Positions 1 through 64,000 of a DNA stretch of 64,000 nucleotides are shown here, in pieces. Each line of letters begins with the position of its first letter. Positions within the stretch are counted from its first letter, which is position 1. Origin of the DNA: a bacterium (lineage in GTDB: Bacteria > Zhuqueibacterota > Zhuqueibacteria > Residuimicrobiales > Krinioviventaceae). The notes below the pieces were generated by a model. The model ran no database searches, was not told where the DNA came from, and was given only the letters and a program-made list of their open reading frames with translations. Made by a program: the position numbers and the translations under genes. The stretch spans positions 186,001-250,000 of the forward strand of contig JAKQIY010000013.1 in NCBI GenBank assembly GCA_029561455.1, in the 5' to 3' direction.

Positions 1-487
1 CTACTACCCCGGCCTGCATGTGGATCACTTCAGTAACCGATTGCACCGGTAAAATGGCAATTTCCTCGGTGGAAATATTTTTTATTGAACTGGTTTGATC
101 TTTTTTAATTGCAACCTGGCTTGCATAGACAAAAATTTCTTCACCTTCCAAAACCGTTTGCTGCAATTTAATATTAATGTTTGACGAACGGTTTACGGAA
201 ACCGCAACATTTTCCAGGTTTACCGGATTATATCCTATCATTCGGGCCTGAACGGTATAATTGCCTGGAGGTATATTAATGATATAGAAATCACCATTAC
301 CATCGGAGGCTGCCCCATACCTGGTATTTAATAAAAGAATATTAACTCCGGGCAGCGATTCGCCGGTTTCGGCATCTATGATTTTACCGGTTATTTTTCC
401 TGTTGTTTGGGCGGTCAGTTCCCGACTTGATATTAAGAATAGAGTAATTACTACAAGTGCAATTACTTTGTAAAATATGTGTTGCAT
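1..487 (-). CDS. TonB-dependent receptor, N-terminal part (cut by window edge)
   Basis: Reading leftward from the ATG at 485-487 gives 162 codons with no stop, running off the window. A hydrophobic signal peptide ends near an AQTTG site. It is followed by a carboxypeptidase-regulatory-like beta-sandwich (GKIIDAETGESLPGVNI, then GYNPVNLENVAV), and then the start of a TonB plug (STEEIAILPVQSVTEVIHMQAGVV). This is the usual N-terminus of large outer-membrane TonB receptors that import glycans or other ligands; the substrate cannot be told from this part. An AGAGG ribosome site lies just upstream. The N-terminal extension closely resembles that of the receptor at 16849. The gene follows the double-CBM9 gene on the same strand, past a terminator. 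Confidence 0.9.
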   Translation of the reverse strand, partial: MQHIFYKVIALVVITLFLISSRELTAQTTGKITGKIIDAETGESLPGVNILLLNTRYGAASDGNGDFYIINIPPGNYTVQARMIGYNPVNLENVAVSVNRSSNINIKLQQTVLEGEEIFVYASQVAIKKDQTSSIKNISTEEIAILPVQSVTEVIHMQAGVV

Positions 488-578
488 TATTTATCCTCTT
501 GCTTTTCGAAAAGGCATAATTATTAGAAAAATGGATATGATTTGTACAAATTTACAGCAAAAAAAACCGTTTAAATAC

Positions 579-615
579 AAAAAACCCCAAAACCCGGGGA
601 ACCGGATTTTGGGGT
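579..615 (-). terminator. Rho-independent terminator
   Basis: On the minus strand a 14-bp stem (one G-T pair; arms 602-615 and 584-597, loop of 4) is followed by a run of six T. It starts 9 nt past the stop of the double-CBM9 gene and separates it from the TonB receptor gene. Confidence 0.9.
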
Positions 616-623
616 ATGAACAA

Positions 624-2498
624 TTACTTTACGAGCAGCATTTTATGGGTTAATTTTACATCTCCCTGTTGCAATACTGCAATGTAAACGCCGCTGGCCT
701 GATTTGCAAAGTTAATACTTTCAACATGTTGACCGGCCTGGCGAACCTGGTTGTTGATAACTGTTTGTACCAGGCGTCCGTTAATATCATAAACTTTCAA
801 GGTAACATTACCGGAATTATTCAACGTATATTGAATAGAGGTAGAAGGATTGAATGGATTCGGATAGCTACCCAGTTCGAATGACATCGGTTGTTTGGCG
901 TCATTTTCTTTTACACCCACCTGGGTTTCAGTGTAGGAGATAAAATCAACGCCTTTAACATCCGCGAACTGCCAACCGGGACTAACTCCCTGCCAACCGG
1001 CAAAACCTTTTTTCTGATAAGCAAAACCTTTGAAATCACCGGAAGCTTCACTTTCGTCAATGTCGTACAAGCTCCAGGTGAACGGCAAACGATCGCCTTC
1101 AATAAATTCAAAAAAGTTACCGGTAGTTGTTGAGGTTAAATCATCGATGAATATTTTACCTTCAATGGTATAACCGGCATAAGTTAATTCGTAAGCAGCA
1201 GATGAATTCTCAGATTCGATTATGCTCGGCGGTCCGTAATAACCACGGGTGATTATTTCATCCTGGGAGGCATCAAACGAAACGTTTAACTGGAAACTGT
1301 AATCGCCGGTTTCCACATCATCAATCCAGTTAGCTATAGTGTCTGACGGGACGATTTTATTGCCAATATCCCAGTTTGCCATATAGTATTCAATAGCATC
1401 GGCGGCCCATTCCGCATCAGAAAAATGACCTGCTGCATCATCCATTACATTTGCGGCAAAATAAAAGTAATCCTGGTCGTACATCATGTAAAGGTTACCG
1501 CTGCAGCTGAAATCGTCGGTTACAACCCAACCGTCATTAACGCAGCGGAAGCTATCGCCCATAACAGTGGTGTTCATAGCAATTGGGAAACAGAAATTCC
1601 AGTCGCTCAAATCGCCGTCGATCGTGGGAGCTTCGTAGGCTTTTTTGATATATGGAGAAACAAAATCAAAGCCATCACCTTTATTCCACACTTCACCACG
1701 GGGAGTTTCAAGCACGTCAATTATCTGCCAGCCTTCGCTGACACCCTGCCAACCGGCAAAACCGGCTACGTTAAAGTTATAACCTTTGAATTCACCGGAA
1801 GCTTCGCTTTCGTCAATATCATAGATGCTCCAACTGATCGGAAGGCGGGTTCCACCTTCGAACTGGAAAAAGTTACCAGTGGTAATGGAGGTCAAATCAT
1901 CCAGGGATATTTTAGCTTCAATAATATAGCCGTCATCGGTAATAAAATAATCTGCAACCGTATTTTCCGATTCGATAATAGCCGGTGGGCCATAATACGT
2001 GCGCACGATTATTTGATCCTGCGATTCATCAAATGAAATATTTAACTGGAAGCTATAATTGCCGGTCTCCGGGTCATCAACCCAACCCAGTGTCGATTCG
2101 GCGCCGCGCAATGCATCGCCAATATCCCAGTTTGCCATGTAAAATTCAATGGCATCGGCAGCCCATTCCGCATCGGAAAAATGGCCTGGGGCATCATCGA
2201 TAACTTCGGCAGCAACGTACAAATATTCTTCATCATACATCATGTATAATGTACCGCTGCATTCTGCATCATCTGTAACTACCCAGCCTTCCTGGACCGG
2301 ACGCATATAGTCGCGCATTGTGTTGTGATTGAAATTAATCGGAAAGGCAAAACTAAAGTCTTTCAGATCGCCATCAACAACTATAGGCGCAGGAGCTTTT
2401 AAAATATAAGGAACAACAACATTAGCGGGGTCATCTGCAAAAACAGAGCCGACCAATAAGAGTAAACATAGGATAGTACATCTAAATTTCATTTGCAT
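624..2498 (-). CDS. Secreted double CBM9-like protein with C-terminal sorting domain
   Basis: 624 aa. A signal peptide (about residues 1-21, cleaved near VFADD) is followed by two long tandem copies of the same module, about residues 28-275 and 280-510. Each has DGDL, a GWVVTDD stretch, LYMMYD and a FSDAEWAADAIE motif, features of family-9-like carbohydrate-binding/DOMON folds. The last ~75 residues start with SYPNPFNPSTSIQYTL and end in KMLLVK, a type-A Por/T9SS-like sorting domain. No catalytic module is visible, so a cell-surface or secreted glycan-binding protein is likely. It has its own near-consensus promoter (2681-2709) and terminator (579-615), with a ~175-nt leader, and lies upstream of a TonB receptor gene. 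Ligand unknown. Confidence 0.85.
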   Translation of the reverse strand: MQMKFRCTILCLLLLVGSVFADDPANVVVPYILKAPAPIVVDGDLKDFSFAFPINFNHNTMRDYMRPVQEGWVVTDDAECSGTLYMMYDEEYLYVAAEVIDDAPGHFSDAEWAADAIEFYMANWDIGDALRGAESTLGWVDDPETGNYSFQLNISFDESQDQIIVRTYYGPPAIIESENTVADYFITDDGYIIEAKISLDDLTSITTGNFFQFEGGTRLPISWSIYDIDESEASGEFKGYNFNVAGFAGWQGVSEGWQIIDVLETPRGEVWNKGDGFDFVSPYIKKAYEAPTIDGDLSDWNFCFPIAMNTTVMGDSFRCVNDGWVVTDDFSCSGNLYMMYDQDYFYFAANVMDDAAGHFSDAEWAADAIEYYMANWDIGNKIVPSDTIANWIDDVETGDYSFQLNVSFDASQDEIITRGYYGPPSIIESENSSAAYELTYAGYTIEGKIFIDDLTSTTTGNFFEFIEGDRLPFTWSLYDIDESEASGDFKGFAYQKKGFAGWQGVSPGWQFADVKGVDFISYTETQVGVKENDAKQPMSFELGSYPNPFNPSTSIQYTLNNSGNVTLKVYDINGRLVQTVINNQVRQAGQHVESINFANQASGVYIAVLQQGDVKLTHKMLLVK

Positions 2499-2680
2499 TC
2501 CCTCCTTGTGAAAGGTTAGTAATTGGTAAGTTGATTAATTGAAGAATTATGGTAATTAATGCCGTTACCTCCTTTCTAAATTAAAAAGGGTTAATTTTCC
2601 GTTTTTTCCTTTTCCCATTTGAATGCAAACTTTATGTAATTATGATTCAATTTCAATTTGTTTAGTTATTGAACAAATTA

Positions 2681-2709
2681 ATTATACATTATTTTTTTGT
2701 TTTTGTCAA
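2681..2709 (-). promoter_or_regulatory. Sigma70-type promoter of the double-CBM9 gene
   Basis: On the minus strand TTGACA (2704-2709) is separated by exactly 17 nt from TATAAT (2681-2686), a perfect match to the primary sigma consensus. Predicted start near 2674. The 17-mer around the -35 box (2700-2716) recurs with one mismatch at 63318-63334. Confidence 0.85.
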
Positions 2710-2803
2710 GTACTTTTTAATATTTTTTTAAGTTTTATTTTATTTTATTAATAAACAATATTTTAGATTATAAAATTTTTTTTTGTTCAAGTGAAAATTT
2801 TCC

Positions 2804-2832
2804 TTGATATTTGATTTTCATAAATATATATT
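2804..2832 (+). promoter_or_regulatory. Sigma70-type promoter of the ROK regulator
   Basis: TTGATA (2804-2809), a 17-nt spacer, then TATATT (2827-2832): 5/6 matches in each box. It lies about 80 nt before the GTG start of the ROK gene, diverging from the promoter at 2681-2709. A TGCAgTGCA palindrome sits near the predicted start and could be a regulator site, though that is only a guess. Confidence 0.7.
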
Positions 2833-2913
2833 GCAGTGCACGCTTTTTTTGTTTAATAATTATATTAATTATTGTATATTAAAATCAAGTATACACAAAC
2901 GAGAGAATCAACG

Positions 2914-4143
2914 GTGCGCGAAGCTTTAACAAATATTCTTAATGCCAATGAAATCAGAGTGTTACGTGCTGTTTATGAATCGGGCCCCATATCCAGGGTA
3001 CATTTATCGAGGATGTTAAATCTTACACGGGGTATGATTACTTTGATTACTAAAGAATTGTTGACCCGTGGTTTTATTACTGAAGTTGGTAAAGGTTTAT
3101 CATCACCCAATCGCGGCAGGCGGGAAGTTTTATTGCATGTTCAACCCAATGCTTCATATATTATTTCAATCCATATCGCCCTGCAATATGTTTCTTACGG
3201 GCTTGTCAATTTAAATGGTGATATAATTGCAAAACAAATAATAACTTATCAGTTCGGCGCCTTGCCGGCATCTGTATTAGAGCCAATGTGTAATGGCCTG
3301 GAAGAGTTATTAAAAAGTAAACTCGATGCCAGCAGACCCATATTAGGCGTGGGTATTGCCATTCCTGGTATTATTAAATATTCTGAAGGTATTGCTCACG
3401 AACGTACCCTTGCCGGTTGGGAGAATTTTAAACTTGTAGATTATATTGAAGAACGATTGGGATATCCGGTATTTATTGAAAATGATGTTAAAACCATCAC
3501 CTTAGGTGAATATCAGTTCGGAACCGGCAATCATGTTCGCAATTTAGTATGTTTATGGCTTGAAGATGGTATTGGCAGTGGTATTATTAATAATGGGCGA
3601 ATAATAAGAGGAGGTACCTCCAGCGCCGGTGAAATTGGCTTTTGTGAATTTATTTTAAATTTACCTTCGCAAAAATCAATATTGACATCCGAGCAACCCA
3701 AATTTTGGGGTGATTTGGTCTCTTTTACCAACCTTAAAAAAACAATAAAAAAGGGGGTTGATGAGGGCTGGACTACTGTATTAAAAAAAGATGCCTCTAT
3801 TGATGATTATATTCAAGCAATGGAAACCGGCGATCCCCTGGCATTATATATAAACCGTTTACTAGGTCAAATAGTTGGTAAAATGTGCCTTTTTTTGATT
3901 TATTCATTTAATCCCCAGGTATTGATATTAAGCGGCCCTTTGTTCTACCGGGCCCCATTGCTGGTTGATGAAATCCGTAAACAAATCAATACCGGTGTAT
4001 TGCGTACTCCGATTGATGCTATAGAGATCAGAACCAGTATCCTGGGTGAAGATAGTGTGACCATTGGTTGCGCCGCATTGGTGCTGGATCATATGTTAAA
4101 TGCCTCGGTAATGAATTCTGAAAATCCTAAAGTTTATTATTGA
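2914..4143 (+). CDS. ROK-family transcriptional regulator
   Basis: 409 aa from GTG 2914, chosen because GAGAG lies upstream; an in-frame TTG at 2872 lacks a ribosome site. Residues ~5-65 form a winged helix-turn-helix (ISRVHLSRMLNLTRGMITLI), as in NagC/XylR/Mlc. The remainder is the ROK sugar-kinase fold: GVGIAIPGII, ENDVKTITLGEYQFGTG and IGSGIINNGRIIRGG. The phosphate-binding DxGxT segment is degenerate (HIALQYVSYG), so it is probably not an active kinase. The Cys-rich zinc motif (CxCGxxGCxE) of classical ROK proteins is absent after SAGEIGFCEF. It sits 36 nt ahead of the GH130 gene and probably controls it in response to a sugar. Confidence 0.88.
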   Translation: MREALTNILNANEIRVLRAVYESGPISRVHLSRMLNLTRGMITLITKELLTRGFITEVGKGLSSPNRGRREVLLHVQPNASYIISIHIALQYVSYGLVNLNGDIIAKQIITYQFGALPASVLEPMCNGLEELLKSKLDASRPILGVGIAIPGIIKYSEGIAHERTLAGWENFKLVDYIEERLGYPVFIENDVKTITLGEYQFGTGNHVRNLVCLWLEDGIGSGIINNGRIIRGGTSSAGEIGFCEFILNLPSQKSILTSEQPKFWGDLVSFTNLKKTIKKGVDEGWTTVLKKDASIDDYIQAMETGDPLALYINRLLGQIVGKMCLFLIYSFNPQVLILSGPLFYRAPLLVDEIRKQINTGVLRTPIDAIEIRTSILGEDSVTIGCAALVLDHMLNASVMNSENPKVYY

Positions 4144-4179
4144 TAATACGTTTTATTCAATGCAGTATGAGGGAATCTG

Positions 4180-5196
4180 ATGATGAGCTTTAAAAAGTAT
4201 GAAATTGTCGGTAAAAACCTTCCACATATACCATGGGAAGAACGACCGGAAAAGCAACGTGATGTTTTATGGAGATGTAAAAATAATCCTGTAATTCCGC
4301 GTGATTTAATTCCTGGTTCAAACAGTATTTTCAACAGCGCTGTCGTTCCATACAAAGAGGGTTATGCCGGTGTTTTCCGGTGTGATGATAAGAACAGGTA
4401 TATGCGAATTCACCGGGGTTTGAGTAAAGATGGAATTCATTGGCATATCGACACAAATCCGATTCAATTCCTCTGGCATGAGAATAATAAACCTATTACT
4501 CTTGAATATGCGTATGATCCGCGGGTATGTTTTATTGAGGATCGTTATTATATTACCTGGTGTAATGGTTTAAATGGTCAACCCACTATTGGTGTTGCCT
4601 ATACATTTGATTTTGAAAAGTTTTTTCAATTGGAAAATGCGTTTTTACCTTATAATCGTAATGGAGTATTGTTTCCCCGAAAAATTAATAATAGTTTTGC
4701 CATGCTTAGCCGTCCAAGTGATACCGGGCACACACCATTTGGAGATATTTATTTCAGTTCCAGTCCGGATATGACCCATTGGGGCAAACATAGATTTGTA
4801 ATGGGTAAGTTAAAGGAAGGGTGGCAGAGTACCAAAATTGGCGCCGGACCAGTGCCAATTGAAACTTCTGAAGGATGGTTACTTATTTATCATGGAGTTT
4901 TAACTTCATGTAATGGCTTTGTATACAGCATGGGCGCCGCATTGCTCGATCTTGATGAGCCCTGGAAAACGCTGTACAGAACCGGTCCCTATATTCTTTC
5001 GCCGCAAGAGTATTATGAATGTGTCGGTGATGTTCCCAATGTAGTTTTTCCCTGTGCGTCTCTGGTTGATGCCGGGACCGGCCGTTTAGCTATATATTAT
5101 GGAGGCGCCGATACGGTAACTTGTCTTGCTTTTTCATATATTGATGATTTGATTGATTATATAAAAAACAATTCTGTCCCTGTAACTAACAAATAA
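4180..5196 (+). CDS. GH130-family glycoside phosphorylase/hydrolase
   Basis: 338 aa. The five-bladed propeller family GH130 acts on beta-mannosides, as phosphorylases (mannosyl-glucose or mannooligosaccharide) or hydrolases. Visible family features: an N-terminal RCKNNPVI stretch, [19 protein letters not shown], the conserved EYAYDPRV containing the likely catalytic Asp, [21 protein letters not shown], and [10 protein letters not shown] near the C-terminus. No signal peptide is seen, so it should act in the cytoplasm on imported oligosaccharides. Start ATG 4180 follows GAGGGAA; a second ATG follows directly. It forms a likely operon with the ROK regulator and ends at a strong terminator. Substrate is inferred from the family only. 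Confidence 0.85.
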
Positions 5197-5246
5197 TGAA
5201 AACCCTCTTTCCTCCCTAAAAATTGCATCATGTAACAAATCTCCCC

Positions 5247-5274
5247 AAAAGCCCCTTGCAGCAGGGGCTTTTTT
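5247..5274. terminator. Bidirectional terminator between convergent genes
   Basis: AAAAGCCCC, an 8-nt loop, then GGGGCTTTTTT. The stem has A runs on one side and T runs on the other, so it can end transcription both of the GH130 gene and of the kinase at 5273-8590, whose stop codon it overlaps. Confidence 0.9.
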
Positions 5275-8200
5275 ATGCACGTCCGTTGGTCACTTGAAAG
5301 CGGATCGTAAAAGAGGCGCCTTTATTACGGTCTACCTGCAATGTACCGCCAATCTGATCTGTTAATAATTTTACCAATTGCAGCCCCAACGTGCTGATGT
5401 TATTAAAATCAATGTTTTCCGGCAATCCCCGGCCATTGTCCCGCACGATCAATTCATATTCCGAATCCACCGGTTGCTTGAAAGAAATAATGATCCGGCC
5501 TTCTTTCTTTTCTGTAAAGGCATGTTTATATATATTGGTTAACAATTCATTAAGAATTAATCCACAGGGAATTGCCTGGGTAACTTCCAGAAAAATATTA
5601 TTCACCTGTAATTCGGAGGTGATATGTTTATCTATCGAACTGTTTTGTTTTAACTTTTGTGATATAGATTCGATATAGGTTTTCATATCAATTTTTGAAA
5701 AATCATCGGACTTGTATAGTTGTTCGTGCACCAGGGCCATGGAAAAGATACGATTGCGGCTTTCCTCAAAAGCAGCCTGCGCCTGTTCTTTGGTTTGAAT
5801 CCGTTTGGATTGCAGATGTAACAGGCTGGTAATAACATTCATATTATTTTTAACCCGGTGATGGATCTCTTTGAGCATAACCTCTTTTTCCAACAGATTT
5901 TTTCTGATCTGTTCTTCAGTTTTTTTACGTTCGGTTATATCAATGGTGAACCCGGCCAGCATAACGGGTTGTCCGTCTTTAAAGATTGGAAATTTGGTCG
6001 TTTCATAATGCCGTCCGTTTAATTCTTCCACCACTTCCACGCATTTACCGTCGTTCAAAACCCGTAAATCGTCGGCAACCATGCTTTTTGCCAGGTCGGA
6101 GGGAAATAGTTCATTCATGTTTTTTCCAAGCGCCTGTTGGATCGGCATACCCAGTAATTGCTCATAATTTCGGCTGAGCCGTAGGGAACGAATATCTTTG
6201 TCTTTAAAAAAGACATATATCGGACTATGTTCCAGAAAGGAGGAAAAAATTGCTTCATTCATTTGCAATGCTTCTTCATTGCGTTTACGTTCGGTAATAT
6301 CCTGGTGAGTGCCGGACACTAAAAGGGGTTTTTTGTCCTCAGTCCAAACAGATACTCTGCCGCGGTCAAGAATCCAAACCCAGTGTCCGTTTTTATGACG
6401 CATACGCACTTCGCATTCATAAAAATCCGTTTCGCCATTAAAGTGTCTTGCCAGCATTTCATTGGACAGCTTGAGGTCGTCAGGGTGGACATATTTGCTC
6501 CATGTGTCAATTGAAACAGGGGATAGCTCTTCGAGGGTATAGCCAATTATTTGAGCCCATTGATCATCGAAAATTGTTTCCCCGGTTTGCACATTCCATT
6601 CCCAGGTGCCGACATTGGTTCCTTTAATAATATCGGCCAGCCTGCGCCTTTCAGTCTTCAGTTCCTGCTCTGCGCGTTTGTTGTCGGTAACATCAACAAA
6701 TATTGTAGCAAATAAACCTTTACCGGGTGAAAAGGCGTTGATCTTGTAATACTTATTTATACCGGGAGCAAATTGCTCAAAAGATATTGGTTTCCCGGTT
6801 AACGCTACCTGGCCATATTTTTGTATGAACGGTGATTTTTCTATTCCCGGGATTACTTCCGTTACTTTTTTACCAATAATTTTTTTAACCGGTAACCCGG
6901 TCAATTGTTCAAATGCGGTATTGGCTTCGAGAAAAATATAATCGATCGGTTTACCGGATTTATCCAGCACAATCTCGTGGAGAGCAATTCCGCTTAAAGA
7001 ACTGTTGAAAAGATCGGCATATTTCTTTTCACTGTCCACAATTTTTTCGCGCATCCGGTATTCTTCGGTAACGTCGCGAAAAACCAGCACAACACCGTTA
7101 GTAATACCGTGGGCATCAATGATTGGCGCTGCCGAATCCGCTATCTGGTATTCGCGGCCATTTTTGGCGATCAGGGTAGTATGATTGGCCAAACCGATTA
7201 TTTTCCCGGTTTCAAGGACTTTATTTACCGGATTGCCCACTTTTTTCCCGGTTTTACTGTTAACAATTTTAAAAACACTGTCCAGTGATTTCCCTTTTGC
7301 TGCATTGAATTGCCACCCAGTCAATCCCTCGGCAACCGGATTCATCCGGGTAATCTTCCCCTGTGTATCAGTTGCGATTACGGCGTCGCCGATAGAATCG
7401 AGGGTGATGCGGAGATTTTCTTCATTGGCTTGCAGCTTTTTTTCCGCCCATATCCGATCAGTTACATCGTTGTAAACAGCGACAATTTCTCCGGTTTGGA
7501 GTTTATAAACCAGAGTATCGCGCCAATTGAATATTTTATTATTTCTATTTATTGTCACCAGGTATTGCTGCGATTTTCCGGTCTTCCATACTTTTTGAAA
7601 AACTTCAAAAAGACCGCTTTCAACAATATCTGGGTATCGTTGTTTTAACCGAACGCCAATTATTTCTTCCCTTTTGATCTTTTCAATTTTTTCCCCGGCG
7701 CGGTTAAAATCTTTAATGATAAAATCATCACCGTTATCTACTGCTTCATATACGCCAATTACACTATTGCTGGTATCAAATAAATTGCGGTATTTATGTT
7801 CATTATCCCGGATTTTTTCCTGCATCTGGTATTCTTTGGTAACATCCCTGAATACTAAAACTACGCCAATGATCTCATTACGGGAATTTTGGATAGGTGA
7901 AGCGCTATCGGAGATTTGATATTCGGTACCATCCCTGGCAATTAAAATGGTATGATTGGCAAGGCCAACCTGCGAGCCAAGCTGCAACGCCCTGGTTACC
8001 GGGTTGATCACAGGTTTACGGGTTTTTTTATTGATGATATTAAAAATATTTTCCAACGGCATCGATTTACATTCCGCTTGTTTCCAGCCGGTAAGTGTTT
8101 CTGCAACGCCATTTATAAATGTAATTTTACCTAAAGTATCGGTGGCAATAACTGCATCGCCGATACTTTGTAATGTAGCTCCAAGCCAGGCTTCGCGTTC

Positions 8201-8590
8201 CTTGATCTGTTTTTCCATGTTGTGTTTATACAAGGCCATTTCAATAACAGCCCTTAAAACATCGGGTTGTACGGGTTTGTATACAAAACCGTATGCCTCG
8301 GTTTTTTTGGCACGTTCAACGGTATCATGATCGGCGTTGGCGGTCATGTAGACAACAGGAACATCATAAAGAGCGTGTGCTTTACCGGCTGCTTCAATAC
8401 CGTTCATAGCGCCTTTGAGTTTTATATCCATCAATACTAAATCGGGTTTAATTGCGGCAATTTTTTGCAAGGCATCATCACCGTATGAAGCCGTAGCAGG
8501 AACTTCATAATCCATTTTAAGCAGAAATTGTTTTATTTCCTGGGCAATTATTAACTCATCTTCAACGATAATGATTTGAGGTTTCGCCAT
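5273..8590 (-). CDS. REC - six PAS - HWE/HisKA_2 sensor histidine kinase
   Basis: 1105 aa, no signal peptide or membrane segment, so cytoplasmic. Residues 1-125 are a receiver domain (VEDE near residue 10, phospho-acceptor Asp55 in LVLMDIKLKG, YKPV near the end). Then come six PAS domains at roughly 137-255, 262-385, 390-505, 510-645, 650-780 and 785-900. PAS 1 and 3 share an almost identical SIGDAVIATDT core, suggesting an internal duplication. The transmitter is of the HisKA_2 type (KEIHHRVKNNM, His910) with a C-terminal ATPase (DNGRGLPE, LGLQLVKLL). Such kinases usually signal to other receivers. It faces the HTCS gene across a 614-nt region that contains a LacI-type palindrome. Confidence 0.9.
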   Translation of the reverse strand: MAKPQIIIVEDELIIAQEIKQFLLKMDYEVPATASYGDDALQKIAAIKPDLVLMDIKLKGAMNGIEAAGKAHALYDVPVVYMTANADHDTVERAKKTEAYGFVYKPVQPDVLRAVIEMALYKHNMEKQIKEREAWLGATLQSIGDAVIATDTLGKITFINGVAETLTGWKQAECKSMPLENIFNIINKKTRKPVINPVTRALQLGSQVGLANHTILIARDGTEYQISDSASPIQNSRNEIIGVVLVFRDVTKEYQMQEKIRDNEHKYRNLFDTSNSVIGVYEAVDNGDDFIIKDFNRAGEKIEKIKREEIIGVRLKQRYPDIVESGLFEVFQKVWKTGKSQQYLVTINRNNKIFNWRDTLVYKLQTGEIVAVYNDVTDRIWAEKKLQANEENLRITLDSIGDAVIATDTQGKITRMNPVAEGLTGWQFNAAKGKSLDSVFKIVNSKTGKKVGNPVNKVLETGKIIGLANHTTLIAKNGREYQIADSAAPIIDAHGITNGVVLVFRDVTEEYRMREKIVDSEKKYADLFNSSLSGIALHEIVLDKSGKPIDYIFLEANTAFEQLTGLPVKKIIGKKVTEVIPGIEKSPFIQKYGQVALTGKPISFEQFAPGINKYYKINAFSPGKGLFATIFVDVTDNKRAEQELKTERRRLADIIKGTNVGTWEWNVQTGETIFDDQWAQIIGYTLEELSPVSIDTWSKYVHPDDLKLSNEMLARHFNGETDFYECEVRMRHKNGHWVWILDRGRVSVWTEDKKPLLVSGTHQDITERKRNEEALQMNEAIFSSFLEHSPIYVFFKDKDIRSLRLSRNYEQLLGMPIQQALGKNMNELFPSDLAKSMVADDLRVLNDGKCVEVVEELNGRHYETTKFPIFKDGQPVMLAGFTIDITERKKTEEQIRKNLLEKEVMLKEIHHRVKNNMNVITSLLHLQSKRIQTKEQAQAAFEESRNRIFSMALVHEQLYKSDDFSKIDMKTYIESISQKLKQNSSIDKHITSELQVNNIFLEVTQAIPCGLILNELLTNIYKHAFTEKKEGRIIISFKQPVDSEYELIVRDNGRGLPENIDFNNISTLGLQLVKLLTDQIGGTLQVDRNKGASFTIRFQVTNGRA

Positions 8591-9204
8591 GTTTTTTCCT
8601 TAATAAGCCGGAGGTTTTTTACCTGAATTAAACTGAAAATTATTTTTTAATTCCGGGTACAAGCTTGTAAAAGATGGATACATAATAAAATTGCGTTTGC
8701 TAATTATTCACTTTCACTTTATTGTCGATCCTAAATTGCATTTTATAGCCGCAAGTTAAAACAAACAATAAACTTTTGCAATCTTTATGCCATATATTTT
8801 TTGACTAAAATATTCCCACCCTTCCCGTGAACATAACCTGCCGGCACAATTCTTTCCTAACGCTACTCAAACTCGGCCGAAGCTGATTAGCCGTGAAATA
8901 GGAATATAAATTATTGTCATTTAAATGTAACCGGTAACATTTTTTTAAAAAGGAATATGCAAGAAAAAATTGGTAAAATCAACAAGATTTTTTTAGTTTC
9001 TACCCGGTCGGGTAAAAAGTCTCCGGTTTTCGTCTGATATAATAAGAGATTGTGTGTTGAAAAAATTGTACAAGCAGGTGAATAAATTTAAAATTTCAGA
9101 TTCCGGTTGTATTTCAAATTTTTATTAGCTAATTTGCATCAATATCCCGATTTCAAAGAGCCGGGAGCTTTATATATAATCAAATAATACTTTTGCCTTA
9201 CTTT
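8591..9204. other. Divergent intergenic region
   Basis: 614 nt between two divergent sensor genes. It holds the 20-nt palindrome at 8923-8942 and a second inverted repeat, TACCCG-GT-CGGGTA at 9001-9014. A weak minus-strand promoter can be drawn (GTTACA at 8926-8931, 17 nt, TATATT at 8903-8908), with its -35 box inside the first palindrome. No convincing gene was seen here. Confidence 0.5.
8923..8942. promoter_or_regulatory. LacI/GntR-type operator palindrome
   Basis: The core ATGTAACCGGTAACAT matches its own reverse complement at 14 of 16 positions, and the flanking AA/TT extends the symmetry. It is nearly the operator known for E. coli GntR, a LacI-family repressor (ATGTTA-CCGG-TAACAT). No LacI gene is in the window, so the regulator must be elsewhere. 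Confidence 0.6.
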
Positions 9205-12200
9205 ATGAGCAAAAAAAAAATTATTACTCTTATTATATGGTGCCTGTTATTACCGGCAGCGCTTGGGGCTCAACAGGGCAAAATTGCCTTTGAACATATT
9301 ACTATAAAGAATGGCTTGTCCGATGGGCGGATTGATTGTATTATTCAAGACAGCCAGGGATTTTTATGGTTCGGCACCCAGGACGGCCTGAACCGTTACG
9401 ACGGCTATAACTTTATTGTATTTGACTATGATATTTTCGACTCCACATCCATTTCTTCCAACTGGATTCGCTGTATTTTGGAAGACCGACAAGGCAACCT
9501 GTGGATCGGCACCGAAGGCGGTGGTTTAAATCGCTTTAACCGTAAGGACGAGACCTTTACCCGCTGGATTCATAATGCCGATGATCCGGCAAGTATATGC
9601 GATAACTTTGTCCGGTCTATATTAGAAGATAGTTTTGGTAATCTCTGGATCGGTACTCTTAATGGCCTGGTGCGGTTTGATCCTGAACAGGGTGTTTTCA
9701 GTTCTTTGCCGGTCGACTCCACCGATCCGGATAATCCGATTTTAAATGATAATATTACCGATGTTTATGAAGATAATGAACAGAACCTGTGGATCGGGTT
9801 GACCGAAAGAGCCTTTTATTATAATCCCCGCGACCATTCACTGGTCCAGGTCCCTTTCGACGGCGAAGTCGGCAGAGTCGCAGTCATTTATCAGGATAGT
9901 TTTAATACAATCTGGATTGGCGGTCGTTATAATGGCTTGTGGAGATATGACAGAGAATTACATAAATTGGTCCGTCCGCATTATTTCAACCATGATACAC
10001 AGAGTTTGGGTAGCAGTGAAATTAAAGAGATCTTTGAGGATAAAGATAGAAATCTGTGGATTGCGACGATGCACGGCGGGCTGCAATTATATGACAGGAA
10101 AACCGGTAATGTTACCAGTTATAAAAATGATCCGCGAGACCCTTCCAGCCTGAGCAGTAATAGTGTTCGCACTATGTACCAGGATCGGACCGGTGTGGTG
10201 TGGCTGGGAATGGACGGCAGCGGCATTGATAGTTTTGTAAAAAATTACCCCATATTTCAGCTTTATGGTAATGGTGTCGGCAATCCTGATGGATTAAGTA
10301 ATAATACAATTTTATCAATTTTTGAGGAAGAAGACGCAAACTTGTGGATTGGCACCGAGGGCGGCGGTTTAGATCGATTTGACCGGCAAAAACGAGTGAT
10401 CAGGCACTATAAAAATGAAAAGCAGCAGCCCAACAGTATTTCCAGTAACCAGGTTACCTGTATATATAAAGACCAGGACGGCATTTTTTGGATAGGAACC
10501 AAGGAAGGTTTGAACCGCTACGACCGGGAAAATGATCTGTTTCATCGTTATTATGTAAAAACCTCACCTATAACCGGTAATAACTTTATAAATGTTATCA
10601 CCGGGGACAACGACGGACGTTTGCTATTGGGCAGCAACAATGGTTTGATTATTTTCGATAAAGCCATACGGGAATTTTCTCATCTTGATTATGATGTCGA
10701 TAACATTTTAAATAATGAAGCCGTTGTAACGATCTTGATCGACAGGGAAAGGCTGTGGTGGATTGGTTATTTGCGTTCCGGACTTGTGCGTTATAATCCG
10801 GCAACCGGAGATTATGTACATTACCGTTCCGACCCCGGCGCCGTCAACAGCCTTAATAATAACTTTGTTCAATCACTATACCAGGACAAGTCCGGGCAAT
10901 TATGGATTGCTACCCGTAAAGGATTGAATCGTTTCAATAAAACTACCGGAGAATTTTTTAGCTATACCAAAACGGATGGTTTACCAAGCAATGTAATTGT
11001 CGGCATTCTTGAAGATAATTCCGGTAATTTATGGCTGAGTACCACCAACGGGCTGACAAAATTTAATATCGGTCAGGAAAATTTTAATAATTATGATATT
11101 AGTGATGGATTACAAGGCAACCAGTTCTGGATCAATTCCTGTTTTAAAAGTCAATCCGGCGAATTGTTCTTTGGCGGTAATAATGGCTTTAATACTTTTT
11201 TCCCTGATGATATGACCAGGTTTCTTAATCCGCATATTCCCCCGATAGTCATATCCAGTGTAAAAATCTCCAACCGGCCAATCATTCATAATTTTCCGGC
11301 CAATTCTTCCGGCGCCGATACCTTGCGGCTCTCCTGGCGGGAGAACCAGATCTCATTCGAATTTGCCGCGCTCGATTACACCCGGCCTGATAAAAATCAA
11401 TTTGCCTATATGCTGCAGGGCTTTGATACCGACTGGATATACGCCGGTACCAGGCGATATGCAAATTATACAAACCTTGATCCGGGATATTATACTTTTA
11501 AAGTCAAAGGTACAAACAATGACGGTGTCTGGAACGAAACCGGTACAGTGCTGAGTCTCTTTATTAGCACACCGTTTTGGAAAACCTGGTGGGCATTGGT
11601 CTTGTATGGAATTATTGCCGCGGGATTTATTTATGCTGTCAATGCTTATTTTATCAGCCTGGTTCGCATTCGTCACGATCTGAAAATTGAGAGAATGGAG
11701 AAGGAAAAAGCGCGGGAAATTAACCAGTTCAAACTACAGTTCTTTACCGATGTTGCTCATGAATTCAAAACTCCGCTGACATTAATACAAGCGCCGCTGG
11801 AAGAAATTATTACCTCCAGAAAAAGAGGTTTTCAATACGAGCATGAGTTCAGATTAATGCACAGGAATGTTCGTTATTTACTGCGGTTGGTTCATCAATT
11901 GTTGGATTTCCGTAAAGCCGAGCAGGGAAAGATGGAGTTAAAGACCTCACACGGCAATATTGTACAGTTTATCCGCGAGGTGTATGAATTATTCAGCGAT
12001 TCGGCGCTCAAACATGGTATCGATTATCAGTTTATTGCTGGTTCTGAAAATATTGATGGCTGGTTTGACTGGGAGAAACTGGAAGAGATTTTAGTTAATC
12101 TCATCGATAATGCCTTTAAATATTCCCCGAATCATGGTAAAATTTGTGTTACTGTCGATACAGTCTCTTCTCCGGAAGATACATGCCCTAATGTAGTGAT

Positions 12201-13329
12201 TGGGGTAAAAGATTCAGGAATCGGAATTCCTGCCGAGAACCTGGCGCATATCTTTGAACGCTTTTTTCATGCCCGCGATGAAAACCATCCCAACCAGGTA
12301 AGCTCCGGTTTGGGCCTGGCATTGTCCAAAAGGCTGACTGAACTGCATCATGGCGAAATAACCGTTACCAGCGAACCGGGAAAGGGGAGCTGTTTCACAG
12401 TTCGCCTGCCGCTTGGCGATAGGCATTTGCAAGCCGATGAAAAGGTTACTGCGAGTAACGGTTCGGCTTTTTCACTTGCCGCTGTAAAAATGCCGGTCGA
12501 TGAACTGATAACCGATGAAGCGCCGGATAGCGGTGCAACGGAAAAGAATACCGAAGAAAAGCCGTTGATACTTGTTGTTGAAGATGATAATGAATTACGA
12601 ACCTATATGATAAAAACTCTTGCCCGTAAATATCGGATCATTGATGCCGGTAACGGCAAAGACGGCCTGGAAAAGGCACAAAAACATATACCCAATATTA
12701 TTATCAGCGATATAATAATGCCACAAATGGACGGTATTGAAATGTGCCGCTGTCTGAAAAGTGATTTGACTACCAGCCACATACCGGTCATTCTGCTCAC
12801 CGCCAGGAGCGGCATTGAACAAAAAATCGAGGGACTCGAAACCGGCGCTGATGATTATATAGAGAAACCGTTTCATTTTCGTTTTCTTGATGCCAGAATT
12901 AAAAATATATTAAAATCGCGACAAAAACTTCAGCAGCGCTATCGCCAGGAACTGCTTACACAGCCGACGGTTATTGAGGCTGTTTCCATGGATGAAAAAT
13001 TTCTGGTAAAAATCAGCGAACTCATTGAAAAGCGGCTGGCTGATCCGGACCTGGAAGTGAAGCATCTGGCAATTGAGGTAGGCATAAGCCGCACCCTGTT
13101 ATTTGTCAAGTTGAAAGAATTGACCGGTTATTCTCCCAAAGATTTTATTAAATCCATCCGGCTGAAAAAGGCGGCTCAGTACCTGCAAAAAACTGATTTA
13201 ACTATTGGTGAAATTGCCTACCAGGTCGGTTTTATCTATCCTAAATACTTTAGCACCTGTTTTTTACAGCAATATGGTAAAACACCTTCCGCATTTCGTG
13301 AACAAGCCCGGGAACAAGTTATTAGCTGA
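9205..13329 (+). CDS. Hybrid two-component system (propeller sensor, kinase, REC, AraC)
   Basis: 1374 aa from ATG 9205; a TTG at 9193 is also in frame and no strong ribosome site is seen for either. Signal peptide ~1-21. Periplasmic sensor: two seven-bladed propellers of Reg_prop repeats (repeated NLWIGT..GGLNRF) to about residue 690, then a Y_Y_Y domain with YTNLDPGYYTFKVK. One membrane helix lies near 795-820. Then HisKA (DVAHEFKTPL, His852), HATPase (NLIDNAFKYSP, DSGIGIP, SGLGLAL), a receiver (Asp1169 in IIISDIIMP) and a C-terminal AraC helix-turn-helix. This is the classic architecture for sensing oligosaccharides in the periplasm and activating a neighbouring polysaccharide locus; here the pectin genes from 13572 are the obvious target (inference). 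Confidence 0.93.
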   Translation: MSKKKIITLIIWCLLLPAALGAQQGKIAFEHITIKNGLSDGRIDCIIQDSQGFLWFGTQDGLNRYDGYNFIVFDYDIFDSTSISSNWIRCILEDRQGNLWIGTEGGGLNRFNRKDETFTRWIHNADDPASICDNFVRSILEDSFGNLWIGTLNGLVRFDPEQGVFSSLPVDSTDPDNPILNDNITDVYEDNEQNLWIGLTERAFYYNPRDHSLVQVPFDGEVGRVAVIYQDSFNTIWIGGRYNGLWRYDRELHKLVRPHYFNHDTQSLGSSEIKEIFEDKDRNLWIATMHGGLQLYDRKTGNVTSYKNDPRDPSSLSSNSVRTMYQDRTGVVWLGMDGSGIDSFVKNYPIFQLYGNGVGNPDGLSNNTILSIFEEEDANLWIGTEGGGLDRFDRQKRVIRHYKNEKQQPNSISSNQVTCIYKDQDGIFWIGTKEGLNRYDRENDLFHRYYVKTSPITGNNFINVITGDNDGRLLLGSNNGLIIFDKAIREFSHLDYDVDNILNNEAVVTILIDRERLWWIGYLRSGLVRYNPATGDYVHYRSDPGAVNSLNNNFVQSLYQDKSGQLWIATRKGLNRFNKTTGEFFSYTKTDGLPSNVIVGILEDNSGNLWLSTTNGLTKFNIGQENFNNYDISDGLQGNQFWINSCFKSQSGELFFGGNNGFNTFFPDDMTRFLNPHIPPIVISSVKISNRPIIHNFPANSSGADTLRLSWRENQISFEFAALDYTRPDKNQFAYMLQGFDTDWIYAGTRRYANYTNLDPGYYTFKVKGTNNDGVWNETGTVLSLFISTPFWKTWWALVLYGIIAAGFIYAVNAYFISLVRIRHDLKIERMEKEKAREINQFKLQFFTDVAHEFKTPLTLIQAPLEEIITSRKRGFQYEHEFRLMHRNVRYLLRLVHQLLDFRKAEQGKMELKTSHGNIVQFIREVYELFSDSALKHGIDYQFIAGSENIDGWFDWEKLEEILVNLIDNAFKYSPNHGKICVTVDTVSSPEDTCPNVVIGVKDSGIGIPAENLAHIFERFFHARDENHPNQVSSGLGLALSKRLTELHHGEITVTSEPGKGSCFTVRLPLGDRHLQADEKVTASNGSAFSLAAVKMPVDELITDEAPDSGATEKNTEEKPLILVVEDDNELRTYMIKTLARKYRIIDAGNGKDGLEKAQKHIPNIIISDIIMPQMDGIEMCRCLKSDLTTSHIPVILLTARSGIEQKIEGLETGADDYIEKPFHFRFLDARIKNILKSRQKLQQRYRQELLTQPTVIEAVSMDEKFLVKISELIEKRLADPDLEVKHLAIEVGISRTLLFVKLKELTGYSPKDFIKSIRLKKAAQYLQKTDLTIGEIAYQVGFIYPKYFSTCFLQQYGKTPSAFREQAREQVIS

Positions 13330-13571
13330 ATTATCAATTTTAATTTTTCCAATTCTTTTTTATCTATCCTGCAGAACCTGACTCTTGTATTTTATTATTT
13401 ATAGTGTGATTTGCAATCGTTACAATAAAAACCGGACGTAATTGAACCATTTTTGAACTTTTGAGGATTGACAAATTGGCTTCGTTACCTTAACTTGCTA
13501 TTGTATATCAACAAAGTGTTATAGATTGGAAAACCATGCAGAACTTTAAATAAAGAAACAGGAGGTCTATT

Positions 13572-14930
13572 GTGAAAAAAAGTTTATTGTTATTGGCGCT
13601 CGCCATTTTTTGTGGTTCGGCTTTAAGCGCAACTATCGATGTCCCGCCGGGAGACGGTACTTTGTCGCAAGCCATCACCGATGCCCAGAACGGCGATGTT
13701 TTACGACTGATCCCGGAAGCGCTTTATACTGAATCTGCAAATTCCAATTTCGGTACAATTACCGGTAAAACCATTACCATCGAAGCGGATGGGGACGGTT
13801 CAACAAAACCGGTTATACAACTATTAACTCCAGCTGATGATAATACCCTGATGTTCTTTCAACTGGCTGATCAATCCACCCTTACTTTACGAGGACTTGA
13901 ATTTAATGGCGCGCAGGGTGACATTGCTACGGTGGTCAATTTTATTAATTTTACAATGGGTGATTTCCCGTCTCCTGCTACTATAAAAAAGATCGTGGTT
14001 GATAATTGCATTATTCATGATCTGAAAGAGCATGTCATCCATGCCGGGAATACCGAAATGGCTTCCTATGTATTGGTTGATTCCACGATTGTTAATAATG
14101 TGATTATGAAAAATACCGGTACTGCGGTGTATTATAAATATGCCGGCGCTAATTATATTTCTGTTACCAATTCCACGTTTGATACAATCAACAGTTATGG
14201 TATGCGTATAGCCGGGCCGGGTTATTCCAACCTGCCCGATAATACTCCGGTTGTTATCATTGATCATACCACCTGGTATAACATTGGCACAACAGATGGC
14301 AGGGAGATAATTCTGGGCGAAAAAGGAACATTCCTGAATAACTGGACGGTGAGCAATTCCATTTTTGTCAAACAGGTGTTAAAGAGTAAAACTGTAATTA
14401 ATATTAAAGAGACGGTCTCTCCAGAAATCGCTGTAATTAATAATATTTGCTTGTGGGATGTCGGTGCGCGCGTGTGGCGCGATCACCCGGTCAGCGATAC
14501 GTTGAATGTCGATCCGGGCTTTCTCGATCCCGATAACAGTGATTTTACCTTGCCGGCCGGTTCGCAGTTACTGACGTTTGGCTCGAACGGCAAAGCTATT
14601 GGCGATCCGCGCTGGGCGACTAATGTCAGCGCTGTTGAAAATAATGCTCGCAACCAGGCAGCGCCGGCGCAGTTTTCACTGGCGCAAAATTATCCCAATC
14701 CCTTCAACCCGGCCACTAAAATTTCCTTCACCCTCGACAAAGCCGGAATGACGGAACTGGTTGTGTATGACCTGTTGGGTCACAAAGTAGCTGTACCTGT
14801 TCAACAGGTAATGTCCGCCGGAGAACACCATATTGTATTCGATGCTCAAAATTTATCCTCTGGCGTTTACGTGTACCGGCTTTACTTCGCAGGTCGCTCT
14901 TTAAGCAATAAAATGATGTTTATCAAGTAA
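13572..14930 (+). CDS. Secreted right-handed beta-helix protein with sorting domain
   Basis: 452 aa from GTG 13572, with a GGAGG site 6 nt upstream. Signal peptide ~1-19 (SALSA). Residues ~20-355 form a parallel beta-helix: TLSQAITDAQNGDVLRLIPE opening, GKTITIEADG, GLEFNGA, VDNCIIHDLKEHVIH, STIVNNV, NSTFDTINSYG. This resembles polysaccharide-lyase-like proteins (DUF4957/DUF5123 and chondroitinase-B-like folds) commonly found in pectin loci. I cannot identify catalytic residues, so activity is unproven. The C-terminus (NYPNPFNPATKISFTL, MMFIK) is a type-A sorting domain. It is the first gene after the HTCS and ends at a strong hairpin, so it may be its own transcript. Confidence 0.8.
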   Translation: MKKSLLLLALAIFCGSALSATIDVPPGDGTLSQAITDAQNGDVLRLIPEALYTESANSNFGTITGKTITIEADGDGSTKPVIQLLTPADDNTLMFFQLADQSTLTLRGLEFNGAQGDIATVVNFINFTMGDFPSPATIKKIVVDNCIIHDLKEHVIHAGNTEMASYVLVDSTIVNNVIMKNTGTAVYYKYAGANYISVTNSTFDTINSYGMRIAGPGYSNLPDNTPVVIIDHTTWYNIGTTDGREIILGEKGTFLNNWTVSNSIFVKQVLKSKTVINIKETVSPEIAVINNICLWDVGARVWRDHPVSDTLNVDPGFLDPDNSDFTLPAGSQLLTFGSNGKAIGDPRWATNVSAVENNARNQAAPAQFSLAQNYPNPFNPATKISFTLDKAGMTELVVYDLLGHKVAVPVQQVMSAGEHHIVFDAQNLSSGVYVYRLYFAGRSLSNKMMFIK

Positions 14931-14940
14931 ATACAACTTT

Positions 14941-14985
14941 TTACCCTGCCATTTTAAGGTTTTCTTCAAAATGGCAGGGTAATTT
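14941..14985 (+). terminator. Terminator hairpin
   Basis: Perfect 15-bp arms TTACCCTGCCATTTT (14941-14955) and its complement (14968-14982) around a 12-nt loop, followed by TTT. It lies 10 nt past the beta-helix gene. The T run is short, so some readthrough to the PL1 gene is possible. Confidence 0.75.
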
Positions 14986-15014
14986 CCCTTTACACAGAAC
15001 GGGTCGGGTTTTAT

Positions 15015-16778
15015 ATGCTTCAGTCTAACGGTTTATTTTTGGCAATCCGGAATATGATGAAAACTCTATTGAAAATTCAATGCAATGCAATTTATGGTCG
15101 TTTGTCATTAAATTGCCTGAGCATTATCGTTTGTACAATTTTAATCACCTTTACAACAAACCTGGTTGCCCAGCAGCCGGCTTTTCCGGGCGCGGAAGGC
15201 GCCGGTAAATATACCGTGGGTGGACGGGGTGGGGTGGTTTATGAAGTAACCAATCTAAACGACAGCGGCGCCGGCAGTTTGCGTGATGCCGTCAAAGCCA
15301 ACGGGCCACGCACTATTGTTTTCCGGGTATCGGGAACGATCATTTTGAAATCAGCTCTTAATATAGATAAACCAAATCTTACTATTGCCGGACAAACTGC
15401 TCCCGGCGACGGTATATGCCTGCGCGGATACCAGTGTGTTGTTAAAGCGAATGATGTAATTATTCGCTATATGCGCTTTCGCCTCGGCGATGAAACCGGT
15501 GTGGATACGGATTGTTTCTGGGGACGATACTATAAAAATATTATCCTCGATCATTGTTCGGCCAGCTGGAGCGTGGATGAAGTAATGTCGTTTTACGGCA
15601 ACGAGAATTTTACCATGCAATGGTGCCTGGTTGCCGAAAGCCTGTATATGTCCAACCATCCCAAAGGCGCGCATGGTTATGGCGGAATTTGGGGCGGCAA
15701 AAATGCTTCCTTTCATCACAATCTTATCGCTCACCATTCCAGCCGTACACCGCGCTTCTCCGGTGGGGAAACGACTCCTTGTGAGAATGTCGATTTTCGC
15801 AATAACGTGATCTATAATTGGGGATTTAACAGCGCTTATGGCGGCGAAAGCGGTAAAATCAATATGGTAGCGAATTATTATAAAGCGGGTCCCGCTACCA
15901 AAAGCAGCGTTAAAAACCGCATTGTGCAGCTTACGGACGGCAACGGCGAGTGGTATATTGAAGATAATTTCGTTGCCGGTTATCCGGCAATTACCGAAAA
16001 CAATTGGGCCGGCGGGGTACAGGGCAGTTATGCAAATGAAGCAATTTCCAGGGTTACAACACCGAATCCATATACCCCTGTTACAGAACAAACCGCCGAG
16101 GAAGCTTACTTGTTGGTTCTGGAAAATGTCGGCGCCAACTTGCCGGTTCGCGATGCTGTAGATAACCGCATCATCAACGATGTTAAAACCGGCGCGGCAA
16201 CCTGCGATGGGTATTATTATGAAATAAACCAGGGTTTCAGCGATACTGCGGTTGTGCGCGGGATCATCGATTCCCAGAATGATGTGGGAGGGTGGCCGGA
16301 GTTAGCGAGTCTTTCCGCTCCGGCAGATACCGATCATGACGGGATGCCGGATGAATGGGAATCCGCTAATGGCTTGAACCTGAATGACGATTCCGACAGA
16401 AACCTGGTCGCCGAAAATGGCTATACCATGCTGGAAAATTATCTCAACAGCCTGGTCGATTCCGGCCAGACCCTGGTACAACACCGCCAGGCTGAGCCGG
16501 GGTATTTTAGTTTGCTGCAAAATTATCCCAACCCCTTTAACATGAATACAAAAATTACTTTTACAATCGACAAGAGCGATCTCGTCACAATAAAAATATT
16601 TGATATTACCGGACGGCTTGTAAAGAACCTTTACCGCCAAATCTGTACACCTGGAACATACCATGTAGAATGGAACGGCGTGAACGATTGGGGGAACGCT
16701 GTTGCCACGGGTATCTATTTCTGTGAATTGTCGATTAAGTCAGGTAAATCTAGTATGAAAATGCATTTACTTCGTTGA
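15015..16778 (+). CDS. Pectate lyase, polysaccharide lyase family 1, secreted
   Basis: 587 aa from ATG 15015; ATGs at 15054 and 15057 are alternatives, as no clear ribosome site favours one. The hydrophobic signal ends near NLVAQQ. The lyase domain (about 55-430) opens with FPGAEGAG, GGRGG and YEVTNLNDSGAGSLRDAV. It has the beta-helix ladder, WSVDEVMSFYG and the RTPR signature (Arg244/Arg247), where family 1 carries its catalytic arginine. It cleaves de-esterified polygalacturonan by beta-elimination, usually with calcium. Residues ~435-485 hold a calcium-loop repeat (DTDHDGMPDEWE). The tail NYPNPFNMNTKITFTI with a FlgD-like fold is the sorting domain, so the enzyme should reach the cell surface or medium. 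Confidence 0.92.
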   Translation: MLQSNGLFLAIRNMMKTLLKIQCNAIYGRLSLNCLSIIVCTILITFTTNLVAQQPAFPGAEGAGKYTVGGRGGVVYEVTNLNDSGAGSLRDAVKANGPRTIVFRVSGTIILKSALNIDKPNLTIAGQTAPGDGICLRGYQCVVKANDVIIRYMRFRLGDETGVDTDCFWGRYYKNIILDHCSASWSVDEVMSFYGNENFTMQWCLVAESLYMSNHPKGAHGYGGIWGGKNASFHHNLIAHHSSRTPRFSGGETTPCENVDFRNNVIYNWGFNSAYGGESGKINMVANYYKAGPATKSSVKNRIVQLTDGNGEWYIEDNFVAGYPAITENNWAGGVQGSYANEAISRVTTPNPYTPVTEQTAEEAYLLVLENVGANLPVRDAVDNRIINDVKTGAATCDGYYYEINQGFSDTAVVRGIIDSQNDVGGWPELASLSAPADTDHDGMPDEWESANGLNLNDDSDRNLVAENGYTMLENYLNSLVDSGQTLVQHRQAEPGYFSLLQNYPNPFNMNTKITFTIDKSDLVTIKIFDITGRLVKNLYRQICTPGTYHVEWNGVNDWGNAVATGIYFCELSIKSGKSSMKMHLLR

Positions 16779-16848
16779 TAAATGATTTGAAAATAACGGA
16801 TTGAAATTCGATTATATGAACCCTGGCAAGAGTAATTAAGGAGTGGTT

Positions 16849-19800
16849 ATGCAATTACAACACTTTAATTTACGGCGGATTATCCCGGTTTTTGTGGCGC
16901 TGATATTGATTTATGCAACACTTTTACCGGCGCAAACCCGCAGCCGGATTGCCGGAACCGTCATTGACGCCGAATCCGGCGAACCACTACCCGGTGTGAA
17001 TATAATCATTGAAGGGACCAGCCTGGGAGCAGCATCAGGCATTAACGGCCAGTATGTAATCGTCAATGTGCCCGTGGGGACCTATCGTCTGCGGGCTACA
17101 ATGATGGGCTATGAAGGGCAGGTAATTACCGATGTCATGGTTTCGCTTGACCGGTTGACCAGGATCGATTTCCGGCTTGTACCTACCGTCATTCAGGGCA
17201 GCGAGGTTGTGGTCATTGCTAAAAAGGATGAATTGCATAAAGAAGTATCCAACACCCAACTGGTTGTCAATGATGTTCAATTACAGGATGCTTCCGGCAT
17301 TCGAGAAATCAATGCCTTTTTAACCAAACTGCCGGGTGTTTCGGAAGAGAATGGTTTTCTTACTATTCGTGGCGGGTCTGCCGACCAGACGGGAATGATG
17401 GTAAACGGCATGTCGTATTTTAATGCCGCAGCCGGAAATGCCGAAACCAGTATCCCGCTTAGCGCTATCGAGCAGGTTTCACTCATGTCTGGCGGTTATA
17501 ATGCGGAATATGGAAATTTCCGTTCCGGACTCATTAATGTAACCACAAAATCCGGCGATAAAAGCGGCTATCATGGCACTTTTAGTTATTCCCGCGATCA
17601 AATGCATATTCGCCGTTTTGGCGATTCCTTTTATGATACTAATAATCCGGTACTCAAACCCTTTCTCGATCCTGCAGTTGCTTTTACCGGTACCGATGTT
17701 GCCTGGAAAGACGATCCTTATAAACTGGAGCAATATCCCCGCTTTACCGGTTGGAATGCCGCCGCCGAAACCTTTAATAAAGGCAAAGCGCCCGAAGATC
17801 AGTGCACACCGCTGGATTATTACCTGTTAGCCTGCTGGATGCACATGACCGAACCGGATTATAAAGGATTAGAAAAATTGGGTTATACTGTTTCCGAGGA
17901 ACAAAAAAAGTTGTTTGCAGAACACCACATGGAAGAAGAGAATGCCGACTGGAATTTTGATGGCGGTTTTGGCGGCCCGGTGCCATTAGTCGGCGATATG
18001 CTGGGCGGGGCTACTTTTTATCTTTCCCATAATGCGCGGGAACGGAATTATATTATGCCGGTAGTGCGTTCCAGCGATGAAAACTATACAACCTTGCTCA
18101 CCGTAAAAAGTCAGCCCATGAAAAATCTTTCGGTCACATTGAACGGGCTGCACAAACGGCAGTTTGGGGTGAGTCCCATCCGTCCCGCCTTTGGCGATTT
18201 CCCGGATGCCGGCCGTGAGGGTGGATTTATGCCGATCAACAATATAAAGTACGTTTACGCCAATCCCGAATACTGGTACGATCCGCCGTTTTTCCCGCTG
18301 CTCGATCAAACAACGGTAATGACCGGCGTAACAATTAACCATGTGCTGAATTCATCGACATTTTGGGAATTGACGCTGAGCGCCATGAACATCAAAGATC
18401 ATTCCCCGGTTGGCGATAACCGCAACCAGACCGTTATTACCCGATTCGGTCCTTTTGCCGTTACCGAAATGCCCTATGGCAAAATGCAATATGGTACTAA
18501 TACTGTGGACGGCTATACCTATCCCAGTTACGATGCCCTACCGGGTATTTCGCGCCGTTTTCGTAGAAAAGAGGGCGATCTGTATGATAATATAAAAGTC
18601 GGCCAATACCGCGCCAAGTTTGATATAGCTTCCCAGGTCAATTTGCATCATTATCTAAAGGGAGGTTTTGAGTATAACTATATTGATCTGAACCACAAGT
18701 TCTGGGAAAAATGGAACGAGAATTATTATAATGTTTATGAGTTTAATTACCATCGCACCCCCAGCCAAACCGGCTTTTACCTGCAGGATCAGATCAGCCT
18801 GGAGGCAATTGTTGCCAACCTGGGCCTGCGGCTGGATTATTATTATGGCGGCGGCGGGAAATGGCCGACCGGCGATGCCTTTGCTGTTGATGCTTTTACA
18901 CCACAAACAGTGGAAAGCGATTCCGTATTGTTCCATTACCTGGAACAGGGCCGTTCCTATATTTGGGATACCTGGGTGGCTTATGATAAAGAGCATCCCG
19001 GTTTTCTGCAACCGGTAAAAAATCATTTTACCGTCAGTCCCAGGATAGGTATATCGTTCCCCATTACCGCTCAGTCCAAGTTCTACTTTAACTATGGACA
19101 TTTCCGCTCCAATCCGCCCTATTATACAATGTATCTGTATCGTTATCGTTATACCAAAAATGGTTTGTACGATATGTCCAATCCCAATCTGGCGCCGCCG
19201 CGTACAATATCTTATGAACTGGGTACCGCTTATAATTTTTATGAAAATTATGTATTACGAATTGCCGGTTATTCGAAGGATGTGACCGGGCAACATGGTC
19301 AGGTAACCTACCAGAACGCCGACGGCAGTATCGATTATGATGCCTGGGCTAACAATGAGTATGAAGATATTCAGGGTGTGGAAATAAACCTGGCAAAAAA
19401 TGATAATAGCTGGCTGACCGGCTGGATCAATTTCAATTATATTTTAAAAAAATCGGGACTTACCGGGCGCGACATAATCACAGAAGTAACAATAAACAAT
19501 GATCAGGAAGGATTATATTCAGGTCAGGAAAGCCGTTCTTTACCCGTACCCAAATTAAATGCCAATGTTACATTTCGAACCCCCCGCCATTGGGGGCCGG
19601 ATGTCTTTGGCGGCAGTGTGCTGGGTAACTGGAATATGACCTTGTTTGCCGAATGGGAGAGAGGTGATTATTTTACCTGGAATCCTTTGAATGAACTGCA
19701 TTTGAATAACAACCTGCGTTGGCCGGATTACTTTATGATCGATCTTAAACTGACCAAGACATTTCAGGTTGGCGGTTTAGCGACCACATTTTTTGTTGAT

Positions 19801-20088
19801 ATCAGCAACCTGTTCAACTTTAAAGTCAGTTTAATGGAAAAAGGCTGGTGTTTTAACGAAGACGCCGGCGATGATATAAAATATTTTTCTTCATTACGTC
19901 TGCCAATGTATGCATCTTCCAGGTACGATGATCTGCGCGCCAAAAATCCAGGCTATTATATTGCCGGAAACGACCAGGTCGGCGACTTACGCTCCAAAGA
20001 CAAACCCTATATCAACGATCCCAATTATCCCTTTTGGTTGTATGGCGAACCGCGTGATATCTGGTTTGGATTACGCTTTAGTTTTTAG
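16849..20088 (+). CDS. TonB-dependent receptor of the pectin locus
   Basis: 1079 aa from ATG 16849, preceded by AAGGAG at 5 nt; a GTG at 16843 overlaps the ribosome site. Signal peptide, then a carboxypeptidase-regulatory-like domain (AGTVIDAESGEPLPGVNI, ~25-110), a TonB plug (DASGIREINAFLTKLPGV, IRGGSADQTGMMVNG, ~130-230) and a long 22-strand-type barrel ending GLRFSF. It should carry pectin oligosaccharides across the outer membrane (inference from neighbours). It has the size and place of a SusC protein, but the next gene is not a SusD; instead it is followed by a 725-aa exported protein and a PorV-like barrel. The gaps of 37 and 22 nt suggest one operon. Confidence 0.92.
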   Translation: MQLQHFNLRRIIPVFVALILIYATLLPAQTRSRIAGTVIDAESGEPLPGVNIIIEGTSLGAASGINGQYVIVNVPVGTYRLRATMMGYEGQVITDVMVSLDRLTRIDFRLVPTVIQGSEVVVIAKKDELHKEVSNTQLVVNDVQLQDASGIREINAFLTKLPGVSEENGFLTIRGGSADQTGMMVNGMSYFNAAAGNAETSIPLSAIEQVSLMSGGYNAEYGNFRSGLINVTTKSGDKSGYHGTFSYSRDQMHIRRFGDSFYDTNNPVLKPFLDPAVAFTGTDVAWKDDPYKLEQYPRFTGWNAAAETFNKGKAPEDQCTPLDYYLLACWMHMTEPDYKGLEKLGYTVSEEQKKLFAEHHMEEENADWNFDGGFGGPVPLVGDMLGGATFYLSHNARERNYIMPVVRSSDENYTTLLTVKSQPMKNLSVTLNGLHKRQFGVSPIRPAFGDFPDAGREGGFMPINNIKYVYANPEYWYDPPFFPLLDQTTVMTGVTINHVLNSSTFWELTLSAMNIKDHSPVGDNRNQTVITRFGPFAVTEMPYGKMQYGTNTVDGYTYPSYDALPGISRRFRRKEGDLYDNIKVGQYRAKFDIASQVNLHHYLKGGFEYNYIDLNHKFWEKWNENYYNVYEFNYHRTPSQTGFYLQDQISLEAIVANLGLRLDYYYGGGGKWPTGDAFAVDAFTPQTVESDSVLFHYLEQGRSYIWDTWVAYDKEHPGFLQPVKNHFTVSPRIGISFPITAQSKFYFNYGHFRSNPPYYTMYLYRYRYTKNGLYDMSNPNLAPPRTISYELGTAYNFYENYVLRIAGYSKDVTGQHGQVTYQNADGSIDYDAWANNEYEDIQGVEINLAKNDNSWLTGWINFNYILKKSGLTGRDIITEVTINNDQEGLYSGQESRSLPVPKLNANVTFRTPRHWGPDVFGGSVLGNWNMTLFAEWERGDYFTWNPLNELHLNNNLRWPDYFMIDLKLTKTFQVGGLATTFFVDISNLFNFKVSLMEKGWCFNEDAGDDIKYFSSLRLPMYASSRYDDLRAKNPGYYIAGNDQVGDLRSKDKPYINDPNYPFWLYGEPRDIWFGLRFSF

Positions 20089-20125
20089 ACTAGAATGTAT
20101 TGCATTGTGTAAAATGGAGTTGTGA

Positions 20126-22303
20126 ATGAATACAAATTTCAAGATTCTAAATAAAAACCGGTTGTCCCGGACTTTATATTCTATACTGATATTTGTTCTA
20201 CTTTTGGGATTCGGAACTAACGTTAAGGCGCAAACCCAACCGGAACTGGCCAAAGCCCTGGTTAAAACCGGTCATGTGTGGATGGGCGTAACCGCCAATG
20301 GCGACAAAGGGAGTTTTGATTACCGCGCCGGGTTTTTCCCTAATGATTATAACATTATCGGTATCCGCGGCCAGGAACAGGATGCCTGGGCCGGCGCCGG
20401 TTTCCGTTTGGTTACTACCAATTGGGTAGATCCGCTCGACACCTTGCATACCGTTGCCATTTATGGGCCAACCAATGATTTTATGCCCATCGGTAAAGTT
20501 GTAACCCCAATGACCAATTACATTCGTTATAAATATACCGAACAGGAAATTGAGTTTCAAAAAGTAGAGCTGGAAAATTTCGGGACCTGGGCTCCTGAAA
20601 AATTCAGCGCCGGGACTTTTGATCAGATTGTTGAAGTCACTACTGAAAATATTCTAGAAGTGCAGGTGCATCGCAAAATTTTGGCCTGGTCGCAAAATTA
20701 TAATAACGACTATGTTATCGTCGATGTAGAATTGACCAACGTCGGCAATGACACCTTGAAAGATTTTTACATCAATATCGAGTCTAACGGCGATAATACC
20801 TTCCGTTCCAACGGTTCAAATCCTTCGCCTGCCGCCAATGAACAATTTGACCCGGCTACAACCTGGCAGCATTATTACGGCGGCCGGGTTGGCGATTCCC
20901 TGCGGGTTTTCTATGAATATAGCGCCGATGATCCCCAGGCGCCGGGCGATAATATGGGCGCGCCGGTCTCTACACAGGGAGGTCGGCTTATTAATGCCAA
21001 ATTTATCTGGTATTCCATTCTGCATGTCTCTGCTCAACCTTATAATAATGCTGTTGAAGATGTGGATGATTTTTTACAGCCTAAAGTAACCTATGTTGGT
21101 AAAAGCAATCTTTTTCCTTACCAGAGTCAGGGCGATGAATACGGGGATAAAAATTTCTGGGCGATTCGCGGCGAGTATGCCGATTATTTCCCGATGAGCG
21201 GCTCTACCTGGCCGAACACACATCACGCCGGCAACACTGATGAACAGGGCAGCGCCGATTATGGCAGCCACCCGGCCGGCACCCATCAGGATAACAATTC
21301 CAAAATGTATAGCAGTTTTGGCCCGTATGATAATTTTGCTCCCGGTAAAAAGATACGAATTGTTTATGCCGGCGGCTTTTCCGGGCTCGATTTGAAAATG
21401 TCCAAAGAAGTTGGCCGAAAATGGCTTAAAGGAACTCTGGAAGACCCTCCGGGCATACCGAACGTGCAAACCGGATTTTTCCCGGCCAATTTTGTATTTC
21501 CCACTGAGGCTACGGAAATAGATAAACGCAAAGACCGCTGGGTGAGCACCGGGGTAGATTCCGTCATGAAAAGCGCCTGGCGCGCCAGGTGGAATTTTGA
21601 TCATGATTATAAAATCCCTCAGGCGCCGCCGCCGCCGGAAAACCAGGTTATTACCGGTTTAGGTACCGGAGTGGAAATAAAATGGACCGATCCCGAAGCG
21701 GAAAATATGGATAGCTTTGCCGGGTATCGAATCATGCGCCGCATTTCCAATATGGATACAGTTTTTTATGAACAAGTTTATAATTCCGGCGCCGACGATA
21801 AAGCGGAAGAACATCTGTATGTCGATAAAGATGTGCTTGCCGGAGCACAGTATTACTATTATGTCCAAGCCAAAGCCCAAATTGCAGAGAATGATCCTTT
21901 TGCTGACCCCACTACGCTCGGCAAGCTCATTTACAGCAGCAGGATATTGCAGCCCAATATTTACTGGGTCAATCCACCGCGGTCTTCTCAAACGGATTTG
22001 ACGAAAATACGTATTGTCCCCAACCCATATAATATCAATGATCCCTTGCTGGAACAACATGGTTGGACGGATCAACGGGGTATTCAGTTCTTTAATCTGC
22101 CGGGCAAAGTAACCATTAAAATATTTACCGAAAATGGCGATCTGGTGCAGACCATTGAACATGACAGTCCGGTTAGTTCCGGTTATCAATTCTGGGATAT
22201 GAGCACCCGCAGTCAGCAGATCATCAACAGCGGTGTTTATATTGCCGTTTTCCAGGCCCCCGGAGGCGATGTCGCTTATCAAAAGTTATTGGTGATCCGT
22301 TAA
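20126..22303 (+). CDS. Exported receptor-partner protein with Fn3-like domain
   Basis: 725 aa. ATG 20126 follows GGAG. Signal peptide ~1-36 (NVKAQ). The middle (40-480) is beta-rich with no family I can name; it contains DYRAGFFPNDYNIIGIRGQEQDAW-like and VIVDVELTNVGNDTL segments. About 500-605 is an Fn3-like domain (VEIKWTDPEAENMDSFAGYRI). The last ~100 residues (RIVPNPYNIND to YQKLLVIR) look like a variant sorting tail, with PNPYN in place of PNPFN. It is not a SusD: the alpha-helical TPR fold expected there is missing. Its position directly after the TonB receptor suggests a surface partner that binds or docks the ligand (inference). Confidence 0.75.
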   Translation: MNTNFKILNKNRLSRTLYSILIFVLLLGFGTNVKAQTQPELAKALVKTGHVWMGVTANGDKGSFDYRAGFFPNDYNIIGIRGQEQDAWAGAGFRLVTTNWVDPLDTLHTVAIYGPTNDFMPIGKVVTPMTNYIRYKYTEQEIEFQKVELENFGTWAPEKFSAGTFDQIVEVTTENILEVQVHRKILAWSQNYNNDYVIVDVELTNVGNDTLKDFYINIESNGDNTFRSNGSNPSPAANEQFDPATTWQHYYGGRVGDSLRVFYEYSADDPQAPGDNMGAPVSTQGGRLINAKFIWYSILHVSAQPYNNAVEDVDDFLQPKVTYVGKSNLFPYQSQGDEYGDKNFWAIRGEYADYFPMSGSTWPNTHHAGNTDEQGSADYGSHPAGTHQDNNSKMYSSFGPYDNFAPGKKIRIVYAGGFSGLDLKMSKEVGRKWLKGTLEDPPGIPNVQTGFFPANFVFPTEATEIDKRKDRWVSTGVDSVMKSAWRARWNFDHDYKIPQAPPPPENQVITGLGTGVEIKWTDPEAENMDSFAGYRIMRRISNMDTVFYEQVYNSGADDKAEEHLYVDKDVLAGAQYYYYVQAKAQIAENDPFADPTTLGKLIYSSRILQPNIYWVNPPRSSQTDLTKIRIVPNPYNINDPLLEQHGWTDQRGIQFFNLPGKVTIKIFTENGDLVQTIEHDSPVSSGYQFWDMSTRSQQIINSGVYIAVFQAPGGDVAYQKLLVIR

Positions 22304-22325
22304 TTCTATTAAGGAGATCGTCGTA

Positions 22326-23342
22326 ATGAAATATAAAAATTGCTTTTTATTTTTTCTTGGCCTGGTATTCTTTATGGCACATGTTGTGAAGGCCCAGGTT
22401 GGCCTGGACAAGGTGGCGCAAAGCACGATGAATTTCCAGCTTGTCAGTTTATCTCCCCAAGCCAGCGCCATGGGCGAAGCGTTTTGTGCGGTAGGCGCCG
22501 GCGCCGAGGGTATCTTTTTCAACCCGGCAGGGATGGTAGAAACCACAACAAAGTTTGAATTAAAGATGTCCATTACCCAATGGATTGCCGATATTAATTA
22601 CATGGCCGGCGCTATGGTATGGAATACCGGCAATTGGGGTTCTTTCGGATTCAGCATCATGTCGGTTGATTACGGAACGATTAACGGTACCAGCTTGCTG
22701 GCGCCGGGAGAATCGGGTTTGTACCCGATCGGTTTCAAGGATACCGGTGAAGTGAGCAATGTCGGGGCATATTCATTCGGCTTGACTTATGGCCGGGCCA
22801 TAAGCAGCCAGTTTTTTATTGCCGGTAATATGCGTCTTGCCGGCCAGAACCTCGGCCGGAGTATGGTTGCAACCGGTATGAAAGATAATAACGCCACCAA
22901 ACTGGTTTTTGACGCCGGTGTAAAATATTATACCGGTTTGAAGAGTTTCCGCTTTGGTATGGCAATACGTAATTTTTCTTCCAACATCAAACGTGAGGAA
23001 ATTGAAGAACAACTGCCGCTTTTATTTACTATGGGTGTTGCCATGAATATAATGGATGTTATTGACCCTGCTCACGCCGCCGATAATTCACTGTTGTTGG
23101 CTGTAGATTTCTTACATCCGAATAACTATTCGGAAAGGATGAATATCGGACTGGAATATAAAATATTGGGTTGCATTGCTTTACGTGGCGGTTATCAAAC
23201 CAACCGCGATCTTGCTTCCTGGTCCGCCGGTCTCGGTTTAAATACCACAATAGGCAAAAATAATATCGAATTTGATTATTCCTATTCCGCTTTTGATATT
23301 TTTGATGAAGTGAATCGTTTTGCAATCGGCATCGCTTTTTAG
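22326..23342 (+). CDS. PorV/PorQ-family (UPF0164-like) outer-membrane protein
   Basis: 338 aa, ATG 22326 with AAGGAG 9 nt upstream. Signal peptide ~1-23 (VVKAQ). Then come SLSPQASAMGEAFCAVGAGAEGIFFNPAGM, the family hallmark in two pieces, and about fourteen amphipathic beta strands ending FAIGIAF. This FadL-like barrel family includes PorV, which in T9SS shuttles CTD proteins at the outer membrane. Here it is the third gene of the TonB receptor unit, 22 nt after the 725-aa protein. It could serve secretion or attachment of the local CTD proteins, or be part of the uptake complex; the sequence does not decide between these. Confidence 0.82.
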   Translation: MKYKNCFLFFLGLVFFMAHVVKAQVGLDKVAQSTMNFQLVSLSPQASAMGEAFCAVGAGAEGIFFNPAGMVETTTKFELKMSITQWIADINYMAGAMVWNTGNWGSFGFSIMSVDYGTINGTSLLAPGESGLYPIGFKDTGEVSNVGAYSFGLTYGRAISSQFFIAGNMRLAGQNLGRSMVATGMKDNNATKLVFDAGVKYYTGLKSFRFGMAIRNFSSNIKREEIEEQLPLLFTMGVAMNIMDVIDPAHAADNSLLLAVDFLHPNNYSERMNIGLEYKILGCIALRGGYQTNRDLASWSAGLGLNTTIGKNNIEFDYSYSAFDIFDEVNRFAIGIAF

Positions 23343-23435
23343 AATACAATTCCAAACTATTAAATAATAATTAATAGTAAACTGAATATAACCGTAATAA
23401 TTTAAAAAGTACAATAAACAACAGAAAGGAAGAAA

Positions 23436-26400
23436 ATGAAAAAAGTTTTGTTTCTCCTGGTAGTAGTTGCAGGAATCCTTGGTTCCGCAACTTTGTTTGC
23501 CCAAACACCGGCAATGGTGAATTGGTCATGTATGCCGCCGGATAGTCAGCAAGTTTCGGCGGTGGGTGGCAATCTTTCCGGTTTCCCGGAAATTGGCAGT
23601 CCCGGTTTTGTTGTACGCGATTATAATAACGGTCCCGGCCCTGACCAACGTTGGTGGCCTTATAGCGACGGCGCAGCGGTCAGTTGGGGAGAAGAGACCG
23701 AACAGGTCAATACCCGCTGGGTACAGTTCGCCGTCTATCCCGATCCAAATTTTGACTTTCATGCCGACAGCATGGTTATTTATCTCGGCGCCAAAGGTAC
23801 AAATATGATTCGCGCCAATGTTGTTACTTCATTTGACACCTCTTTTACACTCACCACAGTTTTGAACGATACGACCCTGGAACTGGTCAAAGATACTGAT
23901 TCCTTATACACTTTTATTCTAAATCAGGATGTGCTGAATGGCGATACACTCTATGTTCGCATTTATCCCTGGTACACCGGTGGTCAATCAACCTCAAAAT
24001 ACCTATATGTACGGGATTGCACTATTTATGGCGCTACCCAGTCTTTAGGATTTCCGGCTTCCGCTACCTGGGAACTGACTGATCCGGGTTCCGGCGGTAC
24101 AGGGTTAACCGTTGCAGTTTCCGGCCTGGTAACCGGACAGGAAGAGTTGTTGAATAATACCGAGATCAATAAATACTCCGGCCCGGATAACAGCCAGCGG
24201 GTGCGTATTGCCGGCAATGCCTGGCCTGCCAACCAGCTAACCCTTATCGATTCGGTTTTTATGCAGTTCGCCGTTGCTCCCAATGCCGGCTGCAAACTGA
24301 CCGTAACCTCGGTTGCTCTTGGCATTGCCGCGGCCAGTATTACCACTATGAAAGCCGATATTTATTGCGATACCGACTCGAATTTTACTGCGCCAACCCA
24401 GATCGCTTATACAACTCCCGATACCAGCGGCAATAACTATCTGCCAACCGATGCCCTGGTTCCGGTGCTGGCTAATCCCGGCTTGGTCGTAGAGGATGGG
24501 CAAACTTTTTATCTGCGGGTCTTTCCATGGGTGGATAATGATCCGGATGTGCGCACAGGAAAATATGTTTGTATTAAGAATGTGGTTATTGGCGGTGAAA
24601 TCGAAGGGACGGTTGTTTTTGACCCCCCTACGGTAACCACCACTGAAGTAACCGGCATTGCTACAACATTTGCCGGCAGCGGCGGTAATGTAACCAGCGA
24701 TGGCGGTTCACCCGTCACAGCCCGCGGCGTTTGCTGGAATACCACCGGCGCGCCGACCATCGCCGATGCAAAAACTGAAGATGGCGAAGGAGCAGGTTCC
24801 TTTACCAGCCAGGTTACCGGTCTCAATGCGGGAACAACCTATTTTCTGCGCGCTTATGCAACCAACGTCGCCGGAACTGCTTATGGTGAAGAAGTAACTT
24901 TTGCTACGCTGGATTCGACAACTGTGCCTACTGTAATTACCGGCGCAGTGAGCAATGTTATGGTTACCACCGCGCAATGCAGCGGTGAAGTAACTATGTG
25001 GGGCGGCGATTCGGTCATTGTGCGGGGTGTTTGCTGGAATACGACCGGTAACCCGACCATTGCGTATGATTTTACGATGAACGGCAGCGGCCTGGGTGAA
25101 TTTACCAGTATTCTCTATCCACTGGTGGAGAACACCACCTATTATGTACGCGCTTATGCCGGCAACAGTATTGGCATCGGTTACGGACAGGTCGATTCCT
25201 TTACAACCCAGATTCCTGCTCCACCGGTTACAAAAATAGTTACTGCCGACGGCAGCGGCGATTATACCTCAGTGCAGGCTGCCTTTAATGAAGTGCCGGA
25301 TTTTTACACCGGGCCTTATACTATTTACGTCAAAGCGGGCGTCTATTATGAAAAGCTGTTGCTGGATCGCAATAAAACCAATGTCATTTTGCGAGGTGAA
25401 GATCCACAGACTACCATTCTGACTTTTGATGATTACGCCGGCAAAGCGGGTGGCACTTCAAACTCGTATAGTGTGGGCATTGACGCCGATGATTTTATCG
25501 CCATGGATATTACCTTCCAGAATACGGTGGTTAATGACGGATCGGTGAACGACCAGCAAGCCGTGGCTTTGCGGGTGAATGGCGACCGGCAGGGTTATTT
25601 CAATTGCCGGTTACTCGGCTACCAGGATACCTTTTACGCCTGGGGCGGACGCGGCACCGGACGGGTATATATGAAGAATTGTTACATCGAAGGATCGGTC
25701 GATTTTATTTTTGGCCGGGATATCGTTGTTTTTGATAGCTGCCAGGTCCATGTCAATCGTGAGGGTGGCGCACTCACTGCCGCCAGCACCGAACCGGAAA
25801 CTCTATTCGGTCTGGTTTTCCGGTATTGTGCCATTACCGCCGATTCGATCGGTTTCGATGGCCGTCCCATAACCAGCTTTATTTTAGGACGTCCCTGGCA
25901 GAAATCGCCGCGCACCGTATTTATGTATTGCGATGAACCGGCATCCGTCGATCCCGCCGGTTGGGCAACCTGGAATGTCGCACCGGCGTTGTATGCCGAA
26001 TATATGTGTGCCGGCCCCGGCGCCGATTTCTCCAATCGAATCGCTATTGGTCGGCAGTTGACCGATGAAGAAGCCGCCGATTATACGCTGGAAAACATGT
26101 TTGCAAAAACCAGCTTTCCCGGATTCGCTTATGACTGGCTGCCGACCGAACCGGTGATCACTGCCGTATCCGACAGCAGGTTGACCGATGTCATTCCGAC
26201 CTCCTATGCCTTGCAGCAGAATTATCCCAATCCGTTCAACCCGGTTACCAGTATTCAATACGCTTTGCCGAAAAGCGGCAAGGTCAGGATCAGTATATTT
26301 AATGTACGCGGCGAACTTGTGGATATGCTGGTCGATTCCGTACAGCCTGCCGGTATCCATGAAATAAAAGTAAATGCTGTTAATTACGCTACCGGTGTGT

Positions 26401-26462
26401 ATTTTTATAAAATAGAGGCCGGCAGTTTTGTGCAGGTCAAGAAAATGCTTCTTATCAAGTAA
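23436..26462 (+). CDS. Multidomain pectin methylesterase (CE8), secreted
   Basis: 1008 aa, ATG 23436 with AGAAAGGAAG upstream. Signal peptide ~1-22. Two related beta-sandwich modules follow (about 25-210 and 215-390; both carry VQFAVYP/MQFAVAP and LYVRIYPW/FYLRVFPW), probably carbohydrate-binding. Then two Fn3-like repeats with RGVCWNTTG (about 395-590). The esterase domain spans about 597-905, with GYQDTFYAW (Asp731), VDFIFGRD (Asp756) and LGRPWQ (Arg819), matching the catalytic Asp-Asp-Arg of family CE8. It removes methyl groups from homogalacturonan, making substrate for the PL1 and GH28 enzymes. The C-terminus NYPNPFNPVTSIQYAL to MLLIK is the sorting domain. Confidence 0.92.
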   Translation: MKKVLFLLVVVAGILGSATLFAQTPAMVNWSCMPPDSQQVSAVGGNLSGFPEIGSPGFVVRDYNNGPGPDQRWWPYSDGAAVSWGEETEQVNTRWVQFAVYPDPNFDFHADSMVIYLGAKGTNMIRANVVTSFDTSFTLTTVLNDTTLELVKDTDSLYTFILNQDVLNGDTLYVRIYPWYTGGQSTSKYLYVRDCTIYGATQSLGFPASATWELTDPGSGGTGLTVAVSGLVTGQEELLNNTEINKYSGPDNSQRVRIAGNAWPANQLTLIDSVFMQFAVAPNAGCKLTVTSVALGIAAASITTMKADIYCDTDSNFTAPTQIAYTTPDTSGNNYLPTDALVPVLANPGLVVEDGQTFYLRVFPWVDNDPDVRTGKYVCIKNVVIGGEIEGTVVFDPPTVTTTEVTGIATTFAGSGGNVTSDGGSPVTARGVCWNTTGAPTIADAKTEDGEGAGSFTSQVTGLNAGTTYFLRAYATNVAGTAYGEEVTFATLDSTTVPTVITGAVSNVMVTTAQCSGEVTMWGGDSVIVRGVCWNTTGNPTIAYDFTMNGSGLGEFTSILYPLVENTTYYVRAYAGNSIGIGYGQVDSFTTQIPAPPVTKIVTADGSGDYTSVQAAFNEVPDFYTGPYTIYVKAGVYYEKLLLDRNKTNVILRGEDPQTTILTFDDYAGKAGGTSNSYSVGIDADDFIAMDITFQNTVVNDGSVNDQQAVALRVNGDRQGYFNCRLLGYQDTFYAWGGRGTGRVYMKNCYIEGSVDFIFGRDIVVFDSCQVHVNREGGALTAASTEPETLFGLVFRYCAITADSIGFDGRPITSFILGRPWQKSPRTVFMYCDEPASVDPAGWATWNVAPALYAEYMCAGPGADFSNRIAIGRQLTDEEAADYTLENMFAKTSFPGFAYDWLPTEPVITAVSDSRLTDVIPTSYALQQNYPNPFNPVTSIQYALPKSGKVRISIFNVRGELVDMLVDSVQPAGIHEIKVNAVNYATGVYFYKIEAGSFVQVKKMLLIK

Positions 26463-26489
26463 TTGACAGACAGCCCGGTTTTTGGATGA

Positions 26490-26520
26490 TATCCTGTCCC
26501 CGGTTTGCGGGGACAGGATA
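26490..26520 (+). terminator. Hairpin after the pectin methylesterase gene
   Basis: A 12-bp perfect stem (26490-26501 with 26509-26520) and a 7-nt loop, 28 nt past the stop. No T run follows, so it may protect the 3' end or slow the polymerase rather than be a classical terminator. Confidence 0.55.
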
Positions 26521-26648
26521 GCCATTAATTACTTTTCCGGGCAAACTTTTACGCAGAATAGGTAACAAGCATGTTTCATCGTAAACAGTAAAATTGTTGT
26601 GTTGCAAACTTGATACGTACGGATCACTAGTCATTAAGTAAAATTAAT

Positions 26649-27833
26649 ATGATTTTTCATTTCACCCAAAAAAGTTTTATCAGTTCCCTGTTCACTATTT
26701 TAGTGTCCGGCGGGTTGTTATTCCTGCTAGTAATGGCTGCCTGTGCCCAGGAAGAAGATAACGACAACCAAAACAGCTCTTCTTTTGAAGAAGAACCAGC
26801 CCAGGATGAATTTAGAGATTTTTTGCTGGATCATGAGCCCGAATGGTTCAAATCACCGCAAGCGCAAATGATCGCGGAAAATATATTACTATTTCAACGC
26901 GCTTCCGGCGGTTGGCCGAAAAATATCACTCTCAACCGACCACTCACCGCTGCTGATAAAAAGAAACTCGCCGAGTATAACAATGAACCTTTTGCAACTA
27001 TTGATAATGGCGCTACTTTTACAGAAATGCGTTTTCTGGCTCAATTTCATGCCGTTTCAAAAAAACAGGATTATATTCTGGCCTTTTTAAAAGGATTGGA
27101 TTACCTGCTGGAAGCGCAATATGCTAATGGCGGCTGGCCGCAATTTTATCCCTTACGCAAGGGTTATTACTCTCATATCACCTTTAATGATGACGCCATG
27201 GTCGGCGTGTTGCGGCTGCTCCGCGATATTGCCGGTTCCCGGCCCGGCTATGAATTTGTAGATAGCGACCGCCGGGAACGCGCCCGGTTGGCTTGGCATA
27301 ATGGAATTGATTGTATATTAAAGACACAGATCAAAGTTAATAACCAGTTAACCGCCTGGTGCGCCCAGTATGACGAAAAAACCCTGCTGCCGGCCAAAGC
27401 GCGAAATTATGAACTGGTTTCTCTGAGCGGCGATGAAACCGTAAATATCATCCGTTTTTTAATGGAAATTGACAATCCATCCCCGCAGATAGTTGCTGCT
27501 ATACAAAGCGCAGTAAAATGGCTCGATGATGTAAAACTGACCGGTATGCGCGTTATCCGGCAACCAGATCCTAAAAGTCCAACCGGTTTTGATAAACAAG
27601 TAATCGCCGATCCGGACGCACCGCCGTTGTGGGCCCGTTTTTATTTAATTGGTTCAAACAAGCCGTTCTTTAGCGACCGGGACGGTAAAATTTATTACGA
27701 TCTGGCGCAAATCTCTTCCGAACGGCGCAATAACTATGGCTGGTTAGGCTACTGGCCGGAGGATGTGCTGAATCGGTATTACCCAAAGTGGCAAAAGAAA
27801 TGGGCGCCGGACTGGAATGTGCTGGCTCACTGA
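26649..27833 (+). CDS. Pectate lyase family 10 (PelA-like), predicted lipoprotein
   Basis: 394 aa. A long N-terminal hydrophobic segment ends in VMAAC (lipobox, Cys near residue 33), then an acidic linker (EEDNDNQ), so membrane anchoring is likely. The lyase domain (~70-390) shows family-10 features: ASGGWPKN, ATIDNGATFTEMRFLA, NGGWPQFYPLRKGYYSHITF with NDDAM, LTAWCAQYDEKTL and ELVSLSGDE, and a C-terminal FFSDRDGKIYYD. It cleaves polygalacturonan to unsaturated oligomers. Unlike PL1 and CE8 it has no C-terminal sorting domain. No good ribosome site is seen before ATG 26649. The GH28 gene follows after 71 nt. Confidence 0.9.
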   Translation: MIFHFTQKSFISSLFTILVSGGLLFLLVMAACAQEEDNDNQNSSSFEEEPAQDEFRDFLLDHEPEWFKSPQAQMIAENILLFQRASGGWPKNITLNRPLTAADKKKLAEYNNEPFATIDNGATFTEMRFLAQFHAVSKKQDYILAFLKGLDYLLEAQYANGGWPQFYPLRKGYYSHITFNDDAMVGVLRLLRDIAGSRPGYEFVDSDRRERARLAWHNGIDCILKTQIKVNNQLTAWCAQYDEKTLLPAKARNYELVSLSGDETVNIIRFLMEIDNPSPQIVAAIQSAVKWLDDVKLTGMRVIRQPDPKSPTGFDKQVIADPDAPPLWARFYLIGSNKPFFSDRDGKIYYDLAQISSERRNNYGWLGYWPEDVLNRYYPKWQKKWAPDWNVLAH

Positions 27834-27904
27834 ATATGGCGGTTAGCGACAGGCGTAGGGAGAGAGAAATAAATGTGGTTTTGGAATTGAAATCTGAGGA
27901 TATA

Positions 27905-29617
27905 ATGAGGCATACATTCCCGGCAAAGCGTTCCGGCCTGGTTATAATGATTTTATTTTTATCATTTATCAGTTCTTCTAGTGATACGCACACCCCGGCT
28001 ACGAGTCCGGCAAGCGATATGGCTGTACAACCAATAACCAGCGCCCCGTTTGTTATGGCTGAAATCGCCGAACCGGTTTTCCCCGCCCAGAGTTATAATA
28101 TCCGGAAGTTCGGCGCTGTTGGCGACGGACAAACTATGAACACTGATGCCTTTGCCCAGGCAATACAGGCTTGCGCCGCCGCCGGCGGCGGTAAGGTGGT
28201 GGTACCGGACGGATTATGGCTTACCGGCCCAGTAATACTTGCCGGAAATATCAACTTGCATCTTGAACCGGGCGCGGTGATCATTTTCAGCCGTAATTTT
28301 AATGATTATCCCCTGGCGCCGGTTATTTTTGAGGGTGTTGCTCAGTTTCGCTGCCAGTCTCCAATCTCCGGTGAGAACCTGGAAAACATTGCGATTACCG
28401 GACAGGGAATAATTGACGGTTCCGGCGACGCCTGGCGGCCGGTGAAGAAATTTAAAATGACATCCAACCAATGGAAAAATTTATTGGTATCAGGTGGGGT
28501 TGTAAACCGCGACGGTTCCGTGTGGTGGCCTACGGCGACGGCGCTGAATGGCGAGTCTTTACTGGCCGGCCTGGTCAAGAATCAAAAAGAGTTAACGCTT
28601 GAAAATGTCACTCCGGCCCGTGATTACCTGCGTCCGGTTATGGTGCGCCTGGTTAATTGCCGCAATGTGTTGCTGGACGGCCCGACATTCCAGAATTCAC
28701 CATCATGGAACATTCATCCCCTGTTATGTGAAAACGTTATTATTCGCAATTTGACCGTTCGCAACCCCTGGTATTCGCAAAACGGTGACGGACTGGATCT
28801 GGAATCATGTAATAATGTGTTGGTCTCAAATAATTGGTTTGATGTCGGTGATGATGCGATCTGCCTGAAATCCGGCAAGGATCGGGAAGGCCGGGAGCGT
28901 GGCCGCGCCAGTGAAAATATTATCATTCGGGACTGTACAGTCTTTCATGGTCATGGCGGCGTTACCGTCGGCAGTGAAATGTCGGGTGGAATTAGAAATA
29001 TTTTTGTGAATAACTGCACATTTATCGGCACCGATGTCGGTCTGCGTTTTAAAAGTTTACGGGGCAGAGGTGGTGTGGTCGAAAAAATTTTTATTCACAA
29101 TGTGCGAATGGTGGATATTCCTAATGAAGCGGTGCTTTTTGACCTGTTTTATGAAAATGATTCCAGCAAACCGGCTGCGGAGAAACCGATTCCGGCAGTA
29201 AGTGAATTAACCCCGATTTTCCGTGATATTCATTTTAGCAACATTTTTTGCCGCAATGCCGGTACGGCAATTTTTTTAAATGGTTTACCGGAATTACCCT
29301 TGCAGCACATTGACTTTGACAGCGTTTTTATATCCAGTTCCAGGGGGGTAGTGTGCAACAATATCGAGCAGGTAATTTTCTCCAGGGTAACTTTCATTGC
29401 CAAACAGGAACCGGTATTTCATTTATCGCAGTGCCGGGAAACGGTGCTAATTCCGTCACGCATCAAGCAGCCGGTCAAAGTATGGGTAAAAGTAAATGGC
29501 GCAAAAAGCAAAGCTATTTATATTGATGGCGCCGCTATCGACTCGTCAGCGCCGGCAATTATCTTTGGCGATAATGCCCCTGCCGAAGCGGTTATTTTCC
29601 GAAACTGGCATAAATAA
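27905..29617 (+). CDS. Polygalacturonase, glycoside hydrolase family 28
   Basis: 570 aa from ATG 27905, which has GAGGA 4 nt upstream and is followed by a signal peptide. The open frame extends back to 27788 across the end of the PL10 gene without a better start. Family-28 catalytic set: NGDG (Asp295), GDDAIC (Asp316/Asp317), GHGG (His350) and RFK (Arg381, Lys383). The beta-helix opens with YNIRKFGAVGDG. It hydrolyses galacturonan, often exo-acting on oligomers in this type. There is no sorting domain, so a periplasmic location is the simplest reading. Last gene of the pectin run; it meets the NtrC-like gene tail to tail with only 11 nt between stops. Confidence 0.92.
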   Translation: MRHTFPAKRSGLVIMILFLSFISSSSDTHTPATSPASDMAVQPITSAPFVMAEIAEPVFPAQSYNIRKFGAVGDGQTMNTDAFAQAIQACAAAGGGKVVVPDGLWLTGPVILAGNINLHLEPGAVIIFSRNFNDYPLAPVIFEGVAQFRCQSPISGENLENIAITGQGIIDGSGDAWRPVKKFKMTSNQWKNLLVSGGVVNRDGSVWWPTATALNGESLLAGLVKNQKELTLENVTPARDYLRPVMVRLVNCRNVLLDGPTFQNSPSWNIHPLLCENVIIRNLTVRNPWYSQNGDGLDLESCNNVLVSNNWFDVGDDAICLKSGKDREGRERGRASENIIIRDCTVFHGHGGVTVGSEMSGGIRNIFVNNCTFIGTDVGLRFKSLRGRGGVVEKIFIHNVRMVDIPNEAVLFDLFYENDSSKPAAEKPIPAVSELTPIFRDIHFSNIFCRNAGTAIFLNGLPELPLQHIDFDSVFISSSRGVVCNNIEQVIFSRVTFIAKQEPVFHLSQCRETVLIPSRIKQPVKVWVKVNGAKSKAIYIDGAAIDSSAPAIIFGDNAPAEAVIFRNWHK

Positions 29618-29623
29618 CAAACG

Positions 29624-29651
29624 GTTGATTATTCATCAACATTGTATTTTT
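29624..29651 (+). terminator. Possible terminator for the GH28 gene
   Basis: GTTGAT-TATTC-ATCAAC followed by ATTGTATTTTTTT, starting 7 nt past the GH28 stop. The stem is only 6 bp and overlaps the 3' end of the convergent NtrC-like gene. Confidence 0.4.
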
Positions 29652-30963
29652 TTAATTTCCTCAACAGCGTATCGCGGTGAATTCCCATCATGTCGGCCGC
29701 CAGGCTTTTATTGCCGTTTGCCATGTTCAACACCATTAATATGTGCTCTTTTTCAACATCATCCATGAGCAAACTTTTCGGTGGTACTGCCTGTTTGACG
29801 CTTTCCTTCTCTGCCGGTTCGGACAGGCGGGAAGGGAGGTCGAAAATCTGGAGCTCTTTTTCTTCACAAACGGACACAGCCGTTCTGATCACATTTAACA
29901 ATTCCCTGACATTACCAGGCCAGTAATAATTCTGCAATTTAGCTAATGCTTCATTGCTGATGCCTATTTCACCCAAACCAAACCTGGCTGCAAATTCCCC
30001 GGTAAAAAAACTAGCCAAAACCGGAATATCTTTTTTTATTTCACGCAGCGCCGGCATTTGGATATGAATGATCCCCAGTAAATAATACAGATATTTATTA
30101 AATTGCCCATTCGATACCAACTGGTGCAAATCGACGCTGGTAGACGCGATGAGCCGGACATTGACCGGAACCGTTGAGCCACTGGTTTTCATTTTACCTG
30201 TTTCCAGCAGTTCAACCAACCTGGCTTGCACAACAGCGCTGGAATTGGCGATTTCATCCAGGTATAATGTGCCGCCTTCTGCACGGGTAATAATCCCTTT
30301 GCGCGGATTTTTGTCGCTGCCGAACAGTTCCGTTTCCAGCAACGCATCGGCAAAAGCAGCGCAATTGACGGTATAAAACTCCCCGGCCTGCCGTGAACCG
30401 GATTGGTGGATGCTGAATGCCGCCATTTCTTTGCCGGCGCCGCTCTCGCCGCTTATCAACACCGGCAAATCCGTAGCCGAAACCAGTTTAATTAATTCCC
30501 TGATCGATTTAATGCGGGGTGAATTGCCGATTATATTTTTATTTTTTATCAGGAAATCAATATGAGCATGACTGGCCGTTTTACCGTTTTTAATCTGTTC
30601 CGTTATCTCCCGTATCTGGGCTATAAAATCATCCATAACAATGGGTTTGATAATATAATGAAAAGCGCCGTGTTTTATTGATTGAATGGCGTCTTTGATA
30701 GAACCATAACCGGTAATCATAATAACAAATGTTTCGGGACGGACGGCTTTGACCTTTTTTAATAGTTCCAGGCCGGACATCCCGGGCATCTTGATATCGG
30801 AAATGACTATATCTACTTCATTACGTTCCATTAACTCCAACGCCCTGGCGCCGTTATTGGCGGTTATACAGGCAATCCCTTCCAGGTCAAATACATCTTT
30901 GATCACTTTGAGACAATTTTCTTCATCGTCTACCAATAAAATTGTTGGATTATAATCTTGCAT
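29629..30963 (-). CDS. NtrC-like response regulator with collapsed sigma54 loop
   Basis: 444 aa. Receiver domain at 1-120 (Asp56 in IVISDIKMPGMSG), AAA+ domain ~145-370, and a Fis-type helix-turn-helix at the end (GNKSLAADMMGIHRDTLLRKL). Walker A (GESGAGKE) and Walker B (GGTLYLDEI) are present. However, the stretch between ELFG and GGTLYLDE is SDKNPRKGIITRAE: the GAFTGA loop that contacts sigma54 is deleted, by about ten residues. The arginine fingers are also changed (FNKYLYYLL where FREDLYYRL is usual). It is therefore unlikely to open sigma54 promoters and may act as a DNA-binding switch or repressor. It is encoded 34 nt after the kinase at 30998-32533. Confidence 0.88.
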   Translation of the reverse strand: MQDYNPTILLVDDEENCLKVIKDVFDLEGIACITANNGARALELMERNEVDIVISDIKMPGMSGLELLKKVKAVRPETFVIMITGYGSIKDAIQSIKHGAFHYIIKPIVMDDFIAQIREITEQIKNGKTASHAHIDFLIKNKNIIGNSPRIKSIRELIKLVSATDLPVLISGESGAGKEMAAFSIHQSGSRQAGEFYTVNCAAFADALLETELFGSDKNPRKGIITRAEGGTLYLDEIANSSAVVQARLVELLETGKMKTSGSTVPVNVRLIASTSVDLHQLVSNGQFNKYLYYLLGIIHIQMPALREIKKDIPVLASFFTGEFAARFGLGEIGISNEALAKLQNYYWPGNVRELLNVIRTAVSVCEEKELQIFDLPSRLSEPAEKESVKQAVPPKSLLMDDVEKEHILMVLNMANGNKSLAADMMGIHRDTLLRKLKKYNVDE

Positions 30964-30997
30964 ATATCCATTCCTGCCGCTTTTTAAAAGCCTTTTC

Positions 30998-32533
30998 TTA
31001 ATTGTCTGTTTTATGTATCGGCAAATGTATCGTAAATGTCGTACCCCTGGCTTCTTTTGATTTTACCGTAATATCGCCATTGTTCCTTTTCAGAGCCGAC
31101 ATAACGATGGAAAGGCCAATTCCCACACCCTCGCCGTCATCCTTGGTCGTAAAAAATGGATCAAAGATTTTATCCATCACACTCTCGGGTATGCCTCTGC
31201 CATTGTCTGTTATTTCAACAACAATATTTTTTGCATCTTCCATCCCGGATTTTATAACTAATTTTCCACCTTCCGGCATGGCATCCTTGGCATTCAATAT
31301 CAGGTTTAGAAAAACCTGTTTAATATCGTCCTGGTTGATCAGGCAGGTGTGCACCGGGGTTAATTCTTTTTCAAGCTCGATCTCATGGATCAATAGTTCA
31401 TTCTCAACCAGGGTAAGGGTTTGCAGTAAAATATCGTTAATATCGCATTCGGTCTGGTTCTTGCCCGATTTGCGGGAAAATTCCAGCAAATTAGTGATGA
31501 TCTTTTGGGTGCGTTGAATTTCCTGTTTTATAATGGCCAAGTGTTCCGTCAGCTTGGTATCGGGATTGTTGACCACTCTCTGAATGTAATACAGGGAAGA
31601 ACTGATGGTGTTAAGCGGGTTACGGATTTCGTGAGCAATGGCTGCCGCCAGTTCACCCATAACCGCCAGTTTTTCCGACAAGATCAGTTTTTGCTGCACT
31701 TCATTCAGGCGGTCATTGGTAAATTCAAAACGTTTTTGCAATTCCTGGTTCTTTTTTTCAAACTCTTTTATGGCTTTTAGCCGCTGCGAGGAGTCCTTGA
31801 GAATGCAACCAACGCCGATAATTCGTTCTCCCTGGTGGATCGGCATCAACTTGGCGTCTACCGATTCGATCTCATTCGCCGGAGTTTTCAGCTTCCAACC
31901 GGTGCCTTTTACTTCGAGTCCCTGCAGAACCCGGTCAAAAAAGGTTGAAATCGCGGTTGAAAACATTTCATCAAAAATACTGATGAATTTGTTAATTCCT
32001 TTTTTATTATGAAGCTCAGGAATTATAAGCCTGGCCTGCCGGTTAGCATGTTCAATATTTCCATGTAAATCGAGAATGAGTACAATATCATCGGTGTTTT
32101 CCAGAATATCTCGGAATTGTTCAACATATTTGATCTTGTTTTTCCGCTGCAGAATTGTTTCTATACGCGCCAACAGTTCATCTTTATTGAAAGGCTTGGT
32201 CATATAATCATCCGCGCCTAGCCGCAAACCGTTGACCCGGTCTTTAATTGCAGTCCTGGCGGTGAGCATGATGATTGGAATATCCTGCAATGCGGGAGTG
32301 GATTTAAAGAATGAACATAACTCAAAGCCATCCTGTTCGGAATTTAACATTACATCCAAAAGAATAAGCTGGAAATTTTGCTGGAAAGCTTTACGAACTG
32401 CCGATTTGGCGTTGTTACACCACTCAACATCATATCCCTTGCTTTTTAAATTATAAGATACAACAAAGGCCTGATCCTGGTTATCTTCGATCAAAAGTAT
32501 GCTTGACTTTTCAGTCTTTTTGGATTCCTGCAT
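30998..32533 (-). CDS. Receiver-PAS-histidine kinase (NtrB-like)
   Basis: 511 aa, cytoplasmic. An N-terminal receiver (Asp60 in LILLDVMLN, Lys in MTKPF) is followed by a PAS domain (~140-255), a coiled coil (~255-290), then HisKA (IAHEIRNPLNT, His301) and HATPase (NLILNAKDAMPEGG, DNGRGIPE, GVGIGLSIV). Having the receiver first suggests it is itself switched by another kinase. It precedes the NtrC-like gene on the same strand and very probably signals to it. AAGGAAG precedes the ATG, and a sigma70 promoter lies at 32623-32651. Confidence 0.9.
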   Translation of the reverse strand: MQESKKTEKSSILLIEDNQDQAFVVSYNLKSKGYDVEWCNNAKSAVRKAFQQNFQLILLDVMLNSEQDGFELCSFFKSTPALQDIPIIMLTARTAIKDRVNGLRLGADDYMTKPFNKDELLARIETILQRKNKIKYVEQFRDILENTDDIVLILDLHGNIEHANRQARLIIPELHNKKGINKFISIFDEMFSTAISTFFDRVLQGLEVKGTGWKLKTPANEIESVDAKLMPIHQGERIIGVGCILKDSSQRLKAIKEFEKKNQELQKRFEFTNDRLNEVQQKLILSEKLAVMGELAAAIAHEIRNPLNTISSSLYYIQRVVNNPDTKLTEHLAIIKQEIQRTQKIITNLLEFSRKSGKNQTECDINDILLQTLTLVENELLIHEIELEKELTPVHTCLINQDDIKQVFLNLILNAKDAMPEGGKLVIKSGMEDAKNIVVEITDNGRGIPESVMDKIFDPFFTTKDDGEGVGIGLSIVMSALKRNNGDITVKSKEARGTTFTIHLPIHKTDN

Positions 32534-32622
32534 GATTTCTTCCTTTAATGGCAGGATAACTGACGTTTTGTGATTTCAGGTACATTAAAACCCGGATTAC
32601 AATCCCCCTTTACCGGTATTGT

Positions 32623-32651
32623 AAAATATTAAACAAAATTATCAATGTCAA
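32623..32651 (-). promoter_or_regulatory. Sigma70-type promoter of the kinase/NtrC-like operon
   Basis: On the minus strand TTGACA (32646-32651), 17 nt, TATTTT (32623-32628): a perfect -35 box and 4/6 in the -10 box. Predicted start near 32616, giving an ~83-nt leader. Confidence 0.7.
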
Positions 32652-32717
32652 TAAAATGATCTAGTGTTTATTCATATTTTTTAGGAAATTTTTTGAAAAA
32701 ATTATTGATAAATCACA

Positions 32718-32754
32718 ATAAAAGAAACAGGTTGTTATTTAAACAACCTGTTTC
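32718..32754 (-). terminator. Rho-independent terminator of the lipoprotein gene
   Basis: On the minus strand a 13-bp stem (32742-32754 with 32724-32736) and a 5-nt loop, followed by a T-rich stretch (TTTTATT). It lies just past the stop at 32781. Confidence 0.88.
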
Positions 32755-32780
32755 CTGTCGAAATTCATCCCCCGGGAAAA

Positions 32781-33659
32781 TCAGTTCAACTCTCCCGAAC
32801 CCAGATCGCCGGAGTATACTTGTTTGTTTATATTGATATTGGCATTACCATTTTCAATAACTATATTTATATCGCGGGTTATTGTTCGTTCCCTGTAACT
32901 GTTGTCACTGATAAACGTAACATGCGCATTATGCGTACCGGTTATAGAACCGCTGATTTTCTGTGACAAATCATTCCTGCTGCCGCGCGGTCCTTTTAAA
33001 TCAGTAATAGTCAGGTCGATACTGTGGTCATGAATCCGTGTAAGGCGCATGGTTGTAATAGTATCTACAGCTGCGCGTTTATATGTGCCGTTAACGGTTA
33101 CAATATCTGTGTTGGTACCGGTGGCAGTGAAATCGCCTTCCAGGTATTTGAGTTCCTGGGAAAGACGTAAAGTTTTATGGCGGCCTTCACCCTCGACAAT
33201 TTTAAATTTTATCGTTGACGCCGTATCGCCATCGGTCAGCCAAAATTGCTGCGCAAGACCCGCATCGTTTAGAAACTGAACATTATAAACTCGCATAATA
33301 TGGGCATAATTGGTCCCGTTTGGATTGCCCCGTTCGCGGGTTACGGTAATTGTCCAGCTGCCGCTTGTTGAATCATAGACCGATTCTTTACTGTCGACCA
33401 AACTTGTACTGTTTTTGCCTAAAGATGCCGATCCGGTCATTGCAAACAAATCGGCAATTTGATCCGTCAACCCTCCATTATCTTCGCCAATATCGCTGGC
33501 GATTGATTCGGCTATATCATTATTTTCATTATAACCGGCCGGCGCTGTTTCAGGCTGTACAGTTGAATCTTTACTGCAATTAAAAAGCAGGATAAAGCTG
33601 GTAATTAAAATTGGTAAAACCAATGTTCCATGAATTGTGTTTTGCATTTTGTTTTTCAT
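32781..33659 (-). CDS. Lipoprotein of unknown function
   Basis: 292 aa, ATG with GGAG at 6 nt. Residues 1-28 are a lipoprotein signal (ILLFNC, Cys28), followed by a Ser/Glu-rich linker. The mature part (~75-290) is beta-rich with repeated Thr/Asp stretches (SWTITVTRERGNPNG, FLNDAGLAQQFWLTDGD, RITRDINIVIENGN) and no enzyme motif I know. It has its own terminator and is divergent from the TPR/CsgG-like operon. No function assigned. Confidence 0.75.
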   Translation of the reverse strand: MKNKMQNTIHGTLVLPILITSFILLFNCSKDSTVQPETAPAGYNENNDIAESIASDIGEDNGGLTDQIADLFAMTGSASLGKNSTSLVDSKESVYDSTSGSWTITVTRERGNPNGTNYAHIMRVYNVQFLNDAGLAQQFWLTDGDTASTIKFKIVEGEGRHKTLRLSQELKYLEGDFTATGTNTDIVTVNGTYKRAAVDTITTMRLTRIHDHSIDLTITDLKGPRGSRNDLSQKISGSITGTHNAHVTFISDNSYRERTITRDINIVIENGNANININKQVYSGDLGSGELN

Positions 33660-34175
33660 TGTTTTCTCCAGTACATTGTTAACTGTTATTTATAATGGGA
33701 TTTTTATCAAGCTGTATGCCAGAATAATTGCATATTAATACAATTACTTTTATTACAATATTTTAGATAATGTTCGCCTTGACGAAATTTATAAAATTAT
33801 TTACCCGGATGTACCTGTGAGTACAATTGCTGTACCTGAAAAATTTAGTTTGATTATCCGATCTGATACTTTAGGTCAGTACATTAAATCATGGTAATAA
33901 GATAAGTAGAAAGTATAGTTAAATGAACCGCTGAGTCATTAATTTTAAATATTTTTCAAATTGTGCTTGCCTATACAAAAAATTAATGTAAATTAGTAAT
34001 GCTTGATGTAGGATAAAAATATTATCAAATATCACTACTCCGTTCGCTTACTTAAAATTTCTCTTTCGCCCAGGTTTCCGGATAGCCCACCGAAAAATTT
34101 ATCCTGCACCAATTCCGCTTTACAAAAAGTTAATTCATTTTTTTAATGCAGGAATTAATTTATGAGGAGAGAAAT
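33660..34175. other. Divergent intergenic region with TGTACCTG repeats
   Basis: 516 AT-rich nt. TGTACCTG occurs twice (33810-33817 and 33831-33838), spaced 21 nt, two helical turns. Between them GTACA-ATTGC-TGTAC (33821-33835) forms an inverted repeat. It may be an operator for one of the flanking genes. No confident promoter or gene was seen. Confidence 0.35.
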
Positions 34176-35603
34176 ATGCACTATGCAAAAATAGTAAAAT
34201 TGATCCTGTATGTAACTTTACTACTCTTTTTCGCCTGCGCAACTGCTCCCCGCCAAAAAGGGGGAACAGGGGCCACCGCAGGAAATAAAGAATCTGAAAT
34301 TTCAAAATTGCAAAAAGCGGTAGACAAAAATCCTAAAAATACGAAAGCATTACTTGAACTCGGTCTTGCCTGGTATGAAAAACGTGAATTTCAAACTGCC
34401 ATTGAAACTTTAAATAAAGTACTGGCAATAGAACCAAACAATGGCAAAGCATTATTTTATGCGGGCACTGCTTATGAGATTAACGGTGACCTGAATAATG
34501 CTATGGAATTGTACAAGAAATATAATCGCGTCAACAAATCATCCGGTTTACGGTCTGCTCTTGAGAATAGGTTGAAAAAACTGGTGCAACTCCAAATGCA
34601 GGAAGAGATCAAACAGACAATAAAAGATGAAGAAAAACTTGATGCGACGCAAATTCCCAATAATTCTATTGCGGTTGTTTATTTCAAGTATATGGGCAAA
34701 GACGATAATTTACAACCACTGCAAAAAGGTTTAGCTGATTTACTGATCACAGATCTTTCCAAAGTAGAGAAACTTACGGTTATTGAACGCCTGAAGATGC
34801 AGGCGCTACTGGAAGAGATGGGACTGGGTATGACCGGACTGGTCGATGCCCGCACCGCCCCCCGGGTTGGGAAATTGCTTGGTTCTGCCAGCTTAATCAA
34901 CGGCGCTTATATTAACCTGGAGAAAGATCAATTCCGCATCGACGCCGGAATTACCGAAACCACCAGCGGCAAGTTCAAAGCCAGCGATGTAACCGGGAAA
35001 ATGAAAGATTTCTTTAAACTGGAAAAAGAACTGGTATTTAATCTGATTAAAACAATGGGTTATAAACTTTCCCAACAGGAAATAGATAACATCAGGATAG
35101 TACCGACAGAAAACCTGCTGGCTTTTATGGCTTATTGTAACGCTCTTGATTATACTGACCGAGGCAAGTATGATGAAGCCAGCCAGGAATATCTCAAAGC
35201 TATACAACTTGATCCCAAATTTGAACTAGCTAAACAAAAGAATCAGCAGCTTTCCGGAATGAGTGATAAACTGCAACCTATGAATCAACTTGTAAATATA
35301 GCCAAAGCCGAATTTGAACCGCAGACCCCTGAGGTAGCAACCAAAGCCGTTCCTGCACAACAACCAAAAACCACCGCAGTCGCTGAAAAATCTATCTCTG
35401 CTGAAGCCGCCGGTTCTTTTACAGCTACGACCCCAGCTACCGGGTTGTCGGAACCAACTTTCATTGACCGCTTGCAGACCACCGGCCAGATTATCGACTT
35501 TGGTTTCATTCCCGGAGTTGAATCCCGCGAACCGGTGCAGGAACAGAGTCAACCGACATTCGGCAATACCGCCAACATTGAAATTTCAGTGCCAATCCAT
35601 TAA
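34176..35603 (+). CDS. TPR lipoprotein with CsgG-like domain
   Basis: 475 aa from ATG 34176, with GAGGAGAG just upstream; an in-frame ATG at 34146 lacks one. Lipobox LLFFAC (Cys near 20). TPR repeats at ~55-125 (KALLELGLAWYEKREFQTAIETL, LFYAGTAYEINGDLNNAMELY in parts) and one more near 330-365 (YDEASQEYLKAIQLDP). Residues ~160-320 resemble CsgG/FlgO-type proteins: IAVVYFKYMGKD, LLITDLSKVEKLTVIERLKMQALLEEMG, TAPRVGKLLGSASLINGAY. The C-terminus is a low-complexity Ala/Thr/Pro region. CsgG forms the curli export pore; here it is more likely an outer-membrane assembly factor of an unknown system. Operon with the next two genes. Confidence 0.8.
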   Translation: MHYAKIVKLILYVTLLLFFACATAPRQKGGTGATAGNKESEISKLQKAVDKNPKNTKALLELGLAWYEKREFQTAIETLNKVLAIEPNNGKALFYAGTAYEINGDLNNAMELYKKYNRVNKSSGLRSALENRLKKLVQLQMQEEIKQTIKDEEKLDATQIPNNSIAVVYFKYMGKDDNLQPLQKGLADLLITDLSKVEKLTVIERLKMQALLEEMGLGMTGLVDARTAPRVGKLLGSASLINGAYINLEKDQFRIDAGITETTSGKFKASDVTGKMKDFFKLEKELVFNLIKTMGYKLSQQEIDNIRIVPTENLLAFMAYCNALDYTDRGKYDEASQEYLKAIQLDPKFELAKQKNQQLSGMSDKLQPMNQLVNIAKAEFEPQTPEVATKAVPAQQPKTTAVAEKSISAEAAGSFTATTPATGLSEPTFIDRLQTTGQIIDFGFIPGVESREPVQEQSQPTFGNTANIEISVPIH

Positions 35604-35627
35604 TTGAATGATTCAGGAGGTAATAAA

Positions 35628-36752
35628 ATGATAATACGAAAAATTTTCTATGCGCTCCTGTTTTTATATATCCCCGCGGCTCTGTTTGCCCAACCACCTG
35701 TTCAGCGTTTGCAGCAGCAAATGTCAACCCTGGCCGGTATCAGTTTTGAAACCTGGAAAGCAGAGCAAGACAGGATCACCCAGTTTGCTTTACCGATAAC
35801 TTTTATCTACCCGTTTAACGAACGGTCGCGTCTTGATGTGATTACCTCACCGGCGCTTTCCACGCTTAGTTCCGGGGATAGTTATTCTTTAAATGGACTT
35901 TCGGACACACGTGTTCGCGGTCATTATTTAACGGCTAATGAAAAATATTTGTTTACTTATGGTCTGGTGCTGCCCACCGGTAAAAGTTCGTTAACAACGG
36001 AAGAATTTAATGTTGCCAATGCTGTAGCTTTGCATGCCTTTAATTTCCGGGTACCGAGTCTGGGGCAGGGCATGGATATTAATCTCGGCATTGCCACTGC
36101 ATTTCAATACAATGATAATGTCATTGGTGCCGGTTTCAGTATATTGAAAAAGAACAATTACAAACCTTTTAAAGATTACGATTATAATTACCAGCCGGGT
36201 GATGAATTTACTTTTACTACCGGCATAGAACGTAATATTACTACTATGGGTAAAGAAGCGCGGGTTACTGCTGACCTGGTCTATACCATCTATTCCAGCG
36301 ACAAAGGCAATGACGAAGAAATATTTAAAAGCGGCAACCGGTTCATGCTACAAAGCGGAATATTTATTCCTTTTAACAATTATGATCTGCAAATATTTTT
36401 ACGTGAAAAAATCAAGGGCAAAAATAAAGCTGGTGTAGGCGATCAGTTTGAACAGGAACGCAAAAATCGCAATGGCAACGAGTTTCAAATTACCGGCCAG
36501 GTTATCCTGCCGCCTAAAAACACCAGCCAGATCATTGGTTTGTTTGATATGATGTTGTTTGGCAATAATCAATATAAAACCGGTGGCGCCACCCTGTTTG
36601 GCCTGGGTGGGGGATACCGTTACAAAATAAATTCAACATTGTTTTTTGACGGCCAATTGTGGTTTTATATGGGCAGCATGAAAACCGGCGTTGAAAGTAA
36701 AAGTTTAACCGGTATTAAATTAAATGGCGGAATACGCTATTATTTTCATTAA
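35628..36752 (+). CDS. Outer-membrane beta-barrel protein, unknown function
   Basis: 374 aa from ATG 35628, AGGAGG at 7 nt; the frame opens earlier at 35604. Signal peptide ~1-20 (AALFAQ). The rest alternates short amphipathic beta strands and turns (FALPITFIYPF, FTYGLVLPTGKSSL, LQIFLREKIKGK, FFDGQLWFYMG, GIKLNGGIRYYFH), ending in an aromatic strand as barrel proteins do. About 14 strands are likely. It lies 24 nt after the CsgG-like gene and 29 nt before a small lipoprotein, in one operon. Resembles the DUF3187/transporter-type barrels in general style only. Confidence 0.75.
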   Translation: MIIRKIFYALLFLYIPAALFAQPPVQRLQQQMSTLAGISFETWKAEQDRITQFALPITFIYPFNERSRLDVITSPALSTLSSGDSYSLNGLSDTRVRGHYLTANEKYLFTYGLVLPTGKSSLTTEEFNVANAVALHAFNFRVPSLGQGMDINLGIATAFQYNDNVIGAGFSILKKNNYKPFKDYDYNYQPGDEFTFTTGIERNITTMGKEARVTADLVYTIYSSDKGNDEEIFKSGNRFMLQSGIFIPFNNYDLQIFLREKIKGKNKAGVGDQFEQERKNRNGNEFQITGQVILPPKNTSQIIGLFDMMLFGNNQYKTGGATLFGLGGGYRYKINSTLFFDGQLWFYMGSMKTGVESKSLTGIKLNGGIRYYFH

Positions 36753-36781
36753 ATTCATCTGGCATTTTGGAGGATTTAAAT

Positions 36782-37345
36782 ATGAATTTTAAAAATATAC
36801 TTTTTTTACTTGTGCTTTATTGTCTCCCATTTCTTTTCCAATGTGAGGAGCAACCTGCTAATGTTGATAAAGCGCCAATGATTACTATCAATCTTGTTTC
36901 CGATGGCAGTGTTAATATGGATAACAGATTAATTTCAGTAATTTTACCGAATAGCGCTCTGGAGAAAGTGAGCCAAAGTGAATCATCCGTTGATCAGGTT
37001 ATGGTAATGATACTGGATTGGACGATGTATGATTCCATCGCTGATTATTTTAATTCCGAGGATTATGAACAATTCAGCGTTGTACGTGATACTCTTATCA
37101 ATCAAGGCAAATTAACAAAATGGGATGAGTGGGTAAAGCTGCTGGGCGATTATTTCCGTATTGTCGCTAATCAGAGTCTCAACATTGAAGGCGATCACGC
37201 GCGTGGCGTTGTTTCCGGTGTTGAGGGTTTGAATTATGTACTTGTGCAAATGTTTGAAAATGGTGTATTAATGCATTCCTATGAAGGGCATGTCCGGGCT
37301 AAATCTGGTGAGACTGTTAAGGCTAATATAACTCAATATTGGTAA
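36782..37345 (+). CDS. Small lipoprotein of the CsgG-like operon
   Basis: 187 aa from ATG 36782, GGAGG at 8 nt. Lipobox LFLFQC (Cys ~21). The mature part begins EEQPANVDKAPMITINLV and has VSDGSVNMDNRLISVILP and a C-terminal GLNYVLVQMFENG-VRAKSGETVKANIT segment. The latter suggests a beta-sandwich with a PEGA/Big-like edge. No known motif. Third gene of the operon, ending at the hairpin 37373-37401. Confidence 0.7.
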   Translation: MNFKNILFLLVLYCLPFLFQCEEQPANVDKAPMITINLVSDGSVNMDNRLISVILPNSALEKVSQSESSVDQVMVMILDWTMYDSIADYFNSEDYEQFSVVRDTLINQGKLTKWDEWVKLLGDYFRIVANQSLNIEGDHARGVVSGVEGLNYVLVQMFENGVLMHSYEGHVRAKSGETVKANITQYW

Positions 37346-37372
37346 CAGATTATCATAAATTAATAAAACTAT

Positions 37373-37401
37373 TCCCCGCCTGACCATAATTCAGGCGGGG
37401 A
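37373..37401 (+). terminator. Terminator-like hairpin
   Basis: TCCCCGCCTGA, 7-nt loop, TCAGGCGGGGA: an 11-bp GC-rich stem 28 nt past the operon's last stop. No clear T run follows. Confidence 0.65.
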
Positions 37402-37562
37402 GTAGCTGTATTTCCATTAGTAATTATTCCGAACATCTTCTTACCGCAATAATTTTTATTATCATCTATTTCCGTTTATCCACGTTTATGTAATTGATAT
37501 TTACCAGAATTATGAATATCTTTAATACACTTTAAATCATGACAATATGAGGGCGCGCAGTG

Positions 37563-38135
37563 ATGAGACGATTTTTAATTATTCAACCCATGACAATATT
37601 TTTGGTTCTGTTAATCATTTCATTAACCATAATTGCATGTACCAAAAACCAGGAGGCTAACGTGCCGGCAACACAAAATAACATGATTACCGATAAACTT
37701 GATCAGGCGGAAAAATATTTTACCCTGCACCCGGCTTTTCCGGTAGCGTTTGCTCTGCTGCGTAGCGATTCCCTGGCGCAGCGGGAATCGGGAAAGTATA
37801 ATGTTGACGGCGACCGTCTGTATTATTTGGTCAGCAACGGACCGGGTAAAAAGCGTAATGAAGCCAGGCTGGAAGCGCACCGCAAATATATCGATATTCA
37901 ATATGTCATAGCCGGCACAGACACGATGGGCTGGAAACCCCTGACAGGTTGCTCCCTGGTCGATTCCCCTTATGATTCATCCAAAGATATTGAATTTTTT
38001 GCAGATGAACCACAAACCTGGACTCCCGTCCCGGCCGGGTCGTTCGCCATCTTTTTTCCCACCGACGCCCACGCGCCGATGGTCAGCGACAGTACAATAC
38101 ACAAAGTGGTACTGAAAATTGCTGTAGAGGAATAG
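37563..38135 (+). CDS. YhcH/YjgK/YiaL-family protein with lipoprotein signal
   Basis: 190 aa from ATG 37563 (GTG at 37560 is adjacent; GAGGG ~10 nt upstream). Residues ~50-190 match the YhcH/YjgK/YiaL (DUF386, EbgC-like) cupin family: SGKYNVDGDRLYYLVS, RLEAHRKYIDIQYVIAGTDTMGW, and PAGSFAIFFPTDAHAP with VHK-like HKVVLKI at the end. Metal-binding His/Glu residues appear kept (EAHRKYIDIQ, DAHAP). These proteins are normally cytoplasmic and linked to sialic acid, galactoside or uronate use. This one has a clear lipoprotein signal (ISLTIIAC, Cys ~26), so it should sit outside the inner membrane. It lies between two transcription terminators and is probably monocistronic. Confidence 0.85.
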   Translation: MRRFLIIQPMTIFLVLLIISLTIIACTKNQEANVPATQNNMITDKLDQAEKYFTLHPAFPVAFALLRSDSLAQRESGKYNVDGDRLYYLVSNGPGKKRNEARLEAHRKYIDIQYVIAGTDTMGWKPLTGCSLVDSPYDSSKDIEFFADEPQTWTPVPAGSFAIFFPTDAHAPMVSDSTIHKVVLKIAVEE

Positions 38136-38152
38136 AAGAGGGGAGTTTAAAC

Positions 38153-38182
38153 AAAAAAGCGGGCTATATAACCCGCTTTTTT
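38153..38182. terminator. Bidirectional terminator
   Basis: AAAAAAGCGGG, 8-nt loop, CCCGCTTTTTT, 18 nt after the YhcH-like gene. The symmetric A and T runs could also stop transcription arriving from the gene at 38231-40879. Confidence 0.92.
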
Positions 38183-38199
38183 ATTCTTTCTTTTACTGC

Positions 38200-38226
38200 A
38201 AGCTGACAACTGATAGCTGTCAGCTT
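38200..38226 (-). terminator. Hairpin at the 3' end of the DUF5916 gene
   Basis: AAGCTGACA (38200-38208) and TGTCAGCTT (38218-38226) pair around 9 nt, directly after the stop at 38231. It has no T run of its own; together with 38153-38182 it forms a tandem 3' structure. Confidence 0.5.
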
Positions 38227-38230
38227 AACA

Positions 38231-40879
38231 TTACATATTCCACCAATAACTAAATTTAATCATAAAAATATTATCCGCTTTGGTTTTCCATAACCGGTTA
38301 AATGAGCGGTTAAATTCCATATCGCCGAGGTATTCCGAATCGGAGCGGCGCTGGGTCCAAACCAGGTAAAATGTCGAGCCGGGGGTATATTCCCAGCGCA
38401 ATACAGCATTACCGCGCAGCGATTTGTAATCAAAATCGGGGTTGTCAAAACTGATTGCCGCGGCCGGTCCTGCGCCATCCGGATCGACAGTTATTACATC
38501 ATCACTGTTGCTGATGGTTTTGTTTTCTTGATATACTTTAAAATCATAACTTTTTGGTTTTGAAAACTCTTTAAAATCCGTATAGTCGCCGGTGGATAAC
38601 AAAGGCTGGGCATATAACTGTAAACTGAGGTTGGGAGTAAATGTCCAGTTTAATCTTATCCCGGCGCTCAATTCCTTTTGATTCATAGAAGCAAAAACAT
38701 AACGTTTACCAAATGTTTGCGTTGCCATGACATCGTCAAATACATCTACCCATTGCACATATTCATTTTCCAAAGCCAGTCTCGGATTAAAACTCACGGA
38801 GATATTCGGTCGCGGTTTCCATTCCACGCCGGCGCCTATGTTATAATATGTATCATCTTTATCCTGATAATAGCTGTTAAAATACATATCAAAAATCAAC
38901 GACTTTCTGTCGTCGCTTTCCCAATCAAAATCTAGTTCGTAACCTGGTGGGTTTATCAGCAATGGGCCGCCGCGGGTCAAACGTCTGTTCACTGTTTGCG
39001 GATTATAGGCAAGGCTGTATTCAAAAGAGGTATAATTTAAAAATTCGAATTCACCTCTTTGCCAAACTCCTTTCCAAATGGTATTGTTATCGAAATCCCA
39101 GCTTTGAAACAGGGCGGCAAGCATGTATACTTCACGAGTGACCTTGCCCGGTTCAGTCCATTTGTAACCACCGCCGATGTGCATGTTGATTTTATCTGTG
39201 CTTGATAAAAATCCCATATCATTCACATCAAAACCGGGACTGATGTATCCCAGCGCTGAGTTGAAAATCACCCTGCCTTTTTGTTTATTAATTAATAATC
39301 GTCCGGCAGTGCCGGACATACTGGTGGCTGTACTATCCAGACGATAATCTTTAGCGTCAGGCCGCTGGAAATAGTGGCGAGAACTCGTTTGTACGTTAAG
39401 CATTTGTTGTTCATTGGCTTGAAGTTGAGTAGCGCCAAACCAACTGGTAACCACCCAGGTTTTTGACGAGTCTAAAAATGCCCATCCGTCCAGCCCCAAA
39501 CTGTAAGCGGAATTGTTTAATTCATTTTGTATATCTTTATCTTTAAAATCTCGTTGCATGATAGTTGATAACATGCCAATGCCGTAGCGGCCTTCATTCA
39601 TCTCTTTTTGCGCCCGAAATACCCCGTAATAAGCGGCCGGTTCCGTTTCCAGTCTGCTTTTTTTGCCGTTAAAGGATATCTCGCTGTATTCACGGGCCGT
39701 GACGGCATGAACCATACCAACATTCAAGTTGTTGCCCACCTTACCGGTAATCTTGGCGGCGCCGATAATATTGGCATTTTCAGGGGAATCGGCGTAATCA
39801 TTATCCGGCAATTCACGTTGCGGCGGACGACCGATACGGCGACTATAGAAAAAGTTGGGATTTCCCCAATCAAAACCCCAGTTACTTCTTGAACCGCCCT
39901 GTCCAAAAGCAAAAATTGAAGAGCCTTCAATAAAAAATGGTCTTTTTTCCTGGAAAAATGTTTCATAATCCGTTAAATTAACAACCGCCGGGTCTACCTC
40001 TACCTGGCCGAAATCGGGATTTACCGTCATATCCAGGGTGAGATTGCTGCCAATACCATATTTCATATCCAGGCCGATTCCCGGTACATATTCTGAACCA
40101 TCGTTAAATGGATTATCTGCATCGGGATGAGTATATGCCGCCCTGGCGCGCGAGTAGGGGAGGATTTCCAGGTTACGGCCGGAATGAATATTGGCTATAC
40201 CTGTCAAATCAACAAAACGGGAGGCAAAGCCGCTGCCGTTTTTAGGAGTATAAACAATGAAATCCTCTTCATTTTTCCTGGCAATTCGGCGTAGAAAATC
40301 GACACCCCATACATACTGATCCTTTTCTTTAAAGCGCAATTGTGAAAAGGGGATACGCATTTCGGCAGTCCAACCCTCGTCATCAATGTGCACATCACCG
40401 GTCCAAACCCCGTCCCAGGAATCATCGGTCCATTCATCGTTATATATTGTGCCGTCATAGCGCGTTCCGGCGGCATTCAATCCAAAAAAGAAGCCGCTGC
40501 GGCGATCATAATATGGATCGATGGCTAAAAATATCTCATCGGATTTATTGCCATCATCACGCCGACATAACCTGGCAACTATTGAATCCGGGGCGGAGTC
40601 GTACATTCTTAAACCGATATATAAGGCTTCATCATCATAAGCTATCCGTGCAACAGTTCTTTCCGTTGCCGGTTCACCTTCTTTCGGTTCCAGTTGGGTA
40701 AAATTATCATAACCGAATTCATTCTGCCATACTTGTTCATCCAGTTTACCGTCAATATTAACAGGTTCTGCAAGTCGAACTGCATGCATCGGCGGTTTGT
40801 TTTCAATTGGACTTTCCGGAGCAGCGCTTGAAATAATCGTTATCATCAATACTATAAGAGAGAATAGCAACTGTTTCAT
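38231..40879 (-). CDS. CBM9-like/DUF5916 outer-membrane protein
   Basis: 882 aa, ATG after AGAGG. Signal peptide ~1-19. Residues ~30-215 are a family-9-like sugar-binding sandwich (VNIDGKLDEQVWQ, ARIAYDDEALYIGLRMYD, EDFIVYTPK). The rest is DUF5916: DMTVNPDFGQVEVDPAVVNL, FFQEKRPFFIEGS, FFYSRRIGRPPQ, then a barrel of about sixteen strands ending FMIKFSYWWNM. Proteins of this build are common in FCB bacteria and are thought to be outer-membrane, possibly binding or passing carbohydrate; the function is not established. It stands alone on the minus strand. Confidence 0.87.
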   Translation of the reverse strand: MKQLLFSLIVLMITIISSAAPESPIENKPPMHAVRLAEPVNIDGKLDEQVWQNEFGYDNFTQLEPKEGEPATERTVARIAYDDEALYIGLRMYDSAPDSIVARLCRRDDGNKSDEIFLAIDPYYDRRSGFFFGLNAAGTRYDGTIYNDEWTDDSWDGVWTGDVHIDDEGWTAEMRIPFSQLRFKEKDQYVWGVDFLRRIARKNEEDFIVYTPKNGSGFASRFVDLTGIANIHSGRNLEILPYSRARAAYTHPDADNPFNDGSEYVPGIGLDMKYGIGSNLTLDMTVNPDFGQVEVDPAVVNLTDYETFFQEKRPFFIEGSSIFAFGQGGSRSNWGFDWGNPNFFYSRRIGRPPQRELPDNDYADSPENANIIGAAKITGKVGNNLNVGMVHAVTAREYSEISFNGKKSRLETEPAAYYGVFRAQKEMNEGRYGIGMLSTIMQRDFKDKDIQNELNNSAYSLGLDGWAFLDSSKTWVVTSWFGATQLQANEQQMLNVQTSSRHYFQRPDAKDYRLDSTATSMSGTAGRLLINKQKGRVIFNSALGYISPGFDVNDMGFLSSTDKINMHIGGGYKWTEPGKVTREVYMLAALFQSWDFDNNTIWKGVWQRGEFEFLNYTSFEYSLAYNPQTVNRRLTRGGPLLINPPGYELDFDWESDDRKSLIFDMYFNSYYQDKDDTYYNIGAGVEWKPRPNISVSFNPRLALENEYVQWVDVFDDVMATQTFGKRYVFASMNQKELSAGIRLNWTFTPNLSLQLYAQPLLSTGDYTDFKEFSKPKSYDFKVYQENKTISNSDDVITVDPDGAGPAAAISFDNPDFDYKSLRGNAVLRWEYTPGSTFYLVWTQRRSDSEYLGDMEFNRSFNRLWKTKADNIFMIKFSYWWNM

Positions 40880-41568
40880 AAAATCCTCTTTGGTTAAATA
40901 TTTTCAATATGTTAACAGGTTCTGAATGAATAGAGTTTGTGTAAATGTGATCTGTTTATATGCAGTACCATGATTCGCTTTAAAAACGTTGAATAAAAGT
41001 GCTCTAATTGCCTGATCATGATGGATGGATATAATTTTATCTGTATGTATGGAAAAAAAAATTCCTCTCTAACAATTGGACACTCTAGATTAAAAAAGGT
41101 TGGCATTAATTTAAAGACATCAGTTTGTTTAAAATTGTTACGCTTTGACGTTATAAATGTTTCAGAGCATTTTCTTACATGCTTGTATTTTCAAGGTTTC
41201 AGGCGGTTATTTGTGTAAAAAATTGTAAACATAACTGAACCTTTTAGCTGATCATTCTTACAATTTGGTTTACAGCTTTGTAATACCCTGATCATAAAAG
41301 TGTAATTTCTTTTTTCCGTTGGGCATTTTTTTATTTATAAAAATTTTAATTGTCTGGATAAATACTTTTCCAACCCACCTTTTTTATCATCCGACAGAGT
41401 ATTTTTAATAAAGCATGGGAAAATAAGTAATTATTCAGTTCCTGCTGTGTATTTAACTTAACTTTGCCCCACATCAATAAAATTGGTATTAGAATTGCAT
41501 CTTAATTTTAAATATGTTCAGCAATCATTTTGCTGTCAAGTTGTTAAGATAGAAAAGTGAAAAAGTTT
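40880..41568. other. Intergenic region without recognised gene
   Basis: AT-rich, 689 nt. An inverted repeat AAATTGTAA (41220-41228) / TTACAATTT (41258-41266) is present. A weak promoter (TTGCCC, 17 nt, TATTAG, near 41464-41492) may serve the next gene. Two short open frames here lack ribosome sites and look like chance. Confidence 0.3.
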
Positions 41569-41958
41569 ATGAATCTACATTATTTAAAAAAGTGCCCAAT
41601 GTGTGAATACATTTGGACAACCAGAGCCGAATTATTAGATGATCCTGAGGTTGAACTGATAGGTTACCAGGCTAATTTTAAACACCTGGAATCGGGGTTA
41701 TTCCTTTTTAATCATCTGGTATGTAAAGGTACATTTGCCATACAAGCAAAAGAATTTAAGGATTTATATACCGGTGCGGTTTACAGCAATTCTTTGTTTG
41801 GTTCGGATTTTTGCCTGGGTTATTGTCTTGATCATGGCAATTTACAGACCTGTTCCCGGCGCTGTGAAAATTCTTATATAAGGGAAATTATGCAGATCAT
41901 CAAAAATTGGCCTGGCCGGAAAAAGCTGGAAATTGTACCATTGGTCCAGGATAAATAA
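41569..41958 (+). CDS. Small Cys-motif protein, unknown function
   Basis: 129 aa from ATG 41569; GTG 41557 is also possible and neither has a clear ribosome site. It shows a CPMC pair at residues ~9-12, then LIGYQANFKHLESGLFLFNHLVCKGTFA, given here only as its outline in two parts (LIGYQANF and GLFLFNHLVC). A C-terminal cluster follows, DFCLGYC and CSRRCENSYIREI. The paired cysteines suggest metal or iron-sulfur binding. From memory, similar small proteins are scattered in sulfate/metal-reducing deltaproteobacteria, but I cannot name the family. The next gene also has Cys pairs and follows 90 nt later. Confidence 0.7.
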   Translation: MNLHYLKKCPMCEYIWTTRAELLDDPEVELIGYQANFKHLESGLFLFNHLVCKGTFAIQAKEFKDLYTGAVYSNSLFGSDFCLGYCLDHGNLQTCSRRCENSYIREIMQIIKNWPGRKKLEIVPLVQDK

Positions 41959-42048
41959 ATATATAGTAATTAGTACGACAAGATCATTAATTTAGTTGAA
42001 TGCTGCAATAATACAGAGAATTGAGCGGAACGGGTTTTTGAGGATAAT

Positions 42049-42771
42049 ATGGAAGAACTGATTTCAATTCGTTACACCTTTACAATGAATGACGGGACGC
42101 ATGAGGTTTTTAATATTAAACTTGATCCCCAAACTTTACTCTTGGTCGCTGATAAGCCCAAGGAATTGCCGGAATGGACTACTCTGAATTTCCACAAATG
42201 CACTATTTGTCCACTACAAAATGAAACGTATTGTCCGCTTGCCATTAGCCTGGTTCATATTGTTAAGAGGTTCAACCGGATCATTTCCTATGATAAAATA
42301 CACATGGATGTAGAGACCCGGGAACGCTTTATATCACAACACACTACAGCGCAAAAGGGGATCAGTTCATTGATGGGACTGGTTATCGCTGCCAGTGGTT
42401 GTCCACATACAGCTTTTTTAAAATCTATGGCGCGTTTTCATTTGCCGCTGGCCAGTCGTGATGAAACGGTATTCCGCGCGGCTTCTATGTATATGCTTGC
42501 TCAATATTTTTTGCATAAAGATAACAAACCGGTTGATTTTGAATTGCAGGGTCTGGTTCGGTTATATCGTAACCTTGAGGATGTGAATCTGTCTATTGCG
42601 GAACGATTGAATGTCGCCAGCAAGTCCGATTCAACGATCAACGCGTTAATTCTTCTTGATGTTTATAATAAAATAATGCCTATGGCAATAGGTAATTCTC
42701 TCGATCAACTGCGTAATCTGTTTGAGGACTATATTAGTAACAATAATTTTAATGAACTTTTGGCGGGATAA
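42049..42771 (+). CDS. DUF6901-like protein, unknown function
   Basis: 240 aa, ATG with GAGG 8 nt upstream. The N-terminus (ISIRYTFTMNDGTHEVFNI) is beta-rich, then NFHKCTICPL and ETYCPLAIS form a CxxC...C motif. SGCPHTAFLKSMARFHLPLA follows, then a helical C-terminal half. I recall this pattern as DUF6901, seen with the preceding kind of Cys protein, but this is memory, not a search. No transmembrane segment. Possibly metal-binding; function unknown. Confidence 0.7.
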   Translation: MEELISIRYTFTMNDGTHEVFNIKLDPQTLLLVADKPKELPEWTTLNFHKCTICPLQNETYCPLAISLVHIVKRFNRIISYDKIHMDVETRERFISQHTTAQKGISSLMGLVIAASGCPHTAFLKSMARFHLPLASRDETVFRAASMYMLAQYFLHKDNKPVDFELQGLVRLYRNLEDVNLSIAERLNVASKSDSTINALILLDVYNKIMPMAIGNSLDQLRNLFEDYISNNNFNELLAG

Positions 42772-43116
42772 AACCTCAACCAGGTTTCAATTATTAAACT
42801 CATTTTCATTACTTACAGAGTGGGCCCAATATTTATGTTTCAAGACTGTTGCATAAATCCCTTTATTCATTCCTTTCCAAGTTATAGTAACGATTAATGT
42901 CGTTAAATAAAAATTATAATTTTGTGACCGGTCTCTTGAATAAAACCCCATTTCCGGTGTATTTAAAGTAGCATAATTATCATTTTTTCACTACATAATT
43001 GCATATACCATATTCATTGCCAATTCCTCTGGAAAATTATTGAACCAGAGGGCGTGGAAATTCTTTACCTTTATATAAACAATATCGGCAGTGAAATTTA
43101 AAAGAATGGAGTAAAA
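42772..43116 (+). other. Intergenic region, nothing recognised
   Basis: 345 AT-rich nt. A TATAAT-like sextet occurs near 42917 but has no matching -35 box. No hairpin with a T run was seen. Confidence 0.3.
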
Positions 43117-43422
43117 ATGGAAAGAAACCTGACAATTCTATTTTTCATTCTAGCCGGTTTTATTCTGTTATTGATCCTGCTCAATTGTTCACTCGTGCCG
43201 GTTAAAAGCAACCACGCGGGTACTCAGCACATGTCATCATACTCTTTTATGCGGTCTGCCCAGTCAGTTAAAAATAGCTTAACAAATTTTAAAACCAGGG
43301 TCGGAGATTTTATTTCATCGGCAAAATATACCTATAAAAAGATCATTCATTACCCACTAACCTTTAATTTCATTATTAACCGGATAAAACCGTCAACCCC
43401 CAAAAAACATTTTCAATTATAA
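43117..43422 (+). CDS. Small membrane protein or lipoprotein
   Basis: 101 aa, ATG 43117 with GGAG 7 nt upstream, which supports it as real. The N-terminal hydrophobic segment (LTILFFILAGFILLLILLNC) either anchors the protein or is a lipoprotein signal (lipobox LLNC). The rest is basic (RSAQSVKNSLTNFKTRVGD) with no known motif. It precedes a PAS hybrid kinase by 134 nt. Confidence 0.55.
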   Translation: MERNLTILFFILAGFILLLILLNCSLVPVKSNHAGTQHMSSYSFMRSAQSVKNSLTNFKTRVGDFISSAKYTYKKIIHYPLTFNFIINRIKPSTPKKHFQL

Positions 43423-43556
43423 ATCCTTATTAATCATAAATTCTACTTTTTCTCTCCATTTCTTTTGCATGATTAGAACATGTTTGCGATTATAGGTATA
43501 ATAATTGCATACTTTATTCTGCTTTGTTTCAGCAGAAAAATCATGTGGAGATTAAT

Positions 43557-46277
43557 ATGTTACGATCCGACAAGAATGATGATGGTATAATAATCAATAA
43601 TGTTAATAAAGTTATTCCCTCATCTTCCGGTGCTATAAAACCAACTGCTAAACGATTGTCAGAACGGGTTGAATTTTTGCAATCATTTATAGAAAAATTA
43701 CCGGATGGTTTTTGCATTATAGATCAAAAGGGTCATATCGATTATGTCAATACACCATTTTGTCGTATGCTTGGCTTTAAAAAAGAAAGCATCCTTGGCC
43801 GCCCTTTCTCAGATTTCCTTGACGAAACCAGCTACCAGCAATTACAAATAAATATCAGAAAAAAAACAAATTTAACTAGTATGCGGATAGTCTGGAAAAC
43901 CGCATGGGCTGAAGCATTGACTTCACTGGTTTCTATCCTCTTGTTTCCTGATATCAAAAGTCATTATTCTAGTTATGCAATTGTCATTACGGAGATTACC
44001 GGGCAAAAGCCCAGTTTGACGATTATCAATGAAGGTGAAGTGAAATACCAAAACCTTGCCGACCGCTCAAATGATGGGGTTGGTATTATTCAGAATGGGA
44101 TTTTTAAATATGTTAATAATACATTAGCCCGGATATGCGGTTATGAAGTGAACGAACTTGTCGGCACATCTTTCATACAATTGCTCACTTTGACTGAACG
44201 TGACTCTGTTCAGGATAAATATCTAAAACGCATGTCGGGTCACCAGGTTGAGAAGGTTTACCAATCTACTATAATTAATAAAATAGGGGAAGAAAAATAC
44301 ATTGAGATCAATGCCGATATTATTCAACTGGAAGGGGAGAATGCCGATTTGGTTATTGTTCGGGATATAACTGAAGAGAAAAAACTTGATCAGGCATTGC
44401 GTGAGAGTGAAAACAAATATAAACAGTTGCAAAGAAATATTCCCCTGGGCTTGTACCGCACTACTCCCGATGGCAATATTTTATTTGCTAATCCGGCAAC
44501 TGTTAGATTATTAGGTTGTGACTCCTGGGAAGAGTTGGAAAGGCAAAATATTATAACTTTCTATGCCAATAAAAATGACCGGTTGACATTGTTATATAAT
44601 CTCAACACTTTCGGAACCCAGGATGGCGTGGAAGTGCAGTTGAAGAGAAAGGACGGCTCTTTGTTTTGGGCGTCAATAAGCTCGAATACTGTTTATAACT
44701 CCAGAAAGGAACCGTTATATTATGATGGGATTATTCGTGATATCAGTGAAAAAAAACAGGCGGAGGAAGCGCTTCGGGAAAGTGAAGAGAAATTTCGTCT
44801 CATATCCGAGCAGTCAATAACGGCGCTGGTGATAATCCAAAAGGGATATTTTAAATACTTTAATAAAGCATTTTGTGAAATGAGTGGCTATTCTCAGGAC
44901 GAAATTAAAGCCTGGAAAGCTTATGAATTTACCAAAACAATTCACCATGAAGATGTTAAATTTGTTCTTGATCAGGGCAAGAATAAAATGCAGGGTAATC
45001 GCAATGCTTTGCAAAAATTCTCATTTCGCGGCATAACCAAGTATGATGAAGTTAAATGGATAGATATTTATTCCCGTGTAATACGTTACAATGGTCTGCC
45101 GGCTATATTAATGACTCTAGCCGATATAACCGAGCGCAAAAAGATCCAGGAGGAATTGCAAAAAGCCCAGAAACTGGAATCTACAGGTTTATTGGCAGGG
45201 GGTATTGCTCATGATTTCAACAATCGTTTATCGGTTATCCTCGGTAATGCGCAGCTTGCACGTATGAATGTAAATGATCCACAAAAGTTGGAGCGATACC
45301 TGCAAAACATTGAATCCAGCGCTTCTCAGGCAACCTCATTAACACAACAACTGCTTACTTTTTCCAAAGGGGGAAAACCGATAAAAACTGTCTGTTCTGT
45401 TAAGCAAATCCTTGAAGAGGCCATAAACCTGTCCCTGAGCGGTACGGCAATAACCTGCAATACCCTGTTTGCAGATAATCTTTTAAATATTGAGGTAGAC
45501 AAAGGACAACTAACCCAGGTTATAAATAATCTATTAATTAATGCCGAACAGGCAACTCCCGGCGGTGGCGCAATCGATATTATTGTTAATAACTATCATG
45601 CCCTGGGGCAAGATATTAAAGAGGGCTTTAAAGATGGGAATTATATTCATATTATCATCAAGGATTATGGCGTCGGCATACCTCCGGAAATACTGGAAAA
45701 GATTTTTGATCCGTTCTTTACCACCAAACAAAAAGGCAGCGGGCTGGGATTAGCAGTAGTTTATTCAATAATTGAAAAACATAATGGCCATATCAAAGTT
45801 CACTCAACACCCGGCAAAGGCACCCAGTTTGATCTTTTTTTACCAGCTACTCATTTACCAGTTGTATATACAGTTTCAAAAACAGCAGGCGTTATTAAAG
45901 GCTCCGGGAAGATTCTGGTTATGGATGATGAAGAATTTGTTTTGGATATGGTTTGCGACCTGCTTGAACGTCTTGGTTTTACTACATTAAAAGCTAAGGA
46001 TGGCCTTGAAGCTATCGAAATTTACCAAAAGCATCTTTATTCTGCCGAACCTGTTAAACTGATTATTATGGATTTGACAATCCCCGGCGGACTGGGCGGT
46101 AAAGAGACTATTACCCGACTCAAGAATATTGATCCGAACGTCAGAGCCATAGTCTCCAGCGGCTATTCTAATGATCCGATCATGTCGCATTTTAGAAATT
46201 TTGGCTTTTCCGGTGTCATAGCTAAACCTTATAAATTAAACACTTTACAAGATGTTATACAAAAGGCGCTTAAATGA
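43557..46277 (+). CDS. PAS hybrid histidine kinase with C-terminal receiver
   Basis: 906 aa from ATG 43557, GGAG at 6-7 nt; the frame opens earlier at 43524. Four PAS domains lie at about 40-150, 160-280, 285-405 and 410-535, without membrane segments. Then HisKA ([17 protein letters not shown], His552), HATPase ([30 protein letters not shown]) and a receiver with Asp839 ([10 protein letters not shown]). This is a cytoplasmic sensor with an internal phosphorelay; no output domain. The single-domain receiver at 47179 is a possible partner (inference). Confidence 0.92.
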
Positions 46278-46423
46278 GTTAACGTTTACTTTTATTCTTT
46301 TTTATATTTATCTAGTTTCTATTAAAAAGTGATATTTTATCCTTTATGATCTAAGCAATGACCTGTGAATCTTTTTATCCAGGTATTCATCTAATTAATA
46401 AAATTGATTAAAAGGAGTAAAAA

Positions 46424-46801
46424 ATGTCAATAAAAAATTTATCTATGCCGGAACTGGAATCTACATTAAATAATAATGACATTGTGTTGATAGATTTCTG
46501 GGCGCAATGGTGTGGACCTTGCCGGATGTTTGGTCCTATTTTTGAAAAAGTATCTGAAAAATATCCTGATATAGCTTTTACCAAAGTTGACACTGAAAAA
46601 GAACAGGATCTTGCTGCCGCCTTTGGCATTCAGTCGATTCCCACCCTGGCAATTTTCAGAGAAAAAATTTTACTCTACAAACAACCCGGAGCTTTACCCG
46701 AAAACGCTTTAATCGATTTAATCAAGCAGGTAAAAGATCTGGATATGGAAAAAATAAAACAGGAAATAAAGTCCAAAACCGGGGCTGAAGTTGAAGCGTA
46801 A
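46424..46801 (+). CDS. Thioredoxin
   Basis: 125 aa, ATG with AAAGGAG. Thioredoxin fold with the active site WCGPC (DFWAQWCGPCRMFGPI) and the cis-proline in SIPTLAIF. No signal peptide, so a cytoplasmic dithiol reductant. The C-terminus is extended by about 15 charged residues (KIKQEIKSKTGAEVEA) beyond the usual end. Own terminator directly downstream. Confidence 0.93.
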   Translation: MSIKNLSMPELESTLNNNDIVLIDFWAQWCGPCRMFGPIFEKVSEKYPDIAFTKVDTEKEQDLAAAFGIQSIPTLAIFREKILLYKQPGALPENALIDLIKQVKDLDMEKIKQEIKSKTGAEVEA

Positions 46802-46819
46802 GCAGCGTTTAAACACTTT

Positions 46820-46848
46820 AAAGGTGTCAGCAATGACACCTTTTTTTT
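46820..46848 (+). terminator. Rho-independent terminator of the thioredoxin gene
   Basis: AAAGGTGTCA, GCAA loop, TGACACCTTT with eight T in all: a perfect 10-bp stem. Confidence 0.95.
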
Positions 46849-47178
46849 ACCTGCCGGATAAAAAATAATAAAAACAGAATATAAAGTTGTTTGTTTATGT
46901 TCTACTGTTGTTATCATTTTGTTTACATTTCTACCTGTCTTATGAACAAATCTAGATTCTTTTCAAAAAATGACCCTGGATATAAAACAGGCAGATAAGA
47001 AATATTACAGCACATCACTAAATTATAATGGAATTGTTGACTTAATTGATTTGCTTATGATTCTTTTTTTTGTAAATTTTAGTTTAGAATTTTCTGCAAC
47101 TGAATTTTGTATATCATTGTGTGTTAAATTAATTAAAAGACTGGTAAAACCAATAAAAAATAGCATGAGGATCTCCAA
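46849..47178 (+). other. Intergenic region, nothing firm
   Basis: 330 AT-rich nt before the receiver gene. A 70-codon frame (46970-47182) overlaps the next start by ATGA but has no ribosome site and no recognisable composition, so I do not call it a gene. Confidence 0.3.
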
Positions 47179-47580
47179 ATGAAGACACTGATCGCAGATG
47201 ATGATCCGATCAACCTTAAAATATTTATTAAATATTTAAGCAGTTATGGACAATGCGTACCGGCGCTTAATGGCTCTGAAGCCATTGAAAAGTTTAAACA
47301 CGCTTTAAATGTAAACATTCCTTTTCAGTTGATCCTTCTGGATATTATGATGCCTGAAACCGATGGTCATACCGCTCTATTGGAAATTCGGCGGATAGAA
47401 AAAGAATTCAATATTCCATTTGAAAACCGTGTAAAAATCATTATGGCAACTGCTTTATCCGGGTTTAAGCATGTACAGACCGCATTTGATAACATGGCCG
47501 ATGGTTACCTGGTCAAACCGATTGAAAAAAAACGGTTATTGGAAGAAATCAATAAAGTATGTAGTACTAATTTAAAGTAA
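47179..47580 (+). CDS. Single-domain response regulator
   Basis: 133 aa, ATG with GAGGA upstream. Only a receiver domain: ADDDP (Asp7-9), Asp55 in LILLDIMMPETDG, Ala-Thr in IMATAL, and Lys in VKPIEK. No output domain, so it acts by protein contact or as a phosphorelay step (CheY-like). The insertion NVNIPFQ before the Asp and EFNIPFENR later are typical of small FCB/deltaproteobacterial receivers. Confidence 0.9.
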   Translation: MKTLIADDDPINLKIFIKYLSSYGQCVPALNGSEAIEKFKHALNVNIPFQLILLDIMMPETDGHTALLEIRRIEKEFNIPFENRVKIIMATALSGFKHVQTAFDNMADGYLVKPIEKKRLLEEINKVCSTNLK

Positions 47581-47845
47581 TTTTTGCCAGATTGATATTC
47601 CATTTTTGTGCAATTCTGATTATCACATCTTATTGTTATAATTTGGGGAAGATAGTTATCTTTTCATTAGTATCAGGTAATTCCTCTATTCTCTTGTTTT
47701 ATATTTTTATTTATTAAATCGTGCAATAAAATTTATCATATTGCTGTTTTATTGCAATGAATAATTTAAAATGCAGTTGTAATTTTTTTAAATAATCACT
47801 GAGATTTTTAATGAATTTTATCAATAGTAATATTTGAGTCTGTTT

Positions 47846-48799
47846 ATGGATACAATTGAAATATTACACCTGGTTTTGTCACACTGGAATTTGCATTTAA
47901 AATGCCTGCACCCTGAAATATCAGTTGCGGGCAGCTCTGAACGCACTGCATACCGGACTGTAGTTGAAACGCAACAATCCCATTTTTATATAGTTGAAGA
48001 GATACTGGCAGCACAGTTAGACCATAAGCGCCTGATCCAAAATATTTTGTTTTTTTTGCATTCCAACAGATTACAGTTTGCTGAACCTTATATCAGGAGT
48101 AATTCCGGGAATGCAATTTGTGAGGTTGAGAGTCGTTTTTGGCAAATTATCCCCTTCATTGATGGTATTCCACTTGTCCGTCCGGCTTATATCGACGATA
48201 CCTGGCGGGGCAGGGAAATGGCACACTTTCTCACAGCACTGAAAGATAGTTCGGCAGGTATTGAATCTCTAATAACAAAGCCACCATTTTCGATAAAAGA
48301 ATATGTTATTGATTTTATAAAAAAATTACAGATTCATAACCCCGAATTAACTGGAAATGTGGATGAAATTTTTCTGCACCTGGAAAAAACCTTTTTCGAT
48401 CGGCATGATGAACTAGAGATTGGGTTTTGCCATGGCGATTATCATCCCTTGAATATAATCTGGAGTGAAACCGGTATACGCCGTGTCATCGACTGGGAAT
48501 TTGCCGGATTCAAGCCTGTTTTATATGATATTGCCAATATGCTTGGCTGCCTGGGAATGGAACATCCGCGCAGCCTGGTGAATGCGGTTACTCGCCAGTT
48601 TCTTCACCATCTTTTCAAAAGCAAATTTTTAAATATAAATCATCTAGAGTGTCTGCCGGAATTTATTCTCGCTTTACGTTTTGCCTGGCTTGCCGAATGG
48701 CTGCGAAAAACAGATACAGAAATGATAAAACTTGAATTGACGTATATGTTTCTACTGTTAGATAACCGGGAAAAAATATTAAAAAATTGGTGTTTGTAA
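47846..48799 (+). CDS. APH/choline-kinase-fold phosphotransferase
   Basis: 317 aa from ATG 47846 (TTG 47834 also in frame; only a weak GAG upstream). The catalytic loop FCHGDYHPLNIIW and the metal-binding VIDWEFAG are those of aminoglycoside phosphotransferase-like kinases. The N-lobe is recognisable but poorly conserved. Such proteins phosphorylate small molecules (sugars, homoserine, aminoglycosides); the substrate here is unknown and resistance should not be assumed. Confidence 0.85.
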   Translation: MDTIEILHLVLSHWNLHLKCLHPEISVAGSSERTAYRTVVETQQSHFYIVEEILAAQLDHKRLIQNILFFLHSNRLQFAEPYIRSNSGNAICEVESRFWQIIPFIDGIPLVRPAYIDDTWRGREMAHFLTALKDSSAGIESLITKPPFSIKEYVIDFIKKLQIHNPELTGNVDEIFLHLEKTFFDRHDELEIGFCHGDYHPLNIIWSETGIRRVIDWEFAGFKPVLYDIANMLGCLGMEHPRSLVNAVTRQFLHHLFKSKFLNINHLECLPEFILALRFAWLAEWLRKTDTEMIKLELTYMFLLLDNREKILKNWCL

Positions 48800-49075
48800 T
48801 GAATAATGAATTTTTAAGAATAACACTTTATTTTAAACAAAATAGTACTTTATTTCCTGAAAAATGCTTATATTATTATTCCATGATTCATGTTTGGTTT
48901 AATATTGTTCTTTGAATGAGATGCAATAAAACAACCTGGCAAAATGCAATACCTTTTGAAGCAGTGTTAAAAAAAGACTTTAAATTCATAAAAAAAATTC
49001 ATAAATTATTTGCTTCAAAAATGATTAAAATCATATAAATGACCAATAATTATTAATATGATAAGGAGCGGGGAT

Positions 49076-49501
49076 ATGACAACGGAAAAAAAGAAAACAT
49101 CAGAAAAGAATAATACTAATAAGAGAATGACCCCCTTTACTGATAAAGAACTTGAATTTTTCCGGGCTCTTATAATAAAAAAGCGCCAGGAAGCTATGGA
49201 TGAAATTGAACGGTGGCGTAGTTATTTGTCCAACGATACCAGGGAAGAGCTGGATACAGATTCCGGATATAGTTACCACCTTGCCGATTCTGCTTCAGTT
49301 GGAACGGATCGTGAACACGCCTATATGATGGTTGAGCGGCAGCAGAAATTGATCGGCTACCTCAACCGGGCATTGGAGCGCATTGACAATAAAACTTATG
49401 GCATTTGCCGGGTTACCGGAAAACCGATTAACCGTGAACGTTTGGAAGCGATTCCCCATACTGAAATTTCAATTGAGGCTAAATTAAAAAATCAACGCTG
49501 A
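49076..49501 (+). CDS. DksA/TraR-family protein without zinc cysteines
   Basis: 141 aa from ATG 49076 (AAGGAG at 7-8 nt; an upstream ATG at 49058 lacks a site). N-terminal charged tail, then a coiled-coil hairpin (ELEFFRALIIKKRQEAMDEI to RALERIDNKTYG) and the DksA tail GICRVTGKPINRERLEAIPH. Only one cysteine remains of the C4 zinc finger. This CRVTGK variant is usual in Bacteroidetes-type DksA-like proteins. It probably binds the RNA polymerase secondary channel and tunes transcription (family knowledge). Confidence 0.88.
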   Translation: MTTEKKKTSEKNNTNKRMTPFTDKELEFFRALIIKKRQEAMDEIERWRSYLSNDTREELDTDSGYSYHLADSASVGTDREHAYMMVERQQKLIGYLNRALERIDNKTYGICRVTGKPINRERLEAIPHTEISIEAKLKNQR

Positions 49502-49571
49502 GTATTACATCAAGTTTTTGATTGTGTAAACTCTAAATATAATTTTTTCAATAGCTTTATTAACAAGCATT

Positions 49572-49612
49572 AAACCGGAGAATTCTTGTTTGAAATTTTC
49601 CGGTTTTTTTTT
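49572..49612 (+). terminator. Rho-independent terminator of the DksA-like gene
   Basis: AAACCGGAGAATT and its complement AATTTTCCGGTTT (one G-T pair) around a short loop, then a run of nine T. Confidence 0.9.
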
Positions 49613-49667
49613 ACATTGGATAGAAATTTCCTCCTTTTTAGTTAATCTCCCGTTAAGTAAATTTTCA

Positions 49668-49697
49668 TTGACATAATATGATAAAGGGTGATTAAAT
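49668..49697 (+). promoter_or_regulatory. Candidate promoter of the symporter gene
   Basis: TTGACA (49668-49673), 18 nt, TTAAAT (49692-49697): perfect -35 box but only 4/6 at -10. Leader would be ~115 nt. Confidence 0.5.
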
Positions 49698-49816
49698 ATT
49701 AATTTCCAGAAATCATGTATTGGTGATAAAATCTTTTTTTATTAATAAAAAAAATACTATATTTCAGCTTTAGTATTTCTTCAATTTTGGGTTTGGTAAT
49801 AACAGAGGAGTCGCCA

Positions 49817-51610
49817 ATGCAACTACACCCCCTTGATATTTCGATTATTATCGGATATCTTTTATTAACAATTTTCATTGGAATATATATTTCCAAACGA
49901 GCATCAAAAGGTCTGGATTCCTATTTTTTAGGGGAAAACAGCATGCCCTGGTACGTGCTTGGCATATCAAACGCCTCCGGGATGTTCGATATTACCGGTA
50001 CTATGTGGCTGGTTTATCTGGGTTTTGTATATGGACTGAAAAGCGTGTGGTTACCCTGGTTGTGGCCAACCTTTAACCAGATCTTTTTAATGGTCTTTTT
50101 GTCGATTTGGCTGCGCCGCTCGAATGTGTTAACCGGCGCCGAGTGGATTACAACCCGTTTTGGCAAGGGGCAGGGCGCCAAATTAGCGCATATAATTGTT
50201 GTTGTATTTGCATTGATTAGCGTTGTTGGTTTTTTAGCTTATGATTTTCAGGGAATTGGTAAATTTGCATCATTGTTTTTGCCCTGGGATCTATCTCCCA
50301 ATACCTATGCAGTCATTCTTATGAGTATTACCGCTATTTATGTCATTACCGGCGGTATGTTTAGTGTGGTATTTACCGAAGTATTGCAGTTTATTATTAT
50401 GACTATTGCTTCCATAGCTGTAGGTATTATAGCCATGATGAAAGTATCGCCAGGAATGCTGGAAAAAGTAGTTCCCGAAGGTTGGAAAAACATATTCTTT
50501 GGCTGGAAGCTGAATATGGACTGGTCAGGATACATTGATTCTGTTAATTCAAAAATTTTGGACGATGGTTATTCACTGTTTACCATATTCTTTATGATGA
50601 TGTTGTTTAAAGGGATCCTGGTTAGTATGGCCGGCCCGGCGCCGAATTATGATATGCAACGCATTCTGGCAACAAAAAACCCCAAAGAAGCTGCTAAAAT
50701 GAGCGGATTAGTTTCTGTCGCTTTAATGTTTCCACGTTATTTGATGGTAGCTGGCTTGACAGTTTTGGCCTTGACCTTTTTCAGCCCTGAATTACGAGCA
50801 ATGGGGCCGAATATTGATTTTGAACTGGTATTGCCTTATGCCATCAAAAACTTTCTTCCCCTGGGCATAAAAGGTTTGCTGCTTGCCGGATTACTTGCTG
50901 CGTTCATGTCCACTTTTGCGGCTACTGTCAATGCTGCGCCGGCATATATTGTAAATGATATTTATAAAAAATACATCAATCCCCAGGCCAGTAATAAACG
51001 CCTGGTATATATGAGTTACCTTTCCTCGCTGCTTATCGTCATAATCGGCTTTGTTTTTGGGTTCCTGGTTGAATCAATCAATTCCATTACATTGTGGATT
51101 GTTAATGCGTTGTGGGGCGGTTATACAGCAGCTAATTTACTCAAATGGTACTGGTGGCGGTTCAATGGTCATGGTTACTTTTGGGGTATGGTCTTCGGTC
51201 TGGCTGCATCTATGGCTATCCCCAAAATTTTCCCGGATTTATCGGCTATTAATGGCTTCCCGATTATACTTGCTGTATCTACCATTGCCTGTATCATCGG
51301 CACCCTGGTGACCAAACCGGAAGATGATGAATTATTGATTAAATTTTATAAAAAAGTTCGGCCATGGGGTTTCTGGGGTCCCATTTATAAAAAAGTTATT
51401 GCCGAACAACCGGACTTTAAAAAGAATACCGATTTCAAACGCGATTGTGTTAATATTGTTGTTGGTATCATTTGGCAGGTATCGCTAATGGCTACGCCGT
51501 TTTTCCTGATCATCAAAGATCCAAAACTGATAATAGCCGGTTTTGCCACAATTATTATCACTTCTTTATTCCTGAAATTCAACTGGTGGAATAAACTACC
51601 AGAAAATTGA
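49817..51610 (+). CDS. Sodium:solute symporter (SSS family)
   Basis: 597 aa from ATG 49817, with AGAGGAG at 6 nt; the frame opens at a TTG 30 nt earlier. About 13-14 membrane helices from residue ~7. SSS features: GLDSYFLGENSMPWYVLGISNASGM (in parts GLDSYFLGE and SNASGM), the conserved LLAGLLAAFMSTFAATVNAA helix region, and a long hydrophilic stretch near 490-520. It imports an organic solute with Na+. The substrate is not readable; in this genomic setting a sugar, uronate or oligosaccharide is a reasonable guess. Confidence 0.9.
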   Translation: MQLHPLDISIIIGYLLLTIFIGIYISKRASKGLDSYFLGENSMPWYVLGISNASGMFDITGTMWLVYLGFVYGLKSVWLPWLWPTFNQIFLMVFLSIWLRRSNVLTGAEWITTRFGKGQGAKLAHIIVVVFALISVVGFLAYDFQGIGKFASLFLPWDLSPNTYAVILMSITAIYVITGGMFSVVFTEVLQFIIMTIASIAVGIIAMMKVSPGMLEKVVPEGWKNIFFGWKLNMDWSGYIDSVNSKILDDGYSLFTIFFMMMLFKGILVSMAGPAPNYDMQRILATKNPKEAAKMSGLVSVALMFPRYLMVAGLTVLALTFFSPELRAMGPNIDFELVLPYAIKNFLPLGIKGLLLAGLLAAFMSTFAATVNAAPAYIVNDIYKKYINPQASNKRLVYMSYLSSLLIVIIGFVFGFLVESINSITLWIVNALWGGYTAANLLKWYWWRFNGHGYFWGMVFGLAASMAIPKIFPDLSAINGFPIILAVSTIACIIGTLVTKPEDDELLIKFYKKVRPWGFWGPIYKKVIAEQPDFKKNTDFKRDCVNIVVGIIWQVSLMATPFFLIIKDPKLIIAGFATIIITSLFLKFNWWNKLPEN

Positions 51611-51629
51611 TCTTGTCCGATTAAATGCA

Positions 51630-51659
51630 CCGGGCGGTTAAAACGCCGCCCGGCTTTTT
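51630..51659 (+). terminator. Rho-independent terminator of the symporter gene
   Basis: CCGGGCGG, 8-nt loop, CCGCCCGG then CTTTTT. Confidence 0.88.
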
Positions 51660-51727
51660 CCTGCCTCAAACAGCTTTATTTATAATTATTATTACATGAA
51701 CATTTCAGAAACATTAGCAAAATAAGC

Positions 51728-52621
51728 ATGAAAAATCTACTTTATTATCTTGGTACCGCAATAATCTGGGGCTCTACCTGGCTGGCAATAAAATTCCAGT
51801 TGGGAAATGTTGCCCCTGCATTATCAGTTGCATATCGTTTTGCCCTGGCGGGTTTGATTTTACTTTTATTCTGTTTAATGACCGGCAGGAAGTTACGTTA
51901 TACAATCCGAGACTATTTTTTTGTCGCTTTACAAGGCATATTCCTTTTTAATTTGAATTACCTGCTGGTTTACCTTGCCGAACAACAATTATCGAGCGGT
52001 TTGGTTGCGGTAATATTTTCTCTTGTTGTATTTTTTAATATCATCAATGAAGCGATTTTTTTCAAAATCAGGCTTCGCCTTTTAATGATAATTGGCGCAC
52101 TACTTGGCTTAACCGGTATTGCTCTGGTATTTAAACCGGAAATTATCGATTTTTCACCCGCCAATAAAGATTTTATTGCTATTTTATGGTGTTTACTTGG
52201 AGCTTTATTTGCTTCATTTGGTAATATACTTTCCGCCCGTAATCAAAAAGCCGGTTTACCTGTCATACAAACCAATGCCCTGAGTATGACTTTTAGCGCC
52301 CTGCTCATGTTATTAATCTCAATAATGGCCGGATATTCTTTTACTTTTGAATGTTCTGCCGGATATATAATTTCCCTGCTATATCTGGCAATTTTCGGTT
52401 CCGTAATCGCTTTTGGATTATTCCTGTCGCTTATTGGTCGGATTGGCGCCGGTAAAGCCGGTTATGTTACCCTGGTTATACCTGTCTTTGCTTTGCTACT
52501 ATCCTCTTGTTTTGAAAAATATACCTGGACACCCTGGTCTGTAATTGGATTAATTCTTATTGTGACCGGTAACCTGTTGATACTTTTGAATAAATTAAAA
52601 AAGACGCTTCCAGCCAGGTAA
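51728..52621 (+). CDS. EamA-family (DMT) transporter
   Basis: 297 aa, ATG 51728 (no strong ribosome site). Ten hydrophobic helices in two EamA repeats: the first opens YYLGTAIIWGSTWLAIKF, the second WCLLGALFASFGNILSARNQKAG (outline). The GSTW and SARNQ motifs and the LIVTGNLLILL end are typical of RhaT/YdcZ-like exporters. Likely exports a small metabolite; the substrate is unknown. Confidence 0.88.
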   Translation: MKNLLYYLGTAIIWGSTWLAIKFQLGNVAPALSVAYRFALAGLILLLFCLMTGRKLRYTIRDYFFVALQGIFLFNLNYLLVYLAEQQLSSGLVAVIFSLVVFFNIINEAIFFKIRLRLLMIIGALLGLTGIALVFKPEIIDFSPANKDFIAILWCLLGALFASFGNILSARNQKAGLPVIQTNALSMTFSALLMLLISIMAGYSFTFECSAGYIISLLYLAIFGSVIAFGLFLSLIGRIGAGKAGYVTLVIPVFALLLSSCFEKYTWTPWSVIGLILIVTGNLLILLNKLKKTLPAR

Positions 52622-52676
52622 CTTTTACTGTTTTTTCTATTGAATGATTTCAAATTATGTTGATTTGTTAATAAAA

Positions 52677-52713
52677 TAAAAAGCCGCACATGATGAAAAT
52701 GTACGGCTTTTTT
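52677..52713. terminator. Bidirectional terminator
   Basis: AAAAAGCCGcACAT, 7-nt loop, ATGTaCGGCTTTTTTTT (one mismatch). It sits between the convergent EamA and GH30 genes and has A and T runs on the two sides. Confidence 0.88.
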
Positions 52714-52757
52714 TTGGGAGTGAAGAGTAATTTGTTACGACGCGTAACGGGGAAACT

Positions 52758-55700
52758 CTATTTCAGCAGGATGCATTTTTTAACTGCTGTAAATTCCTGT
52801 GAATTCAATCTATAAAAATACATGCCGGTAGCCACTTTATTACCTGAATTATCCAGCCCATCCCAGGATAATTTATAACTGCCCGGAGCATAGGTTTGAT
52901 CAACCAGGGAGCGCACCTCGCGACCAAGGATATCGTATATTTTGACAGATAGGTTGGTGGTTATAGGTAATTGAAAATTGATCGTGGTTGTCGGGTTGAA
53001 CGGGTTCGGGTAATTTTGATATAATGCAAATGTCATCGGTACGGTATCTTTTTCTTCCACCGCCACTTCACCTTCATAATATCCTACCAGGGTAGTTATA
53101 CTACTGGCCGGCAACAAAACAACTCCGCCTCTTGCTACCCGGTCGCCGGGAGTAAAATTACGATTTTCGGCAGTTGTATACGAATCGAATAGATCGGGTA
53201 ACCCGGCGCCGCCAATTTGCACCGCTTTCGGGTCATCGCTTTTATTCAGCAATACCAACGTCAGGGATTTTTCCTGATTATGCTTAAAGGCAATACACGG
53301 CACATCAGCATCGGTAGACAGTGCATCGACACGAATTGCTCCAGGCCGAATATATTTATAATATTGTTTGGACACATAGAATTTGCTGGTCGGTTTGTTA
53401 TCGACTACCAGGCCAAACACTTCGGAATCTTTATTAACAGCAAAACTCCAGTATGCCCAGGCGCTGGCGTTACCAAATGCAAGTGCATTATAAATATTAC
53501 CGGCCAGTTCCAGGGCGCCATCCCAGGTGTTGGCATGACCCGAAGTTTCTGTCATCCAGGTGGGGCACGCCGTTTCGCCTTCCTGCGCCCACTCGTATAT
53601 ACGCGCCCATTCATCGGCGCCGGCGCCGCCCACGTTGATACCATCGGCATCATAATTGTGAATAGCGACAATATGACCATACTTGACGGCAAGCGGATCA
53701 TTCTTTACCGCATGGATATAAGTACCAATCATTCCCTGTGCAGGTAATGCCTCTGCCCAGAAAATTTTCGTATTCAATCCTTCCGCTTCAAGGCGTGGAC
53801 CTACAATTTTAATCAGGTCGCGCATTTCATTAGGATCAATCTGGCAGGAAGAATAGGGCTCATTAAACTGCGGTTCATTTTGCAGACTTATCGCGTCCAG
53901 TTCAATTCCGGTCTCGTTTTTAACCGTTTTGATCAGGGCAACCATGTGTTCTGCATATTCTTCATAATAAAACGGTTCCAGTTTATTATCAGTCGACCAG
54001 CCTTCCGCAGACTGGGATTTATTGCGTTTCATCCAGGATGGAGGACTCCACATTGTATAGATATTTTTTACCACGCTGGTATTGGTGGCCAGTAATTTAA
54101 TATTCTCCAACGCCAGAGCTTCTTTATCATAACTGTTTAAATCTGTGATATATGGATCACTGTTTTCATTAGCCGGTTCAAATTCACGATCTATAACTCC
54201 ATACCTGGCCAGGGTCATTCCCAGGTCTTTGGCAAGGGCAAGATGGGTTTTATTGATCGGAGTATTATTCGAACCCATAAAAGTACCAAAACCGTCGATG
54301 ACTTGGAATTCCCGATTCAGATCGATAACCACATCCGCAGCTGTGGCTGCCTCGGCGTCTACAACATTAATTTTAAAACGCATGCTCAAATTATTCGAGC
54401 CGGACGCCGTTGCGGTGAGGGTGATGACCGAGTTGCCGGTTTTACCTGCCGCCGGGGTATAGGTTAATATCGCTTTACCATCGACTATTGGGCCAAGTGC
54501 CGGAACCGGAATAACAGTTTTGCGACTACTTTGCACTTCAATTGTAACTGGTTGAACACTGCTGCCACCGGCGCTGATCCCGGTGAGATGAATGCTTTGC
54601 TCTCCGGCGTTTTTCATTACTACCTGGTCCGGTACCGCGTCAAGGGTAACAGTGGGGGTTTTAGCAATAGTATGCGCTAATTCACCAACTCTGAAATCGG
54701 CAAAATAGAAATCACCAACGAAAAGGGGATCGGAACCCCCCGGATCAAAGTTAATCAACAGCGCTTTGATACGGGAAAAATCAACAATTGTGCCGTCGCC
54801 CTGCAGATTCAAGCCGGTAAAATCGAAAAAGTATTCTACATATTCACCGGTTACAGTTTGGTGAACAGTTGCGCCGGTATTGTAATGGTCAAAGGCATCC
54901 CACAGGAAAATCAACATTTCTGTGCCGGGAATTGATGTTTTCATCGTTATGCTGATATATGGATACAAGGTCAAATCCAGTTCCTGGGGAATATTGTACC
55001 ATAATCCGGCCCACTTGTTGCCGGTTCTGGTTTTATCAATTTCAATTTTCATTTCACCATTAGCTTCCGAGCAGCGATGAGTATCCTCGCCGGGATCACC
55101 CCAGTTGGCAGGCCATTCCGGCGCCACAACGCCATCTTCAAATTCATCGGCAAAGCCCATGGTAGGTTTAACACGTACCTGAATATTAAAAGTCTTTGTT
55201 ACCGATTCATCGCCGTTATTGGTGGCGGTACCGCCATCATCGGTTACTGTTACTGTTATGGTTACATTGCCTGTTATACCGGCAACCGGGGTGTATTTCA
55301 ATTCCGCCACCGAGTCCCCCTGAGTGTATTCAGCCACCGGATTGGGGACAAGAGTCTGGTTGGAACTGGTAGCTGTTATAACCAGATTTTGTACCGCATC
55401 GGCATCGCCATCGCCAATTCCGCCCAGAGCGATTATATGTTCAACCGCACCTTCCAGAATTGAGACATTAGCAATATCGTCCAGAGTGGGAGGATTATTT
55501 ACGTTATCATAAACATTAACAGTAAATGTCATCTGTGAAGAATCTACACCGCCGTTAACCAGACCGCCATCATCACGCAGAGATAGAGTTATTTCAACTG
55601 GACCGGATGCCGTGGCAGCGGGAGTAAACTTTAGCAGGGCAGAGGTTGCACCTGCTGTATAGGAAATTTGAGGAGTCGGTATCAGCGTTGTATTTGAACT

Positions 55701-56657
55701 CGATGCCACAATTTCCAGGTTTTGTTCGGCATTGGGGTTGCCATCATCTATCCCGGTCAACAGAATTTCTGCAGCGACGCCTTGTTTGGCATTAAAATTA
55801 TCTGCCTGATCGATCAATGGCGCTTTATTGTTCTCGATTTCTACATCAAATAATGAGATATTGGCGTCAGGGCTATTACCGGTAATTGTGACCGATATGG
55901 TCGCCAGACCTGATTGGTTTGCTACCGGGGTATAGGTTAAAGAACCGGATTCCGCGCCGGAAGTATAATTTACCACCGGGTTTGGCACCAGGGTGGGGTC
56001 GGAACTGCTGGCGGTAATAGTCAGTGGATTGGCGCCGGTTTTAATATCGGCAACACCCCGGAACGGAACTGTAATTTGCGGAGCGTTGATGTAATGAAAT
56101 TGTTTTGGAATGGTTGTAAAATAAGGCGCGACTTGAGCTTCGGAACCGATTTTAAGATCATCGAACCAGACGACGCCCTGGTAGACCATCGCGCCGCCGG
56201 GATTACAAACAAAATTAAGCATTTTTATTTGGGTTAAATCTACACCTTCGATTGTCGAGAAATCAAAAGTATATTCGATATAATGATTCGTAACCACAAT
56301 TTCCTGGTATTCCTGATCCGGATAGGCATAATTATCATTAACGTCCCAAACTGAAAAACCAAGATTAAAATTGGTATCGGTTTTTACTTTCAGACTGACA
56401 TAGGGATTTGCTGAAATATCGAGGGGTGCAAAGCTGAAAGTAAATGAATTCCAGGTGCTGCGTTTATTAGCATCGATACGCAGTTCATTGTTAACCGCAG
56501 CCATATCATAATCGGCAGTACCTCCCCAGCCGGCCAGCGAGTTGTCGTTAAAATCAACTACCAGGCCAGTGCCCTGAGCCATAGTCAGAGCGGCGGTAAT
56601 AAACAAAATTCCGGTAAGTAAAGTTAAAGCCAAACGTCTCATCACAGTTACTCCCAA
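52758..56657 (-). CDS. Large secreted GH30-family glycoside hydrolase
   Basis: 1299 aa. Signal peptide ~1-27. About 28-185: a binding sandwich (DFNDNSLAGWGG, VVWFDDLKIG). About 190-495: three cadherin/Ig-like repeats (SNTTLIPTPQISYTAG type). About 500-670: a second binding module (LFVGDFYFADFRVGEL). About 680-780: another Ig repeat. Catalytic domain ~785-1140: FQVIDGFGTFMG, acid/base Glu928 in LQNEPQF, nucleophile Glu1037 in WMTETSGH, then the usual side beta-sandwich. C-terminus NYPNPFNPTTTINFQL to CILLK is the sorting domain. GH30 enzymes cut xylan, beta-1,6-glucan or related chains; the subfamily is not decided here. Promoter and LacI-type operator lie just upstream. Confidence 0.9.
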   Translation of the reverse strand: MGVTVMRRLALTLLTGILFITAALTMAQGTGLVVDFNDNSLAGWGGTADYDMAAVNNELRIDANKRSTWNSFTFSFAPLDISANPYVSLKVKTDTNFNLGFSVWDVNDNYAYPDQEYQEIVVTNHYIEYTFDFSTIEGVDLTQIKMLNFVCNPGGAMVYQGVVWFDDLKIGSEAQVAPYFTTIPKQFHYINAPQITVPFRGVADIKTGANPLTITASSSDPTLVPNPVVNYTSGAESGSLTYTPVANQSGLATISVTITGNSPDANISLFDVEIENNKAPLIDQADNFNAKQGVAAEILLTGIDDGNPNAEQNLEIVASSSNTTLIPTPQISYTAGATSALLKFTPAATASGPVEITLSLRDDGGLVNGGVDSSQMTFTVNVYDNVNNPPTLDDIANVSILEGAVEHIIALGGIGDGDADAVQNLVITATSSNQTLVPNPVAEYTQGDSVAELKYTPVAGITGNVTITVTVTDDGGTATNNGDESVTKTFNIQVRVKPTMGFADEFEDGVVAPEWPANWGDPGEDTHRCSEANGEMKIEIDKTRTGNKWAGLWYNIPQELDLTLYPYISITMKTSIPGTEMLIFLWDAFDHYNTGATVHQTVTGEYVEYFFDFTGLNLQGDGTIVDFSRIKALLINFDPGGSDPLFVGDFYFADFRVGELAHTIAKTPTVTLDAVPDQVVMKNAGEQSIHLTGISAGGSSVQPVTIEVQSSRKTVIPVPALGPIVDGKAILTYTPAAGKTGNSVITLTATASGSNNLSMRFKINVVDAEAATAADVVIDLNREFQVIDGFGTFMGSNNTPINKTHLALAKDLGMTLARYGVIDREFEPANENSDPYITDLNSYDKEALALENIKLLATNTSVVKNIYTMWSPPSWMKRNKSQSAEGWSTDNKLEPFYYEEYAEHMVALIKTVKNETGIELDAISLQNEPQFNEPYSSCQIDPNEMRDLIKIVGPRLEAEGLNTKIFWAEALPAQGMIGTYIHAVKNDPLAVKYGHIVAIHNYDADGINVGGAGADEWARIYEWAQEGETACPTWMTETSGHANTWDGALELAGNIYNALAFGNASAWAYWSFAVNKDSEVFGLVVDNKPTSKFYVSKQYYKYIRPGAIRVDALSTDADVPCIAFKHNQEKSLTLVLLNKSDDPKAVQIGGAGLPDLFDSYTTAENRNFTPGDRVARGGVVLLPASSITTLVGYYEGEVAVEEKDTVPMTFALYQNYPNPFNPTTTINFQLPITTNLSVKIYDILGREVRSLVDQTYAPGSYKLSWDGLDNSGNKVATGMYFYRLNSQEFTAVKKCILLK

Positions 56658-56700
56658 GTTAATAATTAATTTATACTAATGTGTGTAAAGTGTAACATTC

Positions 56701-56724
56701 TTAATCGTTTGCGATAACGTTTAA
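56701..56724. promoter_or_regulatory. LacI-type operator at the GH30 start site
   Basis: Dyad TTAA-n-CGTT-nn-CG-nn-AACG-n-TTAA, symmetric at 18 of 24 positions with the central CG typical of LacI-family operators. It begins 3 nt past the -10 box, covering the predicted start of transcription, as a repressor site would. Confidence 0.65.
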
Positions 56725-56726
56725 GA

Positions 56727-56755
56727 ATTTTACAAAAAAATATTATCATTGTCAA
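56727..56755 (-). promoter_or_regulatory. Sigma70-type promoter of the GH30 gene
   Basis: On the minus strand TTGACA (56750-56755), 17 nt, TAAAAT (56727-56732): 6/6 and 5/6 matches. Leader about 60 nt. Confidence 0.78.
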
Positions 56756-56900
56756 GAAATTTATTAAAATTTACCAGTTTGAACCGGTTAATATTTGTTC
56801 TTGTCGGGAATTTTAATAATTGCTGATATCACACCAGCCGTTCACCATTATCATTGCATTAAACACAGAATACTCCCCAAAATACGCAATAAACAAACAA

Positions 56901-58520
56901 TTAAAAGAAGGTCCTGGTCATGCAGCGATGTATTGTTTCCTGGTATAACTGAACATACTGTCTGGCCGGTATGTGCCACGAACTGTCACGGTTCATACAG
57001 TTTTTGACTAGTTGTTTCCAACGATCATTATGATAATTGGCAACTGCCCGTTCCAGCGCATAACATAATTGCCGGGCAGCTTCTTCACGGTTCATGAGAT
57101 TGAATTCATCCACATCTTCACGGAAATGAAAACCGGTGGCGTGGTTTTTCCGGGCCGGGTCGTCAAGATCGATTACAGTGTCCACCAGGCCGCCGACAGA
57201 ACGCACTACAGGTATTGTTCCATAGCGCATGGCAATAAGCTGAGTCAAGCCGCAGGGTTCGAAAGTACTGGGTACCAGAAAGAGTTCTGATGCGGCATAA
57301 ATAAGGTGGGAGAGATCGGGATCGAAACCTTTATAAAAAAATAATGTTTCTGGGTATTTAGCGTATTTTTCCAGCAACGGCTGCTCATATTCAATCCGAC
57401 TGAATTCATCATTCGTATTACCTAATAATATGATCTGTACTTTATGCATTTCACAAATGCGATCTAATGCGCTTAAAAAGATCGGCGCTTTCTGGTAATC
57501 GATACGATTTACAAGTCCGATCAGAATGGAATCATCACTGACATGAGCAAATGGTCTTTTGATCTTTTGCCCTTTTAGCGGCGGAGTTCCCCACTGTCGC
57601 AGCAGGAAGCGGATTTGTTGTTTTTGTTTGATAATATGCTCGACGTCATCGCCCTTTGCATACTGGTAGGGTTTGATGATCGTATCGGTTTCGGGGTCCC
57701 ATTCATCGGTATCTATACCATTAATGATCCCGGTAAAATCTGCCGCCCGCTCACGGAATAATCCTTCCAGTCCTCCGGCAAAGGCGGGTTGAAATAATTC
57801 TTTATAATACTGATGGCTTACGGTATTGATCATATCCGCAAAACCCAGACCACCTTTGGTAAAATTGAATTTGTCGAAATGATGCAGGGAACGGGTGCTT
57901 AACGGCATAAATACGTTGAGTTTATCGAGCCCGGCCAGCGATAAAAGTTCGTTGCTTCTGGGAAACGCGCCCTGAAACGCGTCACCGCCGGAATTATGAG
58001 TTGTATAGAGTGTGGCAATACATCCGAGGTACGGATCATCCCGGTATAAGGTTTTTAAATAAACCGGCGCCAGCCCGGTATGCCAGTCATTACAATGAAT
58101 CAGATCGACGCGAAAACCGGTATAAGCATTGAGAAACTCGACAACGCTTCTGCTAAAGAAAATTGCCTTGTCCGGTGAGTTTTTATCATTGTCTTTATCA
58201 AATACTTCCGGACAGCGGATCAGGTAGCAGATAATGTTTTTATCTCCGGGTTTGTGAACCAGGTTAACCTGATATATTGAGACTTTTATTTCTTCATCGC
58301 CAAAGGGCACTAACAGATCGGACAGGACTTTATTGGCATCATCAAAACGATTCTCCATGCCTTTACCAATAATATTGGCAAAGCCCGGCATGATCAATCG
58401 TATATCTATGTCGTTGCGCTCCGCCAGTACTTTACTCAATCCGACCGGAACATCACCCAAGCCCCCGGTGCCGTCTATTCCACGAATCTGGTTGGATACA
58501 AATAAAATGGATAATTGCAT
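56901..58520 (-). CDS. glgA: Glycogen/starch synthase, GT5 (GlgA-like)
   Basis: 539 aa. GT-B fold: N-terminal LSILFVSNQIRG and GTGGLGDVPVGL, then HCNDWHTGLAPVYL, THNSGGDAFQG, GFADMINTVSHQY, INGIDTDEWDP. In the C-terminal half are IGLVNRIDYQKAP and the hallmark PSTFEPCGLTQLIAMRYGTIPVV (outline), including the catalytic Glu of EPCGL. It extends alpha-1,4-glucan from ADP- or UDP-glucose. Odd point: the usual KTGGL/ADV motif at the N-terminus reads GTGGLGDV, lacking the nucleotide-contacting Lys. Length fits the family (~480-540). Own promoter at 58583-58611. Confidence 0.87.
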   Translation of the reverse strand: MQLSILFVSNQIRGIDGTGGLGDVPVGLSKVLAERNDIDIRLIMPGFANIIGKGMENRFDDANKVLSDLLVPFGDEEIKVSIYQVNLVHKPGDKNIICYLIRCPEVFDKDNDKNSPDKAIFFSRSVVEFLNAYTGFRVDLIHCNDWHTGLAPVYLKTLYRDDPYLGCIATLYTTHNSGGDAFQGAFPRSNELLSLAGLDKLNVFMPLSTRSLHHFDKFNFTKGGLGFADMINTVSHQYYKELFQPAFAGGLEGLFRERAADFTGIINGIDTDEWDPETDTIIKPYQYAKGDDVEHIIKQKQQIRFLLRQWGTPPLKGQKIKRPFAHVSDDSILIGLVNRIDYQKAPIFLSALDRICEMHKVQIILLGNTNDEFSRIEYEQPLLEKYAKYPETLFFYKGFDPDLSHLIYAASELFLVPSTFEPCGLTQLIAMRYGTIPVVRSVGGLVDTVIDLDDPARKNHATGFHFREDVDEFNLMNREEAARQLCYALERAVANYHNDRWKQLVKNCMNRDSSWHIPARQYVQLYQETIHRCMTRTFF

Positions 58521-58582
58521 TTCTTTTTCCCTGTATTATTTTTTTTCACGCCCTGTAATCGCGGTAATATTTACTCTTTTTA

Positions 58583-58611
58583 AAGATACCAGGATTTTTC
58601 AAGTTAGTCAA
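58583..58611 (-). promoter_or_regulatory. Sigma70-type promoter of the glgA-like gene
   Basis: On the minus strand TTGACT (58606-58611), 17 nt, TATCTT (58583-58588). Predicted start about 60 nt before the ATG. Confidence 0.6.
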
Positions 58612-58713
58612 GCATCTTGAAATATTGAATTTTTGGGAAAAAGTCAAGATTTTTTTACAGAATTATAAAAAATTCTTGTTATTCATTTTTTGCAATGTAA
58701 TTTCTTCGTTTTT

Positions 58714-58914
58714 CTACTGAATGAGACAATGATGTGCAACTTTAACCTCTTGAAAAACATGACATAGCTGGCTACATTTTCCGCAATTGGTACATTTTTT
58801 TTCATCCACAACAGGCGCTGTAAATCCGGTTTGACTGAGCGCGCCTACCGGGCATCTTTTTACTACCGGGCATGGATGGTTTTGCGGACAATAATTTGTT
58901 CTTATATTGATCAT
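58714..58914 (-). CDS. Small 4Fe-4S ferredoxin-like protein
   Basis: 66 aa, ATG after AAGAGA. Two cysteine sets: CPQNHPCPVVKRCPVGAL and CTNCGKCSQLCHVF. The second is a standard CxxCxxCxxxC set; the first is CxxxxxCxxxxxC(P), a looser set than in bacterial 2[4Fe-4S] ferredoxins. This N-terminal NYCPQNHPCP form is seen in small stand-alone ferredoxin-like proteins of anaerobes. Probably an electron carrier or part of a redox sensor; partner unknown. Confidence 0.8.
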   Translation of the reverse strand: MINIRTNYCPQNHPCPVVKRCPVGALSQTGFTAPVVDEKKCTNCGKCSQLCHVFQEVKVAHHCLIQ

Positions 58915-59126
58915 ACTATCTCTTTGATAATTTTTTTATTTTTATATTTGATGCAAAACAACCTGTTTTTATTCACACTTTCGAGAAATACTGCTAAACT
59001 TTATTTATTATATTTACTCACAAAGTACAACTATAAAGATACAACCGGATTTTTCTTTTTTATTTGATTTAAAAGCTAATCTTGATACATTATTACCGCA
59101 AATAAAATTTACTAGCCAATTTAGTC

Positions 59127-60398
59127 ATGGATAATGTTATGAATCCCTGTTCCCGCCGTCGTTTTTTAACAAATTGTCTTTCTGCAATACCTGTTCTGGC
59201 AATGGGGTGCGCTACCGGTAATAAAATCTCCATACCGATACGAGCGCTTACCGGAAAACCGGGGTATCACTGGTTTGGATTGCCGGATCGGTTGGCATTT
59301 GACCTTGCGGATCGTTATGTTTTGGGGCATGCCCTGGAAACCAAAAATTCCTTGCCGCACCCGGACGATGTCATACGGATCGGAATGATAGATATAAAAA
59401 GTAACGACCGCTGGTATGAACTGGGAAATACCCAAACCTGGAACCTGAACCAGGATTGTATGCTGCAATGGCTGCCTGGTTCGGCTACCCGCCTGATCTG
59501 GAATAACCGGCAGGGCAGTTTTTTCGGATCGGTTTTGCTTGATATTAAAAGCGGGCAAAAACAGTTTTTACCCTACCCGGTCTATTCACTTCATGCCGAC
59601 GGTAAAACCGCTTTGAGTCTGGATTTTGAACGCTTGTACGACCTGTGCCCGGGTTATGGATATGCGGGATTGAATGATGTTAACCAGGCTGTACCCGCGC
59701 CCGGCAATGCCGGGGTCTACAAGATCGATCTTGAAACCGGCGACCGGCAGACGCTTGTCTCGCTGGCGCAGCTTGCTGAACTCCCCCAGGCAAATGTGGA
59801 CTGGACCGGAGCATGGCATTTTGTTAACCGCTTGCAATACAGCCCCGATGGCGAGCATTGCTATTTTATACATGGCTGGCAAAAACGGCGAGCTGATAAT
59901 AATGCTCCCGACGGAGATGCCGGCGCCAGAATTGTTACTGTCGCTACCGACGGCAGCGCTTTGCGCGCTTTTGATTTAGTTGATGTTGATTCCTTTTGTA
60001 ATTGGTATGATTCACAGCATTTACTGTACCGTGCCGCTGCATCCGGTAAACAAACCCCGTTATTGCTGGTCAATATTGAAACAGGGGAGAGGCAGGAAAT
60101 TGCCGCCGGGATTATTCCGGGTAACGGTTATTGCGCCCGGGTTCCCGGCACAGAGTGGCTGTTTGGTGATGCCGCCGGCGAGTCTCCGGAAATACGACGG
60201 TTATATTTATATAACAACATGAGCGGGCAGGTAAAAGATGTGGCCACCTTTACCCAGCCTGCCGTTAACAATGCAGAATGGCGTGTGCAATTGAATCCGC
60301 GTATCAGCCATGACGGCAAAAAACTGGTCATAGATTCCGCACATGAAATCAACGGGCCACAGATGTATTTAATTGATGTCGGTAAAATTACCCGTTAA
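59127..60398 (+). CDS. Tat-type beta-propeller lipoprotein, possibly pectin-linked
   Basis: 423 aa; ATG 59127 or 59139, neither with a strong ribosome site. The N-terminus CSRRRFLTNCLSAIPVLAMGC combines a Tat-like RRxFL with a lipobox (Cys ~28). The rest is a TolB/WD40-like propeller (IRIGMIDIKSNDRWY, VYKIDLETGDRQTLVS, RLQYSPDGEHCYFIHG, NPRISHDGKKLVIDSAH). In length and blade pattern it resembles oligogalacturonate lyases (PL22), but their metal-binding HxH near the C-terminus is not visible. Hence I call only the fold. It is 19 nt before the GH5 gene, in a likely operon. Confidence 0.78.
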   Translation: MDNVMNPCSRRRFLTNCLSAIPVLAMGCATGNKISIPIRALTGKPGYHWFGLPDRLAFDLADRYVLGHALETKNSLPHPDDVIRIGMIDIKSNDRWYELGNTQTWNLNQDCMLQWLPGSATRLIWNNRQGSFFGSVLLDIKSGQKQFLPYPVYSLHADGKTALSLDFERLYDLCPGYGYAGLNDVNQAVPAPGNAGVYKIDLETGDRQTLVSLAQLAELPQANVDWTGAWHFVNRLQYSPDGEHCYFIHGWQKRRADNNAPDGDAGARIVTVATDGSALRAFDLVDVDSFCNWYDSQHLLYRAAASGKQTPLLLVNIETGERQEIAAGIIPGNGYCARVPGTEWLFGDAAGESPEIRRLYLYNNMSGQVKDVATFTQPAVNNAEWRVQLNPRISHDGKKLVIDSAHEINGPQMYLIDVGKITR

Positions 60399-60417
60399 TC
60401 ATTTAAAGGAGTTGAGT

Positions 60418-62706
60418 ATGTTTTGGGTAGATAATATGAAAAAGTATAAAATGTTTTTTCTGCTATTGCTGGCATTACCGGTAATTTTAAATGCACAGGT
60501 GCAAAAACCGGATTATATTTTGTCTAAAGGTTTTTTCACCCTGAATGGCAAGATCTATGATAAAAACGGTTATGAAGTGATCATGCGCGGAGTGAATCAC
60601 ACCCATACCTGGGGCGATGGAACCAAAAATTTTAACAGTATTCCCCATATTGCTAAAACCGGCGCCAATGTGGTAAGAGTATGTTTTAGTAACTGGGACT
60701 GGCAAACAATATCCAATACACCCGAAAAACGCCGCGCTATTGTGGAAAGTTATATTGCCAATGGTATTGCCCCGATGGTGGAACTGCATGAAGCAACCTG
60801 CGGTGAATCGCCATCCAATATTGAAGCAATCATTGATAACTGGCTGGATCCCGGAAACCAGGAATGGCTGAATGACTATGAAGAATATGTAATTCTCAAC
60901 ATTGCCAATGAATGGGGACCCGGCAGCAATGGCGATTATTCGGTGTGGCGCGATACATATAAAACGGCCATCAGCCAGTTACGCGATGCCGGCGTGAATA
61001 ATATGCTGGTCATCGATGCGTCCGGCTGCGGCCAGGACCCTAATGGTATTATATTGAACGGACAGGAATTGATCGACCATGATCCTCAGCATAATGTGGT
61101 TTTATCAATCCATTTCTATGGCAACTGGCTTACCCGCAATAATTTTACCGGTTCCGGGTCCACCGGGGTATATACCAGTTCCCCCTGGGGTGTGGAAGTC
61201 GAATTGAGTAAAATGCGCGATGCCGGGCTGCCGGTAATCGTCGGGGAGTTTGGCTGGTCGGAGTATGAAGCCTGTCCCTATATTACCGAACTGATCCTGG
61301 AGTTTTGCCAGGTTAATAAAATCGGCTGGTTGGCGTGGTCCTGGAACAGCAACAGCGATCCGCTGCTGGACATGGTTTGGGACTGGGCCTATAATAGTGA
61401 TGAGGATCTGCGGGAATACGGTAATGTGATTATAAATCATCCCATGTATGGCCTAAAAACCACCGCTCAGCCCCTGAGTATTTTTACCCATGATAAAACC
61501 AAACCCTCTGTACTGATAACTTTTCCTGCCGATAGCGCTTTTATCACTTTTCCTTCCGAACTGACCATAACGGTAGATGCTGATGATATTGACGGTTCTG
61601 TCGATTTTGTTGAATTTTATAACGGTCTTGAAAAAATTGGCGAGGATAATTCCGCTCCCTATTCTTTAACTTTACCGGTAATTAGCAGGGGTGATCATCG
61701 GCTCGGCGTCATCGCAGTTGATAATGACGGCAATCGTACCCTGGCTGATTTTTGTTTCATTACCGTTGGTAATCAAAATATTGATAAAACTGCCCTGCTG
61801 GTGACCGCTAACGCTGCTACCGTAAAACCCGGTGATACCAGAGTCGTTGAATACCTGAAACTCGCCGGTTACAATACCATTTTTGTCGATGACGATACCG
61901 CCGATGCGCCTGATGCCGCCAATATGGATCTGGTGTTGATTTCTTCTACAATTGTACCCACTAAAGTAAAGGACAAGTTTAACCATATTACCATACCCAT
62001 AATTGTTTGGGAAGCGCGGTTGTTTGATGATCTGAAAATGACCGATGTGCTTGCCCTTACCGATTATGGAACAGCTGATGGCAAGTTTATCACCATTATT
62101 AATCCAACTCACCCCCTGGCGGCAGGATTGAATAATGATGTCATGGTGATGGATTATGACTACAAGCTCACCTGGGGCAAACCTGCCCCGGCAGCAATCA
62201 CAGTTGCCGGTATTACCGGCCAATCAGGTCTATATAGCTTGTTCGCTTATGAAAAGGGAGCTGATATGTTTGGTTTGACTGCCCCGGCGCGACGGGTGGG
62301 ACTATTCCTATACGATGAAAGCGGCAGCCAGTTAAACCAAAATGGCTGGTTATTATTTGACGCCGCCCTGGAATGGGCTGGCGATAAAACTGTTGCTGTT
62401 CCCCCGAATGAGATAGTACCGGCGCCCGCGCAGATCGAACTAGCGCAAAACTTTCCCAACCCATTCAATCCGGAAACTGTGCTAAAATTTACCTTACCGC
62501 AACCAGGAGTTGTCCGTATGCAAATCTATGATCTTAACGGCCGTATGGTTCGCAATTGGGGCGCTGTACATTATGGCGCCGGTGAACACCAGCTGCGCTG
62601 GAATGGCTGCAATGATAACGGCTTACCCGTCCCCAGCGGGGTATATTATTGCACGCTTGAAACCCGTGGACAGCGACTGGTGAACAAAATGCTGCTGGTA
62701 AAATAG
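60418..62706 (+). CDS. Secreted GH5-family glycoside hydrolase, multidomain
   Basis: 762 aa from ATG 60418 (AAAGGAG at 6 nt); the open frame begins inside the previous gene. Signal peptide ending VILNAQ. Catalytic TIM barrel ~30-335: MRGVNHTHTW, acid/base Glu165 in NIANEWGPG, HFYGNW, nucleophile Glu277 in VIVGEFGWSE, AWSWNS. It looks like mannanase/cellulase types of GH5. Then an Ig-like domain (~350-455, DIDGSVDFVEFYNG) and a flavodoxin-like module (~460-660, ALLVTANAATVKPGDTRVV, DLVLISSTIVP). The C-terminal NFPNPFNPETVLKFTL to MLLVK is the sorting domain. Confidence 0.9.
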   Translation: MFWVDNMKKYKMFFLLLLALPVILNAQVQKPDYILSKGFFTLNGKIYDKNGYEVIMRGVNHTHTWGDGTKNFNSIPHIAKTGANVVRVCFSNWDWQTISNTPEKRRAIVESYIANGIAPMVELHEATCGESPSNIEAIIDNWLDPGNQEWLNDYEEYVILNIANEWGPGSNGDYSVWRDTYKTAISQLRDAGVNNMLVIDASGCGQDPNGIILNGQELIDHDPQHNVVLSIHFYGNWLTRNNFTGSGSTGVYTSSPWGVEVELSKMRDAGLPVIVGEFGWSEYEACPYITELILEFCQVNKIGWLAWSWNSNSDPLLDMVWDWAYNSDEDLREYGNVIINHPMYGLKTTAQPLSIFTHDKTKPSVLITFPADSAFITFPSELTITVDADDIDGSVDFVEFYNGLEKIGEDNSAPYSLTLPVISRGDHRLGVIAVDNDGNRTLADFCFITVGNQNIDKTALLVTANAATVKPGDTRVVEYLKLAGYNTIFVDDDTADAPDAANMDLVLISSTIVPTKVKDKFNHITIPIIVWEARLFDDLKMTDVLALTDYGTADGKFITIINPTHPLAAGLNNDVMVMDYDYKLTWGKPAPAAITVAGITGQSGLYSLFAYEKGADMFGLTAPARRVGLFLYDESGSQLNQNGWLLFDAALEWAGDKTVAVPPNEIVPAPAQIELAQNFPNPFNPETVLKFTLPQPGVVRMQIYDLNGRMVRNWGAVHYGAGEHQLRWNGCNDNGLPVPSGVYYCTLETRGQRLVNKMLLVK

Positions 62707-62798
62707 GATGTGATTTTTTACATTTTTTTACATTGAAACCTGTTTTCGAAAAAATAAAAGTTGTTTTTTTATAATTCAATTATTATATTTATACATAT

Positions 62799-62863
62799 AA
62801 GCGGATGGCCACCCCCGTCGAACGCCGACCCCCCTAGGTGTTTGACAGGTCATCCGCTTTTTT
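62799..62863 (+). terminator. Complex C-rich terminator hairpin after the GH5 gene
   Basis: A 12-bp outer stem (62799-62810 with 62848-62859, one G-T pair) is followed by TTTTTT. The large apical part holds a small GTCG-AACGC-CGAC hairpin flanked by runs of five and six C, and a CCTAGG. It probably ends the GH5 transcript, but the apical structure is far more elaborate than in the other terminators here. Confidence 0.7.
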
Positions 62864-63190
62864 ATTTTAGGGTCAATAATAATTATTAAAATATAAGATA
62901 AATTTTATTAATAGTACATCCGACAAAGCATTTTGAGTACAATTAAAAATTCTGATTTGCAGATTAATTTCCAGGTAAATAAATGTATTTTTGAATTTAA
63001 CACGTTAAGGCGTTTTTAAAACAAGATTTTATTGACATCATTAATGTTTTGTAATATATTATTATTGAATTTTTATATCAATGATATGAGCAGCACCACC
63101 TGTAAATGTTGAGCAATTCTTGATAATAACCTTGAATTGCCATACTGAACGAGGCTACAATTTTACTTTAATTATAGAAAGGGGATACAA
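62864..63190 (+). other. Leader/promoter region
   Basis: AT-rich. Holds the promoter at 63032-63060 and an inverted repeat GCAATTC (63113-63119)/GAATTGC (63134-63140) in its predicted leader. No gene seen. Confidence 0.4.
63032..63060 (+). promoter_or_regulatory. Sigma70-type promoter of the 38-aa ORF
   Basis: TTGACA (63032-63037), 17 nt, TATATT (63055-63060): 6/6 and 5/6 matches. Start near 63067, reading toward the small ORF and the gene at 63491. Confidence 0.78.
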
Positions 63191-63307
63191 ATGTTCAATT
63201 TTTCAAGTATCCTTCTTTTTGTTATGTATTTAAATAGCAGGCTGACAGCATACGTGCAATTTATCTCCACATATTTTTTCTATATTCCACCTGGATTCAT
63301 TATTTAA
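63191..63307 (+). CDS. 38-aa hydrophobic peptide
   Basis: ATG 63191 with a strong GAAAGGGG site; sequence starts MFNFSSILLFVMYLNSRL and ends YFFYIPPGFII, largely hydrophobic with one basic residue in the middle. A strong promoter lies 130 nt upstream and a good antisense promoter overlaps its stop codon. It could be a small membrane peptide, the toxin of a type I-like pair, a leader peptide for the next gene, or the remnant of a decayed exported-protein gene. No homologue is known to me. Confidence 0.45.
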   Translation: MFNFSSILLFVMYLNSRLTAYVQFISTYFFYIPPGFII

Positions 63308-63327
63308 ATAAAAAAAATTTTTGTCAA
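63299..63327 (-). promoter_or_regulatory. Antisense promoter over the 38-aa ORF
   Basis: On the minus strand TTGACA (63322-63327), 17 nt, AATAAT (63299-63304). The 17-mer around the -35 box is identical at 16 positions to that of the promoter at 2681-2709. It would start an RNA near 63292, inside the small ORF and complementary to it and its ribosome site. Confidence 0.55.
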
Positions 63328-63490
63328 GTGCTTTAATGAACGTATAATTTAAAATTATGCAATTTTGTTTTTTTGCTGTAATTTTTAATGTTATATTGTA
63401 GACGACAAATTTTTAAATTATCAAGCTTATAATTGTATTTAAATAATAGTCTAAACTAGGATGAATTAAAAATAGAAAGGGGAAACAAAT

Positions 63491-64000
63491 GAAAAATATC
63501 GCATGTTTCCTTGTAGTGGCTCTTTTAGCTACATTTACGACTGTAGTGGCGCAACATTACAAGAGCTCGGAAATAGCTGATGGCGGATATCCTGTCGGCT
63601 TGATCTCTGCAACCTCAACAATAATTGAGTGCGAAACCATGGCTATGAAAGGTATGATGGTGCATGATTATGCCGGCGCCAGTAATGGCCTGGTAGTCAA
63701 GTTCAATCCCATCACCGGCCCCGGCTGGGTAAAAACAGATTTTACCCGCCCCAGTGGCATTTACAATCTTACTGTGAGATATCTTGATGAATGGGATGGC
63801 ATTTGCACGGCTGAATTATATATTAACGAGGTATTAAAGCACACCTGGAAATGGGATGATATTACAACCGGTAATTTTTTTGTTGAATATAATTTGGGTA
63901 ATTACTACCTGGTTCAAAATGATGTAATTAAAATCCAGGTTACCCGGCAAGGCGATGAAAATGGCCGTCTGGATTATCTTAAAATAACCGATACTGAAAG
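63491..64000 (+). CDS. Secreted protein, N-terminal part (cut by window edge)
   Basis: 170 codons from ATG 63491 (GAAAGGGGAAACAA upstream) without a stop. Signal peptide ~1-22 (TTVVAQ). The visible part carries IIECETMAMKGM, LVVKFNPITGPGWVKTDF and ENGRLDYLKITDTE, a beta-sandwich typical of CBM6/CBM35-like sugar-binding domains at the start of polysaccharide enzymes. Catalytic part, if any, lies beyond the window. Confidence 0.8.

Follow-up and report, generated by a model that had tools for sequence, protein, structure and literature searches.

How might a pectin locus that encodes no SusD import its substrate? The question is raised by three genes at positions 16849-23342 of a 64,000-nucleotide stretch of bacterial DNA (the window), which encode, in this order, a TonB-dependent receptor (T), an exported protein of an unnamed family (X), and an outer-membrane barrel (V). 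The first-pass annotation had described these genes as closely spaced, and the ORF coordinates confirm intergenic gaps of 37 nt (T-X) and 22 nt (X-V); no terminator-like site was found in either gap. The assignment to a pectin locus is likewise borne out by the neighboring genes, encoding a PelZ-like pectate lyase, a CE8 pectinesterase that starts 93 nt downstream of V, a Pec_lyase protein, and a GH28 enzyme (Table 1). The hybrid two-component regulator encoded upstream is of the type usual in polysaccharide loci. SusD, reported as missing, is indeed absent from the entire 5.85-Mb genome, as judged by a search for PF07980.

Table 1. Coordinates of the T-X-V triplet, its domains, and the neighboring genes in the window.
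Feature	Coordinates	Strand	Residues	Basis and remarks
Hybrid two-component regulator	9193..13329	+		Pfam: Reg_prop, Y_Y_Y, HisKA, HATPase, receiver, AraC-type HTH
DUF4957/DUF5123 beta-helix protein	13572..14930	+		Profile matches; canonical T9SS tail
PelZ-like pectate lyase	15015..16778	+		NF041900, 138 bits, below cut-off 840; canonical T9SS tail
T, TonB-dependent receptor	16849..20088	+		ORF from ATG; GTG-started ORF from 16843
T, CarbopepD_reg_2 domain	16948..17214	+	36-124 (GTG ORF)	Pfam, E 5.9e-18
T, plug domain	17245..17520	+	135-226	Pfam, E 4.4e-9
X, exported protein of unnamed family	20126..22303	+	725 aa	ORF
X, Sec-type signal peptide	20126..20233	+	1-36	Sequence; no lipobox cysteine
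X, head (beta-supersandwich and linker helix)	20234..21619	+	37-498	Model, fold matches
X, Fn3 domain	21620..21934	+	499-603	Profile, E 7.6e-4; 7y6e, Z 11.0; model
X, T9SS-type sorting domain with PNPYN	21998..22300	+	625-725	PorZ CTD fold match
V, PorV/PorQ-family outer-membrane barrel	22326..23342	+	338 aa	ORF; NF033709
Pectinesterase (CE8)	23436..26462	+		Profile matches; Fn3-like segments; canonical T9SS tail
Pectic acid lyase (Pec_lyase/TIGR02474)	26649..27833	+		Profile matches
GH28 polygalacturonase-type enzyme	27788..29617	+		Pfam

Relatives of X were present in all 60 genomes of the class and in 81 of the 82 genomes of the phylum, whereas SusD was found in 30 of these 82, mostly in 1 or 2 copies; further relatives occur in Ignavibacteria, Kryptoniota, Neomarinimicrobiota, and Latescibacterota. 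Among 134 X genes of at least 600 codons with a neighbor that could be scored, T lies directly upstream in 130 and V directly downstream in 103, with gaps mostly of 0 to 60 nt. In the genome of origin, all 15 X-type loci have a T-type receptor adjoining X or one gene off. The T-X-V order, which the first-pass annotation had proposed to seek in other genomes, is thus conserved in dozens of them and is repeated within the genome of origin; its recurrence rejects a chance grouping of genes. Receptors linked to SusD belong to other TonB-dependent transporter families, scoring 53 to 130 bits where triplet T has a median of 1303. Neither X nor V, nor an orthologous receptor beside SusD, was found in the 18 SusD loci examined. 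T-X-V is therefore a conserved, widespread SusD-less outer-membrane unit. The closest relatives of X (≥40% identity) adjoin genes for GH88, pectinesterase, GH28, glucuronate isomerase, GH43, and pectate lyases, a pectin-related context that spans KSB1, Ignavibacteria, and other groups, and the ligand in the window is likely a pectin or galacturonate oligomer. Such loci also hold enzymes and an additional TIG-domain lipoprotein.

The earlier description of X as a large beta-rich exported protein with an Fn3-like domain holds, the structural model being beta-rich (pLDDT 91) and the Fn3 domain being recovered by profile comparison. X matched no Pfam family at E ≤ 1, which places it outside the SusD/RagB family of SusC/SusD importers, and it bears no lipobox, unlike the surface lipoprotein partner of these importers; lipobox-like matches were present in 5 of 118 X proteins. 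Together with the beta-rich model, these properties rule out an unrecognized SusD. In the model, the head resembles the N-terminal part of GH94/GH116/GH65 enzymes, with VIA-align matches to 5nz7 (Z 15.9, rmsd 4.2 Å, 264 residues) and to GH116 8r06 (Z 15.3), and lacks the catalytic (alpha/alpha)6 domain. A supersandwich fold can also belong to an enzyme, which is a counterpoint to an importer, and X, instead of being a binding lid, might be an active enzyme (for example, a polysaccharide lyase or exo-hydrolase) shown at the receptor. One of the fold matches is to a polysaccharide lyase, 5nok (Z 10.9 over 208 residues), and several polar residues (D166, Q190, R260, H300, and K469) are nearly invariant. 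However, the best matches are to GH94, GH116, GH65, and GH36 enzymes, in which the catalytic residues reside in a domain other than the supersandwich, and that domain is absent from X; the lack of a Pfam family and the variability of the head, which exceeds that of all other parts of X across clades, also argue against an active enzyme, making this reading improbable.

The C-terminal domain (CTD) of X matches that of PorZ in fold (Z 11.6, rmsd 2.6 Å, 87 residues, 21% identity). The PNP motif is present in 118 of 118 X proteins, and Lys720 near the C-terminus is invariant in A2, as in type A CTDs of the type IX secretion system (T9SS) (PMC10994853). X thus has the structural hallmarks of type A cargo, namely a C-terminal Ig-like CTD, the PNP motif, and a conserved Lys near the end; its tail scored 13.1 bits against TIGR04183 (T9SS type A), below the cut-off of 23, another point against an importer with a T9SS-delivered partner. 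The X tails form a CTD subclass of their own, separated from enzyme tails in 109 of 109 cases on held-out data. The SprA translocon is encoded in the genome (897.5 bits with neighboring segments, cut-off 200). Among distant X members, conservation falls from 0.45 in the CTD to 0.22 in the head, as expected for a shared dock combined with a ligand-specific head. In triplets with a long X, the same tail class is attached to an unrelated head of approximately 1000 aa; homology along the entire protein between the approximately 700-aa and 1150-aa forms was rejected, as profile comparison aligned the CTD alone. It is therefore the tail that accompanies T and V; the head is exchangeable.

V was previously labeled a PorV/UPF0164-like barrel, and its membership in the PorV/PorQ family is supported by a score of 158.5 bits against PorV_fam NF033709 (cut-off 90); against the equivalog profile for T9SS PorV (NF033710) it scored 41 bits, below the cut-off of 250. 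The V proteins of the triplets form one clade (support 91/95), apart from housekeeping PorV, and a housekeeping-like PorV is encoded elsewhere in the genome (C29:338593), its score of 231.6 bits against the PorV equivalog falling slightly short of the cut-off of 250. A PorV-family barrel next to T9SS cargo, and the attachment of another head to the same tail in long-X triplets, would also fit a unit for T9SS sorting or surface display, with T serving as a signal or energy-coupling receptor instead of importing the substrate of the locus. Yet T retains both plug and barrel, the close clade of X is located in degradative loci for one type of sugar, and there are many diverged copies per genome, unlike a single housekeeping unit; we regard a display unit as very improbable.

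T is a TonB-dependent transporter by Pfam and AF2 modeling (pLDDT 87, pTM 0.84), with a plug inside a 22-strand-type barrel and an N-terminal CarboxypepD_reg domain, an extension that is also present in SusC-type receptors. The first-pass term "SusC-like receptor" is apt for this N-terminal region only and is otherwise too specific: T scored 45 bits against the SusC subfamily TIGR04056, over the N-terminal 134 residues only and with a cut-off of 368, and its fold resembles siderophore or cobalamin receptors at least as closely as it does SusC. SusC entries were matched (8a9y, Z 29.1), but others scored better, the best being Cir (Z 35.5 over 553 residues), with BtuB at Z 33.8. These nearest receptors are partner-free, and T, a complete transporter by fold, might act alone, with X being an ordinary T9SS-delivered glycan binder, similar to surface glycan-binding proteins (SGBPs), that makes no contact with T, V its carrier, and the genes linked through a common substrate. 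Enzymes and the TIG-domain lipoprotein share the same loci, so linkage alone does not imply contact. In the model of T, however, large extracellular insertions (aa 253-369 and aa 989-1071) could accommodate a partner, and more shuffling would be expected of free surface binding proteins than is seen for T and X, the tightest pair of the triplet by gene order.

The gene trees bear on the same alternative. Across 71 triplets with a short X, the trees correlated at r = 0.95 for T-X, 0.90 for X-V, and 0.93 for T-V (permutation maximum 0.14), and the T-X correlation, the highest of the three, still reached 0.87 for pairs below 45% identity. Within the genome of origin, an initial r of 0.95 was partly driven by the split between short and long X; when redone with the 5 comparable short-X triplets, the correlation was 0.70 (p = 0.034). 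Mirrored trees are not proof of contact, because linked genes duplicated as cassettes produce them too. Weighing both sides, we consider a free SGBP-like binder unlikely, though a serious contender.

We lean, by a small measure, toward T-X-V being a SusD-independent glycan importer, in which the surface partner X is delivered by the T9SS and held by V, a dedicated PorV-like carrier. This proposal is based on gene order, coevolution, predicted folds, the T9SS-type tail, the separate V clade, the lack of SusD, and the presence of the translocon gene. X would be exported by Sec and would then cross the outer membrane through the T9SS by means of its CTD, whereupon V would collect it and keep it at the surface, as SprF does for SprB. 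There, X would sit on or beside T, and its head, an enzyme-derived sugar-binding fold devoid of the catalytic domain, may capture oligosaccharides freed by the surface enzymes of the locus and pass them to T, the putative TonB-driven importer. The T9SS-type tail that X carries and the dedicated PorV subfamily lend support to the earlier suggestion that the unit joins secretion and uptake. Binding of X to V, docking of X on T, the identity of the ligand, and the direction in which it is transported are inferred.

The triplet combines features of several known systems. As in SusC/SusD (RagA/RagB) of Bacteroidota, the gene for a TonB receptor with an N-terminal CarboxypepD_reg domain adjoins that for an exported partner, the surrounding polysaccharide locus also encodes a hybrid two-component regulator, and there are many paralogous pairs per genome. 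In contrast to SusD, which has a TPR-type helical fold and a lipid anchor, X is a beta-rich supersandwich protein with a T9SS-type tail, T scores well below the SusC cut-off, and the third gene encodes a PorV-like barrel. In BtuB-BtuG and XusA-XusB of Bacteroides, a TonB receptor is complexed with a non-SusD surface protein, BtuG and XusB being surface lipoproteins (PMC10404256; title of PDB 9gbc). T matches both BtuB and XusA by fold and may form a comparable complex with X; however, X has a supersandwich-Fn3-CTD architecture, no lipobox, and a PorV-like gene of its own, and its ligand is probably a glycan, not B12 or a siderophore. The arrangement also recalls SprB-SprF, in which PorP/SprF proteins are dedicated carriers of type B CTD proteins (PMC9143113, PMC12618676): a T9SS cargo gene is directly followed by that of a barrel that may carry and anchor the cargo, although V belongs to the PorV family rather than PorP/SprF and X ends in a CTD that is Ig-like and type-A-like. 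In studied Bacteroidota, one PorV is common to all type A CTDs, and AF3 told cognate carrier pairs from others (PMC12618676). V shares the NF033709 family with the housekeeping PorV and PorQ of the T9SS; the V proteins of the triplets form a separate clade, and the housekeeping-like PorV is encoded elsewhere. Receptors capped by a partner (SusCD, BtuBG, XusAB) are known, as are dedicated carriers (SprF/PorP); no description of their combination or of the T-X-V grouping was found in open-licence papers, and an earlier account may exist elsewhere.

In several little-studied phyla, T-X-V apparently takes the place of the classic SusC/SusD importer. More tentatively, we consider it possible, if a little short of probable, that this unit, not SusCD, is the main glycan importer in KSB1/Calditrichota, Ignavibacteria, Neomarinimicrobiota, Latescibacterota, and others, with a dedicated PorV-type carrier placing a T9SS-secreted, enzyme-derived binder on a TonB receptor, secretion coupled to uptake, and heads exchanged on a common tail. 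If the importer model holds, T-X-V would be a separate solution to the capping of TonB receptors, with the partner arriving via the T9SS and not as a lipoprotein. PorV-type barrels are thought of as a single general shuttle per cell; here, they would have been turned into dedicated partners many times inside one genome. SusD is the customary marker for polysaccharide-utilization loci, and genomes with T-X-V would therefore be scored as lacking such loci even where they abound. The model gives a testable role to unannotated families in abundant uncultured phyla. Against the importer model, V does not directly follow X in approximately a quarter of the gene-order cases, often with another triplet nearby, and V may thus be shared between triplets.

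The pectin locus of the window runs, in order, from a hybrid two-component regulator through genes for a DUF4957/5123 beta-helix protein, a pectate lyase, a TonB-dependent receptor (T), a 725-aa exported protein (X), a 338-aa outer-membrane barrel (V), a pectinesterase, a pectic acid lyase and a GH28 enzyme. The first-pass annotation had described T, X and V as closely grouped within this locus, and our ORF and domain searches agree, with intergenic gaps of 37 nt (T-X) and 22 nt (X-V). Both its domains and its predicted model (pLDDT 87) mark T as a TonB-dependent receptor, V belongs to the PorV/PorQ family (158.5 bits; cut-off 90), and the family search matched X to no named family. The absence of SusD, previously noted for the locus, extends to the whole genome (5.85 Mb, 98.8% complete), of which the window spans contig C29:186001-250000.

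Features of the window and predicted domains of X
Feature	Position	Remarks
ROK-family regulator	window 2872-5196	adjoins GH130 phosphorylase gene; outside pectin locus
Hybrid two-component regulator	window 9193-13329	pectin locus
T	window 16849-20088 (+)	TonB-dependent receptor
X	window 20126-22303 (+)	exported protein
V	window 22326-23342 (+)	PorV-family barrel
X signal peptide	N-terminal to residue 37	AF2 model
X head	residues 37-498	AF2 model; large beta-sandwich + long helix
X Fn3	residues 499-603	AF2 model
X Ig-like C-terminal domain	residues 625-725	AF2 model

With X as query, we found 15 loci in the same genome, all 15 with a T-type receptor adjacent to X or one gene off, and nearly all in the order T-X-V where the contig permits; locus L029 has the order T-V-X instead. 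X matches occurred in 60/60 relatives of the same class and in 81/82 genomes of the phylum, at least 63 of the latter with a match covering at least 500 of the 716 X-profile positions; some of the remaining matches are confined to the C-terminal domain (CTD), so that match counts do not equal copy numbers of full-length X. Among named genomes, X was present in KSB1, Calditrichota, Ignavibacteria, Melioribacteraceae, Kryptoniota, Neomarinimicrobiota and Latescibacterota. The ordered triplet, which the annotation had suggested seeking elsewhere, is conserved: among 142 X genes encoding at least 600 aa, T lies immediately upstream in 130 of the 134 with an upstream neighbour and V immediately downstream in 103 of the 134 with a downstream neighbour, figures that describe X rather than receptors at large, the loci having been chosen via X. 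The module also occurs on contigs labelled Planctomycetota and Actinomycetota (L183, L180), reflecting either mislabelled metagenome-assembled genomes (MAGs) or transfer; MAGs make up many of the genomes surveyed, and the labels of some are doubtful. Locus L135 (G002 C15) holds three tandem X genes (716, 714 and 715 aa) with no T or V between them.

In the reverse search of the same genome, the receptors most similar to T were those beside X. The exception, at C4:163327 (L266:5322-13075, G000 C4), is a T-like receptor scoring 500 bits that has neither X nor V; after it come five small paralogous proteins in tandem, of ~330-346 aa, whose N-termini resemble those of lipoproteins (NCW.KQ.HDITR).

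SusD is encoded in 30/82 phylum genomes, mostly in 1 or 2 copies, and in 7/15 genomes from which outside loci were drawn; one susCDE operon has been reported in Melioribacter roseus (PMC3534657). Neither X nor V was present in the 18 SusD loci examined in relatives, and the receptors adjoining SusD there, a pairing that would have spoken against a SusD-less unit had they been orthologous to T, scored 53-130 bits on the T profile versus a median of 1303 for triplet receptors. T/X and SusC/SusD are thus distinct pairs coexisting within the phylum.

In the AF2 model of X (71-sequence alignment, pLDDT 91, pTM 0.88), the head superposes on the supersandwich and linker found at the N-terminus of GH94 cellodextrin phosphorylase (Z 15.9, rmsd 4.2 A over 264 residues) and also on GH116 (Z 15.3); both scores clearly exceed the customary Z 7-8 background. 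The modelled protein lacks the catalytic (alpha/alpha)6 domain of these enzymes. Its tail aligns with the PorZ C-terminal domain (Z 11.6), a PNP motif is present in 118/118 X proteins, and an invariant lysine lies close to the C-terminus, as is likewise conserved in type A CTDs (PMC10994853). Tail fold and motif point to export of X by the type IX secretion system (T9SS); SprA is encoded in the genome. X tails form a class apart: held-out X tails reached a median score of 134 bits against the X-tail profile and 13 against the profile built from enzyme tails of the same loci, the enzyme tails gave the reverse pattern, and assignment was correct in 109/109 held-out sequences, a separation aided by the picking of enzyme tails by canonical motif. 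In another set of triplets from the same genome, X is ~1150 aa long and has only the tail in common with short X (hhalign probability 99.2, 101 columns); the tail is thus tied to T and V and the head exchangeable. These long-X triplets (L021, L022, L024, L026, L027, L028 and L029) encode X proteins of 1130-1296 aa, whose heads of ~1000 aa are unrelated to the short head and, in the four proteins tested, matched no Pfam family.

Across 71 triplets whose X is ~700 aa long, the distance matrices of the three proteins correlated strongly (T-X 0.95, X-V 0.90, T-V 0.93; permutation maxima ~0.14), also for pairs below 45% identity (0.87, 0.75 and 0.80, respectively). Since linked duplication would yield the same pattern, these sequence-based correlations support a unit rather than contact as such. 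The genome has 34 PorV-family matches, and in a tree with nine of its triplet V proteins (none of them the window's V) and seventeen from other genomes, a branch with 91/95 support separates triplet V from housekeeping-like PorV, PorQ and others. One PorV serves type A cargo in common in Bacteroidota; for type B cargo, the gene directly downstream encodes a dedicated PorP/SprF carrier, which may act as its anchor (PMC12618676, PMC9143113). X-V combines the layout of type B with parts from the type A/PorV family. Elsewhere in the genome, the housekeeping-like PorV adjoins a T9SS-dependent inactivated M6 metalloprotease homologue (552 bits, cut-off 600; L271:6516-10928, G000 C29:338593), and a 614-aa protein fuses a PorV-family barrel to an OmpA-like peptidoglycan-binding domain (L044:1357-3201, G000:C26:51419).

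Receptors with non-SusD surface lipoprotein partners are known from BtuBG (PMC10404256) and XusAB (PDB 9gbc), as are dedicated T9SS carriers (PMC12618676, PMC9143113); we did not find receptor, enzyme-derived T9SS cargo and dedicated PorV described as one repeated module in the open literature that we searched. We lean towards a mechanism in which T would import pectin oligomers in a TonB-driven manner, with X delivered to the surface by T9SS as a binder and held there by V. Linkage and precedent suggest the X-V pairing and X-T docking, and neighbouring genes the ligand: the closest X clade (40-75% identity) adjoins GH88, pectinesterase, GH28, glucuronate isomerase, GH43 and pectate lyase genes in many genomes. 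More distant clades neighbour other glycan genes, often with a TIG-domain lipoprotein as fourth gene, which the window locus lacks. This post-V gene, found at many loci outside the pectin clade (e.g., L016:10154-11356, L019:9555-10715 and L193:9728-10975), encodes ~400 aa with a lipoprotein-like start, a TIG domain, beta-propeller matches in one case and a conserved ...GAPYYGR tail, and is possibly a SusE/surface-binding counterpart.

Follow-up and report, generated by a model that had tools for sequence, protein, structure and literature searches.

A two-component response regulator descended from the sigma54 activators appears, within one genus, to have become a DNA-binding switch that works independently of sigma54. 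We give this reading, which rests on sequence comparison and structure modelling, a probability of roughly 0.7. The gene lies in the 64,000-nucleotide stretch of DNA analysed here (the window), and Table 1 lists the features of its locus. G000 designates the source genome and G001 the sole other genome of the genus.

Table 1. Features of the regulator locus, in window coordinates.
Feature	Position	Strand	Basis
NtrC-type response regulator without GAFTGA, 444 aa (P0001)	29629..30963	-	ORF, Pfam, orthologue alignment
Receiver domain, residues 8-117	30613..30942	-	Pfam, invariant columns, normal evolutionary rate
Phospho-acceptor D56 of receiver, kept	30796-30798	-	invariant columns
Walker A GESGAGK, residues 172-178, kept	30430..30450	-	sequence, alignment
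Junction (K218/N219) of the 7-residue L1/GAFTGA deletion (21-bp, in-frame)	30309..30310	-	alignment, 12 intact orthologues
Walker B TLYLDEI, residues 232-238, kept	30250..30270	-	sequence, alignment
Sensor I: ATNRD-type motif replaced by STSVD (Asn to Ser at 276)	30130..30144	-	alignment
Arginine-finger segment: FRxDLYYRL replaced by FNKYLYYLL (R289 to N, R295 to L)	30076..30102	-	alignment
Sensor II region WPGNVRE, residues 348-354, kept	29902..29922	-	invariant columns, alignment
Fis-type HTH, residues 401-440; recognition segment GIHRDTLLRKLKK same as in orthologues	29644..29763	-	Pfam, alignment, zero-length stem branch
Cognate histidine kinase (N-terminal receiver, HisKA, HATPase), 511 aa	30998..32533	-	Pfam, orthologous loci
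3' region of regulator without palindromic sites or sigma54 promoter (both here in orthologues)	29206..29628	-	locus comparison

Domain architecture and motif losses

The regulator is encoded by an intact, stop-free reading frame of 444 codons and matches four Pfam models above cut-off: Response_reg, Sigma54_activat (the AAA+ core, residues 144-301), AAA_lid_14 (residues 307-390) and HTH_8. The order and homology of its receiver, AAA+ and Fis-type HTH domains, seen in the Pfam matches, in PDB matches over residues 7-442 and in a structure model, place it in the NtrC family of response regulators. The model rests on an alignment with 47 homologues; its mean pLDDT is 89.5, with values of 79-90 in the region of the deletion. 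Among solved structures, NtrX of Brucella matches it best; overall TM-scores are about 0.5, which reflects domain arrangement, and AAA+ domains alone match at about 0.84-0.91 of target length. The kinase gene lies directly upstream, and the kinase-regulator pair adjoins in orthologous loci wherever the contig extends far enough, except at one locus (L064), where the ORF table shows no kinase called next to the regulator. On the other side a convergent glycosyl hydrolase gene stops at 29617, 11 bases from the regulator. The plus-strand region 13572-29617 of the window is a pectin-degradation cluster, with pectinesterase, pectate lyase and glycosyl hydrolase 28 genes; it encodes a run of secreted proteins, several of which have C-terminal sorting domains.

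A sequence-only reading of this gene had described it as intact, with Walker A, Walker B and the Fis-type DNA-binding end kept, no GAFTGA after ELFG, and its arginine fingers replaced. The alignment with orthologues bears out every element of that description. Walker A with its flank reads GESGAGKE, Walker B contains LYLDEI, and the switch Asn and a WPGNVREL segment in the sensor-II region are likewise retained, as are K106 and T84 among the invariant columns of the receiver. ELFG is followed by SDK and then by a seven-residue gap at the position of the orthologues' GAFTDAR, so the GAFTGA of loop L1 that marks sigma54-dependent enhancer-binding proteins is missing. Both arginine-finger positions (289 and 295), at which an alignment with 47 distant homologues shows more than 90% arginine, are replaced in G000 and G001 alike. 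Two features go beyond the earlier description: the ATN of sensor I has become TS, and divergence covers the entire AAA+ core, which is 47% identical within the genus versus 77% among orthologues.

Work on PspF and NtrC1 indicates that the loop touches sigma54 and that the arginine finger reaches the gamma-phosphate of the neighbouring subunit (review PMC7175178). Because the L1 loop and the arginine fingers are both absent, the regulator should have no usual motor activity; because the cis residues are retained, it probably still binds ATP.

A loss shared within the genus

A search of 22 genomes of the order found one orthologue per genome in 14 of them. These nearest relatives define an order-specific regulator, and a scan of named genomes for orthologues returned none, only relatives at 31-38% identity. 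The G001 regulator is 62% identical to that of G000, shares its gap and its sensor-I change, and has neither arginine (FNSELFQTL). All 12 orthologues outside the genus are intact, with GAFTDA and both arginines, at 46-51% identity to the G000 protein. They resemble it in the kinase-regulator pair and in the HTH recognition segment. The alignment thus demonstrates that the losses are common to the genus and absent from the other-genus orthologues, which answers the point, raised in the sequence-only reading, of whether the loss is conserved. No second intact copy of the regulator was seen in G000, where the next best match is 38% identical. Since rpoN is retained in both genomes and another 20 strong activator-type AAA+ domains occur in G000, sigma54 appears to be in use in the genus.

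Two more activator-type AAA+ proteins of about 320 residues in G000 (L022, C52:1928-2383; L023, C29:70933-71400) lack both a receiver and GAFTGA; their arginine-finger segments are degenerate and their C-terminal end is Fis-like. The same loss may have occurred in them independently.

Relaxation of the protein is specific to particular domains. On a fixed tree, the distance of the AAA+ core from the orthologue root is 1.61 for G000 and 1.62 for G001, against a mean of 0.31 for the others, which corresponds to evolution about five times faster. The receiver (0.47 and 0.41 for G000 and G001, versus 0.47 for the others) and the HTH (0.38 and 0.34, versus 0.43) show no such acceleration, and the lid is intermediate (0.80 versus 0.45). 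Deep branches of the tree are poorly supported (31-72); this bears on where the genus stem is placed and leaves the contrast between domains untouched. A comparison of G000 with G001 shows saturation at fourfold sites (0.75), and second codon positions differ by 0.28 in the AAA+ core, 0.05 in the receiver and 0.07 in the HTH. From these domain distances, and from the second-position versus fourfold differences, the core is relaxed yet constrained and both ends are normally constrained. The regulator is therefore an NtrC-type protein whose L1 deletion sits in an intact gene that has been retained, with the input and DNA-binding domains under constraint. The earlier description of the losses as precise holds for the motifs, which are truly gone, and less well for the protein, as the entire core is relaxed about fivefold. 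Its view that the gene is retained under constraint and is not decaying is well supported by the sharing of the loss across the genus and by the normal rates of the receiver and HTH.

Ancestral promoter, sites and output genes

In contrast to G000, all 12 intact loci have a sigma54 promoter, matching 8-10 of 10 consensus positions, before the gene that follows the regulator. It lies within 350 bp after the regulator, roughly 195-330 bases past the stop. Shuffled segments gave such a promoter in a mean of 0.71 of 12 loci (maximum 4), and regions downstream of other activator genes in 4 of 16. The corresponding segment contains no such promoter in G000 or G001. Upstream of the promoter, intact loci carry one to three palindromes of the TGYCGTAWWTTACGRCA type, where shuffling expects about 0.05; the weakest locus (in G002) has a single site with three mismatches. 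The sigma54 consensus was built independently of these regions. The palindrome patterns were built from them, and the palindrome counts are therefore descriptive. No palindromic site adjoins the regulator in G000 or G001, and the only three matches to ancestral sites in the window, each with three mismatches, equal chance expectation. The loss of the sigma54 promoter and its upstream sites from the neighbouring position supports well the independence from sigma54 that the sequence-only reading had suggested.

Two output genes have been lost as well. A fast-evolving ParA/MinD-like protein is the product of the gene following the regulator in 11 of the 12 intact loci, with weak CbiA/MinD Pfam matches in six of the 11; in G002 that gene encodes a small receiver. 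The ParA/MinD-like protein (L065:10467-11483 and its counterparts) has a partly degenerate nucleotide-binding motif and a predicted sigma54 promoter, and adjoins the two-component pair. In several intact loci an endonuclease III gene and a gene for a 157-residue single-domain receiver (L065:12589-13062) follow. A profile search for the ParA-like output gene in G000 and G001 found only weak matches to longer ParA-like proteins. The 157-residue receiver, 49-99% identical across nine other genomes of the order searched, is absent from both, whose only matches, at about 40%, are to receiver domains within longer proteins. Of the nine genomes, four (G003, G004, G006 and G008) belong to the same family and have this receiver without the regulator; the genus has thus kept the regulator and lost its neighbours, and the reverse has occurred elsewhere. 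In G004 the receiver gene lies on the same contig as a ParA-like gene, at most 250 bases from it.

Because the HTH recognition segment is unchanged, the regulator is expected to recognize the same type of site. Genome-wide counts of sites with up to two mismatches were at or little above control in G000 and G001 and yielded no convincing target, and sites with one mismatch fell mostly within genes. G000 contains a single exact palindrome (C8:16834), where about 0.01 would be expected by a hand estimate from pattern specificity. It lies about 105 bases before a small gene with a heavy-metal-associated domain, and the AT-rich stretch between them contains TATAAT. This palindrome is a candidate target only: in G001 no site matches the same pattern with one or no mismatch, and the heavy-metal-domain gene has no clear orthologue. 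Among intact lineages, an exact palindrome of the same type occurs far from the regulator locus, just before a gene for an FAD-dependent oxidoreductase-like protein (L080 position 5145; G015 C56:385144), and is a possible second target there.

Proposed mechanism, alternatives and known systems

In the mechanism we favour, the kinase would still phosphorylate the receiver, which would set the dimer or oligomer state, and the HTH would still bind palindromic DNA of the ancestral type. Without its sigma54-contact loop and trans arginine fingers, the AAA+ core would bind ATP in cis without forming a ring-shaped motor, and would now serve as a scaffold or oligomerisation module. Regulation, of either sign, would presumably proceed by contacting or occluding housekeeping-type promoters in the ordinary manner. 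The sequence-only reading had proposed a new role, as a sigma54-independent switch or a repressor; independence from sigma54 and the absence of decay are supported, and the new role itself is what we infer. A more specific version is tentative, and we lean somewhat against it as a whole: that a rewiring confined to this genus removed the output module, sites and sigma54 promoter, turned the motor into an ATP-binding pseudo-ATPase, and kept the kinase and the DNA-binding end for a new sigma70-type regulon. If true, the conversion of an enhancer-binding protein into an ordinary transcription factor would be traceable here.

Somewhat less probable again is a regulator that is now purely a repressor or competitor, binding the ancestral type of site and blocking promoters or rival activators with no activating contact. 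All known activation elements of the AAA+ core are lost and the DNA-binding end is kept, as such a protein would require, and Caulobacter NtrC does repress some sigma70 promoters (PMC10274813). However, the Caulobacter and Rhodobacter NtrC proteins without GAFTGA also activate, the G000 data favour neither activation nor repression, and the ancestral sites beside the gene are gone. Slow decay, with the regulator a relic on its way out once its output genes were lost, would fit the disappearance of the output module, sites and promoter and the fivefold rate of the AAA+ core. It is improbable, since the frame is intact in two species despite saturated synonymous divergence, second positions of the core stay well short of saturation, and the kinase is complete and 75% identical; the codon-position constraint, with the normal receiver and HTH rates, disfavours neutral decay. 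We think it a little more improbable still that the protein joins and modulates another activator-type regulator in mixed assemblies, with no targets of its own. The twenty other activator-type AAA+ domains would offer partners, and kept Walker motifs with lost arginine fingers would suit such a subunit, but the normal constraint on HTH and receiver is that of a DNA-binding regulator acting alone. Sequencing or assembly error, which the sequence-only reading would have accepted had orthologues with an intact GAFTGA been found, is ruled out, because although 12 other-genus orthologues do have the loop, G001, an independent congener at 62% identity, shares the gap and the same classes of replacement, and the reading stands.

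Sigma54 activators are described as strictly dependent on an ATP-driven ring. With intact sister lineages whose promoter and sites are still readable, the conversion of a motor-driven activator into a plain DNA-binding regulator could be placed on a tree. The case also cautions that matches to the Pfam family Sigma54_activat over-count sigma54 activators.

The proposed switch has close parallels. Loss of GAFTGA with a move to sigma70 promoters is known for the NtrC proteins of R. capsulatus and Caulobacter, the latter through an eight-residue deletion at genus level, and Caulobacter and Rhodobacterales NtrC act at sigma70 promoters (PMC10274813). These share with the G000 regulator an in-frame L1/GAFTGA deletion, at genus or order level, in a phosphorylated NtrC-type regulator, phosphorylation in G000 being predicted. 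As cited there, R. capsulatus NtrC needs ATP binding and not hydrolysis, which matches the residues kept in G000; Caulobacter NtrC reportedly requires its Walker A and Walker B residues, which points to hydrolysis (PMC10274813). Unlike Caulobacter NtrC, the G000 regulator has also lost both arginine fingers and the sensor-I Asn, and its locus and targets differ. Brucella NtrX (PDB 5m7n/5m7o/5m7p), crystallised with ATP and with ADP, shares the whole-length NtrC architecture without a GAFTGA loop; it is 31-32% identical and, in contrast, keeps the arginine-finger segment as FREDLFHRL. TyrR, DhaR, HupR and VpsR derive from sigma54-activator ancestors and have ceased to interact with sigma54 (PMC3162934), as the G000 regulator appears to have done, although their inputs differ; as older isolated cases, TyrR, VpsR and HupR allow placement of such a conversion on a tree less directly. 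NtrC proteins without GAFTGA are therefore already known, and what is added here is the loss of the arginine fingers, of the target promoter and of the output genes.
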